A DNA stretch of 64,000 nucleotides, from positions 930,001 to 994,000 of the forward strand of contig NZ_AHWA01000004.1 of NCBI RefSeq assembly GCF_000247645.1, written 5' to 3'. Made by a program: the position numbers and the translations under genes. The notes beneath the pieces are model-generated. The model ran no database searches and was not told the origin of the DNA. It worked only from the letters and a program-made list of their open reading frames with translations. Positions 1-64,000 of this stretch are shown piece by piece. The stretch comes from Salinibacterium sp. PAMC 21357. GTDB lineage: Bacteria > Actinomycetota > Actinomycetes > Actinomycetales > Microbacteriaceae. The first letter of the stretch is position 1; every line of letters begins with the position of its first letter.

Positions 1-17
1 CACCGAAAGAGCCCCCC

Positions 18-1154
18 ATGTCTGAGCACTTGTTCGCCACTCTGCGACGTTGGCCCGACGTGGAAGCCCCTAACCTTTTCGCGGTGGATGCCAGCGATCG
101 GCTCATTCTTGATGAGGCCGCTCCGCAGTTGGCCGATATCCAGCCCGGCGAGCTCGTCGTGATGGGCGACAACTATGGGGCGCTCACACTCGGGGCGGTT
201 TCGTTGCACGACTGCCGCGGCATCCGCGTGTTTCAGGATTCCTTGGTCTCGGAGCTGGCGCTGGCTGAGAACGCGGGCGATCTTGCCCCGCACTACACGT
301 CACACACCTTGGGCGCGGAATTGCTGTCGGGCGCCCGTCTGGTGCTGATGCAACTGCCGCGCAGCCTGGCCGAGTTGGATGAGTGGGCTCAGGCCATTGC
401 CCGCTTCGCGTCGCCTGACGTGGTCGTGATTTCGGGCGGCCGCATCAAGCACATGACCTTGGCTATGAATGAGGTGCTGGCGCGTTCCTTCGACGATGTG
501 AACGCCGGTCGTGCTCGCCAGAAGTCGCGCACGCTCACGTCGTTGGGCCCGCGACGTGACGGTACCGAGGCTCGCTATCCGACGACGTCGGTGCTGCGCG
601 AACCCGAGCTTCCCGTCGATGAGCTGACGGTCAGCGCCCACGGCGGCGCTTTCGCCGGGGCCACCCTCGACATCGGTACCCGTTTTCTCATGACGTTCCT
701 ACCCGAGATGAAGCCGGATGCTGCTACCGCCGTCGACCTCGGCAGCGGCACCGGAGTGCTCGCCGTTTCACTCGCCCTGGCCCGCCCCGACCTGCACGTG
801 GTTGCCGTTGACCAGTCCATTGCTGCCGTGGCATCGACCCGCGAAACGGCCGACGCGAACGGAGTCGGGGCCCGCGTTGAGGCCGCGCGCGAAGACGCTC
901 TCGCCGAACGGCCGACGGCCAGTGCTGATCTGATTGTGTGCAATCCGCCGTTTCACACCGGCGCCACCGTGCATGCGGGCGTTGCATTGCGGATGCTGGC
1001 TGACGCCCGCCGCGTGCTCAAACCCGGCGGCGAACTGTGGGTCGTCTTCAACACCCACCTCGGATACCGCGACTACCTGAACCGCACCGTCGGCCCCACC
1101 CGCCAGGCGGGATGCAACAGCAAGTTCACGGTGACGGTGTCGGTGCGCGAATAG
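18..1154 (+). CDS. RsmC/RlmG-type rRNA guanine-N2 methyltransferase
   Basis: Predicted class I S-adenosylmethionine methyltransferase of the small-domain family (MTS) that methylates a guanine N2 in 16S or 23S rRNA. The 378-residue protein has the two-part architecture of RsmC/RlmG: a degenerate N-terminal methyltransferase-like half (about 1-195) and a catalytic C-terminal half. The SAM-binding loop DLGSGTG lies at 240-246, the acidic VAVDQS strand end at about 263-268, and the N2-purine catalytic motif NPPF at 309-312. The start is the ATG following an A/G-rich stretch (gaaagagcccccc). It runs convergently into the GntR gene 13 bp downstream. Whether the target is G1207 of 16S or G1835 of 23S rRNA cannot be told from sequence alone. 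Confidence 0.85.
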   Translation: MSEHLFATLRRWPDVEAPNLFAVDASDRLILDEAAPQLADIQPGELVVMGDNYGALTLGAVSLHDCRGIRVFQDSLVSELALAENAGDLAPHYTSHTLGAELLSGARLVLMQLPRSLAELDEWAQAIARFASPDVVVISGGRIKHMTLAMNEVLARSFDDVNAGRARQKSRTLTSLGPRRDGTEARYPTTSVLREPELPVDELTVSAHGGAFAGATLDIGTRFLMTFLPEMKPDAATAVDLGSGTGVLAVSLALARPDLHVVAVDQSIAAVASTRETADANGVGARVEAAREDALAERPTASADLIVCNPPFHTGATVHAGVALRMLADARRVLKPGGELWVVFNTHLGYRDYLNRTVGPTRQAGCNSKFTVTVSVRE

Positions 1155-1167
1155 CTTTTTAGGTGGG

Positions 1168-1521
1168 CTAGCTAACGCCCCACTCTGAACGCACGGCGCT
1201 GAGTGCATCGTCGAGGGTGAGCGACTGGCTGCGAGCCGCCTTCACGAATCGAGTGGCGGCACGCTGCACCCCGCTGCTGACTGTTTGGTCGTCACGAACG
1301 CGGGTGCCTGTAGCGCGATTCGTCTCGATGAGCCCAGCGGATTCGAGCTCTGTGTAGGCACGAGCCACGGTTCCGGTGGCGACGCGCAGGTCTCCGGCTA
1401 GTTGACGAATCGAGGGGAGCCGCTGACCAGCGCCCAGTTCGCCCACTCTAATCTGGTCGGTAAGTTGAGATCGGATCTGTTCGAACGGGGGCACCGGGCT
1501 TTCGGCGTCAACGGTGATCAT
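1168..1521 (-). CDS. GntR-family regulator, YtrA subfamily
   Basis: Short (117 aa) GntR transcriptional regulator. It has an N-terminal winged helix (about 10-75, with LPSIRQLAGDLRVATGTVARAY as the recognition region) and only a short C-terminal tail instead of a large effector domain, as in the YtrA subfamily. It is the second gene of a two-gene operon: its ATG overlaps the stop of the upstream membrane protein (ATGA at 1518-1521). YtrA regulators repress operons containing membrane or ABC transport proteins, and a GTGTA-N12-TACAC repeat in this operon's promoter (2514-2535) fits the known YtrA operator type. Autorepression is therefore inferred. The effector is unknown. Confidence 0.85.
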   Translation of the reverse strand: MITVDAESPVPPFEQIRSQLTDQIRVGELGAGQRLPSIRQLAGDLRVATGTVARAYTELESAGLIETNRATGTRVRDDQTVSSGVQRAATRFVKAARSQSLTLDDALSAVRSEWGVS

Positions 1522-2500
1522 GCTCGCTCCGCCGCTGGGGCGGCACCCTCAGAGGATTGCACCGTCAGACGCAACGTCAACGCGGTAGAAGCTGCCGCGG
1601 CAAGAAAAACTAGCCCCGAGATCGCCAGTACAGCACCGAGCACCTGCAAGCTGACACCGATCGCGAGCTCTGGCTGACGGAAGGTAGCACTGAATGTGTC
1701 GCCCGCCGCTGTGTAGGTTGTCGCCACGTTGCGCGTCGCCTGACCGGCGATGAAGGCGGTGCCGCCGAAATAGAGAAGCAAGGCGCTCGTGCTGAGCTTG
1801 GTTATCACCAGAGTTGACCCCGCTCGCCACTGCCGATCAAGCTCGGCAAAGCCTTCGATCGGGAGGGATTGAGTAGCCGAGACACGGCTCAGCGCCAGCA
1901 GGGTAGACACCGCGAGCACGACGGTTACTGCAATCAAGGGAACACCATAGAACCAGCCCGGGTATGGGCTTGCGGTGGAACTCGTCGTTGCCTCGGCGAC
2001 AGTGATGACTCTCAAGAGACCGTTCTCATCAGCACTTGCGGTGAGCCCTGTTCCCACCAGCATTACGACGAACGCGGCCGCAATAACCACCGGGAGCACG
2101 AACACCCAGCGCGGGCCGAATGACCCGGATACCGCCTGCTAAGGTCAGCGCTATTTTGTGCAGGCTGAGGAATTCGGAGCGGCGTACTCGCAGCGAAAAG
2201 CAGGAGTCCTCCACTCACTGCTAGTCCGGGCGCGATCGCAACCGGGATTCCGAGAAATTGAGGATCAGCGATTCCCGCCGAGGCTATCGCGAGAAAGAGG
2301 ATGACCGCGAAAACGACCGCGACAACCGCGCGCCGCTGAGCGTGACTCGCCACATTCGCTGCCAACCGATCGCGTTCAGGGTTCGCCACTTCGTCTTTGG
2401 CGGCCGGTCGATACCGGGCCGCACTGATCATTCGAACAACTAAAGGCACGACGAAAACCGCGGCGATGAAGAGCGCAAGTGCGAAGGAGAGGGAGATCAC
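1518..2500 (-). pseudogene. Multi-pass membrane protein, apparently frameshifted
   Basis: Two overlapping frames together encode one membrane protein of about 327 residues. The N-terminal part (from GTG 2500, preceded by GAAAGGTG) has hydrophobic segments ending in GGLLLFAAST. The C-terminal part resumes with FGPRWVFVLPVV and carries four more hydrophobic segments. The switch falls near 2115-2135 and equals the loss of one base, probably near a GGG run. I do not recognise a named family; membrane partners of YtrA-type GntR regulators are often of this kind. A longer reading from GTG 2545 is possible, but a promoter and operator overlap that part. Whether the break is real or a sequencing error is open. 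Confidence 0.6.
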
Positions 2501-2513
2501 GGCAACACCTTTC

Positions 2514-2535
2514 GTGTAGTGCTTAATTGATACAC
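2514..2535. promoter_or_regulatory. Probable GntR (YtrA-type) operator
   Basis: Perfect inverted repeat GTGTA-N12-TACAC over the -10 region of the membrane protein/GntR operon. A second, looser repeat of the same ends (GTGT...ACAC, 2550-2569) overlaps the -35. The YtrA operator of Bacillus subtilis is AGTGTA-N13-TACACT, so this closely resembles a known site class. Binding is inferred. Confidence 0.55.
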
Positions 2536-2556
2536 CGGCATCCACCTGTGTGTCAA
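2527..2556 (-). promoter_or_regulatory. Promoter of the membrane protein/GntR operon
   Basis: Reading the minus strand, TTGACA (2556-2551) is followed after 18 bp by TATCAA (2532-2527). A transcript would start near 2520, leaving about 20 nt of leader before the GTG start at 2500. This supports the shorter start. Confidence 0.5.
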
Positions 2557-2612
2557 GTGGTCAATACACATGCATCCGTTTCACCGCGGCTTCGTGCTCG
2601 TCATAGCGATCG

Positions 2613-2936
2613 TTGAGCTCGTTCATCCCTTCTCCAAAGTTCAGCGCGGTGTGGCACGAGGACGCAGTTTGGGATGTCGGCACCGACATCTTCAGCGGAC
2701 GACAAGAGATCTTGGACGCCGTTGCACGCCAGTGGGAGACCTTCCGAAATATGCAGCACTGGACTTCCAACTCCCGCTACGACATCGACGGCGATCACGC
2801 GACTGGCGAGCACGACGTCGCCGCCCTCACCACGCTCGCGGATGGCTCCTCTGTGTTAAACGGCGGCCGCTATCTCGACGAATTCGAGCGACGCGACGGC
2901 GTCTGGGCTTCACGAAACGCACTGCAAGCGTTCTGA
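2613..2936 (+). CDS. SnoaL-like (NTF2 fold) protein, possibly truncated
   Basis: 107-residue protein resembling SnoaL-like polyketide-cyclase/bile-acid-dehydratase domains: VWHEDAVWDVG near the N terminus, then FSGRQEILDAV, WTSNSRYDIDGDHATGEHDV and GGRYLDEFERRDGVW. Family members usually have 20-30 more residues before the WHEDAVW strand, forming the first helices of the fold; here those helices are missing. The gene is probably 5'-truncated or a remnant. There is no clear ribosome binding site. Function unknown. Confidence 0.45.
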   Translation: MSSFIPSPKFSAVWHEDAVWDVGTDIFSGRQEILDAVARQWETFRNMQHWTSNSRYDIDGDHATGEHDVAALTTLADGSSVLNGGRYLDEFERRDGVWASRNALQAF

Positions 2937-2993
2937 CAACCGTCACTCTTTCTCCCCCGGACCAGGCGAAGCCTCCGGCCTAAGCTGAAGATC

Positions 2994-3605
2994 ATGAGCA
3001 ATGAAATCGGCGATGCGTATTCGCTGCGGGCGCCGGAATACGTCGAGAGGTTCGGATCGATGGATGCCGTGCATCCCGAAGATCGCGAATTTGTCGAGAC
3101 GTGGGCTCGCAGTATCGCGCCCCGCGGCATCGTCATTGACGCCGGTTGCGGCCCAGGCCAATGGACGAGCTTTCTCGTCGAGCTGGGGCTCTCGGCCCGC
3201 GGTATCGACTTGGTGCCCGAGTTCATCGAACGCGCTCAGCGCACCTATCCCGGAATCGACTTCGCAACCGGATCGCTCAACGCACTCGAAGTGCCGGACG
3301 AGTCGCTCGATGCAGTGCTCGCCTGGTTCTCTGTAATCCATCACGAGCCCGCCGACATCCAGATCCCGCTCCAAGAATTTCGCCGCGCACTTCACCCCGG
3401 CGGCACACTGCTCATCGGGTTCTTCGAAGGCCCCGTTGTTGAACCGTTCGCGCACGCTGTAGCTCCGGCATACCGCTGGCCAGTGGATGCACTCAGCAAG
3501 GAGCTACGTTCGGCGGGCTTCGAGGTCGATACTGCGCAGGTCAGACGGTCGCCGGGCGAGCGGCCTCAAGCCGCTCTCGTCGCACGGTTCCGCCAGATTC
3601 ACTGA
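2994..3605 (+). CDS. Class I SAM-dependent methyltransferase
   Basis: Small-molecule-type methyltransferase of 203 residues. The SAM loop VIDAGCGPGQW lies at about 47-57, the acidic strand end ARGIDLVPEF at about 68-77, and a motif IV-like region LDAVLAWFSVIHH at about 106-118, followed by the LHPGGTLLIGFFEG strand. This is the Methyltransf_11/25 pattern with no N- or C-terminal extension. The substrate cannot be inferred. The gene stands alone, ahead of a convergent membrane protein gene. Confidence 0.8.
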   Translation: MSNEIGDAYSLRAPEYVERFGSMDAVHPEDREFVETWARSIAPRGIVIDAGCGPGQWTSFLVELGLSARGIDLVPEFIERAQRTYPGIDFATGSLNALEVPDESLDAVLAWFSVIHHEPADIQIPLQEFRRALHPGGTLLIGFFEGPVVEPFAHAVAPAYRWPVDALSKELRSAGFEVDTAQVRRSPGERPQAALVARFRQIH

Positions 3606-3664
3606 CCGCACCCACGCAGGCGAAACTCGCCACGCCGCGATCACAGCGGCAGCGATCTCCGAGA

Positions 3665-4414
3665 CTATTCCCGCGACCGCAGAGACTGCTGTTTGCGCCT
3701 TCGCGAACGCCGAGCGTTGTCATAGAAAACGAACGACCACACCGGGATGACAGAGAGGAGTCCCCACCAATCACCCGTGGCTCCGCCCGCAATGTGGATA
3801 ACACTGTACGCGACCAACACGACGATCGACCCGAAGAACCAGACCCCCACCCACCATGGCGACAGGTAGTTCTTGAGCGTTTGCTTCGCACTTGCCATGC
3901 TGCCCTCCAGATCACGAGCACTGAGACATACTGCGCACGCTAACGCCGCAATAATGAGAAAAAGAATGCCCAGACTCACCAAGAGATCGGATGCTGAGCT
4001 CGCGAGAATTGGAGCCGATCCGCCGCCCTCGGGCACACAAAACAGGCCGGGTGGCACCAGGCTCCGCACAATCTCCGCACTCTGACTAAGCCCTGCTCTG
4101 CCGAAAGATTCGGCACACGCCCGCTCCACATCATCGGGGTAAACCATCAGTGTGACTCCGAACACCCACAGGGGAAGCCCCAGCGCTGCGCCCACACCGA
4201 GAATTCCCGCGCCCGTCGTGCGCGCGGTGCGAGCGCCCTCGTCGGACACGCCCGCGATCAATGCCACCACGGCGATCAAACACAGCAGAGCGAAGAGCGC
4301 AAACATCGCATAGCTGCCGATGTGACTCGCGATGAGTGCGGCCGCAAAGACAATCGCTTCGATGCCAAGCAGGGCGAACTGCAGCTGCGAGCTACCGCGG
4401 GTGTGGAATCGCAC
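3665..4414 (-). CDS. Hypothetical multi-pass membrane protein
   Basis: 249 residues with about six hydrophobic segments: FALLGIEAIVFAAALIA, YAMFALFALLCLIAVVALIAG, GILGVGAALGLPLWVFGVTL, DLLVSLGILFLIIAALACAV, VWFFGSIVVLVAYSVI and GLLSVIPVWSFVFY. It ends in a strongly basic tail rich in Arg and Lys. Two cysteines lie in the loop between segments 3 and 4. No family recognised; it probably sits in the cytoplasmic membrane. Confidence 0.65.
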   Translation of the reverse strand: MRFHTRGSSQLQFALLGIEAIVFAAALIASHIGSYAMFALFALLCLIAVVALIAGVSDEGARTARTTGAGILGVGAALGLPLWVFGVTLMVYPDDVERACAESFGRAGLSQSAEIVRSLVPPGLFCVPEGGGSAPILASSASDLLVSLGILFLIIAALACAVCLSARDLEGSMASAKQTLKNYLSPWWVGVWFFGSIVVLVAYSVIHIAGGATGDWWGLLSVIPVWSFVFYDNARRSRRRKQQSLRSRE

Positions 4415-4505
4415 TGTGAATCTCGCCTCCCAGTCTGGAGCATCATCCTAATCTGAATTTGAGCACCTTTCACCTATTCAAGGGCTCCGTTGCTAAGGTC
4501 GAGGC

Positions 4506-5296
4506 ATGGTTGAATCCGCCACTTCGAACCGCGCGAGACGCGCCCTCGGGCTACTCGGCGCGAGGCTGGCGCTCGTCGGCCTCGCAACCGTGCTGGTCTG
4601 GATGCTCGCCCGCGGCTTCGATCCGAGTGCGGAGTTCCCGCCCTCACCGATGCTGCTCTCGCTCTCGCTGCTGCCGGTCAATCTGCTCTCGTTGTGGCTC
4701 GTGATCCGCCTGCTGCACGCGGACGGCCAAACACTCCGCGGCCTGTTCGCGCCTCGGCGCGGAGTCGGGCTCTTCGCCGACATCGGGTGGGCGCTGCTCT
4801 GGATTGCCGTGCTCTACATCCCATTCGTCGCAACGATCATCGGCACGATGTGGATCCTGCACGGGACGAACACGTTCACCGCCTTCGAAACCGTCTTTGT
4901 TAACCCGGTGCCGCATCCGTCACGTCACCCGTCTGGGCACTCGTGTTCGGGATCGTCGCCGTGATCACCTTCGCCCCGCTCAATGCCCCCGCCGAGGAGG
5001 CCGTGTATCGCGGCTACGCGCTCTCTCGGCTCAGCGGAATCTGGCCACGGTCGCTCGCGATCGCCGCCTGCTCCGTAGTCTTCGGATTGCAGCATGCGTT
5101 CTTCGCGCCGACCGTCGACGCCATGATCGTCTACGTTGTGGCCTTCACCGTGTGGGGCATCGGCTCATCGCTGATCGCTCAGAAACAGAAGCGGCTCATG
5201 CCCATCGCGATCGCGCACTTTGTAGTGAACCTGATGACGAGTTCGCCCGCCGTCATTTTTCCCGCTTTGCAGGTGGCGGGCGTCATCCCCGCGTGA
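4506..5296 (+). pseudogene. CPBP-family intramembrane protease homologue, frameshifted
   Basis: CPBP (Abi, Rce1-like) intramembrane metalloprotease homologue. It is split between two frames: 4506 to about 4912 (N-terminal hydrophobic segments, ending TAFETVFVNP) and about 4912-5296 (resuming AASVTSPVWALVFG). The second part has the conserved EEAVYRGY glutamate motif and later FGLQHAFFAP and IAIAHFVVN, supplying the Glu and His residues of the family. Restoring one lost base near 4905-4915 gives a continuous protein of about 263 residues, a normal length. It is either a recent pseudogene or a sequencing error. Bacterial members act in peptide maturation or immunity; no peptide substrate gene is adjacent. 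Confidence 0.7.
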
Positions 5297-5348
5297 CTGG
5301 CGTTAACGCACCGAGAGGAATCGCCCCCTGGTTCCGCCAAAATTTGCT

Positions 5349-5789
5349 TCAGTTAGGAATCTCAATAACCGCCTCTCGAGGCCCACCACACCGCGCTGTT
5401 CCTCCGACTCGAACCCAGTCAACCTCGATACTGTCCTCCGAGATAACCTCGCCCGCTGCATCTCGCAGGCGATATTCAACCACCGGCTGGCCTCCAACGA
5501 AGGTGGCATTCCACCCTCTGGCACTGTCGCCGTCTAGCCTGACGACTCCAGTATCCACAAAAGGCACGGGCGACGTTTCTGCGGGCTGAACATCACCTTG
5601 CGGCGGCAGACCCGGTTCGCAATCTTCGCCATCGCACAGCTCAAGGCTGACACCCACCCGAGGCTCCGAAAGGGTTATCGTCGCCACACTCGAGTAGCCG
5701 ACGGCGCTGCACACCGTCCCCATGCCAGCGCATCCCGCGAGCGCGACACTCATCAGAACCATCGTGAATACTGCGAGGGGTGAACGCAT
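5349..5789 (-). CDS. Hypothetical lipoprotein
   Basis: 146-residue predicted lipoprotein. The signal peptide MRSPLAVFTMVLMSVALAGC ends in an LAGC lipobox. The mature part has a Cys pair in LELCDGEDCEPG and a further TARCGG, so an extracytoplasmic disulfide is plausible. The start at 5789 was chosen because it gives the signal peptide and is preceded by AGAAAGG; the open frame extends further upstream without such features. No family recognised. A second lipoprotein gene lies immediately upstream on the same strand. Confidence 0.7.
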   Translation of the reverse strand: MRSPLAVFTMVLMSVALAGCAGMGTVCSAVGYSSVATITLSEPRVGVSLELCDGEDCEPGLPPQGDVQPAETSPVPFVDTGVVRLDGDSARGWNATFVGGQPVVEYRLRDAAGEVISEDSIEVDWVRVGGTARCGGPREAVIEIPN

Positions 5790-5826
5790 TCTGCGACCTT
5801 TCTGTTGCGGAGGAGTCTGGGCGAAG

Positions 5827-6189
5827 CTATTCCGCGGGCTCGTAGATGGTGATCGTGCCACCGGTGAGCCCCGACTTGAGACAGTCGGCGATTCGTTCCG
5901 CATCGGTTTCGCCTGATTCTTGGGTAAGCGTCCACACGTAGCGACTTGATGGGGCGTCCGCACTCATGATGCCGTCGGCAATCGAGCCATCGTCTCCGCA
6001 GTCGCCGACATCTCCCTCCGGATACTGAACCCCCACCTGCCAAAAGTCGTCGGTCGTGGGTTGCCGGCTGAACTCGCTGTTGTCGTCTGCGGGCGGAGCA
6101 TCACCGCAGCCCGCTAGCGTGACCGTAAGAAGTGGCACGGCAACAAACGTGAGCAGCACGGCTGCCAGTTTTCGACTCTGAGACTTCAT
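5827..6189 (-). CDS. Hypothetical lipoprotein
   Basis: 120 residues. Type II signal peptide with lipobox LAGC (Cys at about 28), then an acidic mature domain with a Cys pair (GDCGDDGS and IADCLKSG) that could form a disulfide. It is probably co-transcribed with the next lipoprotein gene, 37 bp downstream. Ribosome binding site AAGGAG lies upstream of the ATG. No family recognised. Confidence 0.7.
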   Translation of the reverse strand: MKSQSRKLAAVLLTFVAVPLLTVTLAGCGDAPPADDNSEFSRQPTTDDFWQVGVQYPEGDVGDCGDDGSIADGIMSADAPSSRYVWTLTQESGETDAERIADCLKSGLTGGTITIYEPAE

Positions 6190-6313
6190 CGTTGATCACT
6201 CCTTCTTCCCACCGCATTCCCCCGCTCGAACATTCACGGAAGGAAAGTGTAAAGTAATCATCACTTTCCCGGCCAGTGGGCGCAAGACCTCATCCATTCG
6301 AAAGCGGGCGAAC

Positions 6314-7165
6314 ATGATCCGAAACAAGCGGCTTCGGTGGCTTGCCATGATTGTGGCCGCAGCGATAGCGGTCGGCGCGCTTGTGACGCTAGCGATTACA
6401 GGCCAGCTCAGTTTCCTTGGCGGAGCCGACGCAACGTCATCCTCAAACACCCAGGGGAATGCCGTTACTCCACCGAGAGGCGGCAAGATCGCGTTCGCCT
6501 CGGTCTGGTTCGACAGTGAATTCACCAGCTCGGACTCGTACCCTTTCGAGACTCTACTAACGTCGAACGGTCTAGAACCGAACGCGGTGCGATTCGTTCT
6601 CAGCGGCTCAAACGGGTGGGATTTCTGGGTTGGCCGTACTGACACAACACTGTGTCTTCTTGCGGCACATTCCGCCGACTCAACGGGCACGATCAACTGT
6701 TCCAACTTTGCGGATTTCGCCGCCCGAGGCATCGATTTGAGCCTGAATGATCTCGAAGCTCACTGGGATGGCGGTTGGGTGACGACCGATCCACCAACGC
6801 CAGACGAACCCCGCGTTCCGGCCGCTCCGGGCGCCGGCAGCGGAGATGTAACAGCCGCAAATTCTTGGTTCGCAGAACCTCCGGAGCCGAGCGACGAGTT
6901 TCCCTATCCGGGCAACTTAGTGACGCAGGATGTTGATGTGAGTCAGGTCAGACTCGCTGAGACCCAAAATGTTCCGTGGGCCAAAATCTGGGTCGCGCAG
7001 CAGAGCACGACTGGCTACTGCTTGATCGCAACGACAGACCGCGAGGGATACCTGAGCCAGGTGAATTGTGCCACTCTCGACGAGTTCCGCACATCCGGTC
7101 TCAGCATTGCCGCACCGGGGATCGCCGCCTACTGGGATGGCAACGAGGTTTTAGCAACTCGATAA
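6314..7165 (+). CDS. Membrane-anchored protein with duplicated Cys-containing domain
   Basis: 283 residues: a short basic N terminus, one transmembrane anchor (about 9-32), then an extracytoplasmic region made of two similar domains (about 60-155 and 175-283) separated by a Pro/Gly-rich linker. The domains align as xVRxxL...W..WV(G/A)...T..xCL(L/I)A......G.(I/V)NC..x.xF...G(I/L)......A(H/Y)WDG. Each keeps one CL(L/I)A cysteine and one NC cysteine, so an intradomain disulfide is likely. This is an internal duplication of an unnamed fold. It is divergent from the two lipoprotein genes. Function unknown. Confidence 0.7.
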   Translation: MIRNKRLRWLAMIVAAAIAVGALVTLAITGQLSFLGGADATSSSNTQGNAVTPPRGGKIAFASVWFDSEFTSSDSYPFETLLTSNGLEPNAVRFVLSGSNGWDFWVGRTDTTLCLLAAHSADSTGTINCSNFADFAARGIDLSLNDLEAHWDGGWVTTDPPTPDEPRVPAAPGAGSGDVTAANSWFAEPPEPSDEFPYPGNLVTQDVDVSQVRLAETQNVPWAKIWVAQQSTTGYCLIATTDREGYLSQVNCATLDEFRTSGLSIAAPGIAAYWDGNEVLATR

Positions 7166-7285
7166 CAGGACAGCTCCGCGGCGCGACGATGAGCCGCCCT
7201 GTCTTGACCGCCGCTAGAGCTTCACCGCACGCCATAAGCTACCAGCAGTCTCATCCATACCCAAGGCTATTGCCTTAGCCTCAGA

Positions 7286-7291
7286 TATAAT
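7286..7291 (+). promoter_or_regulatory. -10 element TATAAT of a probable leaderless transcript
   Basis: A consensus TATAAT ends 6 nt before the ATG of the Fic gene, so transcription should start at or next to the start codon. No good -35 is seen and there is no ribosome binding site, which agrees with leaderless translation. Confidence 0.6.
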
Positions 7292-7297
7292 AGCTCC

Positions 7298-8518
7298 ATG
7301 GCGCATAACGAGCACGAGGTGAACCACACTGAACCGGCCTGGCCCGCCGTCACGTACGAGTCCCGACCGTGGTCACGCTCGGATGACGAAGTCGGATCAC
7401 GCCGACAAGTCCGCGCCGCCCGCGGCCCCTACAACGCAGCCGTGCCAGCGTTCATCGCGCAACTGTCCCCAAATCTTCCGTCGGCTCTGATCGCGCTAGC
7501 GGATGACGTCGGCCGTGAACTGACCCGGTTCGACACCCAAGTCGGAATATTGGCGGCGCCGTTCTCCTCGATTCTGCTGCGCTCAGAGAGTGCCTCGAGC
7601 TCTGAAGTGGAGAACCTCACCTCCAGCGCCAAGCAGGTCGCTATGGCCGAAATCGGCGATTCTTCATCCGGGAACGCCGAGTTGGTCGTGAGCAACGTTG
7701 CGGCGATGAGGGCTGCAATCGATCTGGCAGATGACCTCGATCCAGCGGCAATTCTCACGATGCACCGGGCCCTGCTCGAGAAATCGAACCCCGACATCGT
7801 CGGATCTTGGCGAAGCGATCAAGTCTGGATCGGTGGCGGCTCGCTCTCTCCCCACAACGCAGATTTCGTTCCGCCTCACCATGATCGTGTGCCCGCACTC
7901 ATGGACGACGTCATGCACTTTTCGCGACGCACCGATCTTCCAGTGATTGCTCAGCTTGCCATCGCTCACGCCCAGTTCGAGACCATTCATCCGTTCCCTG
8001 ACGGCAACGGCCGAACTGGCCGCGCCCTCATCCAAGGAATGCTTCGGGCCGGCGGCGTCACCACCAACATCACCGTCCCCGTCTCCGCTGGACTGCTCGG
8101 AGACACCGAAGGATACTTTCGCGCGTTGAGCGCGTATCGCCGCGGTGATATCGCAACCATTGTCGAGACCATGTGCGAAGCCGCATTCGCCGCGATCAAC
8201 TATGGCCGCCTGCTCGAACGCCAGATCGTCGACATCGCTGCCCTCTGGGATCACGCCATTCAGGCCCGCAGTGATTCCTCGGTGCACCGAGTAAAAAACC
8301 TGCTCCTGCGCCAACCAGTAATCACGGTCGCCATAGTCGCGCGCGAGCTAGGCGTCAGCGAGTCAGCCGCCGACACTTCAATTGCCAAACTGGTCGAAGC
8401 GGGCATCCTGCTGCAATCAACCACTGGCCGGCGCAACAGACACTGGCAAGCCACAGAAGTGTTGAACGCTCTGGATGAGTTTGGCGCTCGGGCCCGTCGC
8501 AAACGAGCAGGGCGTTGA
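7298..8518 (+). CDS. Fic-family protein (probable AMP-transferase)
   Basis: 406-residue Fic protein. The catalytic motif HPFPDGNGRTGR at 231-242 is complete, with His231 as the expected base for transferring AMP (or another nucleotide moiety) to a target hydroxyl. An inhibitory-helix motif of the [S/T]xxxE[G/N] type is present N-terminally as SSEVEN (101-106), making it a class II, self-inhibited Fic. The flap region around WIGGGSLSPHNADFVPP (177-193) fits target docking. The C-terminal part (about 290-400) looks like a winged helix (VAIVARELGVSESAADTSIAKLVEAGIL), as in many stand-alone Fic proteins. No antitoxin gene is adjacent, as expected for class II. The target is unknown. Confidence 0.9.
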   Translation: MAHNEHEVNHTEPAWPAVTYESRPWSRSDDEVGSRRQVRAARGPYNAAVPAFIAQLSPNLPSALIALADDVGRELTRFDTQVGILAAPFSSILLRSESASSSEVENLTSSAKQVAMAEIGDSSSGNAELVVSNVAAMRAAIDLADDLDPAAILTMHRALLEKSNPDIVGSWRSDQVWIGGGSLSPHNADFVPPHHDRVPALMDDVMHFSRRTDLPVIAQLAIAHAQFETIHPFPDGNGRTGRALIQGMLRAGGVTTNITVPVSAGLLGDTEGYFRALSAYRRGDIATIVETMCEAAFAAINYGRLLERQIVDIAALWDHAIQARSDSSVHRVKNLLLRQPVITVAIVARELGVSESAADTSIAKLVEAGILLQSTTGRRNRHWQATEVLNALDEFGARARRKRAGR

Positions 8519-8548
8519 GCTTTGTGCGCTTGCCGGATTGTGAGGTGC

Positions 8549-8568
8549 GGGCCCGTCAGTCCGGGCCC
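8549..8568. terminator. GC hairpin between convergent genes
   Basis: Stem GGGCCCG/CGGGCCC with a 6-nt loop lies between the Fic gene and the convergent hydrolase gene. It has no T-run on either side, so it is at best a weak or Rho-assisted terminator. Confidence 0.35.
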
Positions 8569-8569
8569 T

Positions 8570-9406
8570 CTAATCCTCCAGAAAAGTATCGATCGCTCGC
8601 CTGAACGCTAGGGGTTGCTCAACCCACGGATAGTGCCCGCTGCGCTCGATCACTTCGGCGACCCCAGACGGAAAAAGGCCTGCGAGGGCGACTACAGGCG
8701 CGAGGCCAGTGAGGCAGTCCTCGGCGCCGGCGAGCACGAGCACGGGCGCCTCGATATCTCCCAACCGCAGGGCAAGGTTAGTTGGCGGGCTAACGCTGAA
8801 ATACGCTTTCGCCGCCGCCAGATTCCAGCCGCCGACGAGGGCGTGAGCCTGTTCCTCCGCACCCCAATTCGCATACCCCGCGGGCGCTGTTTGCTGCTGC
8901 CACGCGTTGTAACCGGCATCGTCCGTTACTAGCGGACCTGCAGCTAGTGCGGCGAAAGCTGATTCGAAAACCAGGTCTCCCTGTCGTTTCTGGCTGAGAA
9001 CGTCGGCATCGGATGCTTCGCCGACGAGATAAGTCGCCGGAGGGGTGATCAGCACCATCCGCGCAAGGGTTGGCGCGAACTGCGCAGCGTAGGCGATCGC
9101 CAATCTTGTCCCGGCTGAATGAGCTGCAAGGACCAGCCGCTCGAGACCCAGATGAATACGCAGGCGTTCGATGTCCTCGGCTTGATTCCAATACGAACCA
9201 CGCTGTTCCACAACGGGCATTGCCGTGCGGCCCACACCTCTGAGGTGGGGAACGATCAGTTGGTGCCTCTCGCCGAGTCCGGCAAGATCGCCAAGATAAC
9301 TGGGATGACGCGCGGCTCCTCCGGCGAGGAGAATAATCGGTTCCGTCTCGCCGCCCACAACGTCGTAGTGAAGTGTCGCCCCGTCGGAGCCTTCATAGCT
9401 TGGCAT
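8570..9406 (-). CDS. Alpha/beta hydrolase
   Basis: Alpha/beta-hydrolase fold protein of 278 residues. The nucleophile elbow is AHSAGT (Ser in the G/AxSxG position), the acid is likely Asp in AGAEDCLTG and the base His in SGHYPWVEQP near the C terminus. The oxyanion-hole region is LAGGAARHPSYL and the strand LIVPHLRGVGRT follows. It resembles proline-iminopeptidase/haloalkane-dehalogenase-like cytosolic hydrolases; the substrate cannot be assigned. The ATG at 9406 gives a family-typical N terminus (MPSYEGSDGATLHYDVVG); an in-frame GTG at 9421 is possible. Confidence 0.8.
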   Translation of the reverse strand: MPSYEGSDGATLHYDVVGGETEPIILLAGGAARHPSYLGDLAGLGERHQLIVPHLRGVGRTAMPVVEQRGSYWNQAEDIERLRIHLGLERLVLAAHSAGTRLAIAYAAQFAPTLARMVLITPPATYLVGEASDADVLSQKRQGDLVFESAFAALAAGPLVTDDAGYNAWQQQTAPAGYANWGAEEQAHALVGGWNLAAAKAYFSVSPPTNLALRLGDIEAPVLVLAGAEDCLTGLAPVVALAGLFPSGVAEVIERSGHYPWVEQPLAFRRAIDTFLED

Positions 9407-9487
9407 TACTTGACGGTACACGGCGCTATCGAAGCGGCGGCGATGCTGCGGATCTCACTTCGCCTGAAGTTCCTCTGTTCAGCCCCG

Positions 9488-9524
9488 AAAAAGGCGGGCC
9501 GGATGCCGCAGCACCCGACCCGCC
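9488..9524 (-). terminator. Rho-independent terminator of the opp operon
   Basis: On the minus strand a 14-bp near-perfect stem (GGCGGGTCGGGTGC / GCATCCGGCCCGCC) with a TGCG loop is followed by TTTTT. It lies 30 bp after the stop codon of the substrate-binding protein gene. Confidence 0.85.
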
Positions 9525-9553
9525 CTAATCACTTCAATTCAGATCGTCAGACC

Positions 9554-11257
9554 TTACTTCTCCCAGCCCATGTTCTCAACGGGCTGCACTCCGAAGAGGT
9601 CCAACCCAACGTAGGGCTCGGGGGTGAGGTTTGCGAGTCCTTCCTTGACGGTCCAGATTTCGGGGCCGTTGTACATCGGAAAGATGCCCCAGGTTTCAGC
9701 GAAGATCTCTGCTTCAAGCTCCATTGCCTTAAGGGTTTGCGCCTTAGGGTCGGTGATCGATTCAAGCTGCTCGTGGATCATCGTGTCGATCTCCGGAGTT
9801 CCCGTTCCCGAGAGGTTAAGCCCGCTGTCAGAGCAGTACAGCTGGCAGAACCAGGCCGGGCCGAACGGGTCAGAGGCAGTGAAGCGTAGCGAGAAGATGT
9901 CCCAGTTCTTCGTGGAGTAGTCAGTCGAGAAGTCCTGAGGCGAGCGTGTATCGATCGTCACATCGAAACCCGCAGCCTTCAGCTGCTGCTGCAATGCCTT
10001 GGCGCTGGCCTCTTGCACGGGGTCGTCGCTAAAGATCGGGTAGGTCACTGCAAGGTCGACGCCATCCTTTGCGCGGATTCCGTCGTCACCCTCAACCCAG
10101 CCTGCTTCGTCGAGCAGTGCCTTAGCAGCGTCGAGATCGAACTTGTAGCCGGCCTCCTCGAGCGCGTTAACGTAATCGGGTTGGAAGGCGTACAGCGTGA
10201 ACGAACCGGCAGGATCCTCTTCGTAGTTCAAACCGTTCCACACGACCTTCTTCTGCTGGTCGATATCAATCGCCATGAAGAATGCCTTGCGAACATTGAT
10301 GTCCTGGAATTGGGGCTTGTCGGCGTCAACCTGCAGAAGCGTGTTCGCCGTCTGCTGAGCACGGTAGGTGACGACGCCATCCATGTCCTTCACCTGCTCG
10401 AGGCGGTCCTTGGTGTTGGTGCTCGCCATGTCGATTTCGCCATTCTTGAAAGCGTTGATCGATGCTGCGCTATCCAGCTGACGGAAGGTCACCTTGTCGA
10501 GCAGCGGCGTCTCGCCCCACCAGTTCTCGTTCGGCTCCAGAATTACGATTCCACCGTTGATGTCAAAAGTGGTGATCTTGTAGGGTCCGGCGCCCCAATC
10601 AGCGTGAGGTTCCTCGATGAAGCCCTCATTGAACATCTCCGGGGTGTTCACCATGGGGTTGAGCACACTGGTGAAGACCATCTGGGGCCACGCAAATTCC
10701 CCCATGAAAGTGACAACAACCTGCTTGTCTGTGTCGCCCTTCGTTACCGACTCGATCTCTTTGTAACCGTCGGTCGCATTGGGGCTGTAGCCCTCTTCGT
10801 AGGAGCGGTTGGCGATCCATGTCGCTTCGAACGCAGTCCAGTCAATGGGCGCACCATCATTCCAGACAGCATCGTCATTGATCGTGAAGTTCACAACGGT
10901 TTTGCCGTCGACGGTGCCGTACTCCCACTCGTCGAGGTACGCGTCATTCTTATAGGGAGTGCCGTCCTCCTCCATCAGCAGAATTTGTGGCGTGTACCAC
11001 GCCGCTAGTCGAGCCGTGTTTGCGCTGGCGTCACCGTTGAAGGGGTTCATCTGCGGGGTGATCTCCGTGATCGGGAACACCACCTCGCCACCCTGTTGCA
11101 GGTTCTCGCGTGGCTGCGGATTGTAGTCCGCGGCCGATACCGAGATGATTTCTTCGGCATCATTGCCGGAACCGCTTCCCGCGGTGCAACCGCTGATGCC
11201 GAGGGTGAGAACACCGCCGAGGGCGATAATTCCGAGCAGTTTTCTGTGGTGATACAT
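9554..11257 (-). CDS. Oligopeptide-type ABC transporter substrate-binding lipoprotein
   Basis: 567-residue extracytoplasmic solute-binding protein of family 5 (OppA/DppA type), anchored by a lipid on the Cys of the lipobox ISGC (about residue 24). The mature part shows family-5 features: GGEVVFPITEITPQMNPFNGD, KTVVNFTINDDAVWNDGAPIDWTAFEATW, and GAGPYKITTFDINGGIVILEPNENWWG. It is the last gene of a five-gene B-C-D-F-A operon, 54 bp after the second ATPase gene, and is followed by a strong terminator. It delivers peptides or similar ligands to the permease pair; the ligand is not predictable. Confidence 0.9.
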   Translation of the reverse strand: MYHHRKLLGIIALGGVLTLGISGCTAGSGSGNDAEEIISVSAADYNPQPRENLQQGGEVVFPITEITPQMNPFNGDASANTARLAAWYTPQILLMEEDGTPYKNDAYLDEWEYGTVDGKTVVNFTINDDAVWNDGAPIDWTAFEATWIANRSYEEGYSPNATDGYKEIESVTKGDTDKQVVVTFMGEFAWPQMVFTSVLNPMVNTPEMFNEGFIEEPHADWGAGPYKITTFDINGGIVILEPNENWWGETPLLDKVTFRQLDSAASINAFKNGEIDMASTNTKDRLEQVKDMDGVVTYRAQQTANTLLQVDADKPQFQDINVRKAFFMAIDIDQQKKVVWNGLNYEEDPAGSFTLYAFQPDYVNALEEAGYKFDLDAAKALLDEAGWVEGDDGIRAKDGVDLAVTYPIFSDDPVQEASAKALQQQLKAAGFDVTIDTRSPQDFSTDYSTKNWDIFSLRFTASDPFGPAWFCQLYCSDSGLNLSGTGTPEIDTMIHEQLESITDPKAQTLKAMELEAEIFAETWGIFPMYNGPEIWTVKEGLANLTPEPYVGLDLFGVQPVENMGWEK

Positions 11258-11311
11258 ACCGTTCCTTACTCTGTGGGGTGAATGGGGGAAAAGTTGCGGT
11301 GTTTGTTCGCT

Positions 11312-12256
11312 CTACCTGAAGTGACAGGCGTTGCGATGCCCGCCCTCTGGCCCGGTTAACGGCGGCACTTCACCGAGACAGCGAGCTTGATTCTCAGGCG
11401 ACAGCGTCGTGAAGAGCTGGCACCGGCTGGCAAAGGAACAGCCGGTGACCTGATCGGAGGCGCTCGCCAGATCACCCGTGAGCACGATGCGTTCGCGATT
11501 GCGCTCGATGTCCGGATCGGGGATGGGAATCGCCGAGAGCAACGCCTGCGTGTAGGGGTGCTGCGGGTTTTCGAAGATTTCGTCGACGCTGCCATGCTCC
11601 ACGAAAGCGCCGAGATACATGACGGCCACCCGATCGGCGATGTGCCGCACAACAGAGAGGTCGTGAGCCACGAAAAGGTACGAGAGGCCGAGCTTGGCCT
11701 TGAGCTCGTCGAGCAAATTGATAACGCCAGCCTGAATCGAGACGTCGAGCGCCGAGACCGGTTCATCCAGCACCACAACTTTGGGGTTGGTCGCCAAGGC
11801 GCGAGCGATGCCGATGCGCTGGCGTTGACCTCCCGAGAATGCAGACGGAAAACGGTTGCTGTGCGAGGGGTCGAGCCCAACCAAGTCCATCAGCTCATCG
11901 ACCCGCGTGTCCGTCTCAACAATCTTGGTTCCGATCGCCCGCAACGGTTCGGCGATGATATCGGCCACCGTCATCCGCGGGTCGAGGGCTCCCATCGGGT
12001 CTTGAAAGACGATTTGGATGTCACGGCGCAGCGTGCGCTCGGCTTGCCCTCCACGAACATCCGCAACACTGGTGCCGCCGATCAGGATGTCGCCATCATC
12101 CTGTTGCACCAGATCCATGATCTGCAGCAGGGTTGTGGTCTTGCCACACCCCGATTCACCGACTATCGCCAGCGTCTCGCCTTCACGGATATCAAACGAT
12201 ATTCCGCGGATGGCCTGCACCTCACCCACCTTGCGTTTGAGGAAGGCCCCCTTCAT
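11312..12256 (-). CDS. Peptide ABC transporter ATP-binding protein (OppF-like)
   Basis: 314 residues. Walker A GESGCGKTT (about 33-41), Q-loop VFQDPMGALDPR, signature FSGGQRQRIGIARAL, Walker B VVVLDEPVSALD and switch His in FVAHDLSVV. The C-terminal oligopeptide/dipeptide transporter domain ends with the Cys-rich GCSFASRCQLF...RCLG region typical of OppD/F proteins. Its start overlaps the previous gene by 4 nt (12253-12256). It powers import together with the OppD-like subunit. Confidence 0.9.
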   Translation of the reverse strand: MKGAFLKRKVGEVQAIRGISFDIREGETLAIVGESGCGKTTTLLQIMDLVQQDDGDILIGGTSVADVRGGQAERTLRRDIQIVFQDPMGALDPRMTVADIIAEPLRAIGTKIVETDTRVDELMDLVGLDPSHSNRFPSAFSGGQRQRIGIARALATNPKVVVLDEPVSALDVSIQAGVINLLDELKAKLGLSYLFVAHDLSVVRHIADRVAVMYLGAFVEHGSVDEIFENPQHPYTQALLSAIPIPDPDIERNRERIVLTGDLASASDQVTGCSFASRCQLFTTLSPENQARCLGEVPPLTGPEGGHRNACHFR

Positions 12257-13371
12257 GAGAGGGAACGTCTTAGCAAGTTGCGCACTTCGAGCGTTGTTGG
12301 TCGGTCTTCGCGCGGGATGGCCGCCAACGCGCTCTCCGGAATGGGCGGCAGCGGGAACACCGGGCGCCCGTCAATCAGGCCGCCGTCAGTGATCTCGTGG
12401 GAACGGATACAAGCGGCCTGATGTTCACCCACCGAACCATTGCCGACATCTACGAGATCGGGTTCGCTCGTGTGACAGGCCTCAATCGCGATCGGGCAGC
12501 GTGACGCGAACGGGCAGGCGTTCGGAAGATTAATGAGTAGCGGCGGATTTCCCTTGATCGGAACGAGCGGTTGTTTCTCAGCCTTGTCGACCCGCGGGAT
12601 CGCGCCGAGGAGACCAATGGAGTACGGCATCCGCGTGCGATGAAAGAGCTCATGAACTGGAGCCTTCTCGACAGGCTTGCCCGCATACATCACGAGCACA
12701 TCATCTGCCGTCTTCGCCACGACACCCATATCGTGAGTGATCATGATGACGGCTGCCCCCGTCTCCGCCTGAGCTTTGGAGATCAAGTCAAGGATTTGAG
12801 CCTGGATCGTCACATCGAGAGCAGTGGTCGGCTCGTCGGCAATGATCAGTTTCGGCTTATTGGCCATCGCGATCGCGATCACCACCCGCTGGCGCATCCC
12901 TCCCGAAAACTCGTGCGGGAAAGATTTCATACGCTGTTCGGGATCGGGGATCCCTACCGTTTCTAGCAGTTGCACCGCCCGGGCCCATGCTTCGCGCTTC
13001 GAGAGTGCGCGATGAACAGTGAGTGCCTCAATAAGCTGAGCCCCAATGCTGAACACGGGGGTGAGCGACGACAACGGGTCTTGAAAGATCATCACCAGCC
13101 CGTTGCCGCGGATCGCGGAGAGCTGCTTGTCAGACTTGCCCAACAGCTCTTGGCCGTCGAAGATAATCGAGCCGGAGATCCGAACGTTCTCGTCGAGCAG
13201 CCCCATGATCGCCAGAGACGTAACGGACTTGCCGGATCCGGATTCCCCAACAATGCCGAGGGTGCGACCCGCTTCGAGGTCGAACGAGATTCCCCGCACC
13301 GCATCGACGGTGCCTGTCTCCGAAGCAAAACTCACTCGCAGATCGCGGACTGAAAGTAATGGGTTCGTCAT
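12253..13371 (-). CDS. Peptide ABC transporter ATP-binding protein (OppD-like)
   Basis: 372 residues. Walker A GESGSGKSV, Q-loop IFQDPLSSLTP, signature FSGGMRQRVVIAIAMA, Walker B LIIADEPTTALD and His in MITHDMGVV. The C-terminal region has ACPFASRCPIAIEAC, the cysteine cluster of OppD-type subunits that can bind an iron-sulfur cluster in related proteins. ATGA overlaps occur on both sides (12253 and 13368), showing tight translational coupling. Confidence 0.9.
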   Translation of the reverse strand: MTNPLLSVRDLRVSFASETGTVDAVRGISFDLEAGRTLGIVGESGSGKSVTSLAIMGLLDENVRISGSIIFDGQELLGKSDKQLSAIRGNGLVMIFQDPLSSLTPVFSIGAQLIEALTVHRALSKREAWARAVQLLETVGIPDPEQRMKSFPHEFSGGMRQRVVIAIAMANKPKLIIADEPTTALDVTIQAQILDLISKAQAETGAAVIMITHDMGVVAKTADDVLVMYAGKPVEKAPVHELFHRTRMPYSIGLLGAIPRVDKAEKQPLVPIKGNPPLLINLPNACPFASRCPIAIEACHTSEPDLVDVGNGSVGEHQAACIRSHEITDGGLIDGRPVFPLPPIPESALAAIPREDRPTTLEVRNLLRRSLS

Positions 13372-14288
13372 GCTCGCCCTCCCGCGGCCGAAGTGGGGTC
13401 GAGTGCATCGCGCAGGCCGTCAGCGATCAGTGCCATCGAGACGGTCAGTAACGTCAGCGCGGCAGCAGGAAAATAGAACAACCACGGTGCGCTAGTGATG
13501 GTGTTCGCTCCGGAGCCGATCAGCGAACCGAGCGAGACATCCGGAATTTTGACGCCGAATCCCAGAAATGACAGCCCCGTCTCGATCATCACCGCAGCCA
13601 CCACTCCCAGAGTGAAGTTGATCACCAGAAGCGAGCCAATGTTGGGCAGCATGTGTCGCAGCACGATCTTCATTCCGGGGACCCCCATGTAGCGCGCAGC
13701 GTGCACATATTCGCGTTCGCGCAGCGAAAGCGCCATCGTCCAGATGACACGAGCGGGGAAGAACCAGCCGATGAGGATCATGATGAGCGAAATAGTGCGC
13801 CAGTCGCCGCCCGAGTCGTTCGAGAACATCGCAAGAAGCAGAAACGTTGGCACGACCATCAAGAAATGGATGAGCAGCAGGGTGAATCGCTCGAACATTC
13901 CACCGAAATACGCGGCCGCTGTGCCGACCACCGCCGAGATCGCGGTGGTTCCCACGGATACTGCGAGGGCGATCATGAGAGAGCGTTGCAGACCGATCGA
14001 GACTTGAGCGAACGTGTCGTTACCTGCGCTCGTGGTGCCAAACCAGTGATCTCCGTTTGGCGGCTCACCGAGGCTAAGAAAGTCGAGCTCGGTATGGTCG
14101 AAGCGCGCGATCAGTGGCGCGATAAGCGCGAACAGCACGAGGACCGCGAAGATCACTAGTCCCGCAACGGCCGGACGGTTGCGACGAAAACGCCGCGAGT
14201 AGAGGTGCCACTTCGACATCCGTTTTCTGGGCAAACGGAGCGCCGTGGTGTCTGGCCCGACGGCGGGTTGGATTGAATCTTTGGGCAT
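13368..14288 (-). CDS. Peptide ABC transporter permease (OppC-like)
   Basis: 306-residue inner-membrane permease. It has an N-terminal cytoplasmic stretch, a first transmembrane segment (about 38-60), the OppC_N feature NRPAVAGLVIFAVLVLFALIAPL, a periplasmic loop with HWFGTTSAGNDTFAQV, and a binding-protein-dependent transport domain containing the EAA-loop sequence VHAARYMGVPGMKIVLRHMLPN. It pairs with the OppB-like protein encoded one base upstream. Confidence 0.9.
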   Translation of the reverse strand: MPKDSIQPAVGPDTTALRLPRKRMSKWHLYSRRFRRNRPAVAGLVIFAVLVLFALIAPLIARFDHTELDFLSLGEPPNGDHWFGTTSAGNDTFAQVSIGLQRSLMIALAVSVGTTAISAVVGTAAAYFGGMFERFTLLLIHFLMVVPTFLLLAMFSNDSGGDWRTISLIMILIGWFFPARVIWTMALSLREREYVHAARYMGVPGMKIVLRHMLPNIGSLLVINFTLGVVAAVMIETGLSFLGFGVKIPDVSLGSLIGSGANTITSAPWLFYFPAAALTLLTVSMALIADGLRDALDPTSAAGGRA

Positions 14289-14289
14289 G

Positions 14290-15273
14290 TCAGCTCACCC
14301 GCACTCTCGGGTCGAGAACAACGACGGCGATGTCGGCAAGCAATGCCCCGATCGCAGTGAGAACCGCCCCGAACGCGGCGATCGCCACGGTTCCGTGGAT
14401 GTCGTTCTTTGAAATGGTTTCGAGAAAGTAGCGGCCCATGCCATTCCACCCGAAGATCGATTCGGTCAGGATCGCGCCCATAAAGACGGTCGGGATGGTG
14501 AAGGCGACCTGGGTAGCAACCGGAATGAGCGAGGTGCGCAATGCGTGCTTGCGGATTGCCTGCGCCTTGGTCAGTCCCTTCGCGCGCGCAGTGCGAACGT
14601 AATCGGCGTTGATGTTGTCAAGCAACAGCGAGCGCTGAAGAAAATGGGTGCCAGCGTAGCCGATGATCACGAGTGCCACAGTGGGCAGGATCAGGTGCTG
14701 CAGCGCATCGATGATGATGGGAAAGAACCCCGTGACGTTCGGACTCGCCGAGCCCGTGACGAAGAACACCGTCGTTCCCACCATTTTGTTGAAGCTGATC
14801 GCCAGCAGCACGATCCCCAGAGCCGCCACAACAATATTGATGTTCATCGTGATGATCGAGGTGGCCTGACCGATGCGGTCGGCTAGCTTGTACTGTCTCG
14901 ACGCGGTGTAGACGCCGAGGGCAATGCCCAGGATAGTGGTGATAATCGTGGCACCCAGCACGAGCTCGGCGCTCACCCACATGCGATACGCCACCTGCTC
15001 GTTCACCGACTGGCCGACGGGGCTTACTCCCCAGTCCCAGCGGAAGACGATGCCAGAGAGCCAGTTCCACCAGCGCTCAAAAAGCGGCACGGTATCGCTG
15101 AGATTGCGTGGTTGCAGCAGCTGGACGATCTGAGCTTCTGATAGCGGTGGTCGACGGCCAACGTAGTTATTGCGCGGGTCAAGGAAGCCCCAGGCGAGAA
15201 AGTACGTCAAATTGGTGGCGACGACGATCATGAGCATCCAGCCGGCAAAGCGGCGAAGTAAATACCTGATCAA
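14290..15273 (-). CDS. Peptide ABC transporter permease (OppB-like)
   Basis: 327-residue first gene of the operon. N-terminal segment RRFAGWMLMIVVATNLTYFLAW, a periplasmic loop of about 75 residues, then five further membrane segments with the EAA loop YVRTARAKGLTKAQAIRKHALR. It forms the translocation pore with OppC. The 259 bp upstream carries no gene and must hold the operon promoter; I could not identify a convincing -35/-10 pair. Confidence 0.9.
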   Translation of the reverse strand: MIRYLLRRFAGWMLMIVVATNLTYFLAWGFLDPRNNYVGRRPPLSEAQIVQLLQPRNLSDTVPLFERWWNWLSGIVFRWDWGVSPVGQSVNEQVAYRMWVSAELVLGATIITTILGIALGVYTASRQYKLADRIGQATSIITMNINIVVAALGIVLLAISFNKMVGTTVFFVTGSASPNVTGFFPIIIDALQHLILPTVALVIIGYAGTHFLQRSLLLDNINADYVRTARAKGLTKAQAIRKHALRTSLIPVATQVAFTIPTVFMGAILTESIFGWNGMGRYFLETISKNDIHGTVAIAAFGAVLTAIGALLADIAVVVLDPRVRVS

Positions 15274-15532
15274 GAGGTTGTCTTTCTCGTTCGAAAGCGC
15301 ATGTCAGGATCGCCGACACTACGCTGCGTCAACCTTCAGCCTATAACGGTGCTTTCGTCATTTTCACAAGTCTTTTTAATCTGTGGAAAACTTTTTCACA
15401 CCTGCTTCGGACGAGCTGACAAAGTTCGCCGAAAGGTCGATCCACGGAAGTTCCGCTTCACCGCGGCTATCAGCATCGGCTATGAGGCCGCTCGCCTAGA
15501 CCCACCGCGACGAGCAGTGTGAGAATGCTTTT

Positions 15533-16099
15533 ATGAGCAGAATGCGTAAGCCGCGGCGGCCTGATGTCACGTCAGTCGAACTGATCGGCGGCGCCGAAGC
15601 GCTCACTATGGAACTCCACCGCTATGACCAACGCTGGGAGAGCTTCTATCTCCAGCACCGACGACTGATTGTGGAGGCGTGCACGACGGGGGAGATCAGC
15701 ATCCATCACATTGGCTCGACTTCTGTTCCCGGGCTGGCAGCGAAGCCGATCATTGACATCGTGGTCACCGTCGACGACATCACCGCGGAAGAGGACTATT
15801 TGGATGCCCTCGTGAACGCCGGGTATGAACTGCGCGTCCGAGAACCAGGACATCGTCTCGTGCGCACAACCGCACGCGATGTGCATGTGCATGTCTTCGA
15901 ACACGATGACCCTGCCGTCGGCGACTACCTTCTCTTTCGCGATCGCCTCCGATCCGATGCCCAAGACCGCGCCCTTTACGAGAACACCAAGAGGATCTTG
16001 CTCAGCCAGCAGTGGGATGACATGAACGACTATGCCGATGCCAAGACTGACGTCATTATGGCCATCAAGGGACGAGCTCGGGCGACGCGTGGTCACTAA
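15533..16099 (+). CDS. GrpB/UPF0157 family protein
   Basis: 188 residues of the GrpB (UPF0157) family, related to nucleotidyltransferases. The motif HHIGSTSVPGLAAKPIIDIVVTV contains the GS and paired Asp pattern of the fold, followed by HVHVFEHDDPAV and the C-terminal YENTKRILL...WDDMNDYADAKTDVI. Members are sometimes fused to CoaE, and the biochemical role is unsettled. It stands alone on the plus strand. Confidence 0.85.
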   Translation: MSRMRKPRRPDVTSVELIGGAEALTMELHRYDQRWESFYLQHRRLIVEACTTGEISIHHIGSTSVPGLAAKPIIDIVVTVDDITAEEDYLDALVNAGYELRVREPGHRLVRTTARDVHVHVFEHDDPAVGDYLLFRDRLRSDAQDRALYENTKRILLSQQWDDMNDYADAKTDVIMAIKGRARATRGH

Positions 16100-16145
16100 T
16101 TCCCGCGGTGAGCCCATGGCAGATGCCGTGCTTACGTCCCGATCC

Positions 16146-16958
16146 CTACTCCCGGGAGAACGCCGAAGCACGCGCAATCTGCTCGGGCGTCAGCGTGATG
16201 CCGGTGTAGCGAACGAACTGCGCCGCGGCTTGGAGTGCGATGACTTCGGCGCCCGTGATGACGAGTTTTCCGGCATCCCGAGCAGCCCGAATCAGTGGAG
16301 TTTCGGCCGGGAATGCCACCACATCGAACACCGTCTGCGCGGCGCGAACGGTGTCGGGCGAGAACGAGAGTTCGTCGGCGGAATCTCCCGCCATCCCGAG
16401 CGGGGTCACGTTGACGATCACCGCGTGGCCCGGCTGCGGGTCGACGCTCACGGCACGGTAGCCATACTTCGTGGCGATTGCTTCGCCCGCCGCGACGTTG
16501 CGCGCGAGCACGGTGACGTCAGCAAAGCCGGCACCGTGGAAGGCGGCGACGACCGCTTTGGCCATGCCTCCCGATCCGCGAACCAGCACCGACAGCGTCG
16601 GGTCGAGCTGGTGGCGTGCGATCAGGTCGGCGACCGCTTCATAGTCGGTGTTGGATGCCGTAAGCACGCCATCGTTGTTCACGATCGTGTTCACCGACTC
16701 GATCGCTGCGGCCGAGTGCTCGACGACATCCACGAGCTCAAGCACGGCCTCTTTGAATGGCATCGACACGGAACAGCCCCGGATGCCCAGGCCGCGGACT
16801 CCGGCGATGGCATCCTCAATGTTGCTCGTCGTGAAGGCTTTGTAGATGAAGTTCAGGCCGAGTTCTTCGTAGAGGAAGTTGTGAAACCGCGTACCGAGGT
16901 TGGAGGGCCGGGCGGCCAGCGAGATGCACAGCGTCATGTCTTTGTTCAGGATCGGCAT
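16146..16958 (-). CDS. Shikimate 5-dehydrogenase-like protein
   Basis: 270-residue member of the shikimate dehydrogenase superfamily. The substrate domain (1-110) keeps the catalytic lysine in SMPFKE (Lys69) and aspartate in SNTDYEAV (Asp105). The NAD(P)-binding loop is RGSGGMAKA (about 127-135). The N terminus CISLAARPSNLGTRFHNFLYEELGL differs from canonical AroE (SxSxSPxxHN) and matches the AroE-like SDH-L group, known for weak activity on shikimate. A role in aromatic biosynthesis or in quinate/shikimate-like oxidation is uncertain. No other shikimate gene is nearby. Confidence 0.8.
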   Translation of the reverse strand: MPILNKDMTLCISLAARPSNLGTRFHNFLYEELGLNFIYKAFTTSNIEDAIAGVRGLGIRGCSVSMPFKEAVLELVDVVEHSAAAIESVNTIVNNDGVLTASNTDYEAVADLIARHQLDPTLSVLVRGSGGMAKAVVAAFHGAGFADVTVLARNVAAGEAIATKYGYRAVSVDPQPGHAVIVNVTPLGMAGDSADELSFSPDTVRAAQTVFDVVAFPAETPLIRAARDAGKLVITGAEVIALQAAAQFVRYTGITLTPEQIARASAFSRE

Positions 16959-17040
16959 TGACCCATTATCGTGGCCAATGTTTTGGGGCGCGCTGCTCGT
17001 TCGACGAACTTGGACACGACAGCGAAATTGACAGCGAAGT

Positions 17041-17058
17041 TAGTATGCGCGCATACTA
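17041..17058. promoter_or_regulatory. Perfect 18-bp palindromic operator
   Basis: TAGTATGCGCGCATACTA is a perfect palindrome ending 5 bp before the ATG of the first gene of an operon that ends in a MarR regulator gene. It covers the likely -10 (CATACT or TACTAT), with TTGACA at 17028-17033 as the -35. Its position is ideal for blocking RNA polymerase. MarR autoregulation through this site is inferred. Confidence 0.7.
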
Positions 17059-17063
17059 TATCC

Positions 17064-17486
17064 ATGCCTCTTGTCAGCGAGTACTCACGCCCGTGCACCT
17101 CCTTGCCCGGGGCGGTATTTGCTCGTTGGGCAGAACCTCGCTCGTGGCCCGAGTGGGATCCAGAAGTCCGTCACGTGGAGTTTGGCTCCGCCGCAGCGAT
17201 GGGAGCACGGGGCAGATTGACGCCGTCCAGCGGGCCCGCGCTCCGGTTCTCCATCACCGACCTCCTGCCGAACGAACTGTTCACCAATACGAGCGCGCTA
17301 CCGGGCGCGCGCCTCGAATTTGAACACAAGGTCACGGCATCGGAGAAAGGTTCCGTCGTCACGGTGGCGATTCGAACTCGCGGACCGCTCGCGAAACTCT
17401 GGTCGCGCCTACTGAAGAAGCCGATGTCGGGCGCGGCACAGTCAAGTGTCGACGGGCTGATCGGGCATTTGGAGCGCCAAGCATGA
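17064..17486 (+). CDS. SRPBCC (START-like) family protein
   Basis: 140-residue helix-grip protein of the polyketide cyclase/SRPBCC superfamily: LPGAVFARWAEPRSWPEWDPEVRHVEF, then GARGRLTP, RFSITDLLPNELFTN and a C-terminal helix ending LIGHLERQA. These proteins bind hydrophobic ligands in a cavity. The start at 17064 lies directly after the palindromic operator and leaves almost no leader, so translation is probably leaderless. It is the first gene of a three-gene unit, with a 4-nt overlap (ATGA, 17483-17486) to the EVE gene. Confidence 0.75.
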   Translation: MPLVSEYSRPCTSLPGAVFARWAEPRSWPEWDPEVRHVEFGSAAAMGARGRLTPSSGPALRFSITDLLPNELFTNTSALPGARLEFEHKVTASEKGSVVTVAIRTRGPLAKLWSRLLKKPMSGAAQSSVDGLIGHLERQA

Positions 17487-17890
17487 GCGGGTGGCTTGGT
17501 GTTGTCTCGGCCGCTCACGTGCGGCGCGGCATCCACCTTGGAATTGCCCAAATCAGCCATGGCAAACGCGGGCCGCTTGCTCGCATGAAGGCCGGCGATA
17601 CCCTCGTCTACTACTCTCCTGTTGAATCGCTCGGAGACGTCATTCCGCTTCGCGAGTTCACTGCCATCGGCGTTATCGCCGATGACGAAATTTGGGAGGC
17701 AGACGAAGGCTCGTTTAGGCTATTCCGGCGTCGCATCAAATACCTCTCCCTGCGCCCCGTTCCACTGACAGACGTGCGTGACAGGCTTCATCTCACGGCG
17801 GAGCCAAACTGGGGATACCAGCTCAGGCGCGGACTCGTTCCGCTCGACGAGCACGATCTCGACATCATCCGTGAAAGCGTGATCCAATGA
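17483..17890 (+). CDS. EVE domain protein (UPF0310)
   Basis: 135-residue stand-alone EVE domain of the PUA-like fold. Recognisable family sequence: WLGVVSAAHVRRGIHLGIAQISHGKRGPLARM, GDTLVYYSPVESLGD, FTAIGVIADDEIWE and FRRRIKYLSL, ending with GYQLRRGLVPLDEHDLDIIRESVI. EVE domains bind modified DNA bases or RNA, and stand-alone members have no settled role. It overlaps both neighbours by 4 nt, so its level is tied to the SRPBCC and MarR proteins. Confidence 0.9.
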   Translation: MSGWLGVVSAAHVRRGIHLGIAQISHGKRGPLARMKAGDTLVYYSPVESLGDVIPLREFTAIGVIADDEIWEADEGSFRLFRRRIKYLSLRPVPLTDVRDRLHLTAEPNWGYQLRRGLVPLDEHDLDIIRESVIQ

Positions 17891-18336
17891 CCGAATCGCT
17901 CGAGACAATGCATCCGGATCCCACCACCAGCCTTGGCCTGGCGCTCTGGCAAGTGACGAACCAGTGGCAGCGCCAGGTACGCGCCACCCTAAAGCCTTAC
18001 GACTTGACCCAGGTGCAATTCGCGCTGTTGGCATCCCTTACGTGGCTTGGAAACGCCGCCCCCGTCACCCAGCATGCTCTTGCCGAGCAGGCCGGCACAG
18101 ATCCCATGATGACGTCCCAGGTCCTTCGCAATCTGGAGTCAAAGGGTTACGTCACCCGATCCCCGCACCCCTCCGACGGCCGCGCGATGGTAGTCGCGGT
18201 TACCAAGGAAGGCGCGGCGCTCGCCAACCGTGCAACCCCCGCAGTCGAAGCCGCCGACAACGACTACTTCGGTGCGCTCGATCCCCAGCTTCGCTCATCA
18301 TTCTTGAGAAGCCTGCACGAGCTGGCGGACCGGTAG
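17887..18336 (+). CDS. MarR-family transcriptional regulator
   Basis: 149-residue winged-helix regulator. Helices LTQVQFALLASL and TQHALAEQAGTDPMMTSQVLRNLESKGYV form the recognition region, and the wing holds RSPHPSDGRAMVVAVT, matching the family pattern RxxxxxDxRxxxVxLT. As last gene of the SRPBCC-EVE-MarR unit, it probably represses its own operon through the palindrome at 17041-17058. The ligand may be hydrophobic, given the SRPBCC partner (inference). Confidence 0.85.
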   Translation: MTESLETMHPDPTTSLGLALWQVTNQWQRQVRATLKPYDLTQVQFALLASLTWLGNAAPVTQHALAEQAGTDPMMTSQVLRNLESKGYVTRSPHPSDGRAMVVAVTKEGAALANRATPAVEAADNDYFGALDPQLRSSFLRSLHELADR

Positions 18337-18420
18337 GGGTGAGCCCTGCAATTCGCAGTGATGGCGTCACCGCGGTGCGCTACTTTCGACAGGTTAGCGT
18401 GATCGAGCACAGTTCCGCGC

Positions 18421-18455
18421 CCTAGGTTTTTATCGCTGGGTAGGCGAAACCTAGG
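18421..18455. terminator. Hairpin between convergent genes
   Basis: CCTAGGTTT (18421-18429) pairs perfectly with AAACCTAGG (18447-18455) around a 17-nt loop. It overlaps the stop codon of the DUF1905 gene and lies between the convergent marR and DUF1905 genes. No T-run; a weak bidirectional terminator or mRNA 3'-end structure. Confidence 0.35.
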
Positions 18456-18732
18456 TCGACCGTTCTGTGAGGTGCACATTAACAACGTCACCTATCTGCT
18501 TGCCGACCAGTTTTCTCAGCGCGGCATTCAACGAGAGGAAGTGACCGTTCTCACCTGAGGGCATCAGGGTCGCGCTGAACGAATGGCCGTCCATCGTGCC
18601 GGAGACTTTCACCGGATTGCCTGTGCCGAGAAGCGCCTTCGAGTCAGGCATGAACACGACCGTCCATGACGCGGGCATAGCCGGATGGACAAGTGGGCCT
18701 GCGAAATGGAGATCGAGCGCGCGGTTTGTCAT
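18451..18732 (-). CDS. DUF1905 domain protein
   Basis: 93 residues covering one DUF1905 domain: DLHFAGPLVHPAMPASWTVVFMP, GTGNPVKVSGTMDGHSFSATLMPSGENGHFLSLNAALRKLVGKQIGDVVNVHL. The domain is a small beta-barrel of unknown activity that often sits beside YdeI-like proteins. It is the second gene after an alpha/beta hydrolase, with an ATGA overlap at 18729-18732. Confidence 0.8.
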   Translation of the reverse strand: MTNRALDLHFAGPLVHPAMPASWTVVFMPDSKALLGTGNPVKVSGTMDGHSFSATLMPSGENGHFLSLNAALRKLVGKQIGDVVNVHLTERST

Positions 18733-19523
18733 GACCAGATCCTGCCCACGAAGTTTGCAAGTTCAGAGGCCATAGAGGCAGGCTCCCATTCATGTTGGGC
18801 CCCCGGCACTCTCTTCCATTCGGCGCCGGGGATAGCAGCGACGATCGACTCGGCTGCCGGAACCATTACCTCGTCGTAGCTCTGCTCGCCCACGAGTGCG
18901 ATTACCGGTACACGGATCGGAGTAAACAGTTCGGCGAGGGAAGCCGATTCCGCCCAGGCCAGCGAGTCCGCATCGGCTTGGAGACTGCCCGCTTGGTCGA
19001 TCATTGCCGGGATACTCTTCACGATTTCTAAGATTTCTGGTGGCATGTCTGCCATATAGAGATTCAGTGCACCCTCAAGGTCGTTGTCCCCGATGAGTCC
19101 CCGCAAAGAGTCAGCAAGCTCACGAGAGCCGCCGTTTGGCGGAGCCAGCGGCGTCTCCCACAGCGCCAGCCCAGCAACGGGCAGACCGCTCGCGGCAGCG
19201 TAGAGCGCGAGTGAGCCGCCGGAAGAGTGCCCGCACAGCACGACGCCATCTCCGGCTGAATCGACAGCCTCGATCAAGGCCGCGAGGGCGAGCATCTCCC
19301 GCTCGAGGCCGAGGGGGCCAGCCACCATGCTCTCGCCTCGGCCAAGCCGATCGTAGACGACTGCTTTCACGCCATAGTGGCCGAGCAATTCTGCCGTCTC
19401 CGTCGTCGTGAAATCAATCTCGCGCCACGGCCCTGCTCCGGCCACGAAGATGACGATCGGACCGTCGCCGTAACGGTCGAACGCTACCCGGTCGCCCGCG
19501 GCTGTTTCAACGAATTCCGTCAC
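18729..19523 (-). CDS. Alpha/beta hydrolase
   Basis: 264 residues. The oxyanion-hole region is VIFVAGAGPWREID, the nucleophile elbow LCGHSSGGSLAL, a likely acid lies in PVIALVGEQSYDEV, and the catalytic His in PGAQHEWEPASMA near the C terminus. It is transcribed away from a TetR regulator through a shared region with a large inverted repeat, so TetR control is likely. The substrate is unknown. Confidence 0.8.
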   Translation of the reverse strand: MTEFVETAAGDRVAFDRYGDGPIVIFVAGAGPWREIDFTTTETAELLGHYGVKAVVYDRLGRGESMVAGPLGLEREMLALAALIEAVDSAGDGVVLCGHSSGGSLALYAAASGLPVAGLALWETPLAPPNGGSRELADSLRGLIGDNDLEGALNLYMADMPPEILEIVKSIPAMIDQAGSLQADADSLAWAESASLAELFTPIRVPVIALVGEQSYDEVMVPAAESIVAAIPGAEWKRVPGAQHEWEPASMASELANFVGRIWS

Positions 19524-19548
19524 GATGACTCCTCAGCAAACTCATTAG

Positions 19549-19591
19549 ACTGGACTGACTAGTTCTTGATTTATAAACTAGACTGTCCAGT
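19549..19591. promoter_or_regulatory. Probable TetR operator between divergent genes
   Basis: Inverted repeat with outer arms ACTGGAC (19549-19555) and GTCCAGT (19585-19591) and inner arms CTAGTT and AACTAG. It lies in the 100-bp space between the hydrolase/DUF1905 operon and the tetR gene, where it could control both directions. Confidence 0.55.
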
Positions 19592-19623
19592 ACCAGCCGT
19601 CAAGAGCAGGAAAGGCGAATTCA

Positions 19624-20247
19624 ATGAAGGACGAGCCACTTCCCCGATCACAGCAGAAACGCAACGCAATCGTGCGTGCTGCTGAAGAGCTCTTCTTGCG
19701 GGATGGCTATCTCGGCACCAGCATGGATGAGCTGGCACAGCTTTCCGGTGTGTCAAAGCAAACAGTGTACAAACACTTCGGCAGCAAGGAAGCGTTGTTT
19801 GTCGAGCTGGTCACGTCAATGACGGCCGGCGCCGGCGGCGGGATCGAAGGCCCGGAGAATCTACCTACGGTCGCGAGCGAGGTCTGGCCGTATCTTGAGC
19901 GTCATGCAATCGACGAGCTCACGATCGTCTTGACCCCTCGGCTTCTGCGGCTTCGTCGACTGGTGATAGGCGAGGTGGGTCGTTTTCCGGCTCTAGCCAC
20001 TGCACTTTACGAGAACGGGCCGCTCCGCGAGATTCACTCGCTATCGGAGACCTTTTCGACACTGGCTGAGCGGAAGCTGCTCGTGATTTCGGATCCACTC
20101 CAGTCGGCGGCGACCTTCAATTGGCTCGTCATGGGCGCTCCGGTCAACGAGGCCATGTTGTTGGGTGATGACGCAGTCGCGGATCCTGAGAGACTCCACC
20201 GTCATGCCAAGGAAGCAGTCCGCGTTTTCCTGGCCTCCCACCGCTAA
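19624..20247 (+). CDS. TetR-family transcriptional regulator
   Basis: 207 residues. The N-terminal TetR helix-turn-helix is IVRAAEELFLRDGYLGTSMDELAQLSGVSKQTVYKHFGSKEALF (about 16-58), with an AefR-like C-terminal ligand domain (VIGEVGRFPALATALYENGP, LSETFSTLAERKLL, AATFNWLVMGAPVNEAMLLG). It is divergent from the hydrolase/DUF1905 pair, its likely target. Ribosome binding site GGAAAGG lies before the ATG. Confidence 0.85.
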   Translation: MKDEPLPRSQQKRNAIVRAAEELFLRDGYLGTSMDELAQLSGVSKQTVYKHFGSKEALFVELVTSMTAGAGGGIEGPENLPTVASEVWPYLERHAIDELTIVLTPRLLRLRRLVIGEVGRFPALATALYENGPLREIHSLSETFSTLAERKLLVISDPLQSAATFNWLVMGAPVNEAMLLGDDAVADPERLHRHAKEAVRVFLASHR

Positions 20248-20353
20248 AGGCTCGACGAGCGCAGGCCCATCTATCAGTCGCTCCGTGCGGCTCCCTTCCT
20301 GAGTTAGGAGCGAGGCGGCGCTTCACCTTCACGCAGCATGTGTATATGTACCC

Positions 20354-20382
20354 TTGTTGTTACGTACCGAGCAGGGTACGCT
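20354..20382 (+). promoter_or_regulatory. Promoter of the arsR-SRPBCC pair (leaderless)
   Basis: TTGTTG (20354-20359), a 17-bp spacer and TACGCT (20377-20382) lie so close to the ATG (20389) that the transcript starts at the start codon. GTACCC (20348-20353) and GGGTAC (20373-20378) form an inverted repeat across the promoter, a candidate ArsR site. Confidence 0.5.
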
Positions 20383-20388
20383 CAACTT

Positions 20389-20742
20389 ATGGATCTCACG
20401 CTTCACGCTCTCGCCGACGAGAACCGGCGACGAATCGTCGAGAGATTACGCGAAGGCCCCGCAACGGTGAATGAACTCGCCGAACTGTTGCCTATTGCCA
20501 GACCCGGGGTTTCTCGACACCTGCGAGTGTTGCGCTCGGCAGGACTCGTGACCGTTGTCGCAGACGCACAGTTTCGCATCTACCATCTGGACCCAGGGCC
20601 GCTAGAGCTTCTGGATGCCTGGCTCCACGACTATCGAGCACAGTGGACGCAGCGACTGGATGCACTGCAAACCGAAATTGCGAGAGGGAATCGCGCTCGG
20701 CCTCCCGCGCAACGAGCAGAAACCAAGAAGGAGGCATCATGA
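20389..20742 (+). CDS. ArsR-family transcriptional regulator
   Basis: 117-residue winged-helix protein: LHALADENRRRIVERLREGPATVNELAELLPIARPGVSRHLRVLRSAGLVTVV, followed by FRIYHLDPGPLELLDAWL. It lacks the CxC metal motif of arsenic or zinc sensors and belongs to the ArsR group paired with AHSA1-type SRPBCC proteins. The internal ATG at 20389 was chosen because it fits the promoter and the family N terminus. It overlaps the next gene by 4 nt (20739-20742). Confidence 0.85.
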   Translation: MDLTLHALADENRRRIVERLREGPATVNELAELLPIARPGVSRHLRVLRSAGLVTVVADAQFRIYHLDPGPLELLDAWLHDYRAQWTQRLDALQTEIARGNRARPPAQRAETKKEAS

Positions 20743-21224
20743 TCCACATTCCCGTGCAAGGCCAGACACGAATTGTCGAGGGCACGGGCGTCGTCGAAGT
20801 GAGCACAGTCTTTGCGACGTCGGCGGACGACCTGTGGGAAGCGATCACGGAACCCAACCGTCTAGCACGCTGGTTCGGTGAAGTCTCGCCTCGCCGCGGC
20901 ACTGAGGACACGTACGAGGCTTCCTTGGTTACCGGATGGGCTGGCACCATCAACGTTACCCAGTGCGAACGCCCTCAACTTATCGAGCTAACGCTTCACG
21001 ACGATGAACCATCGATGACAACGGTCAGAGCCACGCTTGAGCCTGAAGGGGAAGGCACCCGGTTGACCATCGAGGAAAAAGGGTTGCCCATGGAGAATCT
21101 GACTCCCTACGTCGCCGGATGGCACGCACAAATCGACCAGCTCCACGCGATGCTCGCGGGCGATCCAACTGTCGAGTGGCGTCCGCGCTGGGAAGAACTC
21201 TGTGCCGAGTCGCAGCAATCGTGA
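20739..21224 (+). CDS. SRPBCC/AHSA1 domain protein
   Basis: 161-residue activator-of-Hsp90-like (AHSA1) START-fold protein: VEVSTVFATSADDLWEAITEPNRLARWFGEV, SLVTGWAGTINVTQCERPQLIELTL, then RLTIEEKGLP and a C-terminal helix WHAQIDQLHAMLAG. A strong AAGGAGG (20728-20734) precedes the ATG inside the arsR gene. ArsR plus AHSA1 pairs are common in actinobacteria; the ligand is unknown. Confidence 0.85.
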   Translation: MIHIPVQGQTRIVEGTGVVEVSTVFATSADDLWEAITEPNRLARWFGEVSPRRGTEDTYEASLVTGWAGTINVTQCERPQLIELTLHDDEPSMTTVRATLEPEGEGTRLTIEEKGLPMENLTPYVAGWHAQIDQLHAMLAGDPTVEWRPRWEELCAESQQS

Positions 21225-21263
21225 ATTGAAAGCTTTGGGATCGCGAACGCAACTCTGGAGCCG

Positions 21264-21472
21264 GTGAGACATGACTTATCCCGCAAACAGTATCGAGCAG
21301 TCGGTGCAGGGACGAAGAAGGCCGTCTCGCGTGGGGCGAGCGACTCTACCCGGATTCCTTGATCATCGCCGCCGATGACAATCTCTTCCGAAAGCTATCA
21401 CGCGACCCGCGCCTCGACACTATCTCGGTCATCGGCGACCGAGACCTCCTTCCTCCGAGTTCTGGGGACTAG
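21264..21472 (+). pseudogene. Possible small gene broken by a frameshift
   Basis: Weak candidate. One frame reads RHDLSRKQYRAVGAGTKKAV and a second resumes at ERLYPDSLIIAADDNLFRKL and continues to VIGDRDLLPP before a TAG at 21470-21472. Both parts have protein-like composition and join if one G is restored in the GGGG run near 21333-21336. The GTG start is arbitrary and the ribosome binding site is poor. No family recognised. It may be the remnant of a larger gene. Confidence 0.25.
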
Positions 21473-21482
21473 CCCCAAAACG

Positions 21483-21911
21483 CTAGCCCGCGAGCAGCTT
21501 CTCCATGTCGTCGAAGAACGCGTTGTAGCCGGCCGTGACCGCAGCCTTACCCTCCTCGTCGAAGCCCTGGCCCGACTGGACCATCGTCATCTCGGTGCCA
21601 CCGTTGACCGCCACAATGTCTACCGTGACGGGGTCACCAGCGGGCTCGGAAGGCTCATCGGTGAGAGTGAGAGCGAGTCTCGTGGGGCGGTCTACTTCGG
21701 TGTACTCACCCGCCCAGTACTTGAGGTTGCCGTCGGGAAGGTGCATGGTCGCCGTCCATGTGCCACCGACACGGACATCCATTTCAACGTCCACGACACT
21801 GAGCGCGGCCGTGCCGAACCATATTGCGAAGGATGCAGGTGTCGTCCAAGCGTCAAAGACCTGCTCTGGCGTCGCGGCGAAGGTGCGGGTGATGCTGACG
21901 GGATTGCTCAT
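21483..21911 (-). CDS. SRPBCC/AHSA1 domain protein
   Basis: 142-residue START-fold protein with the AHSA1 pattern: ITRTFAATPEQVFDAWTTPASFAIWFG, DVRVGGTWTATM, YWAGEYTEVDRPTRLALT, then NGGTEMTMVQSGQGFDEEG and a final helix. The start at 21911 has AGGAGAAGGAG upstream; the longer open frame has no such support. It is divergent from a YCII-domain gene 90 bp away, a common partner for this protein type. Confidence 0.85.
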   Translation of the reverse strand: MSNPVSITRTFAATPEQVFDAWTTPASFAIWFGTAALSVVDVEMDVRVGGTWTATMHLPDGNLKYWAGEYTEVDRPTRLALTLTDEPSEPAGDPVTVDIVAVNGGTEMTMVQSGQGFDEEGKAAVTAGYNAFFDDMEKLLAG

Positions 21912-22001
21912 GAGGATTCTCCTTCTCCTGAATGGCGATTTCACCTCATTACAGGGTCGAAATCTATTGTCGATGGACTCCGGATGTTGCACAATAGCGA
22001 G

Positions 22002-22331
22002 ATGCAATACCTACTGTCAGTTATCCACGACTCAACCAGCTTGGCCACCGCAGCCGAAATGGCCGCAATCGACGTTTTCAATGACCGACTTCACGCAGAG
22101 GGTCAGTGGATATTCGCCGGCGGTCTGGAGTTCCCCACAGCCACCACCGCCGCCGTCATCGACAACCGCGGCGAGACGGCGGTGCTGAGCGAAGGCCCGC
22201 TGCACTCATCGAAAGAATTCGTTGCTGGCTTCTGGATTGTCACGGCTCTTGATCTCGACGCAGCGCACGCCCTCGCCGCCGAGGGTTCACAGGCTTGTAA
22301 TCGAAAGATCGAGGTTCGCCCGTTCCTTTGA
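22002..22331 (+). CDS. YCII-domain protein
   Basis: 109-residue YCII/DGPF-type protein: MQYLLSVIHDSTSL, MAAIDVFNDRLHAEGQWIFAGGLEFPT, VLSEGPLHSSKEFVAGFWIVTALDLDAAHALA and KIEVRPF. The strand order fits the dimeric alpha-beta barrel fold. YCII proteins are often encoded next to ECF sigma factors or AHSA1 proteins. The activity is unknown, and the usual His-Asp pair of YciI is not obvious here. Confidence 0.8.
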   Translation: MQYLLSVIHDSTSLATAAEMAAIDVFNDRLHAEGQWIFAGGLEFPTATTAAVIDNRGETAVLSEGPLHSSKEFVAGFWIVTALDLDAAHALAAEGSQACNRKIEVRPFL

Positions 22332-22423
22332 GCGGAAATTGCTTCGTGAAGCAGCGGTTCGCGATGCCACCTGACCGTCGCCCCACGATTGATTGACTGA
22401 ATCGGTGAACTTATGGTTGACGC

Positions 22424-22606
22424 ATGACTGCCAGCCCTCAACGTCCCTGGAACTTCGGATTTACGCTCCTGCTGATGGCATCTTCTATCGGCCTTGTCTC
22501 GACCCTCTTTGACCTTCAACTCTGGGCGAAAGCCGCCGTTGTCTTTGCCATTATCGCTTGCGTATTCTTCGGCTTGAGGTTGCTGTTCAGAAGAAAGGGC
22601 GACTGA
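22424..22606 (+). CDS. Small two-helix membrane protein
   Basis: 60 residues with two predicted transmembrane helices (FGFTLLLMASSIGLVSTLF and AAVVFAIIACVFFGLRLLF) and a basic C terminus RRKGD. No family recognised; the short length makes the call tentative. Confidence 0.5.
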   Translation: MTASPQRPWNFGFTLLLMASSIGLVSTLFDLQLWAKAAVVFAIIACVFFGLRLLFRRKGD

Positions 22607-22675
22607 GGGGGCGTCGCTTTGTGCAGCCAAAGTGTTGCATCCGCGCGCCTTCATCCGCCGTGCGAGACTGTGGCC

Positions 22676-23430
22676 ATGCGAACTCACGCCGTGCTCCTGA
22701 TCGCTCTTTCTCTTCTGCTCAGCGGGTGCAGCTTGCTCGGTTTCGAGCCCTCCCCGACGACCACATACACCGACGAGACAGGCGCCGAAGTCACCGTGGA
22801 CTGGGTCAACTACCCTGCGTACGAAGGAATCGACGGAGAAAAACTGATCGGGTTTCCGGATCAGGCCGAACTGGAGCCCGCCGCACGTGAACTGGTCGAG
22901 CAGCTGCGAGTGGCGATCGTCGACTCTTCCGGGCTCGCCATGACTTCCAGCGAACCCGAATCGGACTGGTTCGGCGACAAGAACTGGTATCCGCAGTCAG
23001 GCAATGGCTACGGCGGAGAGTCAATGCTCACTACCGTCAACTGCGCGACTTCACCTCAGACAGCGCCCCTGAGCCGAGCGAGTGGCAGCGGGTTCTCGAC
23101 GCTGCCAGCCAAGTCACGCAGGATGCGGGCCTCGGGAAGTTCATCCTCGACGATGTACCCGAATGGTGCGCCGACACCGGTGACGAGTGCTGGCGGTGGA
23201 CCGGAACTGCGACCGACGGCGTTCAATGGGTTTTCATCAAAATCGACGATGGCGCATTAGATCCGACGGGCGATTCCGCGAAGGACTCTAAGGAATTCGA
23301 TTGGCCTGTGGCCAGCATCAGCTTCAGCTACGGAGCCACGGTTGTGCGCACCGGGCAGAGGGATGAGTACGCTGACGCGCTCAACCCGTTCCTCGGCCTG
23401 GAACAACCCCCAGCTACGTCTTCCGACTAA
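22676..23430 (+). pseudogene. Hypothetical lipoprotein, apparently frameshifted
   Basis: Signal peptide with lipobox LSGC (Cys at about 18), then a mature domain running in one frame to GNGYGGESMLTT (about 23035). It continues in another frame from LRDFTSDSAPEPSEWQRVLD through VPEWCADTGDECWRWTG and WVFIKIDDGALD to EYADALNPFLGLEQ, stop at 23428-23430. The second half was established by reading 23041-23430 directly. Restoring one base near 23035-23045 gives about 251 residues. The Cys residues in the second half suggest a disulfide. No family recognised; the break is either a pseudogene lesion or a sequencing error. Confidence 0.6.
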
Positions 23431-23783
23431 CGAGCAAGTTTGGCGGTGGCGAGATCAGGGTTAGGTCCCGCTATTTTGCCGTCATTTCACCGGCCGCGTC
23501 GCGAACAATCCGGAATTGGACTTGCGCGTGGTCTTGCCCCGAGGCGAGCTACCCGCCTCTGAATGACGATGCCTGAGCGCACTAGTTCACTAAGCGTCAC
23601 TCACTTCTTCTCACGCTGTGCGTCACGAGACGTCGCACTAATGCCATAGAAGTATCAGCGAGAGCGCATAACTGATACTTCTATGGCATTAGCGGGGGCA
23701 CGTTCCGCAGAAAAGCTAGCTGCGCTACGCTCGCGTGAGAAGCCAATCGTGAACTTAATTCAAGCAATCGGGCAATACCTAGT
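23431..23783. other. 353-bp intergenic region upstream of the ECF sigma gene
   Basis: No open reading frame with coding character is seen. The region holds a long perfect inverted repeat (23638-23692) and several GCGTCAC/CGTCACG words (about 23590-23635). It should also contain the sigma-factor promoter, which I could not place. Confidence 0.6.
23638..23692. repeat. Perfect 21-bp inverted repeat with 13-bp spacer
   Basis: Arms at 23638-23658 and 23672-23692 are exact reverse complements and read CTAATGCCATAGAAGTATCA plus a final G. The stem is AT-rich for this genome and has no T-run, so it is not a typical terminator. Alternatives are a large operator, a structured RNA leader, or the inner part of a small mobile element. 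It lies about 90 bp upstream of the ECF sigma gene. Confidence 0.8.
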
Positions 23784-24365
23784 GTGACTAGCGATAACGA
23801 GATCATCCGGAGGTCGTGGGATAACCCTGCGGTCTTTGCCGAGATGTACGACCGCCATGCGACATCCGTCTATCGGTATGCGGCACGGCGAGCGGGCGTC
23901 GACACTGCGGATGACATCATGGCCGAGACTTTCTTGGTCGCTTTTGAGCGGCGCAACCGCTTTGATAGCGCCTTCGAGAGTGCTCTGCCGTGGCTGCTCG
24001 GGATCGCAACAGTGCTGATCCGCAAACAGCGGGGGTCGGAAGCGCGGTTCTTGCGCGCGGTCGTCGCCTCGGGGCCTCCAGCGATGGTCGTCGAGAATCA
24101 CGATGATCGCCTCGACGCCGACCTCTCGATTCGGGCTCTGGCAGGGGCGATTCGCAAACTGCCTGCTCGCGACCGGGATGCACTGTTGCTGTATGCGTGG
24201 GGCGACCTCGACTATGAGGGCGTCGCACTCGCCTTGAACATTCCCGTCGGGACTGTTCGGTCACGTCTCAATCGCGCGCGGCGAGTGCTGCGCCTATCCG
24301 CTGGCATCGCGCCAGCGAAGGAGGTGGATCGTGGACGAACTTCAACTGCTCCGATCGTTCGGTAA
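23784..24365 (+). CDS. ECF-type RNA polymerase sigma factor
   Basis: 193-residue sigma-70 family protein with only regions 2 and 4. Region 2: FAEMYDRHATSVYRYAARRAGVDTADDIMAETFLVAFERR, with helix FESALPWLLGIATVLIRKQRG. Region 4: RALAGAIRKLPARDRDALLLYAWGDLDYEGVALALNIPVGTVRSRLNRARRVL. It starts at a GTG. Its last 35 bp overlap the start of the downstream CU044_5270-type gene, a standard arrangement in actinobacteria where the partner probably controls the sigma factor. Confidence 0.9.
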   Translation: MTSDNEIIRRSWDNPAVFAEMYDRHATSVYRYAARRAGVDTADDIMAETFLVAFERRNRFDSAFESALPWLLGIATVLIRKQRGSEARFLRAVVASGPPAMVVENHDDRLDADLSIRALAGAIRKLPARDRDALLLYAWGDLDYEGVALALNIPVGTVRSRLNRARRVLRLSAGIAPAKEVDRGRTSTAPIVR

Positions 24366-25431
24366 AAATGTCGCCGATCCGTCGGTAGACGCTCTCAGCC
24401 GAGGCCGCAGAGGTCTCGTGGAACACATTGGACTACAGCCAGCAATCGCTAAGCCCAACTCGAAGAAGCGCTTTGCGTTCTTCGGCGGCACCACCGCCCT
24501 CGCCGCTGGCGCACTCGTGGCGACTCTTGTGTTCACCGACGTGCTCGGCTTGGCCGGCTGGCGAGGTGGCGCGGATGCTGCTGCCGCATCCGCCCTCAGC
24601 GATGCTGCGGCTGCTGCCATTGAGAATTCCGACCCAGTCGTGGGCCCCGGCCAGTATCTGAAGATCGATACCGAGGCCGTCTTTACGGGAGGTGTACAAA
24701 CAGCGGAGTGGGAGCACTTTGCCTACCTCGGAACCCAAGACTCGCAGATGTACATTCCTGCCGACGACGCAGACGATTGGGTTCTCGTAACCGAACCGCG
24801 AGCAGCGATCAAGGTCTTCGGCGAGGGTTTCGAAGAGGAGGCACAGGAGTCTGCCCGGGCAGGCTTTGAGGAAGAGCAAATCAGTCGGGCGCCGTATGGC
24901 AGTTTCGATAATTCGAAACCTCGAGACTGGAGGCTAGATGATCTGCCGCGCGACCCTCAGCAGCTGCTCAATTACATTTACCGGGTTACTGCCGGTCATG
25001 GCGTGAGTGCGGACGGGCAAGCGTTCGACTTTATCTCTACAACGCTGCGTACTGGAGTGGTTCCCGCCGAGCTTCGTGCGGCGCTCTATCTGGCCGCAGC
25101 CGGAATCCCGGGCGTCGAGATTACCGACGAGGCGGCGACCTTGAACGGCCGCACCGGAGTCGCCTTCGGGCGCGAAGAAAAAGACGGCTTTCTTCATGAA
25201 ATTATCATCGACCCGGAAACGGGGCTCCTCATCGGCGAGCGCACTGTCCAGCTTTTCGATAGCAAAATGGACCTGGTTTTTGCCGGAGAAGTTGTCGGGT
25301 GGACAGCTGTCACCACAACCGTTGTCGATGCGGCGCCAGCAGGCGGATCACTGTGCGGAAACGGCGGCGAGCCAGTGAACGGCTTCGGCAGCGGTCAGTG
25401 CAGTGACCCCAACAGGCCGCGCACTGACTGA
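24331..25431 (+). CDS. CU044_5270-family membrane protein (sigma partner)
   Basis: 366 residues: a cytoplasmic N terminus (1-46), one transmembrane helix (FAFFGGTTALAAGALVATLVF, about 47-67), and a long extracytoplasmic domain with GPGQYLKIDTEAVFTGG, LPRDPQQLLNYIYRVTAGHGVSADGQAFDFISTTLR, AALYLAAAGIPGVEI and GRTGVAFGREE...IIDPETGLLIGERTV. This is the CU044_5270 pattern, usually encoded directly after an ECF sigma gene and thought to act like an anti-sigma or sensor. The GTG start is supported by AAGGAGGTG at 24319-24327 within the sigma gene. Confidence 0.85.
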   Translation: MDELQLLRSFGKNVADPSVDALSRGRRGLVEHIGLQPAIAKPNSKKRFAFFGGTTALAAGALVATLVFTDVLGLAGWRGGADAAAASALSDAAAAAIENSDPVVGPGQYLKIDTEAVFTGGVQTAEWEHFAYLGTQDSQMYIPADDADDWVLVTEPRAAIKVFGEGFEEEAQESARAGFEEEQISRAPYGSFDNSKPRDWRLDDLPRDPQQLLNYIYRVTAGHGVSADGQAFDFISTTLRTGVVPAELRAALYLAAAGIPGVEITDEAATLNGRTGVAFGREEKDGFLHEIIIDPETGLLIGERTVQLFDSKMDLVFAGEVVGWTAVTTTVVDAAPAGGSLCGNGGEPVNGFGSGQCSDPNRPRTD

Positions 25432-25445
25432 CTCTTCCCCGAACC

Positions 25446-26063
25446 TCAGGCCTGCCAATTTCGGCGGCTTGCCCGCACGAAGAGCACGACACCGACGATC
25501 GGAAGCACGAGGTAGGGGATCAGGATGATGAGGTGCCACCCACCCAACCCCAAACCGGGAGTTACAGCATTCCGCGCCTCGGTTGCGGGAGATGACTGCA
25601 TCGCAATGACGATCGCGTTGGCAGTTGCGAGGATGAGGGTTACCGCCAGCGGAGCCAGCCAGGCGACGATCTTCTCCCGCCGCGACCATGCCATCGAGAA
25701 CGACATCAGCACCAACCCGACAAGTGGCCCGATAATCGGAACCACAAAGGTACCGACGATGATTAGCAACGCAGCGGTGATGGGAAGGGCTCGACTCGGC
25801 GCAGGCTGCGGTTGCGGAGGCGCGGCTGTCGGTGATTCGCTCGGCCGCGGATCGCTCTCGGTGGCCGCCGCCGCTTCGGCCGCAATGAACGTGGGATCGC
25901 CCAAGTCGGCAATCCGCGCTGCGGCGGCTGCGGCATCCAGCCCGTCGAGTTCTTCCCGAATACCCGCCACCATCTCTGCTCGCACATCGGGCCGCACGCC
26001 AGACATGCTCGCCTCGAGTTGCACGAGGTAGTCGCGCGTAATTTGCGGAGTCGTGTCGTTCAT
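25446..26063 (-). CDS. HAAS/DUF1700-type membrane protein
   Basis: 205 residues. The N-terminal helical HAAS-like domain (ITRDYLVQLEASMSGVRPDVRAEMVAGIREELDG...ARIADLGDPTFIAAEA) is followed by a Pro-rich linker and four hydrophobic segments. HAAS domains are typically encoded next to PadR regulators, as here: this gene overlaps the padR stop by 4 nt (26060-26063). It probably acts with PadR in membrane or drug stress sensing (inference). Confidence 0.75.
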   Translation of the reverse strand: MNDTTPQITRDYLVQLEASMSGVRPDVRAEMVAGIREELDGLDAAAAAARIADLGDPTFIAAEAAAATESDPRPSESPTAAPPQPQPAPSRALPITAALLIIVGTFVVPIIGPLVGLVLMSFSMAWSRREKIVAWLAPLAVTLILATANAIVIAMQSSPATEARNAVTPGLGLGGWHLIILIPYLVLPIVGVVLFVRASRRNWQA

Positions 26064-26392
26064 TCGGGGTCCTTTCCTACGAACGTGAATACGGTTGCGG
26101 CGAAGGGCTCCCACTGAAGCCGGAATGTCTCGAGTTGGGATGAGCCCTGCGGGGTCAATCGGTAGTACTTGCGAACCGGCCCGGAAGCGGACGCTTCGTC
26201 GTAGCTCGTCACGAGACCTTGGGTGCGCAGCCGCGAAAGCATGGGATAGAGCGTGCCGATGCTGGCGATTAGTTGAGCGGCGACAAGCTTTTCCGAAAGC
26301 TGCCAGCCATACATCGGCTCACGCGCGAGCAGACCGAGCACACAGAACTCGACCACTCCCTTGCGAAGCTGAGTGCCCACATCCGCTGTCAT
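26060..26392 (-). CDS. PadR-family transcriptional regulator
   Basis: 110-residue PadR winged helix: QLRKGVVEFCVLGLLAREPMYGWQLSEKLVAAQLIASIGTLYPMLSRLRTQGLVTSYDEASASGPVRKYYRLTPQG. The conserved YG..L, G(T/S)LYPxLxRL and RKYYxLTxxG elements are present. It is the first gene of a padR-HAAS operon. A 26-bp imperfect palindrome overlaps its start, so autorepression is likely. Confidence 0.9.
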   Translation of the reverse strand: MTADVGTQLRKGVVEFCVLGLLAREPMYGWQLSEKLVAAQLIASIGTLYPMLSRLRTQGLVTSYDEASASGPVRKYYRLTPQGSSQLETFRLQWEPFAATVFTFVGKDPE

Positions 26393-26417
26393 GCATTACA
26401 GGCTAGCCTGCATTGCA
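26392..26417. promoter_or_regulatory. Palindromic candidate PadR operator
   Basis: Centred on the perfect 12-mer CAGGCTAGCCTG (26399-26410) and flanked by TGCA words, giving 22 of 26 symmetrical positions. It overlaps the first base of the padR start codon and the likely -10 (TGTAAT on the minus strand). Confidence 0.5.
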
Positions 26418-26487
26418 CGCTAGATCAAGGATGTGCCGCCAGTTTCGAGCACTTGTCATTTCTTGCCGCGGGGCGCACGATAAGACC

Positions 26488-27186
26488 ATGCACTTCACCG
26501 GCGTCATCCCCGCAGACGCACCCGACCCGCGCATGCAGCACGAGGAGCTGGTCAAGCAGATGCCAATTCCGGTGATCGGCCTAGTCGCACAATCGTCCGT
26601 GCAGGCAACCTCTCTCGCGGTGAACTCGGCCACCGACAGCGCAGGCTTTTCCGCCATGAGCGTGAGCGTCTCAGCGACGCTGTGGCGCAACCCTACGGAC
26701 AAAACCGATCCGGTGAACCTTGAAATCCTCGACGAACATACCCGTCGCGCGATCGAGGAAGTTCCACCCTGGCCACGACCCGCCTGGCTGATCGAGCAGG
26801 TCAAAAGCATGCGGTACCCCTCACTATGGGAAGCCGTGCAAACGCACTGGCACCGTGATGAATCGGAGTTCACTGATGTCGGCGCCCTCCTCACCCAACA
26901 CGCCAATTACATCCTGATGAATCAGTTCCAGAAAGAGCTTGGGCTTGATGAGCAGCACGGCGAGCGACGCGCTCCGATGCCAGAACGAAGAATCACTCGA
27001 CCCACCACCGTGGTTATCGATGGACGAATAGTGGATGGCGTTGAGATCGCGACCGATCCGCTCATTTACGCCGTGGGGGCTACCCTCCCGAGCGGTGGCG
27101 TTGTCACTGCGGTCTTCCCCCGCCAGCACCTTCCCTTCATCACCGCGGAATTCGCAACGCGGGACCAGCCGAAACGAGACTCATGA
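26488..27186 (+). CDS. Hypothetical protein
   Basis: 232-residue soluble protein of unknown family. It begins MHFTGVIPADAPDPRMQHEELVKQMPIPVIGL, has a Trp-rich central stretch (EVPPWPRPAWLIEQVKSMRYPSLWEAVQTHWHRDESE) and ends in a beta-rich region (TTVVIDGRIVDGVEIATDPLIYAVGATLPSGGVVTAVFP). No signal peptide. The ATG at 26488 was chosen over an upstream frame extension that looks non-coding. It overlaps the following lipoprotein gene by 4 nt. Confidence 0.6.
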   Translation: MHFTGVIPADAPDPRMQHEELVKQMPIPVIGLVAQSSVQATSLAVNSATDSAGFSAMSVSVSATLWRNPTDKTDPVNLEILDEHTRRAIEEVPPWPRPAWLIEQVKSMRYPSLWEAVQTHWHRDESEFTDVGALLTQHANYILMNQFQKELGLDEQHGERRAPMPERRITRPTTVVIDGRIVDGVEIATDPLIYAVGATLPSGGVVTAVFPRQHLPFITAEFATRDQPKRDS

Positions 27187-27515
27187 GGAACCGCACACGG
27201 TTGGCCCCGGCCGCGCTAGTGCTTCTGGCTACGACAGCAGTCTTGACTGCGTGCAGTAGTGGAGGCAGCGAGGGCATCTCCATCCTCAATGAAAGCTCGA
27301 GCGAGGTGATCATCACTACCGGCACGGAAGAACTCGTTATCGCAGCAGAAGGCGCAACGGTCCTTCTCGGCGTCGACTGTATTCCGGATGATGTGCGCGC
27401 CACGTTCGCGTCGGGCGCGACGGAAACGATTGCTGGCCCCATCTGCTCTGATCAAGAGCTCTTCATCCCCAGCGGCGAGACCGAGACGATGGAAGTCCGA
27501 CCTGCCCAGCAGTGA
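27183..27515 (+). CDS. Hypothetical lipoprotein
   Basis: 110 residues with signal peptide and lipobox LTAC (Cys at about 24). The mature domain is small, beta-rich and acidic, with two Cys (GVDCIPDD and GPICSDQ) that could form a disulfide. It is translationally coupled to the upstream hypothetical gene (ATGA at 27183-27186). No family recognised. Confidence 0.65.
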   Translation: MRNRTRLAPAALVLLATTAVLTACSSGGSEGISILNESSSEVIITTGTEELVIAAEGATVLLGVDCIPDDVRATFASGATETIAGPICSDQELFIPSGETETMEVRPAQQ

Positions 27516-27566
27516 GGGCGACGTCAGCCAACGCCCACTGTCGATGACCGCGCCTAGGATGCTGGA

Positions 27567-28112
27567 ATGAGTACCCTGAACTTGCGCACAGCGACCCGCG
27601 ACGACATCCCGGCGCTGCTGACGCTCGTCACCTCGGCGTATCGCGGCGAAGAGAGCCGGGCCGGTTGGACGAGCGAAGCTGACCTGATCGAGGGTGCACG
27701 CTTGGATGCCGCAGCCCTGGAAGCAGACCTCGCTCGACCGCGGTCGAGGATCCTGCTCGCCGAGCGGGGCGACCAACTCGTCGCCTGCGCGCACGTTGCC
27801 GATGACCACGGGAAAGGCTACTTCGGGATGTTCTCGGTCGACCCGAATCAGCAAGGCGCCGGGGTTGGCAAGCTGGTGCTCGCGGAAGCCGAAGCGTTCG
27901 CGGCTCGCGAGTGGGGCGTGAGCGTGATGCAGATGACGGTGATCGATGTGCGCGAGGAACTCATCGCCTTCTATGAACGACGCGGGTACGTGCGCACCGG
28001 CATTACGAAGCCCTTCCCCTACGGCGAAGAGCGGTTCGGGATCCCCCAGCGTGACGACCTGCAGTTCGAGGTTCTCACAAAGTCACTCGACCCGATCGGA
28101 GCGCCCGCCTAA
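27567..28112 (+). CDS. GNAT-family N-acetyltransferase
   Basis: 181-residue GNAT fold: LRTATRDDIPALLTLVTSAYRGEES, the beta-4 strand YFGMFSVDPNQQGAGVGKLVLAEAEAFA with acetyl-CoA motif QGAGVG, then VSVMQMTVIDVREELIAFYERRGYVRTG. The substrate is unknown. It ends convergently with a marR gene. Confidence 0.85.
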   Translation: MSTLNLRTATRDDIPALLTLVTSAYRGEESRAGWTSEADLIEGARLDAAALEADLARPRSRILLAERGDQLVACAHVADDHGKGYFGMFSVDPNQQGAGVGKLVLAEAEAFAAREWGVSVMQMTVIDVREELIAFYERRGYVRTGITKPFPYGEERFGIPQRDDLQFEVLTKSLDPIGAPA

Positions 28113-28169
28113 GCCGTGAGCACAGGGCAGAAACCGCGCGATTGACCGTACTTCATACCGCTGGCGCGA

Positions 28170-28664
28170 CTACGAAGCAGCTGTCACCGAATCGCACTGA
28201 GGCTCGAGGGTGGCCTTGATCTTGCCGCTGACCGAAGCCAGGGCATCCTGCTCCTCGCGGGTCAGCAGGTCGAAGAAGTGCGTGCGCACAAACTCTAGGT
28301 AACCGGATGATGCCTGCCGCACCGCTTCGAGACCGTCGGCGGTGATCTGCACGTCGAGACCGCGAGCATCCGAGGGGCAACTCTTGCGTTCCAGCAGGCC
28401 GCGGGTCTCCATGCGCTTGAGCAGGTGAGAGAGGCGGCTGCGGTCCCAGCCGAGCGAGAGGCCCAAGTCGCGGGCGCGAATGAGAATGTCGGACTGCTGG
28501 GCGTGCTCGGCAAGCGCCGTGAGCACCACGTGCTCCGGACCGGAGAGCTGAGCATCCTGAACCAACTGCCTGTCGAGAGACGACGCCAGCTGCTGTGTTG
28601 CGCTCACGAAACCACGCCACACGGCGTTCTCGCGGTCATCCATTTCCTGTGCGTTCGTCATCAC
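28170..28664 (-). CDS. MarR-family transcriptional regulator
   Basis: 164 residues. Winged helix: LSGPEHVVLTALAEH, LIRARDLGLSLGWDRSRLSHLLKRMETRGLLERKSCPSDARGLDVQITADG, with the wing basic/acidic pattern of the family, and a C-terminal dimerisation helix. One Cys (KSCPSDARG) in the wing could make it redox sensitive, which would suit its divergent partner, a flavin reductase (inference). The shared 102-bp spacer carries inverted repeats. Confidence 0.85.
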   Translation of the reverse strand: MMTNAQEMDDRENAVWRGFVSATQQLASSLDRQLVQDAQLSGPEHVVLTALAEHAQQSDILIRARDLGLSLGWDRSRLSHLLKRMETRGLLERKSCPSDARGLDVQITADGLEAVRQASSGYLEFVRTHFFDLLTREEQDALASVSGKIKATLEPQCDSVTAAS

Positions 28665-28694
28665 AGCCTCTTTTCATCGCTCGCAAGATTTAGT

Positions 28695-28722
28695 TTGACA
28701 CTTTATTGTTGATATGACAACA
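28695..28722. promoter_or_regulatory. Promoter/operator region between marR and the FMN reductase gene
   Basis: TTGACA (28695-28700) faces the reductase gene. TGTTG-N6-CAACA (28707-28722) lies just downstream, and a further GTCAACAA word sits at about 28735. This pattern fits a MarR site controlling both genes. The exact -10 is unclear. Confidence 0.45.
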
Positions 28723-28766
28723 TCTTTAGTGACACGTCAACAAAATTCGTCCTAAGGGGATACAGC

Positions 28767-29348
28767 ATGACCAAGATTGCGATCATCACGGGTGCTAGCC
28801 GCCCGGGCAGCGTCAACCAGTCCGTCGCCGAATGGGTTCTCGCCCAGGTTTCGACCCGAGACGACGCCGAGTTCGAAATCGTCAACATCGCCGACTTCGA
28901 CCTCCCGATGCTCGACGAGCCCTACCCCGCCGCGTACCAGAACTACCAAAACGACCACACCAAAGCGTGGTCAGCCAAGATTAGCGAATTCGACGGCTTC
29001 ATCTTCGTTGCCCACGAATACAACCACAGCGCCGGACCAGTTCTCGTGAACGCCCTCTCGTACCTCAACGCCGAGTTCAACAACAAGGCAGCCGGCTTCG
29101 TCTCCTACGGCTCCATGGGCGGCGTTCGCGCCGTCGAGCACCTGCGCGGAATCCTCTCCGAACTGCAAGTAGCTCACGTGCAGCGCTCCGTCATGTTCTC
29201 GCTGTTCACTGACTTCGAAAACTTCACCGTCTTCGCCCCGACCGAGCAAAACGCTGGCACGCTGGCACCCATGGTCGACCAGCTCACCGCGTGGACGCGC
29301 GGCTTGGCAACCGTGCGCACCGAGCAGCTGGCCACCGCCGCAGCCTAA
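28767..29348 (+). CDS. NADPH-dependent FMN reductase family protein
   Basis: 193-residue flavodoxin-like reductase. The FMN phosphate loop is IITGASRPGSVNQSVAEWV near the N terminus; the second flavin-contact loop is VAHEYNHSAGPVLVNALSYL, with YGSMGGVRAVEHLRGILSEL following. Such enzymes reduce quinones, azo compounds or chromate with NAD(P)H. AGGGGA lies before the ATG. It is divergent from a marR gene that probably represses it. Confidence 0.85.
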   Translation: MTKIAIITGASRPGSVNQSVAEWVLAQVSTRDDAEFEIVNIADFDLPMLDEPYPAAYQNYQNDHTKAWSAKISEFDGFIFVAHEYNHSAGPVLVNALSYLNAEFNNKAAGFVSYGSMGGVRAVEHLRGILSELQVAHVQRSVMFSLFTDFENFTVFAPTEQNAGTLAPMVDQLTAWTRGLATVRTEQLATAAA

Positions 29349-29366
29349 TTACGCGCATACCCCTCG

Positions 29367-29397
29367 AACGGCTTCCCGGAATATCCGGGGAGCCGTT
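29367..29397 (+). terminator. Terminator hairpin after the FMN reductase gene
   Basis: A 13-bp stem (AACGGCTTCCCGG with CCGGGGAGCCGTT, one G-T pair) and a 5-nt loop, 18 bp after the stop codon. It is followed by only a short T-run. Confidence 0.65.
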
Positions 29398-29417
29398 TCG
29401 GCGTTCGGGGGGATGCG

Positions 29418-30065
29418 CTATTTGCCTCGCGCCGGATCCCGCCACATTGTGTTAACCGCCGGCAACCCCGGCGCTACAGGAACACTGCCGTGCATCCTGA
29501 ATCCCGCTGCCTCATAGCGTCGGTCATTGGCACCGTTGCTGGACTCTAGATAAGTTCCCATTCCTTGAGCATCTGCCTGCGCTACGACACCAGCGAGCAG
29601 CGCCATCCCGATTCCGTTCCCGCGTGCCTGATCTTGAACGCCGAGCATGGAAATGTAGAGGTGCGGAGTATCGACAGGGCGAGCGTGCTCGAAGCGTTCG
29701 AAGAGACCGTTTACTGCCTCGGCGTGATCTCCGAGAAAACCACGAAGAACGGACGGAAACCGTTCCGCATCCGAATCGGACATTTCATTGACGCCGGGGC
29801 CAAACGCCGTCACGACCGCTCCGCAACCCGCGGTGAGCCAGGCGGCCTTATTCGCAATGGCGTGGGCGACGGTCATCCGAAAGACAGTTGCGTGCTGCGC
29901 AGCACGCAACTGGGGATCGGGAAACGCCCAAGACCACACCGGGTCCTTGTCGAACGCCTCCACGAGAGTGCCCACGACACCGGACAAATCTTCCAGCGCC
30001 GCAAGACGCATTGACACCCCCTCGTTGGATCCCAACGAATTCGCCTGAACACCCGTCGTCGCCAT
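29418..30065 (-). CDS. GNAT-family N-acetyltransferase
   Basis: 215-residue GNAT protein: MRLAALEDLSGVVGTLVEAFDKDPVWSWAFPD, then HLYISMLGVQDQARGNGIGMALLAGVVAQAD with the acetyl-CoA motif RGNGIG, and LESSNGANDRRYEAAGFRMHG. It belongs to the subgroup with a long insert between the first helix and beta-4. The true start may be the internal ATG before RLAALEDL. Substrate unknown. Confidence 0.8.
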   Translation of the reverse strand: MATTGVQANSLGSNEGVSMRLAALEDLSGVVGTLVEAFDKDPVWSWAFPDPQLRAAQHATVFRMTVAHAIANKAAWLTAGCGAVVTAFGPGVNEMSDSDAERFPSVLRGFLGDHAEAVNGLFERFEHARPVDTPHLYISMLGVQDQARGNGIGMALLAGVVAQADAQGMGTYLESSNGANDRRYEAAGFRMHGSVPVAPGLPAVNTMWRDPARGK

Positions 30066-30135
30066 ACGAAGAGCATACGGCGGCTCGCCTTACGCGTTCG
30101 AGATACGGAGCGATGCTTTCTCGCCGACGCCTGAA

Positions 30136-30840
30136 TTATTCCGCGATGATCTCCAGCGCGACGCCCTCGCAAGCGGTGCGCGGCAGCTCGGCGAGCGCGC
30201 CGCCACGCACAGCATCGCCGGTAGCGTGACGCGGATCCGTCGAGATCACAACGCGACCGACACTGTTCACGAGGGTAACTTTGTCGCCCAATTCGGCGAG
30301 CTTCGGCAGCAGTTGGCGCTCAACAGAATCGATGAGCAAATCGAGGCCGGCGACGCCGACGAACGTGCCGTCAATGTGCACGGGAGCGGCGATCGTGATC
30401 GTGTATTCGTCGCTGCAAAGGTAATCGACGTAGGGCCCAGCAACGTGACCGCGACCGGTCTCCATCGGCACGCGGAACCACTCGAGTTCGCTGTAATCGA
30501 TGTGCTCTTTGTTCACCGATTGCGCGGCCAAAAGCAGGCGTTTGGGGTCATCGCCCTGCCACCACGAGAGATGGTTTCGCTCATCCGTCAGCAGTCCAAC
30601 GGCCGCAATAAAACCGGCACCGTAGACGTGAACCTCGGGAAGCGACACCGTCGCGAGAGCGTGTGGTTCAACCAGCGCATCAAGCTGCTGAGACGAGAGC
30701 GCGCCGAGGTTTCCGGATGCCGCGAGCTCGGTGCCGAGCAGGGCTGCGGTGGCTTCGAGACTGGCAATCGGGGCGCTGAAATAGTGCGAGACGATGGCTG
30801 CCGCGCGAGCTGCTGTGCTCGTCGTCGTTGCTGTCGTCAT
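30136..30840 (-). CDS. Cytosolic Cache-domain protein
   Basis: 234 residues resembling a Cache (PAS-like sensor) domain: HVYGAGFIAAVGLLTDERNHLSWWQGDD, WFRVPMETGRGHVAGPYVDYLCSDEYTITIAAPVHIDGTFVGVAGLDLLIDSVERQLLP. The last part is the typical Cache AGPYVD...T..PV..G..VGVAG.D pattern. Cache domains are normally extracytoplasmic and membrane-anchored; this one has no signal peptide or membrane helix, so it should sense an internal ligand. It lies downstream of an FCD-type GntR gene on the same strand. Confidence 0.75.
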   Translation of the reverse strand: MTTATTTSTAARAAAIVSHYFSAPIASLEATAALLGTELAASGNLGALSSQQLDALVEPHALATVSLPEVHVYGAGFIAAVGLLTDERNHLSWWQGDDPKRLLLAAQSVNKEHIDYSELEWFRVPMETGRGHVAGPYVDYLCSDEYTITIAAPVHIDGTFVGVAGLDLLIDSVERQLLPKLAELGDKVTLVNSVGRVVISTDPRHATGDAVRGGALAELPRTACEGVALEIIAE

Positions 30841-30937
30841 CGTTGCGCTGCGCTCTGGCTGGTTATCATCGGGTGCCGCCTACTCTGACTGATCCTGTTC
30901 GTGGCATCTTATGCACCAGATGCCCTGCACCGCTAGT

Positions 30938-31741
30938 TCAGCGCGATTGGGACTGCAGATCAATGAGGGCATCGATCACGGCATCGACCATGCGTTCGGT
31001 AGCCGCAACGGCTTCGTGATCATCGCCCGCCTCGACGGCATTTACGACGCTCAGCAGCAGGGCATGTTGGGCGCTGCGCGATGTCTCGTTCGCATCAACG
31101 AGGCGCAGCAGGGGAGACATTTCCGCCTGCAATCGCATCTGTTCGCGAGTGAGCCGAGCCGACTGGCTGAGGGCAACAAGTTCGATCTGCGCATCGTCGA
31201 GGGTTCTTCGCCACTGTTCAAGATCTGACTCATCGAGGCGATCTAATCGCGAACGCACCTGCTGTACCTCCGACGGCACCGCCCGCCGCGCGGCGAGACG
31301 AACGCACGCTGCGGTGATGGCCGCATAGTGGGCGCCCAGGTCACGAAGAGCGACGCGGGATGTTGCCGCCAAAGCGGTGCGCGCGTGGGCGACCGGGTCA
31401 GCAGAATCTGCGACGAAGCTGCCGCCATTGCGCCCGCGACGTGTCACGACGAGGCCCTGACTGCGCAACGCGAGGAGCGATTCGCGCACGGTCGTCGGGG
31501 CTACCCCAAAGCTGCGGGCGAGGTCATATTCCGACGGGAGACGCTCACCGGCACGCAGGTGGCCACCCGTGATTGCGCTCGCGAGTCGACGTTCAACGAG
31601 TTCAGCTCGACCGGCATCACCAATGGATTGAAAGAGTGCGCCCTGCAGCCTGCCGGGCCGCGCGGCATCGCGAGAGCGTGCGGTGTCATCGCCGACCACC
31701 GCACTATTTCGCGGCGTTTTCGCCGAGTCGGTCGAGTGCAT
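30938..31741 (-). CDS. GntR-family regulator, FadR/FCD type
   Basis: 267 residues. The winged helix (about 48-115) is ERRLASAITGGHLRAGERLPSEYDLARSFGVAPTTVRESLLALRSQGLVVTRRGRNGGSFV; an all-helical FCD ligand domain (about 135-262) follows. A roughly 40-residue N-terminal extension is unusual. It is divergent from the polyamine-type ABC operon and upstream of the Cache gene, so it is the likely regulator of one or both. Confidence 0.85.
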   Translation of the reverse strand: MHSTDSAKTPRNSAVVGDDTARSRDAARPGRLQGALFQSIGDAGRAELVERRLASAITGGHLRAGERLPSEYDLARSFGVAPTTVRESLLALRSQGLVVTRRGRNGGSFVADSADPVAHARTALAATSRVALRDLGAHYAAITAACVRLAARRAVPSEVQQVRSRLDRLDESDLEQWRRTLDDAQIELVALSQSARLTREQMRLQAEMSPLLRLVDANETSRSAQHALLLSVVNAVEAGDDHEAVAATERMVDAVIDALIDLQSQSR

Positions 31742-31872
31742 TGCTCAATTCTCGCACTGATCACCTGAGCCATTGCCTATTTGTGACGATTTGGACACAC
31801 GCTTGAAATATGAACTCTGGTTCTATAGGTTTAGATCCACTCAGAGATCAATGTCGTTCCAAGGAGTCCTTC

Positions 31873-32931
31873 GTGCACGCGTCCGCCCAGCAAGCCCCGT
31901 CCGAATCGGACTCCCTCACAGCGCCCGGTGCCGTAACCCTCTCTGGTGTCTCGAAAAAATTCGGCGACTTCACCGCCGTTGAATCCCTCAACCTCGACGT
32001 CAAACCGGGGGAGTTCCTCTCGATGCTCGGCCCCTCCGGATCAGGCAAGACCACCGTGCTGCGGATGATCGCAGGCTTTGAGAACGTCACGAGCGGCAGC
32101 ATCCACCTCAGCGGAACTGACGTGACCGCCGTTCCCCCGCATGCGCGCCAGGTCAACACGGTATTTCAGGACTACGCGCTCTTCCCACACTTGACGATTG
32201 CCGAGAACGTGGGCTACGGCCTGCGGGTTGCCGGAGTCAGCCGCGCCGAACGCGCAACGCAAGTGGGGGTAGCCCTCGAGCAAGTTCGCCTCTCAGCCGT
32301 GGCCGACCGCCTGCCACACCAGCTCTCGGGTGGCCAACGCCAGCGCATCGCTCTGGCTCGCGCGCTCATCCTGCGCCCCCAAGTGCTGCTGCTCGATGAG
32401 CCGCTCGGCGCCCTCGACAAGCAACTGCGCGAAGAAATGCAGATCGAGCTCAAACAGATTCAGCGCGAAGTCGGCATCACGTTCATTTTCGTCACCCACG
32501 ACCAAGAAGAAGCCCTCACGCTGAGCGACCGCGTCGCCGTCTTCAACAACGGCCGCGTCGAACAGGTCGGCACCGCCCGTGAAGTTTACGAATTCCCGGC
32601 CACCGAATTCGTCGCCAAGTTTCTCGGACTCTCCAACCTCATCCCCGCCGAACTGTCTGCGGATGGCGCGCAATCGAGCGTGCGCCCCGAACGTGTGCGC
32701 CTGCTCACCGCCGACACCGCGGCGAGCGCCGGAGCCGTCTCCCTGCTCGGCACGGTGTCAGAAACCGTCTACACCGGACCAACCACACGCTTTCTCGTCG
32801 ACACCGAATCGGGTGTTCGCGTGATCGCCGAACGAGCCAACGACCATCACCCCTCCGCCGAATCCGCCTTCGCGCGCGGCGACCGGGTGCGCGTCGAATG
32901 GACCACCGATCACGCCTCGCGCATCGGCTAA
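31873..32931 (+). CDS. Polyamine-type ABC transporter ATP-binding protein (PotA-like)
   Basis: 352 residues. Walker A GPSGSGKTT, Q-loop VFQDYALFPHLT, signature LSGGQRQRIALARAL, Walker B LLLDEPLGALD and switch His in FVTHDQEEALTLSD. The C-terminal TOBE domain (about 250-350) is typical of PotA/spermidine-putrescine ATPases. GTG 31873 was chosen as start because AAGGAG lies 6 bp upstream; the 21 preceding codons have no such support. It is the first gene of an A-D-B-C operon. Confidence 0.9.
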   Translation: MHASAQQAPSESDSLTAPGAVTLSGVSKKFGDFTAVESLNLDVKPGEFLSMLGPSGSGKTTVLRMIAGFENVTSGSIHLSGTDVTAVPPHARQVNTVFQDYALFPHLTIAENVGYGLRVAGVSRAERATQVGVALEQVRLSAVADRLPHQLSGGQRQRIALARALILRPQVLLLDEPLGALDKQLREEMQIELKQIQREVGITFIFVTHDQEEALTLSDRVAVFNNGRVEQVGTAREVYEFPATEFVAKFLGLSNLIPAELSADGAQSSVRPERVRLLTADTAASAGAVSLLGTVSETVYTGPTTRFLVDTESGVRVIAERANDHHPSAESAFARGDRVRVEWTTDHASRIG

Positions 32932-33055
32932 CAGATCACCCCCGCAGCACCGGCGCTTTCGGCACAACCGGACCAGCCGCATCCTCACCAGCAACACCTT
33001 CAGCACACGCAGCACACGCAGCACACGCACTCACCATTCACCTAAAGGAGTCACC

Positions 33056-34234
33056 ATGAGATCCAAAATCATGACCGGCGCAGCGTTTCTCGCTGTTGCC
33101 GCTCTCGCCCTCACCGGCTGTTCGGCGGCAACCGACAGCACCGCAACCGGTGGGCTTTCCATCGACGTGCCCGACATCCCCATGCTCGAAGAGTTGGGCG
33201 AGATGGAAAGCGAAGTCAACATTGTCGCGTGGAGCGGTTTTGTTGAGCCAGCCTGGTCCGACGAGTTCACTGCAGAAACCGGATGCACGGTCAACCGTCG
33301 CGTTGCTGGCACCAGTGACGAGATGGTTCAGCTCATGCGCACCGGTGACTACGACATCGTCTCCGCTTCGGGCGATGCAAGCCTTCGTCTCATCGCCGGT
33401 GGCGACGTTCAGCCCATCAACCTCGACCTCGTTCCCAACTTCGGTGACGACATCGTTGAGGGCATGAAGGGTCAGATCTATGACACCATCAACGGCAAAT
33501 CGTATGGAGTTCCGATTGGCCGCGGCGCCAACATCCTGCAGTACAACAGCGATGTTGTGACCGAAGAACCTACGAGCTGGGATGTTGCGTGGGAAGCTGA
33601 CAGCCCCTACGCGGGACAGATTATCGCGTACGACGCACCGATCTACATTGCTGACGCCGCTGTATATCTGATGGCTCACGAGCCTGACCTTGGCATCACC
33701 AACCCGTACGCACTCGACCAGACTCAGCTTGATGCTGCGATCGATCTGCTCCAGCAGCAGAACAAGATCGTCTCCGAGTACTGGGCAGATCCTGCCGCTC
33801 AGATCACTTCGTTCGCCGGCGGCACCACTGCGCTCGGCACCTCGTGGGAGATTCTGCGCAAGCTCACCGATGATGACAAGTTCAAGAGCGTTCTTCCTGA
33901 AGAGGGTTCGACCGGTTGGTCGGATGCCTGGATGATCGCCGCCGAGTCGCAGTCGCCGAACTGCGCCTACGCCTGGGTCGACTACACCAGCGCCGCTGAG
34001 GTCAACGGCGCTATCGCTACCAACTTCGGTATGGCTCCTGCCAACGCTGCCTTCTGCGAGACGAGCGACGAAGCCGCAGCACACTGCGAGTACTTCAACG
34101 CCACCGACGAAGAGTACTTCAGCAACGTCTGGTTCTGGACCACCCCCATCGAGCAGTGCATCGATGGTCGCACTGACGTCACCTGCACGAACTTCCAGCA
34201 GTGGACGGATGCCTGGCTCTCCGTAAAAGGCTAG
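33056..34234 (+). CDS. Polyamine-type ABC transporter substrate-binding lipoprotein (PotD-like)
   Basis: 392 residues. Lipobox LTGC (Cys at about 22), then VNIVAWSGFVEPAWSDEFTAETGCTVNRRVAGTSDEMVQLMRTGDYDIVSASGDASLRLI, YGVPIGRGANILQYN, and a C-terminal WFWTTPIEQCIDGR. This is the family-1 PotD/PotF architecture. Polyamines or other amines are likely ligands, but the binding residues were not checked. AAAGGAG precedes the ATG. Confidence 0.9.
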   Translation: MRSKIMTGAAFLAVAALALTGCSAATDSTATGGLSIDVPDIPMLEELGEMESEVNIVAWSGFVEPAWSDEFTAETGCTVNRRVAGTSDEMVQLMRTGDYDIVSASGDASLRLIAGGDVQPINLDLVPNFGDDIVEGMKGQIYDTINGKSYGVPIGRGANILQYNSDVVTEEPTSWDVAWEADSPYAGQIIAYDAPIYIADAAVYLMAHEPDLGITNPYALDQTQLDAAIDLLQQQNKIVSEYWADPAAQITSFAGGTTALGTSWEILRKLTDDDKFKSVLPEEGSTGWSDAWMIAAESQSPNCAYAWVDYTSAAEVNGAIATNFGMAPANAAFCETSDEAAAHCEYFNATDEEYFSNVWFWTTPIEQCIDGRTDVTCTNFQQWTDAWLSVKG

Positions 34235-34307
34235 CTAGCTAAAAGGGGTGGGCCTCACCAACCCACCCCTCATCCTCTCTTCTTCAGCACCCATCGATCG
34301 GACTCCC

Positions 34308-35135
34308 ATGAATCGCCGCGCGCAACTCTCGGCACTGCTGGCGCTGCCTATGCTGTGGCTCATCGGCATCTACATCTTCTCGCTCGTCATGCTTCTCGTG
34401 ACGGCGTTCTGGGTGACCGACCCGTTCACCTCCAAGGTGAAGCCGGGCTTCACCCTCCGCAACTTTGAGCAGATCATCGCGAACCCCGCCTACGCCTCGA
34501 CGTCGATTCGCACTCTCGGGATCGCCCTCGCGGTGACCGTGTTGAGCATCCTGATCTCGGTTCCGCTCGGCATCTTCATGGCCAAAGTTGCCTCGCCCAA
34601 GCTGCGCGCCATTCTGGCCGTCGCGATCACCCTCCCGCTCTGGGCTGGCTACCTCGTAAAGATTCTGGCCATGCGCATCACCTTCACCGAAGAAGGCTTC
34701 TTCAACTCGATGCTCGGCCCGCTCGGCATCAGCGGCCCCGGCTTCAGCATCGTCACCGTCGTGCTGACGCTCACCTATCTGTGGCTGCCGTACATGGCAG
34801 TGCCGGTCTACACCGCGATCCGCCAGCTGCCGCCCAACCTGTTCGACGCTTCGTCTGACCTAGGCGCAGGTGCCGGATTCACGATCCGCACCGTCGTTCT
34901 CCCTCTCATTAAGCCCGCGATCATTGCCGGCTCCATCTTCACGTTCTCGCTCAGCCTCGGTGACTACATCGCCGCCAAGTTCGTGGGTGGATCGACTCAA
35001 ATGATCGGAAGCATCATCGCCTCAAACATCAACCTCAACCCTCCGATCGCCGCCGCGTTCTCGCTTGTGCCGATCGCGTTTGTTGTCATCTACCTCGTCA
35101 GTATCCAGCGCACTGGCGCACTGGAACGGATGTGA
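34308..35135 (+). CDS. Polyamine-type ABC transporter permease (PotB-like)
   Basis: 275-residue permease with six hydrophobic segments and the EAA loop DASSDLGAGAGFTIRTVVLPLIKPAIIAGS. The ATG at 34308 follows the 73-bp gap after the substrate-binding gene. It forms the channel with the next gene product. Confidence 0.9.
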   Translation: MNRRAQLSALLALPMLWLIGIYIFSLVMLLVTAFWVTDPFTSKVKPGFTLRNFEQIIANPAYASTSIRTLGIALAVTVLSILISVPLGIFMAKVASPKLRAILAVAITLPLWAGYLVKILAMRITFTEEGFFNSMLGPLGISGPGFSIVTVVLTLTYLWLPYMAVPVYTAIRQLPPNLFDASSDLGAGAGFTIRTVVLPLIKPAIIAGSIFTFSLSLGDYIAAKFVGGSTQMIGSIIASNINLNPPIAAAFSLVPIAFVVIYLVSIQRTGALERM

Positions 35136-35142
35136 TACCGCC

Positions 35143-35955
35143 ATGTTGAGACTTTCCCTCGGCGCCAAGTTCACCCTCGGCACTATCGTCGCGATCTCCC
35201 TCGCGTTCATGTACATCCCCCTGTTTTTGGTGGTCATCAACTCCTTCAGCGCCGCGCGCCTGTCGAGCTGGCCGATTACCGAGTTCTCCACAATCTGGTG
35301 GGAGAAGGCATTCGTGAGCGAACCCATCCGGGCTGCTCTGCTCAACTCGGTGATCGTCGGCCTCGGCGCGACGGTGATTGCGCTCATCTTGGGCACGCTC
35401 GTGGCCTTCGCCCTGCAGCGCTATACCTTCTTCGGCAAGCAGACCGTGAACCTGCTCGTCGTGCTGCCGATCGCCCTGCCCGGCATCGTGACCGGTGTTG
35501 CCCTCAACAACACCTACAACCAGGTGCTTGAACCGATCGGCATCGAGGTCGGATACTTCGGCATGATCATCGCCCACGGCACCTTCTGCATCGTCATGGT
35601 CTTCAACAATGTGCTCGCCCGTTTGCGCCGCATCAACCCCAGCATCGAGGAAGCCTCCCGCGACCTCGGAGCAACCCCGCTGCAGACGTTCCGGCTCGTG
35701 ACGTTCCCGCAGTTCCGCAGCGCCTTCGTTGCCGGTGCGATTCTCGCGTTCGCGCTGAGCTTCGACGAGGTTGTTGTCACGATCTTCACGGCCCCGCCCG
35801 GTGTCGACACCCTGCCGCTCTGGATCATGAACCAAATGGCACGACCCAACGAGGCATCCCTCGTCAACGTCGTCGCGACCGTCGTGATTCTCGCCTCGTT
35901 CATTCCCGTGTGGGTCTCGCAGCGCTTGGCCCGCGGAGCCGACGAACGCGAATAG
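35143..35955 (+). CDS. Polyamine-type ABC transporter permease (PotC-like)
   Basis: 270-residue permease: N-terminal FMYIPLFLVVINSFSAARLSSWPI typical of PotC, then five more segments and the EAA loop EEASRDLGATPLQTFRLVTFPQFRSAFVAG. It is encoded 7 bp after PotB. It is followed by a very GC-rich 45 bp without a clear terminator, then a convergent APC permease gene. Confidence 0.9.
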   Translation: MLRLSLGAKFTLGTIVAISLAFMYIPLFLVVINSFSAARLSSWPITEFSTIWWEKAFVSEPIRAALLNSVIVGLGATVIALILGTLVAFALQRYTFFGKQTVNLLVVLPIALPGIVTGVALNNTYNQVLEPIGIEVGYFGMIIAHGTFCIVMVFNNVLARLRRINPSIEEASRDLGATPLQTFRLVTFPQFRSAFVAGAILAFALSFDEVVVTIFTAPPGVDTLPLWIMNQMARPNEASLVNVVATVVILASFIPVWVSQRLARGADERE

Positions 35956-36000
35956 CGGAGGTCGGGCGCGGGCGGGCGCGGCGCGGCGCGAGCCTGCCGG

Positions 36001-37284
36001 TCAGCTCTGCGAGCGCGTGCGCACCGTCACGACCTGCGCTGCAACGATGGCAGCCGCGACCACCGCAGCCACGGTCACCGTAAAGAGGTCGCTCTGAATC
36101 TTGAGAACCGCAAACGGGATCAGGATGGCGAGATCCAGCACGATGGTCAGCACCGGAAGCCAGATTCGCGCCTCAATCTTGGCCCGCAGTCGGCGGATGA
36201 CACCCCACTGCACTGCCATATCCATCGTCAAGTAGAGGAAGACGCCCATCGACGCGATCTGGCTGAGATCGAGAAACACGGTGACGAGAATGGCGAGGCC
36301 CGCAGTGATGACCATGGGCTGATGCGGAACCGACTTCGGCAACGATGGAGCCTGCTTCATCTCCTGCAGCATCCCGTAGAGCCGCGACACTGAGTACAAA
36401 CTCGCGAGCAGCCCCGAGAGCGTCGCCACCACAGCGATCGCGACGGTAATGCCGACACCCCACGCGCCGAAGAAGGGCTCCGCCGCTTGTGCCAAAGCGT
36501 AGTTGCGAGCATCCACAGCTCCGCTCGCACCGATGCTCGAACTCACGGACACCGTGATCAGCAAGTACAAGAAGGTGCAGATCGCCAACGAAATGAGGAT
36601 GGACCGGGCGATGTTTCTTTTCGGGTCACGAATGTCGTCACCCTGATTAGTGATGGTGGTGAAGCCCTTATAGGCGAGAACGCACAACGTAGTGCCCGCT
36701 AGGACCCCAACAATATTGATTGGGTCACCAGAAGATTTCGCCGAAAAGCCGTCACCGGCCGCCGCGACGCCAATCAGGCCCGCAATAGCGAGCACGGCGA
36801 TCCCGATGATCTTGGCGACTGCGGTGATTGTCGCCGAGCGTTCGACCATGGTGTTGCCAATGAAGTTCACAATCGCGGCAGTGACGATTGCGGCAACGCC
36901 CAAGATAGGAACCAGAATCACAGAATCTTGCAGCCCGAAAGGCCGCAGCAGGTAGGTGCCGAAGGTGCGCGCCAACAGGCTCTCTGCCACCACCATCGAG
37001 ACGTACATGAATAGCGAGAACGAGCCGGCGGCGACTCCAGGCCCGTAAGCGTCCTTCAGTAACATCGCGATCCCGCCCGAGGAGGGATTCACGCTGGAGT
37101 AGCGAACGTAGGAGTACGAGCTGATGGCGGCAACGATTGCGCCAAGTAAGAAGGCGAGCGGGAAGAAGTCTCCGGCGAATTCTGCGACCTGACCGACGAG
37201 AGCAAAGATTCCCGCGCCGATCATCACTCCCGTGCCCAACGACACTGAGCCCATGAGCGAAATTTTGTCTGTACGTGGAGCCAT
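36001..37284 (-). CDS. APC-family amino acid permease
   Basis: 427 residues with about 12 transmembrane segments. The unwound first helix carries GTGVMIGAGIFALVGQVAE, and the sixth-helix region LAYKGFTTITNQGDDIRDPKRNIARSI carries the family E/DxxxPxR-like stretch. ATG 37284 has GGAAGGAAA upstream. It probably imports an amino acid or amine; the neighbouring polyamine-type transporter makes an amine plausible (inference). Confidence 0.85.
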   Translation of the reverse strand: MAPRTDKISLMGSVSLGTGVMIGAGIFALVGQVAEFAGDFFPLAFLLGAIVAAISSYSYVRYSSVNPSSGGIAMLLKDAYGPGVAAGSFSLFMYVSMVVAESLLARTFGTYLLRPFGLQDSVILVPILGVAAIVTAAIVNFIGNTMVERSATITAVAKIIGIAVLAIAGLIGVAAAGDGFSAKSSGDPINIVGVLAGTTLCVLAYKGFTTITNQGDDIRDPKRNIARSILISLAICTFLYLLITVSVSSSIGASGAVDARNYALAQAAEPFFGAWGVGITVAIAVVATLSGLLASLYSVSRLYGMLQEMKQAPSLPKSVPHQPMVITAGLAILVTVFLDLSQIASMGVFLYLTMDMAVQWGVIRRLRAKIEARIWLPVLTIVLDLAILIPFAVLKIQSDLFTVTVAAVVAAAIVAAQVVTVRTRSQS

Positions 37285-37331
37285 GCGATTTCCTTCCGCT
37301 CCCAACCCTAATAAGCAATACACGACGGCAA

Positions 37332-37359
37332 GGGTCCGCCGCCCACAGACGGCGGACCC
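37332..37359 (-). terminator. Hairpin between the DUF305 and APC genes
   Basis: Perfect 10-bp stem GGGTCCGCCG/CGGCGGACCC with an 8-nt loop, directly after the DUF305 stop on the minus strand. Only a weak T-rich stretch follows. Confidence 0.6.
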
Positions 37360-37366
37360 CATGCCA

Positions 37367-37957
37367 TTACAGAGAGCTAATGATGTCCTGCATGATGGTG
37401 ATCTCGGCGGCTTGAGCATCGATAATCTTTTGAGCAAGCGCTACAGCATCTGCATTTTGCCCCTCATCGATTTCCGTCTCAGCCATCTCGATCGCGCCTT
37501 CGTGGTGGACGATCATTTGCTCGAGGAACAAGCGGGAGGCGTCATCGCCGTTGGCAGCGTCAAGCTCAGACATGTCGGAGCCACTCATCATTCCGTCACC
37601 GTGGTCCATGCCACCCATATCGTCTGCCATATCGAGACCCCAGTCCTCAAGCCACGCGTTCATGAGCTCGATTTCAGGGCCTTGGGCTGCCTTGATCTCT
37701 TGAGCGAGTGTGATGACACGCTCGTCGATACCGTCCTTCTCAAGCACCATGTCAGCCATCTCCACTGCTTGCTCGTGGTGGGGAATCATCATTGCGGTGA
37801 ACATGACATCCGCGTTGTTCGCATCAGCGATCGATACCGAATCGGTGGGCGACGGGTCGGGGCTTTGACCAGATTCTGTCTCAGCGTTTGCACACCCCGA
37901 GAGCGTCAGCAGTGCAGTCAGGGCAATTGCGGCGGTCGCCGCGAAACGAATTTTCAT
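37367..37957 (-). CDS. DUF305 lipoprotein
   Basis: 196 residues. Lipobox LSGC (Cys at about 22), then a ferritin-like DUF305 helical bundle with the paired motifs MIPHHEQAVEMADMVL and MIVHHEGAIEMAETEI, separated by a Met/Asp/His-rich loop (MADDMGGMDHGDGMMSGSDM). DUF305 proteins are often linked to copper handling; the HH and Met clusters could bind metal (inference). It is paired with a DUF6153-type gene upstream on the same strand. Confidence 0.9.
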   Translation of the reverse strand: MKIRFAATAAIALTALLTLSGCANAETESGQSPDPSPTDSVSIADANNADVMFTAMMIPHHEQAVEMADMVLEKDGIDERVITLAQEIKAAQGPEIELMNAWLEDWGLDMADDMGGMDHGDGMMSGSDMSELDAANGDDASRLFLEQMIVHHEGAIEMAETEIDEGQNADAVALAQKIIDAQAAEITIMQDIISSL

Positions 37958-38046
37958 CTCTAAAGTTCTCCAAATTAATCACTAATAAGCGCGTGACCAG
38001 AGCGGCCCGCGTAAGGCGCGTCTAAGCTGAGCCGACAGTGCGCCTC

Positions 38047-38532
38047 TTAAGTGCGACTAATGCAGAGAGTTATGAGATTAGGACGTGGCGGTACCACCCG
38101 CGCCCATCGCGGGAACGGCACAGCAACCATCAACCGCTGCTCAACGTATTGGCCCCAACCGCGCACCAGCCTGGGCGCTGCGAGGAGAAGCGAGACAGTG
38201 AGAAGCGCAAGCACACACCACATAAGAACCATTGATGCGTCGTCGCCACAGCCCACACAATCTGGGCTCGAGACGACGGAGGCGATCATGGTCGAATGCT
38301 CAGCGGTGCTACTGCCGGTCGACATCGCCGCCGACATCCCCATGTCGGAATGCGACGTGGGCGAGACCAGCGAATGCATTGCCACGATGCCGGTAATGAG
38401 TGCCAGCGCGAGGCACGCCATAGCGACAAGCTGCCACGCCACTCGCAGAAGGCGCGGAACAACGGAGTCTGCGCGTCGTGGCGGCGCAGTCTCGACGCGA
38501 CGACTATCGCGTTCCACGCTGATTGCTGTCAT
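38047..38532 (-). CDS. DUF6153-like membrane protein
   Basis: 161 residues with two membrane segments (LLRVAWQLVAMACLALALITGIVAMHSL and ASMVLMWCVLALLTVSLLLAA) and a His/Met/Ser-rich loop between them containing SHSDMGMSAAMS, CVGCGDD and other potential metal ligands. The pattern resembles DUF6153 proteins, which travel with DUF305 lipoproteins. It is upstream of and co-directional with the DUF305 gene, 89 bp apart. A copper-related role is plausible only by association. Confidence 0.65.
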   Translation of the reverse strand: MTAISVERDSRRVETAPPRRADSVVPRLLRVAWQLVAMACLALALITGIVAMHSLVSPTSHSDMGMSAAMSTGSSTAEHSTMIASVVSSPDCVGCGDDASMVLMWCVLALLTVSLLLAAPRLVRGWGQYVEQRLMVAVPFPRWARVVPPRPNLITLCISRT

Positions 38533-38630
38533 TGCTCTTATTCTTCTGAAGGTGCGGGCTTCCGGCTACCCTCTACCGATCCTTGTCCATCTGCCTGTGC
38601 GACTACCGAGACATTATCGACGCGGGACAG

Positions 38631-39179
38631 TCACCCACGCAACCATATTCCGTCCACTAGACGATAGACGATCCGGTGGTGTTTTCGGTCCGATGATCCT
38701 TGCCAGAACTCGACGTGCTCAGCCTTCAGTCGCCACAGAACCCAGCCGTCTGGGTCAGCATTCTCCCGCGCTGCCGCATCTCGCAATGCAAAGTCAGCGT
38801 CGCTATCGGCTCGGCTTGCTTCTACTACCGGTCCTCTCACCCGTATGGCGCGCACAAGCGGTTGCCACCAGAAGTTGAGCGCTGCGGCAGGATGCGCGGC
38901 AAGTTGGATCCCTTTAGCGCTGGCTCGGGGGCCAGCGAATGCCCAGCCCCGATCATCCACATCCTTGAGGATGAGGGTTCTCGCATCGGGAGTGCCCTCA
39001 GCATCCACGGTAGCGAGAGTCATCGCCAATGGTTCCTCCACCGAGGCTTCGAGCGCGCCGTCGAGCCACTCATAAAAGAGAGTCGCCGGGTCTGCGGGCA
39101 GCGCCGCTCGGTCAAGGGCGGGACTTGTGCCCGAGAGTGTGGGGATCGCCCGCAGCTTTGCGGCCGTGTCGCTCGTCAT
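38631..39179 (-). CDS. Pyridoxamine 5'-phosphate oxidase-like flavoprotein
   Basis: 182-residue FMN-binding split-barrel protein of the PdxH group: EEPLAMTLATVDAEGTPDARTLILKDVDDRGWAFAG, ASAKGIQLAAHPAAALNFWWQPLVRAIRVRGPV, and C-terminal EHVEFWQGSSDRKHHRIVYRL. It is about 30 residues shorter than typical PdxH, mainly in the central region, so oxidase activity is not certain. It lies 19 bp downstream of a PLP-dependent aminotransferase gene, which fits a role in PLP supply. Confidence 0.8.
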   Translation of the reverse strand: MTSDTAAKLRAIPTLSGTSPALDRAALPADPATLFYEWLDGALEASVEEPLAMTLATVDAEGTPDARTLILKDVDDRGWAFAGPRASAKGIQLAAHPAAALNFWWQPLVRAIRVRGPVVEASRADSDADFALRDAAARENADPDGWVLWRLKAEHVEFWQGSSDRKHHRIVYRLVDGIWLRG

Positions 39180-39198
39180 AACATTAGAATGCCACGTT

Positions 39199-40524
39199 TC
39201 ACGCCAATTCTGCTGTCAGCACCGCGTCGTAAATCTCCATCGCCTCAGCGATTTCGGCGGGCGTGACAACGCACGGTGGCAATACGTGGATGCGGTTTTC
39301 TGACACAAAGGGCAGCAGCCCGCGCTCCACCAGGCCAGCACGAATGCGCCCCATCGTCGCGGCCGCAACGGGTTCGCGCGTGCCCCGGTCAGTGACGAGT
39401 TCCAGGGCCCAGAACACTCCGCGACCGCGCACCTCGCCGATCGACGGATGACGCTCGGCGAGCGCGTGCAGTGCTGGCCCGAGGTGGTTCTCCGAGATAT
39501 CACGCACGTGCTCAAGAATGCCTTCGGAGGCAATGGTGTCGAGCGAGGCCACAATGGTGGCGGCAGCGAGCGGATGCCCCGAATACGTCAATCCACCCGG
39601 GAACACCCGGTCGTTGAAGAAGGCTGCAATCGGGTCGTCGATAATCACACCGCCGACGGGAACATAGCCCGAGTTCACGCCCTTGGCGAAGGTGATGAGG
39701 TCGGGCCGCACGTCGAAGGCGTCGAACGCAAACCACTCACCGGTGCGCCCAAAGCCACACATCACTTCGTCGAAGATCAGCAGGATGCCGTGCTGATCAC
39801 ACAGTTGGCGAACCCCGGCGAGGTAGCCGGCCGGTGGCAACAGGATGCCCGGAGTTCCCGGCACCGGTTCGAGCAGCACCGCCGCAATCGACTCGGCGCC
39901 CTCCGCTTCAATCACTCGCCGCAAATGCTGCAGCGCCCGTTCGCTCTCTTGCTCGGGCGTCGTCGCCCAGAACTCGGAGCGATACAGATACGGCCCGAAG
40001 AAGTGCACGTGCCCGCGCGCGAACTCGTTCGGGATGCGGCGCGGATCACCCGTGGCCACGATGCTGCTGCCGGTGTTGCCGTGATACGACCGGTATGCCG
40101 AAAGAATCTTGTCGCGCCCGGTGTAGAGCCGCGCCATCCGCATCGCATTCTCGTTGGCGTCTGAGCCGCCGTTCGTAAAGAACACGCGATTGAAGCCCTC
40201 GGGTGCAATCGCTGCCAGACGTTTGGCTGCCTCACCACGGGTCACGTTGGCCGTCGGCGGTGAGATCGTCGCGAGCAGCTGAGACTGCACCCGGATAGCT
40301 TCGAGCAGGGCCGGATGCTGGTGCCCCAGATTCACGTTGACGTGCTGGCTAGAGAAGTCGAGATATTCATTTCCGGCGTGATCCCAGACGCGGGTGCCGA
40401 GCCCACTCTTGATGCTCACGGCGGCAGCATGCGCGGGAGTCTGCGCCGACCACGAATGAAAGATGTGGGCCTGATCTAGTTCGAGCGCGTAGGCGTCGAG
40501 GTCTCGGGAATCGTGCTCGGTCAT
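39199..40524 (-). CDS. Class III PLP-dependent aminotransferase
   Basis: 441-residue omega-amino acid:pyruvate/2-oxoglutarate transaminase type. The PLP phosphate-binding region is FFTNGGSDANENAM (115-128), the aspartate pairing with the pyridine nitrogen lies in LIFDEVMCGFGRTG (Asp252), and the Schiff-base lysine is in FAKGVNSGY (Lys281). Downstream of an amidohydrolase-based pathway that yields beta-amino acids, beta-alanine or 3-aminoisobutyrate is a reasonable amino donor (inference). It is separated from the transporter operon by a terminator and a tandem repeat. Confidence 0.85.
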   Translation of the reverse strand: MTEHDSRDLDAYALELDQAHIFHSWSAQTPAHAAAVSIKSGLGTRVWDHAGNEYLDFSSQHVNVNLGHQHPALLEAIRVQSQLLATISPPTANVTRGEAAKRLAAIAPEGFNRVFFTNGGSDANENAMRMARLYTGRDKILSAYRSYHGNTGSSIVATGDPRRIPNEFARGHVHFFGPYLYRSEFWATTPEQESERALQHLRRVIEAEGAESIAAVLLEPVPGTPGILLPPAGYLAGVRQLCDQHGILLIFDEVMCGFGRTGEWFAFDAFDVRPDLITFAKGVNSGYVPVGGVIIDDPIAAFFNDRVFPGGLTYSGHPLAAATIVASLDTIASEGILEHVRDISENHLGPALHALAERHPSIGEVRGRGVFWALELVTDRGTREPVAAATMGRIRAGLVERGLLPFVSENRIHVLPPCVVTPAEIAEAMEIYDAVLTAELA

Positions 40525-40547
40525 GACGCTGGCCCTTCAGAGTGAAT

Positions 40548-40651
40548 ACGCGGTGCTGATGTGAAACGGGTACTGCGAGCGAAAGTGGTGCTGCACGTGA
40601 CGCGGTGCCGACGTGAAACGCGTGCTGCGAGTGAAACTCGTGGCGCAAGAA
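40548..40651. repeat. Tandem duplication of a 52-bp unit
   Basis: Two imperfect copies (40548-40599, 40600-40651) start with ACGCGGTGC and share GTGAAACG, CTGCGAG and GAAA blocks at the same spacing. They lie directly upstream of the aminotransferase gene and downstream of the transporter terminator, so they may hold its promoter and regulator sites. Confidence 0.7.
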
Positions 40652-40656
40652 AACGA

Positions 40657-40686
40657 ATGCCGCCCTCACGAGCGTAAGGGCGGCAT
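40657..40686 (-). terminator. Terminator of the NMT1-type transporter/hydantoinase operon
   Basis: Perfect 10-bp stem ATGCCGCCCT/AGGGCGGCAT with a 10-nt loop, 25 bp after the substrate-binding protein stop. It is followed on the minus strand by the T-rich TCGTTTTCTTG. Confidence 0.75.
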
Positions 40687-40710
40687 CCGACTAACGATTA
40701 TTCAGTGCGA

Positions 40711-41861
40711 CTAGTTGCCGCCCTCAAGGAGGGTGACGTCGATCGGGCTAAAGTCGGCACCGGTGGTGTCGACACCGTCTGCCTCGAGTTCTTCGAGTGC
40801 CTTCATGATCCAGTCGTTCGACCAGGCGGCTGCCGGCGGTGCCTCGGTGATGGGGCTCGCGCCTGTTTCGTTGACAGCGCTGATGGCACCCTCAACCGTG
40901 CGGTCCCAGGCGGCTTCGTCGATAACACCGATGCCGTTGTCGGCCGGCCAGATCAGCTTGTTGGTTTCGTTGACCATCCACAGTTCGTGGCTGGGGCCCC
41001 AACCGGAACCGGCAGCAACAGTACCCTCGGCAGCAGACTCGGGGTTCTCAGCCGAGTAGATCCAGCCCTTGACGACAGCCTTGAGGAAGGCAACCGTGGT
41101 GTCCTGGTAATCCTCGTCGCTGTCAAGACGCTCAGTGTCGGCCCAGATTGCGTCCTGGAGCATCGCGCCAACCGTGTCTTCGTAGCTGATGACGTTAAAG
41201 TCTTCAGGCTGGTACAGCTCACCAGTGTCTGGATCGGTCGACTCAAGTAGCTGAGCGTACTCGTTGTAGGTCATCGCCTGAGCTGCATCGATGTCGCCCT
41301 GCAAGAAGGCGTTCATGTTGAAGTCCTGCGTGATGATCTGCACAGTCGACGAGTCGAGTCCTTCAGCAGCCATGGCCGCGAAGATTTCCCACTCGTTTCC
41401 GAAGCCCCAGGAACCGATCTTCTTGCCCTCGAAGTCGGCGACCGAGTCAATCCCCGAGTCGGCCCACGAGACCTGAAGCGTGCCCGACGTTTGGAAAATC
41501 TGCGCGATGTTGGTGAGGTTAGCGCCCTGCTCAATCGAGCCGAGAACCTTCGGAACCCAGGCAACGGCATAGTCGACGTCGCCGTTGGCGAGAGCGTCTT
41601 GCGGAACGATGTCGCCGCCCGACGGGATGATCTCTACGTCAAGGCCCTCTTCTTCAAAGAAGCCCTGATCGGCTGCGGCAAAGTAACCGGCGAACTGTCC
41701 CTGTGGGAGCATTGGAGCTGGAGCTTCACTTCGGTGAGGCCGTCAGCGGATTCCGAGGAACCGCTGTCACCCCCATCGCCCGTGGAGCATGCTGCGAGGA
41801 GAACCGCTGCCGTTACGGCAAACGCTCCGGCCGCAAGGGTGCGGCGTTTGGTGAACTTCAT
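40711..41861 (-). pseudogene. NMT1/THI5-type ABC substrate-binding lipoprotein, apparently frameshifted
   Basis: The signal peptide and lipobox LAAC are read from ATG 41861 to LTEVKLQLQ; the protein then continues in another frame from LPQGQFAGYFAAADQGFFEEEGLDVEIIPSGGDIVPQDAL. Restoring one base at about 41709-41713 (turning TG back to TGG, a Trp) gives a normal 383-residue SBP of the NMT1/THI5 (pyrimidine/riboflavin/taurine-like) group. The permeases and ATPase of its own system lie upstream in the same operon. The exact repair of a conserved Trp makes a sequencing error more likely than a dead gene. Confidence 0.8.
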
Positions 41862-41923
41862 GTCAGACCTTCCAGATTCACGGTGCAAGTGGATACTGCT
41901 GGTAGAGCTGGTGGAGCTTGTTG

Positions 41924-42772
41924 TTATCGAGAACCTCCCGTCGGAACACGCCGCAGCACGAGTCGTTCTAGTGCGAGCGTCGCAAGATAGAAGAGCAGGC
42001 CGAGAGCAATGGATGCCCCCACATAGGCCCAGGCTCGGGAGTAGGCACTCGAAGCGGCCGAGGTCGCGATCAAGCTACCGAGACCTCCGCGCGGTCCGCC
42101 GAAGTATTCGGCAACAAGGGCCGAAATTACGGCAAGCGATGAGGCGATGCGAATGCCGGTCAGGATGAACGGGCGCGCGGTTGGCAGTGTGAGCGAGCGC
42201 AACATCTGCCCCGAGTTCGCCGCATAGGCCTTCATGAGGTCACGGTGCACCGGCTTAGTTTGGCGAAAGCCGCGCAGCGTGTTGATGAAGATCGGCACGA
42301 ACGAGGCGATCGCGGCAATGGCTTGACGACCGAACTGGCTGTCGGCCCCGAACATCGAGTTGAGCACGGGAGCGAGAGCAACGATGGGCACAACGGCGAG
42401 GGCTGCAACGATGGGGGCACTCATCTGATCGGCGATTCGCCACCGGGCTGCAATCGCTGCGAGCACGATGCCGACCAGCGAACCGACGAGCAGCCCGAGC
42501 AGGCTGTTGGTTCCGGTGAGCACTGTCGCCGAGACGACCGCAGGCCAGAACTCGACAAGTTCGGCCACGATGGAGGTGGGGCTTGGCAGCAGGTAATCAT
42601 CGACCCCGCCAACGGTGACGAGCAGTTGCCAGATGCCGAGAACGAGCAGCCCGAACGAGATCGGTGCCACAATGCGCAGCGTCGATTCTGTTCTGGGACT
42701 CCACCCTTTGCTCCGACGTGCCCCCGTTCCTGACCGGCCGTTGACGATGGCGTTTGCTGATGTGGCTGTCAT
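41924..42772 (-). CDS. ABC transporter permease (nitrate/taurine/pyrimidine type)
   Basis: 282-residue permease with six hydrophobic segments. The conserved cytoplasmic loop is RDLMKAYAANSGQMLRSLTLPTARPFILTGIRIASSLAVISALVAEYFGG. N-terminal features are APISFGLLVLGIWQLLVTVGGVDDYLLPSPTSIVAELVEF, the SsuC/ThiX-type pattern. It overlaps the ATPase gene by 4 nt (42769-42772). It works with the second permease gene of the operon. Confidence 0.9.
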   Translation of the reverse strand: MTATSANAIVNGRSGTGARRSKGWSPRTESTLRIVAPISFGLLVLGIWQLLVTVGGVDDYLLPSPTSIVAELVEFWPAVVSATVLTGTNSLLGLLVGSLVGIVLAAIAARWRIADQMSAPIVAALAVVPIVALAPVLNSMFGADSQFGRQAIAAIASFVPIFINTLRGFRQTKPVHRDLMKAYAANSGQMLRSLTLPTARPFILTGIRIASSLAVISALVAEYFGGPRGGLGSLIATSAASSAYSRAWAYVGASIALGLLFYLATLALERLVLRRVPTGGSR

Positions 42773-43665
42773 CGGGTGTCCACTCCCCGCGCCCCGCGCG
42801 GTTCGTCTGCGGTGCCATCCGCTGCTCCGCCGTGCAGCGCTTCGCGTACTTCTGTGACCATTTCGAAGAAGGATGACTCTTCACGCAAGTTATCGGAGCG
42901 GTCCTCGCGACCAGCAACTGCATTCAGTCGCATGGGCACGATCTGGCTAATTCGGCCAGGGCGAGGCGACATGACGACGACGCGGTCGGAGAGGAACACG
43001 GCTTCGGGAATCGAGTGCGTCACGAACACAACAGCAGCTCCGGTGTCGGCGGCAATGCGCACGAGATCGGTTTGCATCTTCTCGCGAGTCATTTCGTCGA
43101 GCGCACCGAACGGCTCATCCATCAGCAACAGTCGCGGCTGTTCGGCCAACGATCGCGCAATGGCTACCCGCTGCTGCATTCCGCCCGAGAGCTGGTCGGG
43201 AAACCGGTCGGCGAATTCTGTGAGACCAACCATGTCGAGCAGGTCGGCGACGCGAGCGCGACGAGCTGCGGATGCCACACCGTGCAATTCGAGCGGAAGC
43301 GCAACGTTCGCCGCCACCGTTCGCCACGGCAGCAAACCGGCCTGTTGGAACGCGATGCCGTAATCCTGGTCGAGTCGCGCCTGGGTTGTGGTCTTGCCGA
43401 ACACGGTTAGCTCGCCAGAAGTCGGGTCATCGAGGTCAGCGATGAGTCTCATGAGTGTTGACTTGCCACAGCCCGATGGGCCGATCAGGGAGACGAATTC
43501 CCCAGCCGAGACCGTGAGATCGATTGCTTCGAGGGCGTGGACCACACCGGTCGCGGTCTGAAACTGCTTGTTGACTCCGCGCACCGACACTGCCGCAGCA
43601 TCCATATCGCCTGCTGTCCGTTGCGCCTCAGTTAGTGCTGCGCTGTTTAGGATCTGGTCGCTCAT
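42769..43665 (-). CDS. ABC transporter ATP-binding protein (nitrate/taurine type)
   Basis: 298 residues. Walker A GPSGCGKST, Q-loop AFQQAGLLPWRTV, signature LSGGMQQRVAIARSL, Walker B LLLMDEPFGALD and switch His in FVTHSIPEAVFLSD, the TauB/SsuB pattern. The start at 43665 gives an ATGA overlap with the upstream permease gene (43662-43665); the longer open frame upstream is inside that gene. It has an unusual Ala/Gly/Asp-rich C-terminal tail. Confidence 0.9.
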   Translation of the reverse strand: MSDQILNSAALTEAQRTAGDMDAAAVSVRGVNKQFQTATGVVHALEAIDLTVSAGEFVSLIGPSGCGKSTLMRLIADLDDPTSGELTVFGKTTTQARLDQDYGIAFQQAGLLPWRTVAANVALPLELHGVASAARRARVADLLDMVGLTEFADRFPDQLSGGMQQRVAIARSLAEQPRLLLMDEPFGALDEMTREKMQTDLVRIAADTGAAVVFVTHSIPEAVFLSDRVVVMSPRPGRISQIVPMRLNAVAGREDRSDNLREESSFFEMVTEVREALHGGAADGTADEPRGARGVDTR

Positions 43666-44615
43666 GCGGCCTCCTCTGTTCGTCGGTAGTCCTTGAGAAT
43701 GATGCCGAGCAATGCCACCGAACCGGCCGCGACCAGTCCGAGAATGATGGCGCCGAAGATGGGTCCCCACGCTTTCTCAGGGTCACCGGATGCTTGGCCG
43801 GCAAATTGGATGAGCAGGCGACCGATGCCACCTTGAAGCCCGGTCGATACTTCAGCAACAACCGCGCCGATGACCGCATTCGCGGCTCCGAGTCGCAGGG
43901 CCGGCAAGAGGTACGGCACCGCAGCGGGAAAGCGCAGTTTTTTGAGCGTCGACCAATAGCCGGAGGCATAGGTCTCGAAGAGTTCCACGTGGATGCGGTC
44001 AGGAGACTGCAACCCTTTGAGCGCACCAACGGTGATCGGGAAGAACGCGAGGTAGCTCGCGATGAGCGCGACCGACATCCAGTCTTGCCATTCAAAGCTG
44101 CCGATCTCGACGCGTGATCCCCAACTCTTCACGACAGGCGCAAAGGCAATGAGGGGAACGGTTTGGCTGATCACGATCCACGGCAGCAGGCCGAATTCGG
44201 CCAGTCGCCAGCGCTGCATGAGCAGAGCAAAGCCGACTCCAACGACGACTCCAACGGCCCACCCTGCCGCGGCGATGCCGAGAGTGAGGAGTGCCGCAAG
44301 GGCTACGACAGCCCAGAGTGGAAGCGCACCGTCGGCTCGCGTTACGGGCTCGGCAAGTCGCACCATCATGTCCCACAGGTGAGGCATGGCCAGGTCGGTG
44401 GTTCGCGGAAGTACTCGAAGTTCGCCGATGAGCACGCCGTTGTCTGGACCGAAGAACTTGTAGCCCTCCCAGAGCAGCGCGATCGAAACGACCCCGGCGA
44501 TTCCCCAGAGGAAACCGGCCAGTAGCCGAGAGCGAGCCGGGTTGGCGACCGCGCCCGACGGTTTCTCGAGGCGGACGGCAACCTCCCCACGCTTATCGTT
44601 TCGGGTTGCCGTCAT
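43662..44615 (-). CDS. ABC transporter permease (second subunit)
   Basis: 317-residue permease related to the other subunit, with a longer N terminus and an extended first periplasmic loop (LLWEGYKFFGPDNGVLIGELRVLPRTTDLAMPHLWDMMVRLAEPV). The EAA-like loop is ELFETYASGYWSTLKKLRFPAAVPYLLPALRLGAANAVIGAVVAE. Two different permeases in one operon imply a heterodimeric channel. It follows the LLM gene by 4 bp. Confidence 0.9.
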   Translation of the reverse strand: MTATRNDKRGEVAVRLEKPSGAVANPARSRLLAGFLWGIAGVVSIALLWEGYKFFGPDNGVLIGELRVLPRTTDLAMPHLWDMMVRLAEPVTRADGALPLWAVVALAALLTLGIAAAGWAVGVVVGVGFALLMQRWRLAEFGLLPWIVISQTVPLIAFAPVVKSWGSRVEIGSFEWQDWMSVALIASYLAFFPITVGALKGLQSPDRIHVELFETYASGYWSTLKKLRFPAAVPYLLPALRLGAANAVIGAVVAEVSTGLQGGIGRLLIQFAGQASGDPEKAWGPIFGAIILGLVAAGSVALLGIILKDYRRTEEAA

Positions 44616-44619
44616 GTGC

Positions 44620-45636
44620 TTAGGCCTTCGCCGTCACGGTTTCGGTGAGAGCCGGGATTACCGTCTCGCCGTAGACCCGCATGGTCTCTTCTTTGTTGTC
44701 GTGCTGCAGGTAGCCGGCGAACTGATCGACACCAAGCTCGCGCAGTTTTTCGAGCTTCTCGATGTGCTGCTCAGCGGTTCCCATGATGCAGAACCGGTCG
44801 ACGATCTCGTCGGGCACAAAGGCCGCGTGCGTGTTGCCCGCTTGGCCGTGCTGGTTGTAGTCGTAGCCTTCGCGCTTCTCGATGTAGTCGGTGAGGGCCT
44901 TCGGTACGTCTCCATCAGAGCCGTACTTCTTGACGATGTCGGCGACGTGGTTTCCCACCATTCCGCCGAACCAGCGGCACTGGTCGCGCATGTGCTCGAT
45001 GTCGTCACCGATGTACATCGGCGCTGCGACACAGAACTTGATCGACATCGGGTCTCGCCCGACAGCCTCAGCAGCGTCGCGCACCTTCTTGATCATCCAG
45101 GCAGCAATGTCGAGGTCAGCGAGCTGCAGGATGAAGCCATCTCCGACTTCACCGGTGAGCTTGAGGGCCAGCGGGCCGTAGGCCGCAACCCACATCTCAA
45201 GCTCTGAGCCTTTGCTCCACGGCAACTGCAACTGTGCTCCGCCATATTCGACCGAACGCGAGTTCGCGAGTTCGCGGATGACGTGAATCGACTCCCGCAG
45301 ATCCTTCAACGTCGTGGGCTTGCCGTTAGTCACGCGCACCGCCGAGTCGCCGCGGCCAATGCCACAAACGGTGCGGTTGCCGTACATCTCGTTGAGGGTG
45401 GCGTACGTGGAGGCCGTGACCGTCCAATCACGGGTGGCCGGGTTGGTCACCATCGGTCCGACGATTACCTTGCGGGTCTCGGCCAAGATCTGGCTGTAGA
45501 TCACATAGGGCTCTTGCCACAGGATGTGCGAATCGAAGGTCCAGACGTAGGTGAAGCCGTGCGCCTCCGCGAGCTTCGCGAGTTGAACGGTTCGTGCTGA
45601 CGGCGGGTTGGTCTGAAGTACTGCTCCGAAGTCCAT
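44620..45636 (-). CDS. LLM-class flavin/F420-dependent oxidoreductase
   Basis: 338-residue luciferase-like TIM-barrel enzyme: MDFGAVLQTNPPSARTVQLAKLAEAHGFTYVWTFDSHI, VIVGPMVTNPATRDWTVTASTYATLNEMYGNRTVCGIGRGDSAVRV, and GEVGDGFILQLADLDIAAWMIKKV. It resembles the family sometimes listed as TIGR03842 (CPS_4043), whose cofactor may be FMN or F420. The start at 45636 was chosen over ATG 45648 because GAGGAG precedes it and it begins the family sequence. Placed between the hydantoinase and transporter genes, it may perform the first reduction or oxygenation of the imported ring (inference). Confidence 0.85.
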   Translation of the reverse strand: MDFGAVLQTNPPSARTVQLAKLAEAHGFTYVWTFDSHILWQEPYVIYSQILAETRKVIVGPMVTNPATRDWTVTASTYATLNEMYGNRTVCGIGRGDSAVRVTNGKPTTLKDLRESIHVIRELANSRSVEYGGAQLQLPWSKGSELEMWVAAYGPLALKLTGEVGDGFILQLADLDIAAWMIKKVRDAAEAVGRDPMSIKFCVAAPMYIGDDIEHMRDQCRWFGGMVGNHVADIVKKYGSDGDVPKALTDYIEKREGYDYNQHGQAGNTHAAFVPDEIVDRFCIMGTAEQHIEKLEKLRELGVDQFAGYLQHDNKEETMRVYGETVIPALTETVTAKA

Positions 45637-45670
45637 GGGGCTCCTCATTCGTGGTGGAAGGTCGGGAAAG

Positions 45671-45707
45671 TGCGGCGTCCGCTGGAGGTTAGCCAGCGGA
45701 TGCCGCA
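45671..45707 (-). other. Intercistronic hairpin between hydA and the LLM gene
   Basis: A 15-bp stem (TGCGGCGTCCGCTGG with CCAGCGGATGCCGCA, one G-T pair) and a 7-nt loop. No U-run follows, so it may act in mRNA processing, stability or partial termination inside the operon. Confidence 0.6.
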
Positions 45708-45717
45708 GCGGAACCGG

Positions 45718-47181
45718 TTAGGTCAGGTACTGAGTGAGGCCGCGCTTCATGAAGCGGCCATCGCCCTTCGTTCCGAGATATTGATCGCCATCGACAATGA
45801 CCTTGCCGCGCGAGATGACGGTGTCAACATGACCGTCGATCTCGAAGCCTTCCCAGGCAGCGTGGTCCATGTTCATGTGGTGCTTCTTGCCGGTGGGGTT
45901 GCCGTTATCGTCAATCGGCATACCGATCGACGTGTGGCCCTGCGGGTCGTAGATGACGATGTCGGCGTCGGCTCCGGGCTGGATGACACCCTTGCGTCCG
46001 TAGATACCGAACATACGAGCGGGGGTGGTGCTCGTCAGTTCAACCCATCGCTCGAGCGTGAGCTCGCCGGTGACAACACCTTGATACATGAGGTCCATGC
46101 GGTGTTCGACGGTTCCCATGCCGTTGGGGATCTTGCGGAAGTCCGCAAGGCCCAACTCTTTTTGGTCCTTCATGCAGAACGGGCAGTGGTCGGTGGAGAC
46201 CATCTGCACATCGTTGGTGCGCAGCGACTGCCACATGGCATCCTGATGACCCTCTTCGCGCGAACGAAGCGGAGTCGAGCACACCCACTTGGCGCCTTCG
46301 AAGTGACCGTACTGCTCACTCTGCGCGCCGAGCTGTTCTTCGAGGCTCAAGTAGAGGTACTGCGGGCACGTCTCAGCGAAGACATTCTGACCACGGTCAC
46401 GAGCGGTGGCGATCTGTTCGACCGCTTGCTTCGCACTGACGTGAACGATGTAGAGCGGGGCGCCGGTGAGCTTCGCGAGCATGATTGCTCGGTGAGTGGC
46501 TTCCTCTTCCATCTCCCAGGCACGAGCAACACCGTGATAGTACGGGTCGGTCTTGCCCTGCTCCACGAGCTGCTCGGCAAGGACGTCGATGACCGGGCCG
46601 TTCTCGGCGTGCATCATCGTCATCAAGCCGGTGTCGCGAGAGACCTGCATTGCCTTGAGGATCTGTGCGTCATCCGAGTAGAAAACGCCCGGATACGCCA
46701 TGAACATCTTGAAGCTTGTGATGCCCTCGTCTGGCAGCTTCTCCATCGCCTTCAGCGACTCCGGAGTGACGTCGCCAACAATCTGGTGAAAGCCGTAGTC
46801 GATCGCGCAGTTGCCCGAGGCTTTGCCGTGCCATGCAGCGAGTGAATCTTGGATGCGCTCGCCAAAAGTCTGCACTGCGAAGTCGATGATCGAGGTCGTG
46901 CCGCCCCACGCCGCAGCGCGAGTGCCCGTCTCGAAGGTGTCGATTGCCGCGGTGCCGCCGAAGGGCAGCTCCATGTGCGTGTGGGCGTCGATGCCACCAG
47001 GAATGACGTACTTTCCCGTGGCATCAATGACCTTGTCGACGGATGCCGCAATGTCGGTTCCAAAAAGCGTGCTGCCGGGTGACAGCACAGCCTTGATTAC
47101 TTCGCCGTCGATCAGTACGTCAGCGGGGGCGCGCCCCGTTGAGCTGACAACTGTTCCGCCGGAAATGAGAGTGGTGGCCAT
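45718..47181 (-). CDS. hydA: Dihydropyrimidinase/D-hydantoinase
   Basis: 487-residue cyclic amidohydrolase with a binuclear metal centre: HxH in IDAHTHMEL (His67, His69), the carbamylated lysine in TSFKMFMAYPG (Lys158), His191 in MMHAEN, His247 in VHVSA, and the catalytic Asp331 in STDHCPF. It opens dihydropyrimidine or hydantoin rings to N-carbamoyl amino acids. The adjacent upstream gene encodes the amidohydrolase that would remove the carbamoyl group. Full length for the family. The annotated ATG has AGGAGCGAATC upstream. Confidence 0.92.
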   Translation of the reverse strand: MATTLISGGTVVSSTGRAPADVLIDGEVIKAVLSPGSTLFGTDIAASVDKVIDATGKYVIPGGIDAHTHMELPFGGTAAIDTFETGTRAAAWGGTTSIIDFAVQTFGERIQDSLAAWHGKASGNCAIDYGFHQIVGDVTPESLKAMEKLPDEGITSFKMFMAYPGVFYSDDAQILKAMQVSRDTGLMTMMHAENGPVIDVLAEQLVEQGKTDPYYHGVARAWEMEEEATHRAIMLAKLTGAPLYIVHVSAKQAVEQIATARDRGQNVFAETCPQYLYLSLEEQLGAQSEQYGHFEGAKWVCSTPLRSREEGHQDAMWQSLRTNDVQMVSTDHCPFCMKDQKELGLADFRKIPNGMGTVEHRMDLMYQGVVTGELTLERWVELTSTTPARMFGIYGRKGVIQPGADADIVIYDPQGHTSIGMPIDDNGNPTGKKHHMNMDHAAWEGFEIDGHVDTVISRGKVIVDGDQYLGTKGDGRFMKRGLTQYLT

Positions 47182-47216
47182 GATTCGCTCCTCTGCGATG
47201 TCGTGTGCCTACTGTT

Positions 47217-47241
47217 CCCCAGGCGCCAAGACAGCCTGGGG
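47217..47241 (-). other. Intercistronic hairpin between the amidohydrolase gene and hydA
   Basis: Perfect 8-bp stem CCCCAGGC/GCCTGGGG with a 9-nt loop in the 73-bp gap. No U-run; possible processing or attenuation element. Confidence 0.5.
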
Positions 47242-47254
47242 CTGACGTTGTTGC

Positions 47255-48100
47255 TTACTTAGGGATCGACAGGTAGGCGTCGGGGCGACGGTCGCGGTAG
47301 AACTGCCAGTCGTCGCGCATCTCCTGCACGAGGTCCATGTCGAGGTCGCGAATCATGATCTCTTCGTCGGTGCCCGAGCCACGCTCGCCGACGAAGTTTC
47401 CGCGGGGGTCGATGACCTGGCTGGTGCCGTAGAAGTCAACGGCTTCGTCGCCGTACTCGTTGTCTTCGAGGCCGACACGGTTGGGCTGAAGCACGAAGTA
47501 GCCATTGGCCACTGCTGCTGCGGGGCCTTCAACCTCCCACAGGCGGTTGGAGAGCCCGGGCTTCGTAGCGTTGGGGTTGAAGACAATTTCTGCACCGTTG
47601 AGGCCGAGCTCGCGCCATCCCTCAGGGAAGTGGCGGTCGTAACAAATGTGAACGCCAACCTTGCCGACGGCGGTGTTGAACATCGGGAACCCGAGGTTGC
47701 CGGGGGTGAAGTAGAACTTCTCCCAGAACTTGTCGAGGTGAGGAATGTGATGCTTGCGGTATGAACCGAGGTTCGTGCCATCCGAATCGACAACGACGGC
47801 GGTGTTGTAGTAAACACCCGTCATTGCTTCTTCGTAGATCGGCAGAATCATGACCATGTCGAGCTCTTTAGCGAGCGCCTGAAAACGCTTAACGATCGGG
47901 CCATCAACGGGCTCGGCGTAGCGGTAATACTTCTTGTCTTGAGTGATTCCGAAGTAAGGGCCGTAAAAAAGCTCCTGGAAGCAGATGATCTGGGCGCCTT
48001 GATCCTTAGCATCACGAGCGAACTGCTCGTGCTTCTGAATCATCGACTCCTTGTCGCCTGTCCAAGTGGTCTGAGTGATTGCTGCGCGAACTGTCGTCAT
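47255..48100 (-). CDS. Nitrilase-family N-carbamoyl amidohydrolase (beta-ureidopropionase type)
   Basis: 281-residue nitrilase-superfamily enzyme. The Glu-Lys-Cys triad is visible as Glu43 in QELFYG, Lys116 in YRKHHIP, and Cys153 in HICYDRHFPEG. It would hydrolyse N-carbamoyl-beta-alanine (or a related N-carbamoyl amino acid) to the amino acid, CO2 and ammonia. The start at 48100 was chosen because AGGAGGCACC precedes it and the family sequence begins there; the frame is open further upstream. It is the first gene of the hydA/LLM/ABC operon. Confidence 0.9.
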   Translation of the reverse strand: MTTVRAAITQTTWTGDKESMIQKHEQFARDAKDQGAQIICFQELFYGPYFGITQDKKYYRYAEPVDGPIVKRFQALAKELDMVMILPIYEEAMTGVYYNTAVVVDSDGTNLGSYRKHHIPHLDKFWEKFYFTPGNLGFPMFNTAVGKVGVHICYDRHFPEGWRELGLNGAEIVFNPNATKPGLSNRLWEVEGPAAAVANGYFVLQPNRVGLEDNEYGDEAVDFYGTSQVIDPRGNFVGERGSGTDEEIMIRDLDMDLVQEMRDDWQFYRDRRPDAYLSIPK

Positions 48101-48309
48101 GGTGCCTCCTGCGTTATCGGCGTCGTTGCCTTCAGCGATGAGCTGAGAGAATGACGCGCGAACGGGAACTATCCCCGTTCGTTCATTCTCCAACCCCATC
48201 GTTTCCATCGTGTGTTGCATAGATGACGTTGTGGTTACTCATCATGTCCCTGTCTGCACGAAGAGGCAATGCTCATTTGTGCTGATGAGACCATATTGGC
48301 CAAAATTGT

Positions 48310-48325
48310 TTATGCAATTGCACAA
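48310..48325. promoter_or_regulatory. Palindrome in the AT-rich region between the catabolic operon and DUF2071
   Basis: TGCAATTGCA (48313-48322) is perfect and extends with one mismatch to TTATGCAATTGCACAA. The surrounding 60 bp is AT-rich, unlike the rest of the window. It lies about 210 bp upstream of the amidohydrolase start and just downstream of the DUF2071 stop. A regulator site is plausible but unproven. Confidence 0.4.
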
Positions 48326-48340
48326 TAATTCGCCAAATGA

Positions 48341-49126
48341 TTAGGACGAACCCTCTGAAGTCCAGACCGGGCGTGCCTGAAACGAACGAACGCGCAGTGG
48401 CTGCTGTGCCGCCGCAAACACCGTAGTCACCGCGCTCGCGTACATCACCGAGTCCGGCGCACGATCCGCCAGCCCCTCAAAACCGGCCGCCGCGAGCAGC
48501 CCATCCTGTAGGTGGACCACTTCAGCAGGCTGCAGCGGCCACGGCTCGTGGAGATTGCGACAGTAGATCGTGCGTCCACCGTGAGTCTCGTGAAAACCCC
48601 AGCGCGCCGTCAAAAACCGCGCAAGAGGGTCAGCCGCGAGCGCAACACTGGCGGCCCGATCGTCGATCGGTCGCACAATGATGTGGGACGCGGCATCCGG
48701 TCGACCGTACCGTCGAGTTTTATAAGCGATCTGCCCGTCACGCTGCCCGATCTTCATCGATGCCCACTGGTAGGGCAAGCCAAACGCGGCGCGCGCGGTG
48801 AGCACCGGAATCAAGTGCGAGGCCTCGAGCGAGAGAAAAACCACACCTCGGCGACCGTCAGCATCGATCGAATACAGCCGCACGTTGACCTCGGGAAAAT
48901 CACCGAGCCACGGGATGCTTGGCCCACCAAAAAAGGAACTTTGCGACATCTGAAACGCGATGAGTCCGACCCACGTGCTGCCGTCGATCGTGTCAGGACG
49001 GCACCCGGCAGGCAGGTGCGGAGCGACGATAGCGGGATCGACTTTCCAGTGCAGAAACGTGACTTCGCTCCAGCGCTGCCGCAGAACGGCGGAGCTGGTC
49101 AGGGGAGGCGCTTCAGCGGGAATCAT
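48341..49126 (-). CDS. DUF2071 (YqjF-like) protein
   Basis: 261 residues of the DUF2071 family (acetoacetate decarboxylase-like fold): LRQRWSEVTFLHWKVDPAIVAPHLPAGCRPDTIDGSTWVGLIAFQMSQSSFFGGP, FPEVNVRLYSIDADGRRGVVFLSLEASH, and LPYQWASMKIGQRDG. Function unsettled. It is co-directional with and 13 bp downstream of hspR, so it may be the last gene of the heat-shock operon. Confidence 0.85.
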   Translation of the reverse strand: MIPAEAPPLTSSAVLRQRWSEVTFLHWKVDPAIVAPHLPAGCRPDTIDGSTWVGLIAFQMSQSSFFGGPSIPWLGDFPEVNVRLYSIDADGRRGVVFLSLEASHLIPVLTARAAFGLPYQWASMKIGQRDGQIAYKTRRYGRPDAASHIIVRPIDDRAASVALAADPLARFLTARWGFHETHGGRTIYCRNLHEPWPLQPAEVVHLQDGLLAAAGFEGLADRAPDSVMYASAVTTVFAAAQQPLRVRSFQARPVWTSEGSS

Positions 49127-49139
49127 CGCACTAGTGACA

Positions 49140-49574
49140 TCAGCGGGGCAGTTGGTTGTCGCGTTTAGTGAAGGGGCGCCACAACACGACCTGGTCGGTG
49201 CGTTCGCCTCTAGTTCCGGCTCTCAGCGAGATAACTTCGCCGGCGGCACCGGCCGCAAATACCCGTCGGCCGGGCTTGGCGAGCAGTTCATCCGCCAGCG
49301 CAGCCTCTAGCTCATGCACTCGCGAACTCAACTCGGCCACCCGATTTTCAAGATCGAGAATGCGTTTGATGCCTTCAAGGTTGAGGCCTTCAGCGCCGAG
49401 CGCGGCAATCTCTCGCAACTGCATCACATCGCGCATGGAATAGCGCCGCGACCGACCGCTGGTTCTCGTGGGAGACACGAGACCCAGACGGTCGTACTGT
49501 CGCAGCGTCTGCGGATGCATGCCCGCCAGCTCTGCCGCGACGGCAATAGCAAAAGCGGGCGTGGACTCATCCAT
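49140..49574 (-). CDS. hspR: HspR, MerR-type heat-shock repressor
   Basis: 144-residue MerR-family regulator: IAVAAELAGMHPQTLRQYDRLGLVSPTRTSGRSRRYSMRDVMQLREI, a coiled-coil linker (NRVAELSSRVHELEAALADEL) and a C-terminal tail. In actinobacteria HspR represses the dnaK operon by binding HAIR elements with DnaK as co-repressor. It is encoded 5 bp after dnaJ, the normal order, and HAIR-like repeats occur upstream of dnaK (53153-53173 and 53216-53236). Confidence 0.93.
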   Translation of the reverse strand: MDESTPAFAIAVAAELAGMHPQTLRQYDRLGLVSPTRTSGRSRRYSMRDVMQLREIAALGAEGLNLEGIKRILDLENRVAELSSRVHELEAALADELLAKPGRRVFAAGAAGEVISLRAGTRGERTDQVVLWRPFTKRDNQLPR

Positions 49575-49579
49575 TGGTG

Positions 49580-50575
49580 CTACCTCCTGGCTTTAGCCAT
49601 CAGGTCATCCCGCGGGTTTTCCGCGGGCATTGCTGACGTAAACGCTTCAAGGTGCTCACGGGCGGAGTCAGGGATATGGCTCGGCACTGCCACTTGAACT
49701 TCGGCGAGCAGATCTCCGGTCGCTTTTGTCGTGGCAACGCCGCGGCCTTTGACGCGCAACACGCGCCCGCTGGGAGTTCCGGCGGCAACCTTCAGCTTCA
49801 CCGGCGCACCATTTAAGGTGGGAACCTCAATAGTGGCGCCGAGTACAGCCTCGGCAAAGGTCACCGGAACAAGAACGCGCAAGTTAATGCCGTCACGCTC
49901 AAATACCGGATGCTTGCGAACCGTTACCGTCAAAACCAGATCTCCGGCTTCCCCGCCGTTCGGACTCGGCTCCCCTTTAGCCTTGAGACGGATCTTTTGC
50001 CCGTCGCTGACTCCTGCAGGAATCTTGACGTTCATCGGACGACCGCCGGCCGGCTGCAGTTTGATCGTTTCGCCATTGATCGCGGTAACGAAATCAAGCG
50101 TGGTGTTCGCGGCTAAGTCGCGGCCCTTCGCGGGGCCCCCACGAAAACCGGGACCGCCGCCAGGACCAGCCTGGCCACCGAACATGCCACCGAGGAGGTC
50201 CTCAAAGCTGGCACCCTGCTGCCCGCCGCCGTAGCGCTGACCAGCACCGCCGCCAGCTCCGCCACCGAACATGCCACCGAAGACATCCTCGAAGCCGCCA
50301 GCTTGACCGCCTTGGCCGCCCGCTTGAAAGCGAGCACCGGAACCCATAGCTCGAACCTGATCGTATTCTTTACGCTGTTCAGGATCGGAAAGCACCGAGT
50401 GCGCTTCACTAATTTCTTTGAAGCGCGACTCGGCTTTCGGATTATCCGGATTGGAGTCCGGATGAAACTGGCGCGCGAGTTTACGATAGGTCTTTTTTAG
50501 TTCAGGGGCCGAGATATCTTTCGATACCCCGAGCACCTTGTAGAAGTCCTTATCGAACCAATCTTGGCTAGCCAC
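49580..50575 (-). CDS. dnaJ: DnaJ co-chaperone
   Basis: 331 residues. J domain (about 8-75) with HPD in RQFHPDSNPD, a long Gly/Phe-rich region (about 80-155), then two C-terminal peptide-binding domains (about 155-320, including VKIPAGVSDGQKIRLKAKGE). The zinc-finger Cys motifs (CxxCxGxG) are absent, so this is a type II (CbpA/DnaJ1-like) J protein. It stimulates DnaK ATPase activity. It is encoded 17 bp after grpE. Confidence 0.93.
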   Translation of the reverse strand: MASQDWFDKDFYKVLGVSKDISAPELKKTYRKLARQFHPDSNPDNPKAESRFKEISEAHSVLSDPEQRKEYDQVRAMGSGARFQAGGQGGQAGGFEDVFGGMFGGGAGGGAGQRYGGGQQGASFEDLLGGMFGGQAGPGGGPGFRGGPAKGRDLAANTTLDFVTAINGETIKLQPAGGRPMNVKIPAGVSDGQKIRLKAKGEPSPNGGEAGDLVLTVTVRKHPVFERDGINLRVLVPVTFAEAVLGATIEVPTLNGAPVKLKVAAGTPSGRVLRVKGRGVATTKATGDLLAEVQVAVPSHIPDSAREHLEAFTSAMPAENPRDDLMAKARR

Positions 50576-50592
50576 TACACGCCACCCCCGGC

Positions 50593-51248
50593 TTATTCAG
50601 TGGGGCCAGAGACAGCAACCTTCGCGGCACGCACAACGCGCTCACCAAGAATGTAGCCAGGCTCGATCACGTCAGCAATCGTGTTCTCGGTTGCCTCCGG
50701 ATCGTTCAGGTGCACAACGGCTTCGTGGAAAGCAGGATCAAAACGCTCACCCTTCTCACCAATCTTGCGCATACCGAATCGCTCGAAACTCGACTTAATC
50801 TTCTGAGACACCAAAGCCAATGGCGTTCCTTCGACGAGATCGCCGTGCTTGTCAGCACGATCGAGGTCATCGAGGGCCGGCAGCATTGAGCGCACCACAT
50901 CAGCGATGACAGCTTCACGGTTGGCAACCCGATCACGCTCAACGCGCGTGCGGAAGTTCACCAGCTCAGCCTGAGCTCGCAACATCTGATCGCGCATCTC
51001 GGCAACGAGGTCGCGGCTGGCGTCATCGAGAAGCTTCTGATCTTCCGGGCTCAACGCCGACTCCTCACCATCGTCACTCGCTTCGTCATCGATCAGGGCG
51101 TCGACCGTTTCGTCGACAGCTTCCGTGCCGTCAGCGGGTTGCCCCTCGGCTGCCGCAGAGTTCTCTGCAGCAGCCGAGTCGGCAGCACCGGCGTCGCCAG
51201 CATCTGGTTCGCCGTGATTTCGTCGCGGTTCTTGTTTTTGTCAGCCAT
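50593..51248 (-). CDS. grpE: GrpE nucleotide exchange factor, with apparent frameshift near its 5' end
   Basis: The conserved core starts at LSPEDQKLLDDASRDLVAEM and runs through LRAQAELVNFRTRVERDR and ALDDLDRADKHGDL to GYILGERVVRAAKVAVSGP. The acidic N-terminal tail is continuous upstream in the same frame (about 50 codons) but has no start codon before a TGA. An ATG at 51248, right after the dnaK stop, reads MADKNKNRDE and joins the tail if one A is restored in the GAAAT run at about 51217-51221, giving 218 residues. An alternative start at TTG 51054 would omit the tail. GrpE releases ADP from DnaK. A loss in this gene would be harmful, so sequencing error is likely. Confidence 0.85.
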
Positions 51249-53117
<1,869 letters not shown>

Positions 53118-53152
53118 GTGCTCTTACTCCTTTAAGCGTTTGGGTGTGCGAA

Positions 53153-53173
53153 CTTGAGTCGCGTTGTATCAAG
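53153..53173. promoter_or_regulatory. HAIR-like HspR site upstream of dnaK
   Basis: CTTGAGT-N7-TATCAAG against the HspR consensus CTTGAGT-N7-ACTCAAG: the left half is perfect, the right half has two mismatches. It lies 36 bp upstream of the dnaK start. Confidence 0.7.
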
Positions 53174-53215
53174 TTTGCGCTTGTGATCGCCCAGAGTCAA
53201 GTTACGTAGCTGAAA

Positions 53216-53236
53216 GTTGAGTGGGAGTGACTCAAC
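53216..53236. promoter_or_regulatory. Second HAIR-like site, shared with the transporter gene
   Basis: GTTGAGT-N7-ACTCAAC, a perfect inverted repeat with HAIR spacing (one change per half-site from consensus). It is about 100 bp from dnaK and 48 bp from the divergent transporter start, so it could affect both. Confidence 0.6.
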
Positions 53237-53283
53237 TATTTCCTTTGCTGCGATTGTTTCCCGCGCACCGCTACTCTGTTCGC

Positions 53284-54741
53284 ATGACGGACAAGACACC
53301 CGACAACGATGTGCCCATGAAGCCTGCTGTTCCTCGCGTTGCGAATACGCGGGCGATCGGCACGGTAGGGCAAGGACTGATAGCGGAGACGACTATCCCC
53401 AAGAGTCGGGTTCGTGCCTGGGCGCTGTGGGACTGGGGCTCGGCCGCGTTCAACGCCGTCGTCACCACCTTCGTCTTCAGCACCTACCTCGCCAGTGGAT
53501 TATTCATCGATCCTGAAATTCTCGCTGCCGCTGGAGACGACACCAAGAACCCGGCGCTGGTTCTCGCGAAGGCGAGTAATACGACAGTGATCTCGGGCGC
53601 GCTCACCATCGCTGGGGTGCTTGTCGCTGTTCTTGCACCCATATTGGGACAGCGATCGGATGGCTCTGGTCGCCGCAAACTGTGGCTCGCCATCAATACC
53701 GGGCTAGTCGTGCTCGCTATGGCTGCGATGTTCTTCGTCGTACCGGTGCCCTCGTACATTTACCTCGGGGCCGCCCTCCTTGCCGCCGGCAACATCTTCT
53801 TCGAATTCGCGAGCGTCAACTACAACGCGATGCTCGTACAGGTCTCGACGCCCAAGACCGTGGGTAGAGTCTCGGGCTTCGGCTGGGGAATGGGCTACAT
53901 CGGTGGCATCGTGCTGCTGATCATCCTGCTCGTGCTGTTTATTCAGAATTTCGGTAGCGAAACAGGCAACGGTCTCCTGAACGTGCCGTTTGGTGCTGAT
54001 GGTGGCGCCCTCGATGTGCGCTTCGCCATTCTCGCGTCAGCCGCATGGTTCGCGATTTTTGCGATCCCTGTGCTGATCGCCGTGCCCGAGATTCCCGCTG
54101 GCGCCCGCGAAAACCGAGTTAGCTTCTTTGCCAGCTACGCCAAGCTCTTCGGCACCATCAAAACTCTGGCCAAGAAGAGCCCCCAAGTGCTCATGTTCTT
54201 GCTCGCGAGCGCTGTCTTCCGTGACGGTCTCGCCGCCGTGTTCACGTTCGGTGCCATCATCGCAGCTCAGGTCTTCGGGTTCAGCCCCAGCGAGGTCATC
54301 TATTTCGCCGTGGCGGCGAACCTTGTTGCCGGCATTGGAACCTTTATTGGCGGATGGCTCGACGACAAGCTCGGCGCCAAGAACGTGATCATCGGCTCAC
54401 TGATCGGTCTCGTCCTCGCGGGCCTCGCAGTGCTCTTCGTCGGCGATGCTCAGACCGGGTTCTGGATCGCAGGCCTCTTCCTGACACTCTTCGTCGGGCC
54501 GGTGCAGGCAGCAAGCCGCAGCTTCCTTGCCCGCATCACCCCTGTCGGTCGCGAGGGAGAAATCTTCGGCCTCTATGCCACAACCGGTCGCGCCGTGAGC
54601 TTCTTGGCCCCCGGCCTATTCACCCTCTTCGTGACGCTCACGGGCGACACCCGCTTCGGCATCATCGGAATTGTGATCGTGCTGCTCGCGGGGCTTGTAC
54701 TGATGCTGCCGGTTAAGGCAAGGCAGTCAGTGATCGACTAG
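53284..54741 (+). CDS. UMF1-type major facilitator transporter
   Basis: 485 residues with about 12 transmembrane segments. The N-terminal WALWDWGSAAFNAVVTTFVFSTYL is characteristic of the Atg22/UMF1 group of MFS proteins, followed by APILGQRSDGSGRRKLWL and GRVSGFGWGMGYIGGIVLLI. The substrate is unknown. It is divergent from dnaK across a 166-bp region with two HAIR-like sites, so heat-shock-linked expression is possible. Confidence 0.85.
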   Translation: MTDKTPDNDVPMKPAVPRVANTRAIGTVGQGLIAETTIPKSRVRAWALWDWGSAAFNAVVTTFVFSTYLASGLFIDPEILAAAGDDTKNPALVLAKASNTTVISGALTIAGVLVAVLAPILGQRSDGSGRRKLWLAINTGLVVLAMAAMFFVVPVPSYIYLGAALLAAGNIFFEFASVNYNAMLVQVSTPKTVGRVSGFGWGMGYIGGIVLLIILLVLFIQNFGSETGNGLLNVPFGADGGALDVRFAILASAAWFAIFAIPVLIAVPEIPAGARENRVSFFASYAKLFGTIKTLAKKSPQVLMFLLASAVFRDGLAAVFTFGAIIAAQVFGFSPSEVIYFAVAANLVAGIGTFIGGWLDDKLGAKNVIIGSLIGLVLAGLAVLFVGDAQTGFWIAGLFLTLFVGPVQAASRSFLARITPVGREGEIFGLYATTGRAVSFLAPGLFTLFVTLTGDTRFGIIGIVIVLLAGLVLMLPVKARQSVID

Positions 54742-54861
54742 GTCGGGATCACCGCTGAAGGCGATGAAAGCTCTGACGCGCCAGCGGGCGTTAACTTAGA
54801 GTTTGTCGGTGGGGCCCGAAAACCACTGGTGCGTGTGAGCAGGGCAGTGGATGCTTGGCTC

Positions 54862-55665
54862 ATGACAGAAATCAACCCCACTCTCCCGACCGCCCGTGCC
54901 GAACTGCTCCGCTCCCTCCACGTGCCCGGAAATCCCCTCATTGTTTCTAACGTGTGGGATGCGATCACCGCCCGGATCGTTGCCGAAGCACCAGGAGTGC
55001 GCGCCCTCGCTACCGCCAGCCATGCCATCAGCTTCGCGCACGGAGTCTCCGACGGCGAAGGCCTTACCGTGGATCAGGCATTGGAGGCGGCATCCGTCAT
55101 CTGCAACGCCGTCGAGATCCCCGTCTCGGTCGACTTCGAAAAGGGCTACGCCGCGGATGCCGCGGGCGTGCAAGCAAACGTCGAACGTTTGATCGCGGCC
55201 GGAGCAGCGGGGCTGAACATCGAAGACAGCGCGGGCCCAGCCAAAGCTCCCCTCTTCGACATCAGCCAAGCGACTGCTCGCGTTGCCGCAGTGCGTGCGG
55301 CCGGCAACGCTACGGGAGTACCGATCGCCATTAACGCCCGCGTCGACGTACTGGCCGGTGGCGGCGAATGGGATGACATGATCGCGCGCGCCAACTCTTA
55401 CCTCGCTGCGGGTGCCGATTGCATCTTCGTTCTCGGGCTCGCCAATGAGCAGATGGTCGCGCAAGCGATCGCCCAGATCAATGGGCCGATCTCCGTAATT
55501 GGTGGCGCAGGTTACGTTCCGCTGAAAACGCTCGCAGAAGTAGGGGTCGCCCGCATCAGCTTCGGGCCGCGCACGCTAGGGCTCACCCTCTCGCACCTGC
55601 AGGCAGCCGCCACCCAACTCACCGCACTCGGCGACTACCCCGAAGAACTCGGCTTCGTGTACTGA
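54862..55665 (+). CDS. Isocitrate lyase/PEP mutase family enzyme
   Basis: 267-residue TIM-barrel protein of the PEP mutase/isocitrate lyase superfamily: NPLIVSNVWDAITARIVAEAPGVRALATASHAISFAHGVSDGE, metal-site VSVDFEKGYA (Asp/Glu), and INARVDVLAGGGEWDDMIARANSYLAAGADCIFVLG. The isocitrate-lyase KKCGH motif is absent, so it is a phosphonopyruvate hydrolase/oxaloacetase-like or 2-methylisocitrate lyase-like member. The start at 54862 begins the family sequence. Confidence 0.85.
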   Translation: MTEINPTLPTARAELLRSLHVPGNPLIVSNVWDAITARIVAEAPGVRALATASHAISFAHGVSDGEGLTVDQALEAASVICNAVEIPVSVDFEKGYAADAAGVQANVERLIAAGAAGLNIEDSAGPAKAPLFDISQATARVAAVRAAGNATGVPIAINARVDVLAGGGEWDDMIARANSYLAAGADCIFVLGLANEQMVAQAIAQINGPISVIGGAGYVPLKTLAEVGVARISFGPRTLGLTLSHLQAAATQLTALGDYPEELGFVY

Positions 55666-55698
55666 ACTAGTTCTGGCGAAGAGGAGTAATGTCAGGTC

Positions 55699-56163
55699 AT
55701 GGACACGCAACAGCCCATCAGTTACTGGGTGAAGCTCGTCGACCGAACCATTGACGACCTCTTCGCCACCACCCTTGAAGAGCACGGAATCACCCGACGA
55801 CAATGGCAACTGCTCAATGTGCTGTCGAAAGGTGCCGCCGGTGTCGAACTTCTCGACATTGAAATTGCACCGTTTCTTGACCGCGCCAACAGCACACTGC
55901 CGCCGACGCAGGGTTTGCACACAACCTCGCTTGAATCTCTCACTGAACTCGTTGAGAGTGACTGGCTCACCACCGATGGCGCTCTCTACAACCTCACCGC
56001 TCGCGGTCGCACCGTAGTCGAACGCCTCACCGCCGTGATCGCCAACGAGCGCGAAAAAGCAACCGCTGGCGTGACCTCCGAGCAATACGAGACCACCGTC
56101 AGCGTGCTCGAAACGATGGCGCGCAACCTTAGCGCTCGGGCCGCTGGCGGAGCCAGTAGCTGA
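55699..56163 (+). CDS. MarR-family regulator next to the carotenoid cluster
   Basis: 154-residue winged helix: ISYWVKLVDRTIDDLFATTLEEHGITRRQWQLLNVLSKGAAGVELLDIEIAPFL, with LTELVESDWLTTDGALYNLTARG as the wing. It runs convergently toward crtEb. In Corynebacterium a MarR protein (CrtR) represses the crt operon; a similar role here is possible, but the gene is at the far end of the cluster. Confidence 0.75.
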   Translation: MDTQQPISYWVKLVDRTIDDLFATTLEEHGITRRQWQLLNVLSKGAAGVELLDIEIAPFLDRANSTLPPTQGLHTTSLESLTELVESDWLTTDGALYNLTARGRTVVERLTAVIANEREKATAGVTSEQYETTVSVLETMARNLSARAAGGASS

Positions 56164-56216
56164 ACCAGCGGCGTTCGATAGTTCAGGCTCGACAATGCCG
56201 GCCCGGCGAACACGCG

Positions 56217-56240
56217 ACGCACGCACGCACGCACGCACGC
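56217..56240. repeat. Tetranucleotide repeat (ACGC)6
   Basis: Six perfect ACGC units directly next to the crtEb stop codon (56241-56243), between convergent genes. Slippage here would not alter the protein unless it spread into the stop. Confidence 0.9.
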
Positions 56241-57098
56241 CTAGCGAATCAGCGCCCACCAGATGAGCAGCATCGTCACGAAGAACCCGGTGACGAAATT
56301 GAGGGCGAGGAAGTTTCGCCAGCCGCGATTGGCGGACTCAGCAGCGACATCCGTAATGTTCCAGAATGGCGCGCACATCGCCACATAGGGCAGCACCAGT
56401 ATCGCTGCGAGCGGCCCCGGCCACGCCGAGAAGAGTAAGAGCACGCCGCCGGCTAGGTAGGCGAGCACCGCAAACCGCGTTGTCGCCCGAGCGCCAATAA
56501 CGGTGCCAATCGAAGAGATGTCAGCCGCGCGGTCGGCGAGTACATCTTGCACGGCACCAAAGGCGTGCGAGGCGATGCCCCAGAGGAAGAAAGCACCAAG
56601 CACCGCCCAGAGCTGCGGCGTGAATACAGCGCCTGCAAGAACGAGCGCGTAGATTGCGGGCGACACAAAGTGGGTGCTTGAGGTGAGCGAGTCGAGAAAC
56701 GGGCGCTCTTTGAAGCGCAGGCCTTTCACCGAGTAAGCGACGACGGCAAACATGCTGATGGCGAGCACGAGCCACGAGAGAGGGTTGCCGACGATCACGA
56801 GATAGATCAGGAACGGAATAGTCGTGACGGCGGCCGCGATGAGCGTTGGCCGGTGCATCCGCGGGTCAAGAAGCGCGCCCTCAACACCACCCTTGCGCGG
56901 GTTGCGCAGGTCGGACTCGTAGTCGAACACGTCGTTGATGCCGTACATCGCCAGGTTGTAGGGCACCAGAAAGAAGATCGTGCCGAGCACGAACGTGAGG
57001 TCGATCGCTCCAGCGGTCAGATAGTACGCCGCCGCGAAGGGAAAGGCCGTGTTGACCCAGCTCAGGGGACGCGACGAGAGAAAGAGATCCTTAAGCAC
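56241..57098 (-). CDS. crtEb: Lycopene elongase (UbiA-type prenyltransferase)
   Basis: 285-residue UbiA-family membrane prenyltransferase with the Asp-rich motif NDVFDYESD for prenyl diphosphate binding and about 7-8 membrane segments. CrtEb adds C5 units to lycopene to give C50 flavuxanthin-type carotenoids. The start GTG 57098 is preceded by GGAGG and overlaps the crtYf stop by 8 nt; the upstream open frame lies inside crtYf. Last gene of the crtB-I-Ye-Yf-Eb cluster. Confidence 0.92.
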   Translation of the reverse strand: MLKDLFLSSRPLSWVNTAFPFAAAYYLTAGAIDLTFVLGTIFFLVPYNLAMYGINDVFDYESDLRNPRKGGVEGALLDPRMHRPTLIAAAVTTIPFLIYLVIVGNPLSWLVLAISMFAVVAYSVKGLRFKERPFLDSLTSSTHFVSPAIYALVLAGAVFTPQLWAVLGAFFLWGIASHAFGAVQDVLADRAADISSIGTVIGARATTRFAVLAYLAGGVLLLFSAWPGPLAAILVLPYVAMCAPFWNITDVAAESANRGWRNFLALNFVTGFFVTMLLIWWALIR

Positions 57099-57432
57099 GG
57101 TTATCCTCCGAAGCGGGGCGGATGTCGGGGCTGGCAGAAGTACGTTTGCCCAGCAGCGTCCACAGGCAGGGCAGCGCAACGACAGCCGCGACCGCGTACG
57201 CGAAGTCTTCAAGCGGGGCAACACCGATGAAGGCACCGCTGATCGCATCCGGGCTGTAGCCAACAAGGCCCACCGAGATCATCACGTTGTCGAAGACGGC
57301 GGTCATAACCAACAGAATGCCCGTCGTGATGGCGATGGCTCGCCAGCGCGGTGCACGGTGCGTAGCCACAGCAGCGACCGCGAGCAGTGCAACGATCGCC
57401 AAGAAGACGGCATTCAACAACCAATACGTCAT
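57091..57432 (-). CDS. crtYf: C50 carotenoid epsilon-cyclase subunit CrtYf
   Basis: 113-residue membrane protein with three helices of the heterodimeric lycopene-cyclase type: TYWLLNAVFLAIVALLAV, ITTGILLVMTAVFDNVMISVGLVGYSPDAISGAFIGVAPLEDFAYAVAAVVALPCLW, with the conserved P(x)EDFAY motif. It works with CrtYe to cyclise the elongated C50 chain. ATGA overlap with crtYe at 57429-57432. Confidence 0.9.
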   Translation of the reverse strand: MTYWLLNAVFLAIVALLAVAAVATHRAPRWRAIAITTGILLVMTAVFDNVMISVGLVGYSPDAISGAFIGVAPLEDFAYAVAAVVALPCLWTLLGKRTSASPDIRPASEDNRA

Positions 57433-57830
57433 GCGTGACTCCCGTCGGAGTTAGCGCGATGTCGAGCCGCCGTGCCCGCCGACGCCGACGCCGACGCCGA
57501 CGCTGACGCTGACGCTGACGCCCGCAGGCTGGAGCGAGTAAGCGCACCGTAGACGTTCATCGTGAGATAACAGAGCAGCGTCAGAAAGAAGACTTCTTCG
57601 ACAGGAACCTCTGGCGCGATAAGCAATCCGGTCATGAAGTCGGTTTCTCCCCGAAAAAAGATTCCCAAGCCCACACCGAAGAGATCCCACACGAGGAAGA
57701 AAACTACGCCAGCCGCCAACACGATCGCGGCCCGTCGAGCATCCCGCCAGAAAAACAGAGAGAAACGACGATCAAGCACCACCATGCCGGTCAGCGAAAT
57801 CAGCAGCGCGAGAAGGTAAAGAATGATCAT
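57429..57830 (-). CDS. crtYe: C50 carotenoid epsilon-cyclase subunit CrtYe
   Basis: 133-residue partner of CrtYf: YLLALLISLTGMVVLDRRFSLFFW, VVFFLVWDLFGVGLGIFFRGETDFMTGLLIAPEVPVEEVFFLTLLCYLTMNVYG, with the PVEEVFF glutamate motif. Start ATG 57830 overlaps the crtI stop (ATGA). The C terminus carries an unusual Ala-Ser repeat encoded by a hexanucleotide array. Confidence 0.9.
   Translation of the reverse strand: MIILYLLALLISLTGMVVLDRRFSLFFWRDARRAAIVLAAGVVFFLVWDLFGVGLGIFFRGETDFMTGLLIAPEVPVEEVFFLTLLCYLTMNVYGALTRSSLRASASASASASASASAGTAARHRANSDGSHA
57481..57522. repeat. Hexanucleotide array encoding an Ala-Ser tail in CrtYe
   Basis: Seven GACGCC/GACGCT units (plus strand) encode alternating Ala and Ser in CrtYe. 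Unit number could vary by slippage without breaking the frame. Confidence 0.9.
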
Positions 57831-59410
57831 GGCCACGGCCGCGGTTCAGGTATCACCAGCGGGGTGAGTGGCTCGGGCAATGGGCCGGGAGAGGTATCGC
57901 CCCGCAGTCGTTTGACCAACACTTCCGCGCTGATGAGGCACATCGGCAAACCAATGCCCGGGATGGTCGACCCACCCACGTAATAGAGCCCCTCGACTTT
58001 TTTGCTCACGTTGCCAGCGCGGAAAAAGGCACTCTGTTTGAGAGTGTGTGCCGGGCCAAGGGCGGTACCGCGCCAGGCGTTCAGATCATCGGCAAAGTTG
58101 CCGGGGCCGACAGTGCGGCGCACCGTCACTCGCTCCGCAAAATCGGGGATGCCTGTCCACTCGCCGATCTGCGCAATCACCTTATCGGCGAGAGTTTCAA
58201 TGCGGGTATCGCCGTCGCCGTCAACATCGCCGCGACCGATTGAGGGGTCGGCAGGAATCGGAACCAACACGAAGACGTTTTCGAATCCCTCCGGAGCGAC
58301 ATTCGGGTCAACACCACTCGGCTTGCAAATGTAGAGCGATGCCGGCTCGGGCACACGTGGCGAATCACCAAAGATGGCCTCGAAGCCCTCTTGCCAATCC
58401 TTCATGAACAACAGCGTGTGGTGCTCAAGTTCAGGAAGCTCGCCCTTGACGCCCAAATACAACAGCAGAGCACTCGGCCCCGGTGTCTTTTGTTGCCAAT
58501 ACGACGCCGGGTACGTCTGCTCGGCAGCCTCCAGCAGCTGGGTCTCGGTGTGATGCAAATCGGCGGCCGAAACCACCGTGTCTGCGCCAACAAAGTGAAG
58601 CGCACCGCTGGCATCGACGTACTCAACTCCGGTGGCAACCCCATCGACCGTGACAATGCGGGTGACCTTGGCGTTGGTACGAATCGTGACGCCAGCATCC
58701 GCAGCAATATCGGCGATGCTCTCAATCACTCGCGTAAATCCGCCCATGGGATACAGCACACCATCAGCCAAATCGAGGTGGCTCATGAGGTGGTACATGC
58801 TCGGCGTCAAGTACGGCGACGACCCGAGAAACACTGCTGGATAACCCAAAACCTTGCGCAGGCGGTCATCTTTCACCGTGCGCGCAACCAGGCGCGAGAG
58901 CGGTTCAATGAGCAACCGGATGAAGCGGGCAGCCTTAGCGAGAACCTCTTTCGTCGCGCTCGTGCGCAGATCGGCAAAGGTCGTGTACAAAAAGAACCGC
59001 TTCGCGAGTTCATAGGTTTCTTCGGCAGACTTGAGGTACTTTCTCATGCGAACGGCCGAGCCAGGCTCGATGCTTTCGAACAGGGCAAGATTCTCGCCCA
59101 GATCTGTCGAAATATCGATCGGGTCAGTCTCGCCCTCGAAATACACCCGGTAACCGGGATCGAGGGTTACGAGAGAGAGCTGCTCTTCAGCACTCGTGCC
59201 CATGAGCTTGTAGAAGTGGTCGAAGACCTCCGGCATGAGATACCACGACGGCCCGGTGTCGAAACGAAAACCATCATGCTCCCAAGACCCGGCACGACCG
59301 CCCACGGCAGGCAAGCCCTCAAGGAGCGTGACCGTGTGACCCTCTTTAGCCAGCAAAGAGGCACTCGCGAGCCCCGCAATACCGCCACCAATAACAACAA
59401 CGTCACTCAT
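57827..59410 (-). CDS. crtI: Phytoene desaturase
   Basis: 527-residue FAD-dependent desaturase: N-terminal dinucleotide-binding VVVIGGGIAGLASASLLAKEGHTVTLLE and the C-terminal carotenoid-desaturase signature LYYVGGSTIPGIGLPMCLISAEVLVKRL. It converts phytoene to lycopene by successive desaturations at the membrane. ATGA overlaps link it to crtB (59407-59410) and crtYe (57827-57830). Confidence 0.95.
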   Translation of the reverse strand: MSDVVVIGGGIAGLASASLLAKEGHTVTLLEGLPAVGGRAGSWEHDGFRFDTGPSWYLMPEVFDHFYKLMGTSAEEQLSLVTLDPGYRVYFEGETDPIDISTDLGENLALFESIEPGSAVRMRKYLKSAEETYELAKRFFLYTTFADLRTSATKEVLAKAARFIRLLIEPLSRLVARTVKDDRLRKVLGYPAVFLGSSPYLTPSMYHLMSHLDLADGVLYPMGGFTRVIESIADIAADAGVTIRTNAKVTRIVTVDGVATGVEYVDASGALHFVGADTVVSAADLHHTETQLLEAAEQTYPASYWQQKTPGPSALLLYLGVKGELPELEHHTLLFMKDWQEGFEAIFGDSPRVPEPASLYICKPSGVDPNVAPEGFENVFVLVPIPADPSIGRGDVDGDGDTRIETLADKVIAQIGEWTGIPDFAERVTVRRTVGPGNFADDLNAWRGTALGPAHTLKQSAFFRAGNVSKKVEGLYYVGGSTIPGIGLPMCLISAEVLVKRLRGDTSPGPLPEPLTPLVIPEPRPWP

Positions 59411-60273
59411 TCGCGAGGACCCACCCCAATCGCGGCGGCCGCAGCCAACCTCAGCTTCACAACATTAGGAACGCGCACCCGAGTGCGCACCAATTCACTC
59501 GCCGGAGTCGCCCGGATGCGCTTCGAGAGCTGAGCAAAAAGGGCATGCGCGAGCGCAACGGCCTTCTTGCTGCTCGCCGGCAGCTCTGAGCCAATCGCGG
59601 CATCCCGCAGATCGGCATCGAGATCATCGAGCAGGCGCACTTTCTCTTCTTCCGTGAAAGTGGCCACGTCGATGCCCGGGAAGTAGCTTCGGCCGAGAGT
59701 TTCAAAATCATCGGCAAGGTCACGCAAAAAGTTGACCTTCTGGAAGGCGGCGCCCAGAGCGCGTGCGCCGTGCTCGAGCTTGGCGCGCTGCTCATCGCCG
59801 ACATCATGGCCGTGCAAAAACGCGCACAAACACATGAGACCAACGACTTCGGCTGAGCCATAAACGTAACGCTCAAAGCTGGCCTGATCGTGCACCTTTT
59901 GGCTGAGATCCATGCGCATCGACTCAAAAAAGGGGGCCGTCAACTCAGCACCGAATGACACTTCGCGGGCGGTCAAGGCGAAAGCGTGCACGACGAGATT
60001 CGAACTGAAACCGTGCTCCATGGCATTCTCAGTCTCGCGCTCGAGTTCATTGAGCTGGCGCGTGGTGGCAATCAGGTCAAGCCCCGCCTCCTCTGCACCG
60101 CCATCGACGATTTCATCGGCAATGCGCACGAGGGCATAAATGTTCTCAACGTGCTGGCGAACCTCTACCCCCAAGAGTCGGGAGGCGGCAGAAAACGACG
60201 TGGAATAGCTGCGAATAACGATGCTGGCGGCATCCTCAGCCACACGATCGTAAAGCTTCAAGCGGGAACTCAC
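59407..60273 (-). CDS. crtB: Phytoene synthase
   Basis: 288-residue squalene/phytoene synthase with both Asp-rich motifs, VRIADEIVDGG and NFLRDLADDFETLGRSYFP. It condenses two GGPP to phytoene. It starts at GTG 60273 and is the first gene of the minus-strand crt operon. The GGPP synthase crtE, usually adjacent, is not in this window. Confidence 0.95.
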   Translation of the reverse strand: MSSRLKLYDRVAEDAASIVIRSYSTSFSAASRLLGVEVRQHVENIYALVRIADEIVDGGAEEAGLDLIATTRQLNELERETENAMEHGFSSNLVVHAFALTAREVSFGAELTAPFFESMRMDLSQKVHDQASFERYVYGSAEVVGLMCLCAFLHGHDVGDEQRAKLEHGARALGAAFQKVNFLRDLADDFETLGRSYFPGIDVATFTEEEKVRLLDDLDADLRDAAIGSELPASSKKAVALAHALFAQLSKRIRATPASELVRTRVRVPNVVKLRLAAAAAIGVGPRE

Positions 60274-60379
60274 GCGCGCACACTTTCCGTCGCCACAGAC
60301 TCATTAGTTAGGCTGGCGGTAGGCCGACACAAGAGGTGCGGCATTTCGATTCGTTCCACCTAGGCAGACTATCGCGAAC

Positions 60380-60916
60380 ATGACTGAAACCCCTGAGCAG
60401 GTCGTACTTCTCTCTGATACCGGAGAACACATTGGCGTCGCGGATAAAGCACTCGTGCACACCACCGACACTGCGTTGCACCTCGCATTTTCCTGCCACG
60501 TCTACAACGCAGACGGCGCCGTGCTCGTCACGCGCCGGGCCCTCTCAAAGCTCACCTGGCCCGGCGTCTGGACCAACTCGTTCTGCGGACATCCCGCTCC
60601 CGGCGAAGACATGGCCGACGCGATCATCCGCCGTGCTCGCTACGAACTCGGCATCACCATCCGCGACGTTCAACTCGTCTTGCCCGACTTTCGCTACCGC
60701 GCCGTCGACTCCTCCGGCATCGTCGAGAACGAGATCTGCCCCGTCTACCGTGCAGTGACGACGGATGCCGCAGCCCCGAACCCCGCCGAGGTCGCCGAAT
60801 TCGAGTGGGTTGACCCTCAATCGCTGCACACCGCCGTGGCCGCAACACCGTTCGCGTTTAGCCCGTGGCTCGGCTGGCAGTTGGAGCAGCTAAAGCAGCC
60901 CGACGCTCAGGCCTAG
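60380..60916 (+). CDS. idi: Isopentenyl-diphosphate delta-isomerase, type I
   Basis: 178-residue Nudix-type isomerase with the catalytic Cys in NSFCGHPAPGE and Glu in IVENEICPVY, and the region DAIIRRARYELGI. It interconverts IPP and DMAPP. It is divergent from crtB; the 106-bp spacer should hold both promoters. GACTAT 7 bp before the ATG suggests a leaderless start. Confidence 0.93.
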   Translation: MTETPEQVVLLSDTGEHIGVADKALVHTTDTALHLAFSCHVYNADGAVLVTRRALSKLTWPGVWTNSFCGHPAPGEDMADAIIRRARYELGITIRDVQLVLPDFRYRAVDSSGIVENEICPVYRAVTTDAAAPNPAEVAEFEWVDPQSLHTAVAATPFAFSPWLGWQLEQLKQPDAQA

Positions 60917-60927
60917 CCGCACAAACA

Positions 60928-61533
60928 CTAACCCCCGAGCGAACCCGCATCATTCGCGCGCACGTCGGTGCGGTGAAAGTTTTGAAAACTGCGACTTGCC
61001 GTGGGGCCACGCTGGCCTTGATAGCGCGAACCGTACTGCCCAGAGCCATAGGGCGATTCCACCGGTGAGGTGGTCTTGATGAAGCAGAGCTGCCCAATTT
61101 TCATACCGGGCCACAGCTTGATCGGCAGCGTTGCCACGTTGCTGAGTTCGAGAGTGACGTGACCCGAGAATCCGGGATCAACGAAACCTGCGGTGGAGTG
61201 AGTGAGCAGGCCAAGTCGCCCGAGCGAGCTTTTGCCCTCAAGGCGGGCGGCGACGTCATCGGGCAAAGTCACGAGCTCGAAAGTGGAACCGAGCACAAAT
61301 TCACCGGGGTGAAGAATGAACGGCTGGTCGGCATCCACTTCCATCAGGTGAGTGAGATCTGGCTGGTCAACTGCCGGGTCAATGAACGGGTACTTGTGGT
61401 TGTCGAAGAGGCGAAAGAAGCGGTCGAGCCGCACATCAACACTCGACGGTTGCACCATGTCGAGATCGAGCGGGTCGAGGCCAATACGGCCAGTGGCAAG
61501 TTCGGCCCGGATGTCGCGATCACTGAGAAGCAT
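60928..61533 (-). CDS. dcd: dCTP deaminase (dUMP-forming type)
   Basis: 201-residue trimeric deaminase: [83 protein letters not shown], and C-terminal [20 protein letters not shown]. The catalytic Glu lies in VTLELSN. Actinobacterial members are bifunctional, giving dUMP directly. It is divergent from a padR gene and convergent with idi. Confidence 0.95.
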
Positions 61534-61587
61534 GGCCTAAGACTAGCTAAATCCGTGCTCAAAAGAGCCTTGCCCTACGATTGGGGC

Positions 61588-62187
61588 ATGTCGACTACAA
61601 CTCGTTTGGTCGTGCTAGGCGCTGTCAACCAGTTCCAGCCAGTTCACGGCTACTTCCTCCGCCGTGAACTGATGACCTGGCACATCGACGAATGGGCCAA
61701 TATTCAGCCCGGCTCGATCTATAACGCCCTCCGTTCACTCAAAAACGATGGCTACCTGGCCGAGAACGGTACGGAAACCGCCGGAAACCGCCCCGAGCGC
61801 ACGACCTATCGCATTACTGAAGCCGGCAAAGGCGAACTGCTCCGGATGCTGCGCGACTCCCTCTGGACCGTTCACGTTTTTGACACCAAACCAGTGATGG
61901 TGCTCACGTCATTTATGTACGCACTGACTCGAGAAGAAGTGCTTGCCGGGCTCGAACACCGCATCACCGAAATCGACACTCGCGTTGCCAGCAATACCTA
62001 CCGCATCGCCGATGTCGCAAACTCGACCTCAACGCCCAGCTACGTCCGCGAAATTTTCGAACTCGCGACCGCGCGCCTGCGCGCAGAACAACAATGGGCC
62101 CGCGAAGTCAGCGAACGCATTCGCTCCGGCTCCTACGTCTTTGCCGGTGAAGAAAACCACAACCCCGCTCGCATCACTACCGGCTAG
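61588..62187 (+). CDS. PadR-family transcriptional regulator
   Basis: 199 residues. PadR winged helix: LVVLGAVNQFQPVHGYFLRRELMTWHIDEWANIQPGSIYNALRSLKNDGYLAENGTETAGNRPERTTYRITEAGKGELLRMLRDSLW, plus a C-terminal helical dimerisation domain (VirR-like, about 95-190). TACGAT 6 bp before the ATG suggests a leaderless transcript. Its 3' end overlaps the convergent permease gene by 11 bp. Confidence 0.88.
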   Translation: MSTTTRLVVLGAVNQFQPVHGYFLRRELMTWHIDEWANIQPGSIYNALRSLKNDGYLAENGTETAGNRPERTTYRITEAGKGELLRMLRDSLWTVHVFDTKPVMVLTSFMYALTREEVLAGLEHRITEIDTRVASNTYRIADVANSTSTPSYVREIFELATARLRAEQQWAREVSERIRSGSYVFAGEENHNPARITTG

Positions 62188-62968
62188 GTCTCTGTCTGTG
62201 CGCCGTGGCGCTGTTGCTCCACCACAGCACGCGGTTTCGAACGACGGCGAGAAGCGAGATAAGCACGACCCCCATGAAACACAGCAGCGTGATGCTGGCC
62301 CACGTCACCGGCAGATTGGCCTGCGCTGCAGCAATAGTCACGAGAGATCCGAGACCAGCCTGCTGGCCGGCCGCGACAAACTCGGCGACAGCCGCACCAA
62401 CGATCGCGAGCGGAAGAGCAATGCGAAGGCCCGCGAAAACGTACGGCATCGACCCCATGAAGCGAAGGTCGCGAAAGATCTCCCAGCGGCTGGCATGCAG
62501 TGTCTTCAGTACATCGAGAGCACGATCATCCACATCACGAAGCCCGGCAAGCGAGTTGACGAGCATCGGGAAGAAAACGACAAGGGCCGTAACAATGAAT
62601 TTGGGCATCATGCCGAAGCCGAATGCCACCACCAGCGCCGGGGCGATTGCGACAATCGGAGTGACCATGACGACGACGACCAGCGGCATGATGGCGCGCT
62701 CCATGATCTGAAACTCGGCCATGATGATCGCCAAAACAAACCCCGCCACAATGCCCGCGGTAGCCCCCACGACGACCTCGAGCCCCGTAACGAGCATGTT
62801 CGCCCAGTACACGTCGGCATCCGTGATGAGACTTAGCCCCACCTGATCGAGCGTGGGGATCACGTAAGGGTTCGCCATCGCCGTGACCTGCCAGAGCACC
62901 GCAGCAATGCCAAACGTGACGACCGCGGGAGCCCAGCTCGACCAGCGGAGATTGCGTGACTTAGGCAC
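62177..62968 (-). CDS. ABC transporter permease (nitrate/taurine/pyrimidine type)
   Basis: 263-residue permease of the SsuC/ThiX-type group: SWAPAVVTFGIAAVLWQVTAMANPYVIPTLDQVGLSLI, VVVMVTPIVAIAPALVVAFGFGMMPKFIVTALVVFFPMLVNSLAG, and the coupling loop LDVLKTLHASRWEIFRDLRFMGSMPYVFAGLRI. It overlaps the ATPase gene by 8 bp. Only one permease is present, in contrast to the operon at 40.7-48 kb, so it should form a homodimer. Confidence 0.9.
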   Translation of the reverse strand: MPKSRNLRWSSWAPAVVTFGIAAVLWQVTAMANPYVIPTLDQVGLSLITDADVYWANMLVTGLEVVVGATAGIVAGFVLAIIMAEFQIMERAIMPLVVVVMVTPIVAIAPALVVAFGFGMMPKFIVTALVVFFPMLVNSLAGLRDVDDRALDVLKTLHASRWEIFRDLRFMGSMPYVFAGLRIALPLAIVGAAVAEFVAAGQQAGLGSLVTIAAAQANLPVTWASITLLCFMGVVLISLLAVVRNRVLWWSNSATAHRQRPSR

Positions 62969-63761
62969 TCTTATGTCCCATCACTTCGCGCAACGTTTCC
63001 CGCACGTGACCCTCAAGGTCGCGGAATTCATCAGTGGCGTACAGCTCAGTAGTCCGCGGTCGGGGCAGCGGAACATTAATGATCTCGGCGAAATGTCCCG
63101 GATGCGCCCCCATAACAACGATGCGGTCAGAAAGCATGATCGCCTCGGGAACCGAGTGGGTCACAAACATGACCGCCTTACGGTTGGACTGCCAAAAGTC
63201 GAGCAGACCCATTCGCTGCGCATCACGAGTCAGCTCATCGAGCGCTGAGAAGGGCTCATCCATGAGCAGCACGCTGGGATCAAAAACAAACGCCCGAGCG
63301 ATCGCCACCCGCTGCTGCATGCCTCCTGACAGCTGCCCCGGATATTTGTCGAGCGCCGCACCCAACCCGAACGACTCCAAAACTTCTTGAGGGTCGCGCA
63401 GGTTGCGATTCGCATTCGCCTTCGGATTCACCCTCATCGGTAAGCGCACATTGTCGAGCACCGTGCGCCACGGCAGCAGCGCCGGAGACTGAGGAACAAG
63501 ACCGATCTTCTTCTGTTTCGTGGCAGCTTCCACGGTCATCCCGTCAATCATCACGGTGCCCCCATCTATCGGAAGCAGACCCGCAACAGCCTTCAGCAGC
63601 GTCGACTTTCCGCAACCACTCGGGCCGATCACCGAGACAAACTCGCCCATCTTGATCGACAAACTCAATTTGTCGAGCACCAGCGTGCGCGCCCCCTCCG
63701 GCCCAAAGCTCTTGGAGATGTTCTCAAGATGAACCCCAGCGTGTAGCTGTGCGGTATCCAC
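62961..63761 (-). CDS. ABC transporter ATP-binding protein (nitrate/taurine type)
   Basis: 266 residues. Walker A GPSGCGKST, Q-loop LVPQSPALLPWRTV, signature LSGGMQQRVAIARAF, Walker B LLMDEPFSALD and His in FVTHSVPEAIMLSD, the TauB/SsuB pattern. It starts at GTG 63761 with AAGGAGAAACT upstream. It powers the second NMT1-type importer. Confidence 0.9.
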   Translation of the reverse strand: MDTAQLHAGVHLENISKSFGPEGARTLVLDKLSLSIKMGEFVSVIGPSGCGKSTLLKAVAGLLPIDGGTVMIDGMTVEAATKQKKIGLVPQSPALLPWRTVLDNVRLPMRVNPKANANRNLRDPQEVLESFGLGAALDKYPGQLSGGMQQRVAIARAFVFDPSVLLMDEPFSALDELTRDAQRMGLLDFWQSNRKAVMFVTHSVPEAIMLSDRIVVMGAHPGHFAEIINVPLPRPRTTELYATDEFRDLEGHVRETLREVMGHKSA

Positions 63762-63824
63762 AGTTTCTCCTTGTGGTGGTACCGGATGCTGCGCCGGGTG
63801 GAGAGGGGCGGCATCCGAATCGAG

Positions 63825-63872
63825 TAGGGGCGTTGGGTTAGGGCGTTGGGTTAGGGGCGTTGGGTTAGGGGC
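63825..63872. repeat. 14-bp tandem repeat overlapping the SBP stop codon
   Basis: TAGGGGCGTTGGGT occurs three times (the second copy is one G shorter) plus a partial fourth. On the minus strand it starts within the last codon of the substrate-binding protein and fills the gap to the ATPase gene. Confidence 0.85.
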
Positions 63873-64000
63873 CCGGCCAGATCAGTTCACCATCGGCGTA
63901 GAGATCAGCGACGAGTGTTTCATCCATCATGTCGGTGATGGCCGGCAAGTTGTCAACGTTGCCGAACTGCTTGACGAGTTCGTATTCTGCCTTCCAATCG
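63865..64000 (-). CDS. ABC transporter substrate-binding protein, C-terminal fragment
   Basis: Only the last 45 residues are inside the window: DWKAEYELVKQFGNVDNLPA..TDMMDETLVADLYADGELIWPGP, stop at 63865-63867. This ending is typical of NMT1/THI5-like solute-binding proteins (compare the LIWP-containing region of the homologue at 40.7-41.9 kb). It is the partner of the adjacent ATPase and permease. Partial because of the window edge. Confidence 0.75.
   Translation of the reverse strand, partial: DWKAEYELVKQFGNVDNLPAITDMMDETLVADLYADGELIWPGP

Follow-up and report, generated by a model that had tools for sequence, protein, structure and literature searches.

A luciferase-fold enzyme probably replaces dihydropyrimidine dehydrogenase in a conserved actinobacterial gene cluster proposed for pyrimidine catabolism

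Among the closest described systems, the reductive pyrimidine pathway (PydABC / PreTA-DPD) has in common with our locus a dihydropyrimidinase, a carbamoylase, an omega-aminotransferase, an importer and, in relatives, methylmalonate-semialdehyde dehydrogenase (MmsA). Whereas that pathway has dihydropyrimidine dehydrogenase (DPD), none was found here, and a luciferase-fold (LLM) protein of family TIGR03842, a proposed user of F420H2, stands in its place. The Rut pathway resembles our locus in that an LLM-fold protein acts first on the pyrimidine, but RutA is an FMN monooxygenase; here the organism's genome holds no RutA over cut-off, and dihydropyrimidinase comes next. By sequence (8qpm) and by fold (Z 34), the nearest solved enzyme is Mer, the F420-dependent methylene-H4MPT reductase, which differs from our LLM in its identity of about 30% and in having Glu6 where ours has Val10. 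SSGG-03002 and NpsU, of the mureidomycin and napsamycin clusters, belong to antibiotic biosynthesis, in contrast to the catabolism proposed here; their description reports only 42 homologues, and no uracil-reducing activity of SSGG-03002 detected in vitro (PMC10714638). Because of this small number, the two are probably of another family than TIGR03842, from which we set them apart by description. For uric-acid clusters of Chloroflexota, one paper offers, as a suggestion only, a putative F420-dependent yanthine reductase (PMC12507026). There too, in the breakdown of a cyclic ureide, an LLM is suggested to do the work of a DPD-like reductase, but by description substrate and gene set differ. 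According to a review of F420, most other luciferase-like F420 enzymes of bacteria still await a known role (PMC8498797).

We analysed a window of 64,000 nucleotides, the whole stretch of DNA presented above. An operon had been predicted there that combines import through two permeases, ring opening, decarbamoylation and, adjacent to these, transamination. Indeed, all of the named genes are present between positions 39199 and 48100, every one on the minus strand:

47255..48100, minus strand: nitrilase-superfamily carbamoylase (PF00795), probable beta-ureidopropionase
45718..47181, minus strand: dihydropyrimidinase / D-hydantoinase (TIGR02033, 539 bits, cut-off 393)
44620..45648, minus strand: LLM oxidoreductase (TIGR03842, 603 bits, cut-off 295), proposed F420H2-dependent pyrimidine reductase
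43662..44615, minus strand: ABC permease 1 (PF00528)
42769..43665, minus strand: ABC ATPase (PF00005)
41924..42772, minus strand: ABC permease 2 (PF00528)
40711..41861, minus strand: NMT1/THI5-type substrate-binding protein (PF09084), frame broken near 41.7 kb
40654..40689, minus strand: terminator-like hairpin between the binding-protein and aminotransferase genes (16-pair stem, 4-base loop, T-rich tail)
39199..40524, minus strand: class III (omega-) aminotransferase (PRK06062, 690 bits, cut-off 472), proposed beta-alanine / 3-aminoisobutyrate aminotransferase

Two details of the predicted operon needed correction. The break near 41.7 kb places the signal peptide and the mature part of the binding protein (PF09084, E 8e-39) in separate frames; in a relative's locus (L032) the protein lies in a single frame. 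Furthermore, the aminotransferase may be on its own transcript, because the hairpin stands before it, although this hairpin is a consensus match only, of a kind that the whole scan gave 7 times against 7.8 in shuffles. Four bases separate the LLM gene from permease 1, and with the chosen starts permease 1 shares 4 bases with the ATPase gene, which in turn shares 4 with permease 2; for the ATPase, whose longest frame runs from 43770, the start at 43665 was our choice. The longest carbamoylase frame runs from 48220, and homology starts just past the internal ATG at 48100. MmsA was not found within the window.

The best solved match of the carbamoylase is 5h8i, an N-carbamoylputrescine amidase (E 1e-54), and fly beta-ureidopropionase 2vhh follows at E 1e-51 with 38 of 65 core residues identical. 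At the 33 residues comparable with both, 22 are identical to 2vhh and 18 to 5h8i; in this comparison the protein is near both enzymes. The dihydropyrimidinase is nearest to 4kqn (E 2e-130), its family TIGR02033 being one model that does not tell dihydropyrimidinase from D-hydantoinase. For the aminotransferase, the nearest solved structure is taurine:2-oxoglutarate aminotransferase 6jix (E 5e-102).

The operon is real and conserved. Gene content and order, like the linkage, co-occurrence and predicted fold reported below, were computed directly. Of 80 loci taken from named genomes, 78 contain all three of carbamoylase, dihydropyrimidinase and LLM, and the other two (L060 and L067) break off at a contig end; this order is thus far beyond chance. 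Neighbour clustering was at first swamped by antisense and spurious frames, and only clusters with recognisable translations were used; from each of the cofD, cofC, cofE, MocR, MmsA, NCS1 and importer groups, a single member was then put through the family scan. An upstream DUF2071 gene was rejected as a cluster part, being present in 3 of the 80 loci only. Across actinobacteria, the TIGR03842 LLM accompanies carbamoylase and dihydropyrimidinase and often also the importer, aminotransferase and MmsA. Outside the family but within the class, 20 of the 55 LLM carriers were examined: the carbamoylase was found in all 20, dihydropyrimidinase in 19, aminotransferase in 14, MmsA (at least 59% identity) in 7 and NCS1 in 5. 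MmsA at locus L037 belongs to TIGR01722 (682 bits, cut-off 448), and in some relatives the cluster includes an NCS1 nucleobase permease.

The usual first enzyme had been called missing, with the LLM in its place. A search of the organism's own genome bears this out, its sole PF01180 match being dihydroorotate dehydrogenase (TIGR01036, 356 bits, cut-off 200), and PreA-type DPD (NF006183) exceeded the cut-off in none of 246 class genomes, as against 2 of 14 controls. Nor did RutA exceed its cut-off of 498 in any of 30 genomes including our own (controls 2/14), the best lower score being 410 bits in genome G323. The open-licence papers that we searched describe no function or biochemistry for TIGR03842 / CPS_4043 and nothing linking dihydropyrimidinase with the LLM class and F420, in keeping with its earlier naming as a candidate for an undescribed system. 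We consider it likely that the cluster encodes the reductive catabolism of pyrimidines, with an F420H2-dependent reductase of luciferase fold in place of DPD.

The LLM family, TIGR03842 (F420_CPS_4043), also includes proteins of Leisingera (507 bits) and Paracoccus (503 bits). Mer 8qpm is matched at E 8e-34, and the best 15 rows of the structure comparison are all F420 enzymes, with Z scores of 33-34 for Mer and 30.7 for Adf; RutA reaches 24.5. The protein scores below the cut-off of the Mer model (TIGR03555, 136 bits, cut-off 349). Glu6 of Mer, which is mutated in entry 8qq8 and has a catalytic role, aligns with Val10, so that the mechanism of Mer is not transferable to our LLM.

A link to F420 is seen in other genomes. 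On a Leisingera plasmid, the LLM gene is the last of an operon, cofG-cofH-cofD-cofC-cofE-npdG-LLM, that is divergent from hydA (dihydropyrimidinase), a Zn hydrolase and an omega-aminotransferase; Paracoccus carries the same cof-npdG-LLM run. The Leisingera hydrolase matches 8c46 (E 2e-189), a characterised N-carbamoyl-beta-alanine amidohydrolase (PMC10952681), and BLASTP found it unrelated to the actinobacterial carbamoylase. Of the 87 genomes with both genes, 76 have cofD no more than 25 kb away from the LLM gene. In the 249 genomes of the organism's own family, FO synthase or the importer described below was found in 108 of 115 LLM carriers versus 18 of 134 non-carriers (p 1e-41, in counts that treat kinship at genus level only), and never the two together. 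By genus, with a relaxed importer set (n=85), 44 had both LLM and such access, none the LLM only, 4 access only and 37 neither. At strict cut-offs, seven carriers (G267, G294, G361, G394, G417, G457, G461) lacked FO synthase and importer; four of them hold importer matches that are broken or below cut-off, leaving G394, G417 and G457, which are 98, 88 and 82% complete. Twenty genomes carry cofD without the LLM, so F420 must serve the family in further ways as well. As a marker of F420 use, npdG was uninformative there (over cut-off in 0/249).

In the window's own genome, profile searches found no cofD, cofG or cofH. The organism appears not to make F420, and its supply would rest on a proposed importer. 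That genome does hold cofE (PRK13294, 307 bits, cut-off 304; TIGR01916, 231, cut-off 181), an Fgd-like LLM and an importer over the cut-offs of TIGR03868 (468 bits, cut-off 392) and TIGR03869 (485, cut-off 437), whose ATPase has TIGR03873 as its best family at 342.5 bits, against a cut-off of 372. NCBIfam names these three families a putative F420-0 ABC transporter, and the note to the TIGR03868 model reportedly speaks of a salvage cassette. Through this BtuCDF-like transporter the organism probably imports F420. Importers of relatives without FO synthase also exceed the TIGR03868 and TIGR03869 cut-offs; unlike the NCBIfam assignment, our data suggest FO as a further substrate, because the importer adjoins cofD in 41 of the 53 genomes that have cofD and lack cofG. 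The importer came to light through a search of 33 genomes for FO synthase, in which only 2 of 9 cofD-bearing genomes gave a strong match, a scarcity that first spoke against the F420 idea.

The original prediction had left the cofactor open between FMN and F420. The Leisingera and Paracoccus operons, the cofD linkage and the salvage genes of the own genome favour F420. The same pathway and first reaction might instead draw hydride from NAD(P)H, directly or via FMN, with the F420 genes as mere historical neighbours and a change of cofactor in lineages like that of the window. The mycobacterial methylene-H4F reductase is an LLM-fold enzyme that uses NADH directly, and cofD is absent from the own genome and four other sampled genomes of the genus, cofH from all five. 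This reading is nonetheless unlikely: no alignment column fully splits the LLMs of 37 cofD-bearing loci from those of 21 cofD-less loci, 25 of the 27 carriers without cofD or cofG have an importer orthologue over 300 bits, with the 26th holding it in two contig-end pieces, and CofE, whose known role lies in F420, is retained in the own genome.

As to the substrate, pyrimidines and hydantoins had both been named. If the LLM acted upstream on a hydantoin-like compound or substituted pyrimidine, the pathway would serve cyclic ureides and yield an alpha-amino acid. The NCS1 class has a hydantoin permease, Mhp1, and TIGR02033 includes hydantoinases; an enzyme of this type from Arthrobacter crystallopoietes accepts hydantoins as well as dihydrouracils (PMC4690820). 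But the omega-aminotransferases and TIGR01722 MmsA of relatives fit beta-amino acids, the Leisingera hydrolase is near N-carbamoyl-beta-alanine amidohydrolase, and hydantoin requires no reductase. Together with the NCS1 nucleobase permeases, these genes favour the pyrimidine half of the prediction and make the hydantoin half improbable.

Still less credence goes to an LLM that runs in reverse or on another substrate, as an F420-reducing dehydrogenase or xenobiotic reductase only clustered with pyrimidine genes. Fgd and Adf are F420-reducing dehydrogenases of the same superfamily; yet the LLM is kept with two hydrolases across the class and, with a different carbamoylase, in an alphaproteobacterium, and the 246 class genomes are without PreA-type DPD over cut-off. 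Finally, a RutA-like, FMN-dependent monooxygenase that would hydroxylate the pyrimidine or open its ring is hardly credible, for although RutA shares the superfamily and is among the structural matches, F420 enzymes score above it, its product would bypass dihydropyrimidinase, and TIGR03612 is outside the 23 families matched by our LLM at E 0.001, in a genome without RutA over cut-off.

We return to reductive pyrimidine catabolism with F420H2, in which substrate, product, cofactor and import are what we infer: gene context is the basis for the pyrimidine, linkage and structure are that for F420. A pyrimidine would be taken up by the ABC importer, or by the NCS1 permease in some relatives, and the LLM would transfer hydride from F420H2 to its C5=C6 bond, turning uracil into dihydrouracil or thymine into dihydrothymine. 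Dihydropyrimidinase would open the ring, the carbamoylase would release CO2, NH3 and beta-alanine or 3-aminoisobutyrate, and the aminotransferase would produce malonic or methylmalonic semialdehyde, to be converted to acyl-CoA by methylmalonate-semialdehyde dehydrogenase, clustered in some relatives and absent from the window. In the window's organism, F420 would be imported, extended with glutamates by CofE and reduced by the Fgd-like enzyme. A first step unlike both known pathways had been predicted. That neither DPD nor a RutA over cut-off was found agrees with this; relative to the reductive pathway, the chemistry is most likely the same C5=C6 reduction, with F420H2 as donor.

In conclusion, we give an even chance to a broader proposal: that TIGR03842 is an F420H2-dependent uracil/thymine reductase and a chief cause for the retention of F420 in many non-mycobacterial actinobacteria and in some Rhodobacterales, and that in one family about three-fifths of the carriers (the 69 of 115 without cofG) make no deazaflavin ring and obtain it from neighbours via the BtuCDF-like importer. 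Carriers that retain CofD (importer-cofD operon) would import FO, whereas those left with CofE alone, the window's organism among them, would import F420-0. If true, a widespread LLM family would gain a specific substrate in primary catabolism, the possible use of pyrimidines by many actinobacteria without DPD would be explained, and it would be plain why many bacteria of soil and sea produce F420, a rare vitamin-like cofactor, or take it up. Since nearly all carriers either produce FO themselves or have the importer, and none of the 249 genomes has both, F420 may be a shared nutrient.

The gene set originally predicted at 39199-48100 is present in full, with carbamoylase, hydantoinase, LLM oxidoreductase, two permeases and aminotransferase all found.

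Features of the operon, in order of transcription
Minus strand, 48.1-39.2 kb region: 1st, nitrilase-type carbamoylase
Minus strand, 48.1-39.2 kb region: 2nd, dihydropyrimidinase/D-hydantoinase
Minus strand, 48.1-39.2 kb region: 3rd, LLM oxidoreductase
Minus strand, 48.1-39.2 kb region: 4th to 6th, permease, ATPase, permease
Minus strand, 40711-41861: 7th, NMT1/THI5-type binding protein (ABC)
Minus strand, between the binding-protein and aminotransferase genes: terminator-like hairpin
Minus strand, 48.1-39.2 kb region: last, beyond the hairpin, class III aminotransferase

The LLM matches TIGR03842, an NCBIfam model of the type "hypothetical equivalog", at 603 bits. The binding-protein gene changes frame at about 41.7 kb, leaving signal peptide and mature part in separate frames; in the close relative locus L032 it is intact in a single frame. 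Either a sequencing error or a genuine lesion may explain the break. Within the window we found no match to MmsA, the NCS1 permease, cof genes or the putative F420-0 importer, the sole hits being of the importer ATPase to other ABC ATPases (26-35% identity).

Immediately 3' of the aminotransferase gene lies a pyridoxamine-phosphate-oxidase-like gene (38631-39179; PRK05679, 135 bits over 129, under the pdxH cut-off), which may serve the PLP cofactor of the aminotransferase. Immediately upstream of the operon is a DUF2071 gene (48341-49126), present in only 3 of the best 80 of at least 587 confirmed candidate loci, and genes for a MerR-type regulator, DnaJ, GrpE and Hsp70 follow upstream on the same strand (49140-53117). 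In 43 of those best 80 loci a MocR-type (GntR-PLP) regulator gene runs divergently to the operon (for instance at 6132-7724 of locus L048); no gene for it was found in the window, where the sole match is antisense and 39 aa long.

The closest named records, from Salinibacterium, have an identical gene order and LLMs 98-99% identical, which points to an origin of the window in that genus of the Microbacteriaceae. Among the best 80 of the at least 587 candidates, all from named genomes, dihydropyrimidinase occurs in 80 loci, carbamoylase in 78 (the two exceptions, L060 and L067, both break off at a contig edge), aminotransferase in 59 and binding protein in 57. The LLM exceeds its cut-off in 64 of 246 sampled genomes of the class, the next score lying far below. 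Neighbours were examined for 20 of the 55 class carriers beyond Microbacteriaceae: carbamoylase accompanied the LLM in all 20, dihydropyrimidinase in 19 (the exception being locus L283), aminotransferase in 14, the ABC importer in 8, MmsA (at least 59% identity) in 7 and an NCS1 permease in 5. Family scans of one member each identified MmsA as TIGR01722 (682 bits) and the permease as PF02133.

The usual first enzyme, dihydropyrimidine dehydrogenase (DPD), was not found: a search of the window's own genome returned a single PF01180 protein, the dihydroorotate dehydrogenase. PreA-type DPD exceeded its cut-off in none of the 246 class genomes (best 141 bits vs 335), and RutA in none of 30 genomes searched, including that of the window; for each, 2 of 14 controls passed.

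Among 249 Microbacteriaceae genomes, 115 carry the LLM above its cut-off and 107 cofD (both 87, LLM only 28, cofD only 20, neither 114). The two genes lie within 25 kb in 76 of the 87 genomes with both (median 7.0 kb); in ten they are on separate contigs and in one far apart. FO synthase (cofG) exceeds its cut-off in only 56 of the 249 genomes, and the 115 LLM carriers divide into 45 with cofD and cofG, 42 with cofD only, one with cofG only and 27 with neither. Where cofD occurs without cofG, a BtuCDF-type importer often adjoins it: the two lie no more than 6 kb apart in 41 of the 53 genomes of this kind vs 0 of 54 that have cofG as well. Of the 12 misses, six have the importer elsewhere and in six (G261, G272, G298, G394, G404 and G457) none was seen; in G388 and G457 cofD is on short contigs. 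The importer's binding protein exceeds its cut-off in 70 Microbacteriaceae genomes, none of which has cofG. The idea of such an importer is not new, since the NCBIfam models that its components match are already labelled as a putative F420-0 transporter; its position beside cofD suggests FO as an additional substrate. At L148 (10095-13925), in a genome without FO synthase, overlapping importer genes lead directly into cofD, an arrangement suggestive of FO import.

Importer or cofG is present in 108 of 115 LLM carriers vs 18 of 134 non-carriers, or 112 vs 19 when three sub-cut-off and two broken importer matches are admitted. By genus, this relaxed set gives 44 with LLM and F420 access, none with LLM only, four with access only and 37 with neither.

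The genome of the window and four others sampled from its genus have no cofD, cofH or cofG, a contradiction to the F420 reading that the proposed importer would resolve. An apparent salvage locus (L260, G000:C3:98001-117000; 8948-11860 and 16980-18910) encodes the importer, two of whose parts score 468 and 485 bits while its ATPase, at 342.5 bits, stays under its cut-off. About 5 kb further on come CofE (307 bits over 304) and an Fgd-family LLM (286 bits against TIGR03557, over 210; under the Fgd equivalog cut-off). The simplest reading is therefore that the organism salvages F420.

Five of 16 plasmid matches to the LLM were examined. In Leisingera the plasmid-borne LLM (507 bits against TIGR03842) is the last gene of a cofG-cofH-cofD-cofC-cofE-npdG-LLM operon. 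Opposite it lie hydA and genes for a Zn hydrolase, an omega-aminotransferase (742 bits with the AptA model) and the two subunits of transhydrogenase. The Zn hydrolase matches the characterised N-carbamoyl-beta-alanine amidohydrolase 8c46 and is unrelated by BLASTP to the actinobacterial carbamoylase; one kind of cluster is thus served by two unrelated carbamoylases. Paracoccus alcaliphilus has the identical cof-npdG-LLM run adjoining an ABC importer, with neither hydantoinase nor carbamoylase among the annotations of the 25 kb viewed. In an unannotated region of a Streptomyces plasmid our own search found carbamoylase, aminotransferase, dihydropyrimidinase and LLM. The Caballeronia SBC2 plasmid (L122) keeps a mere remnant of a TIGR03842-like LLM adjoining Zn hydrolase, alanine dehydrogenase and transhydrogenase. 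A more distant LLM on the Variovorax PBL-E5 plasmid (L123; 34% identity, no family match at the strict threshold) lies within a cofGHDCE-npdG cluster with an amidohydrolase and a CN hydrolase, and reads as part of another F420 pathway.

Structural comparison of the AlphaFold model of the LLM (mean pLDDT 81) places Mer first at Z 33-34, followed by Adf at 30.7 and Fgd types at 28-29; outside the F420 enzymes the highest match is 2i7g (Z 27.5), and RutA scores 24.5. The LLM is not itself a Mer, because TIGR03555 scores far under its cut-off and Glu6 of Mer is Val10 in the LLM. No alignment column fully separates the LLMs of cofD-bearing from those of cofD-less loci, which argues, at the level of sequence, against a cofactor switch in the cofD-less lineages.

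In the proposed pathway, the neighbouring genes point to substrate import. Uracil or thymine would then be reduced by F420H2 through the LLM, as the missing DPD, the dihydropyrimidinase that would follow and the F420 evidence suggest. By homology, ring opening and decarbamoylation would come next, and then, also from the neighbours of relatives, transamination and acyl-CoA formation. The organism's F420 supply would depend on import, with CofE and an Fgd-like enzyme assigned by homology.

Our searches of open-licence papers came across no description of an F420-dependent reductase acting in the catabolism of pyrimidines. The accessible text of a 2021 F420 review (PMC8498797) mentions neither uracil, hydantoin or dihydropyrimidin- terms nor auxotrophy, salvage or uptake. 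Two near precedents emerge from the literature: SSGG-03002/NpsU of the mureidomycin and napsamycin clusters (PMC10714638), for which its authors detected no uracil-reducing activity in vitro, and an F420 LLM suggested as yanthine reductase in uric-acid clusters of Chloroflexota (PMC12507026). The former makes the chemistry more plausible and the novelty slightly smaller. The original prediction of a different first step holds in that an LLM stands in place of DPD, but the reaction itself is likely the same with another cofactor. There is good comparative evidence that the cluster represents a variant of the known pathway, probably sharing its first step and differing in the cofactor that drives it.
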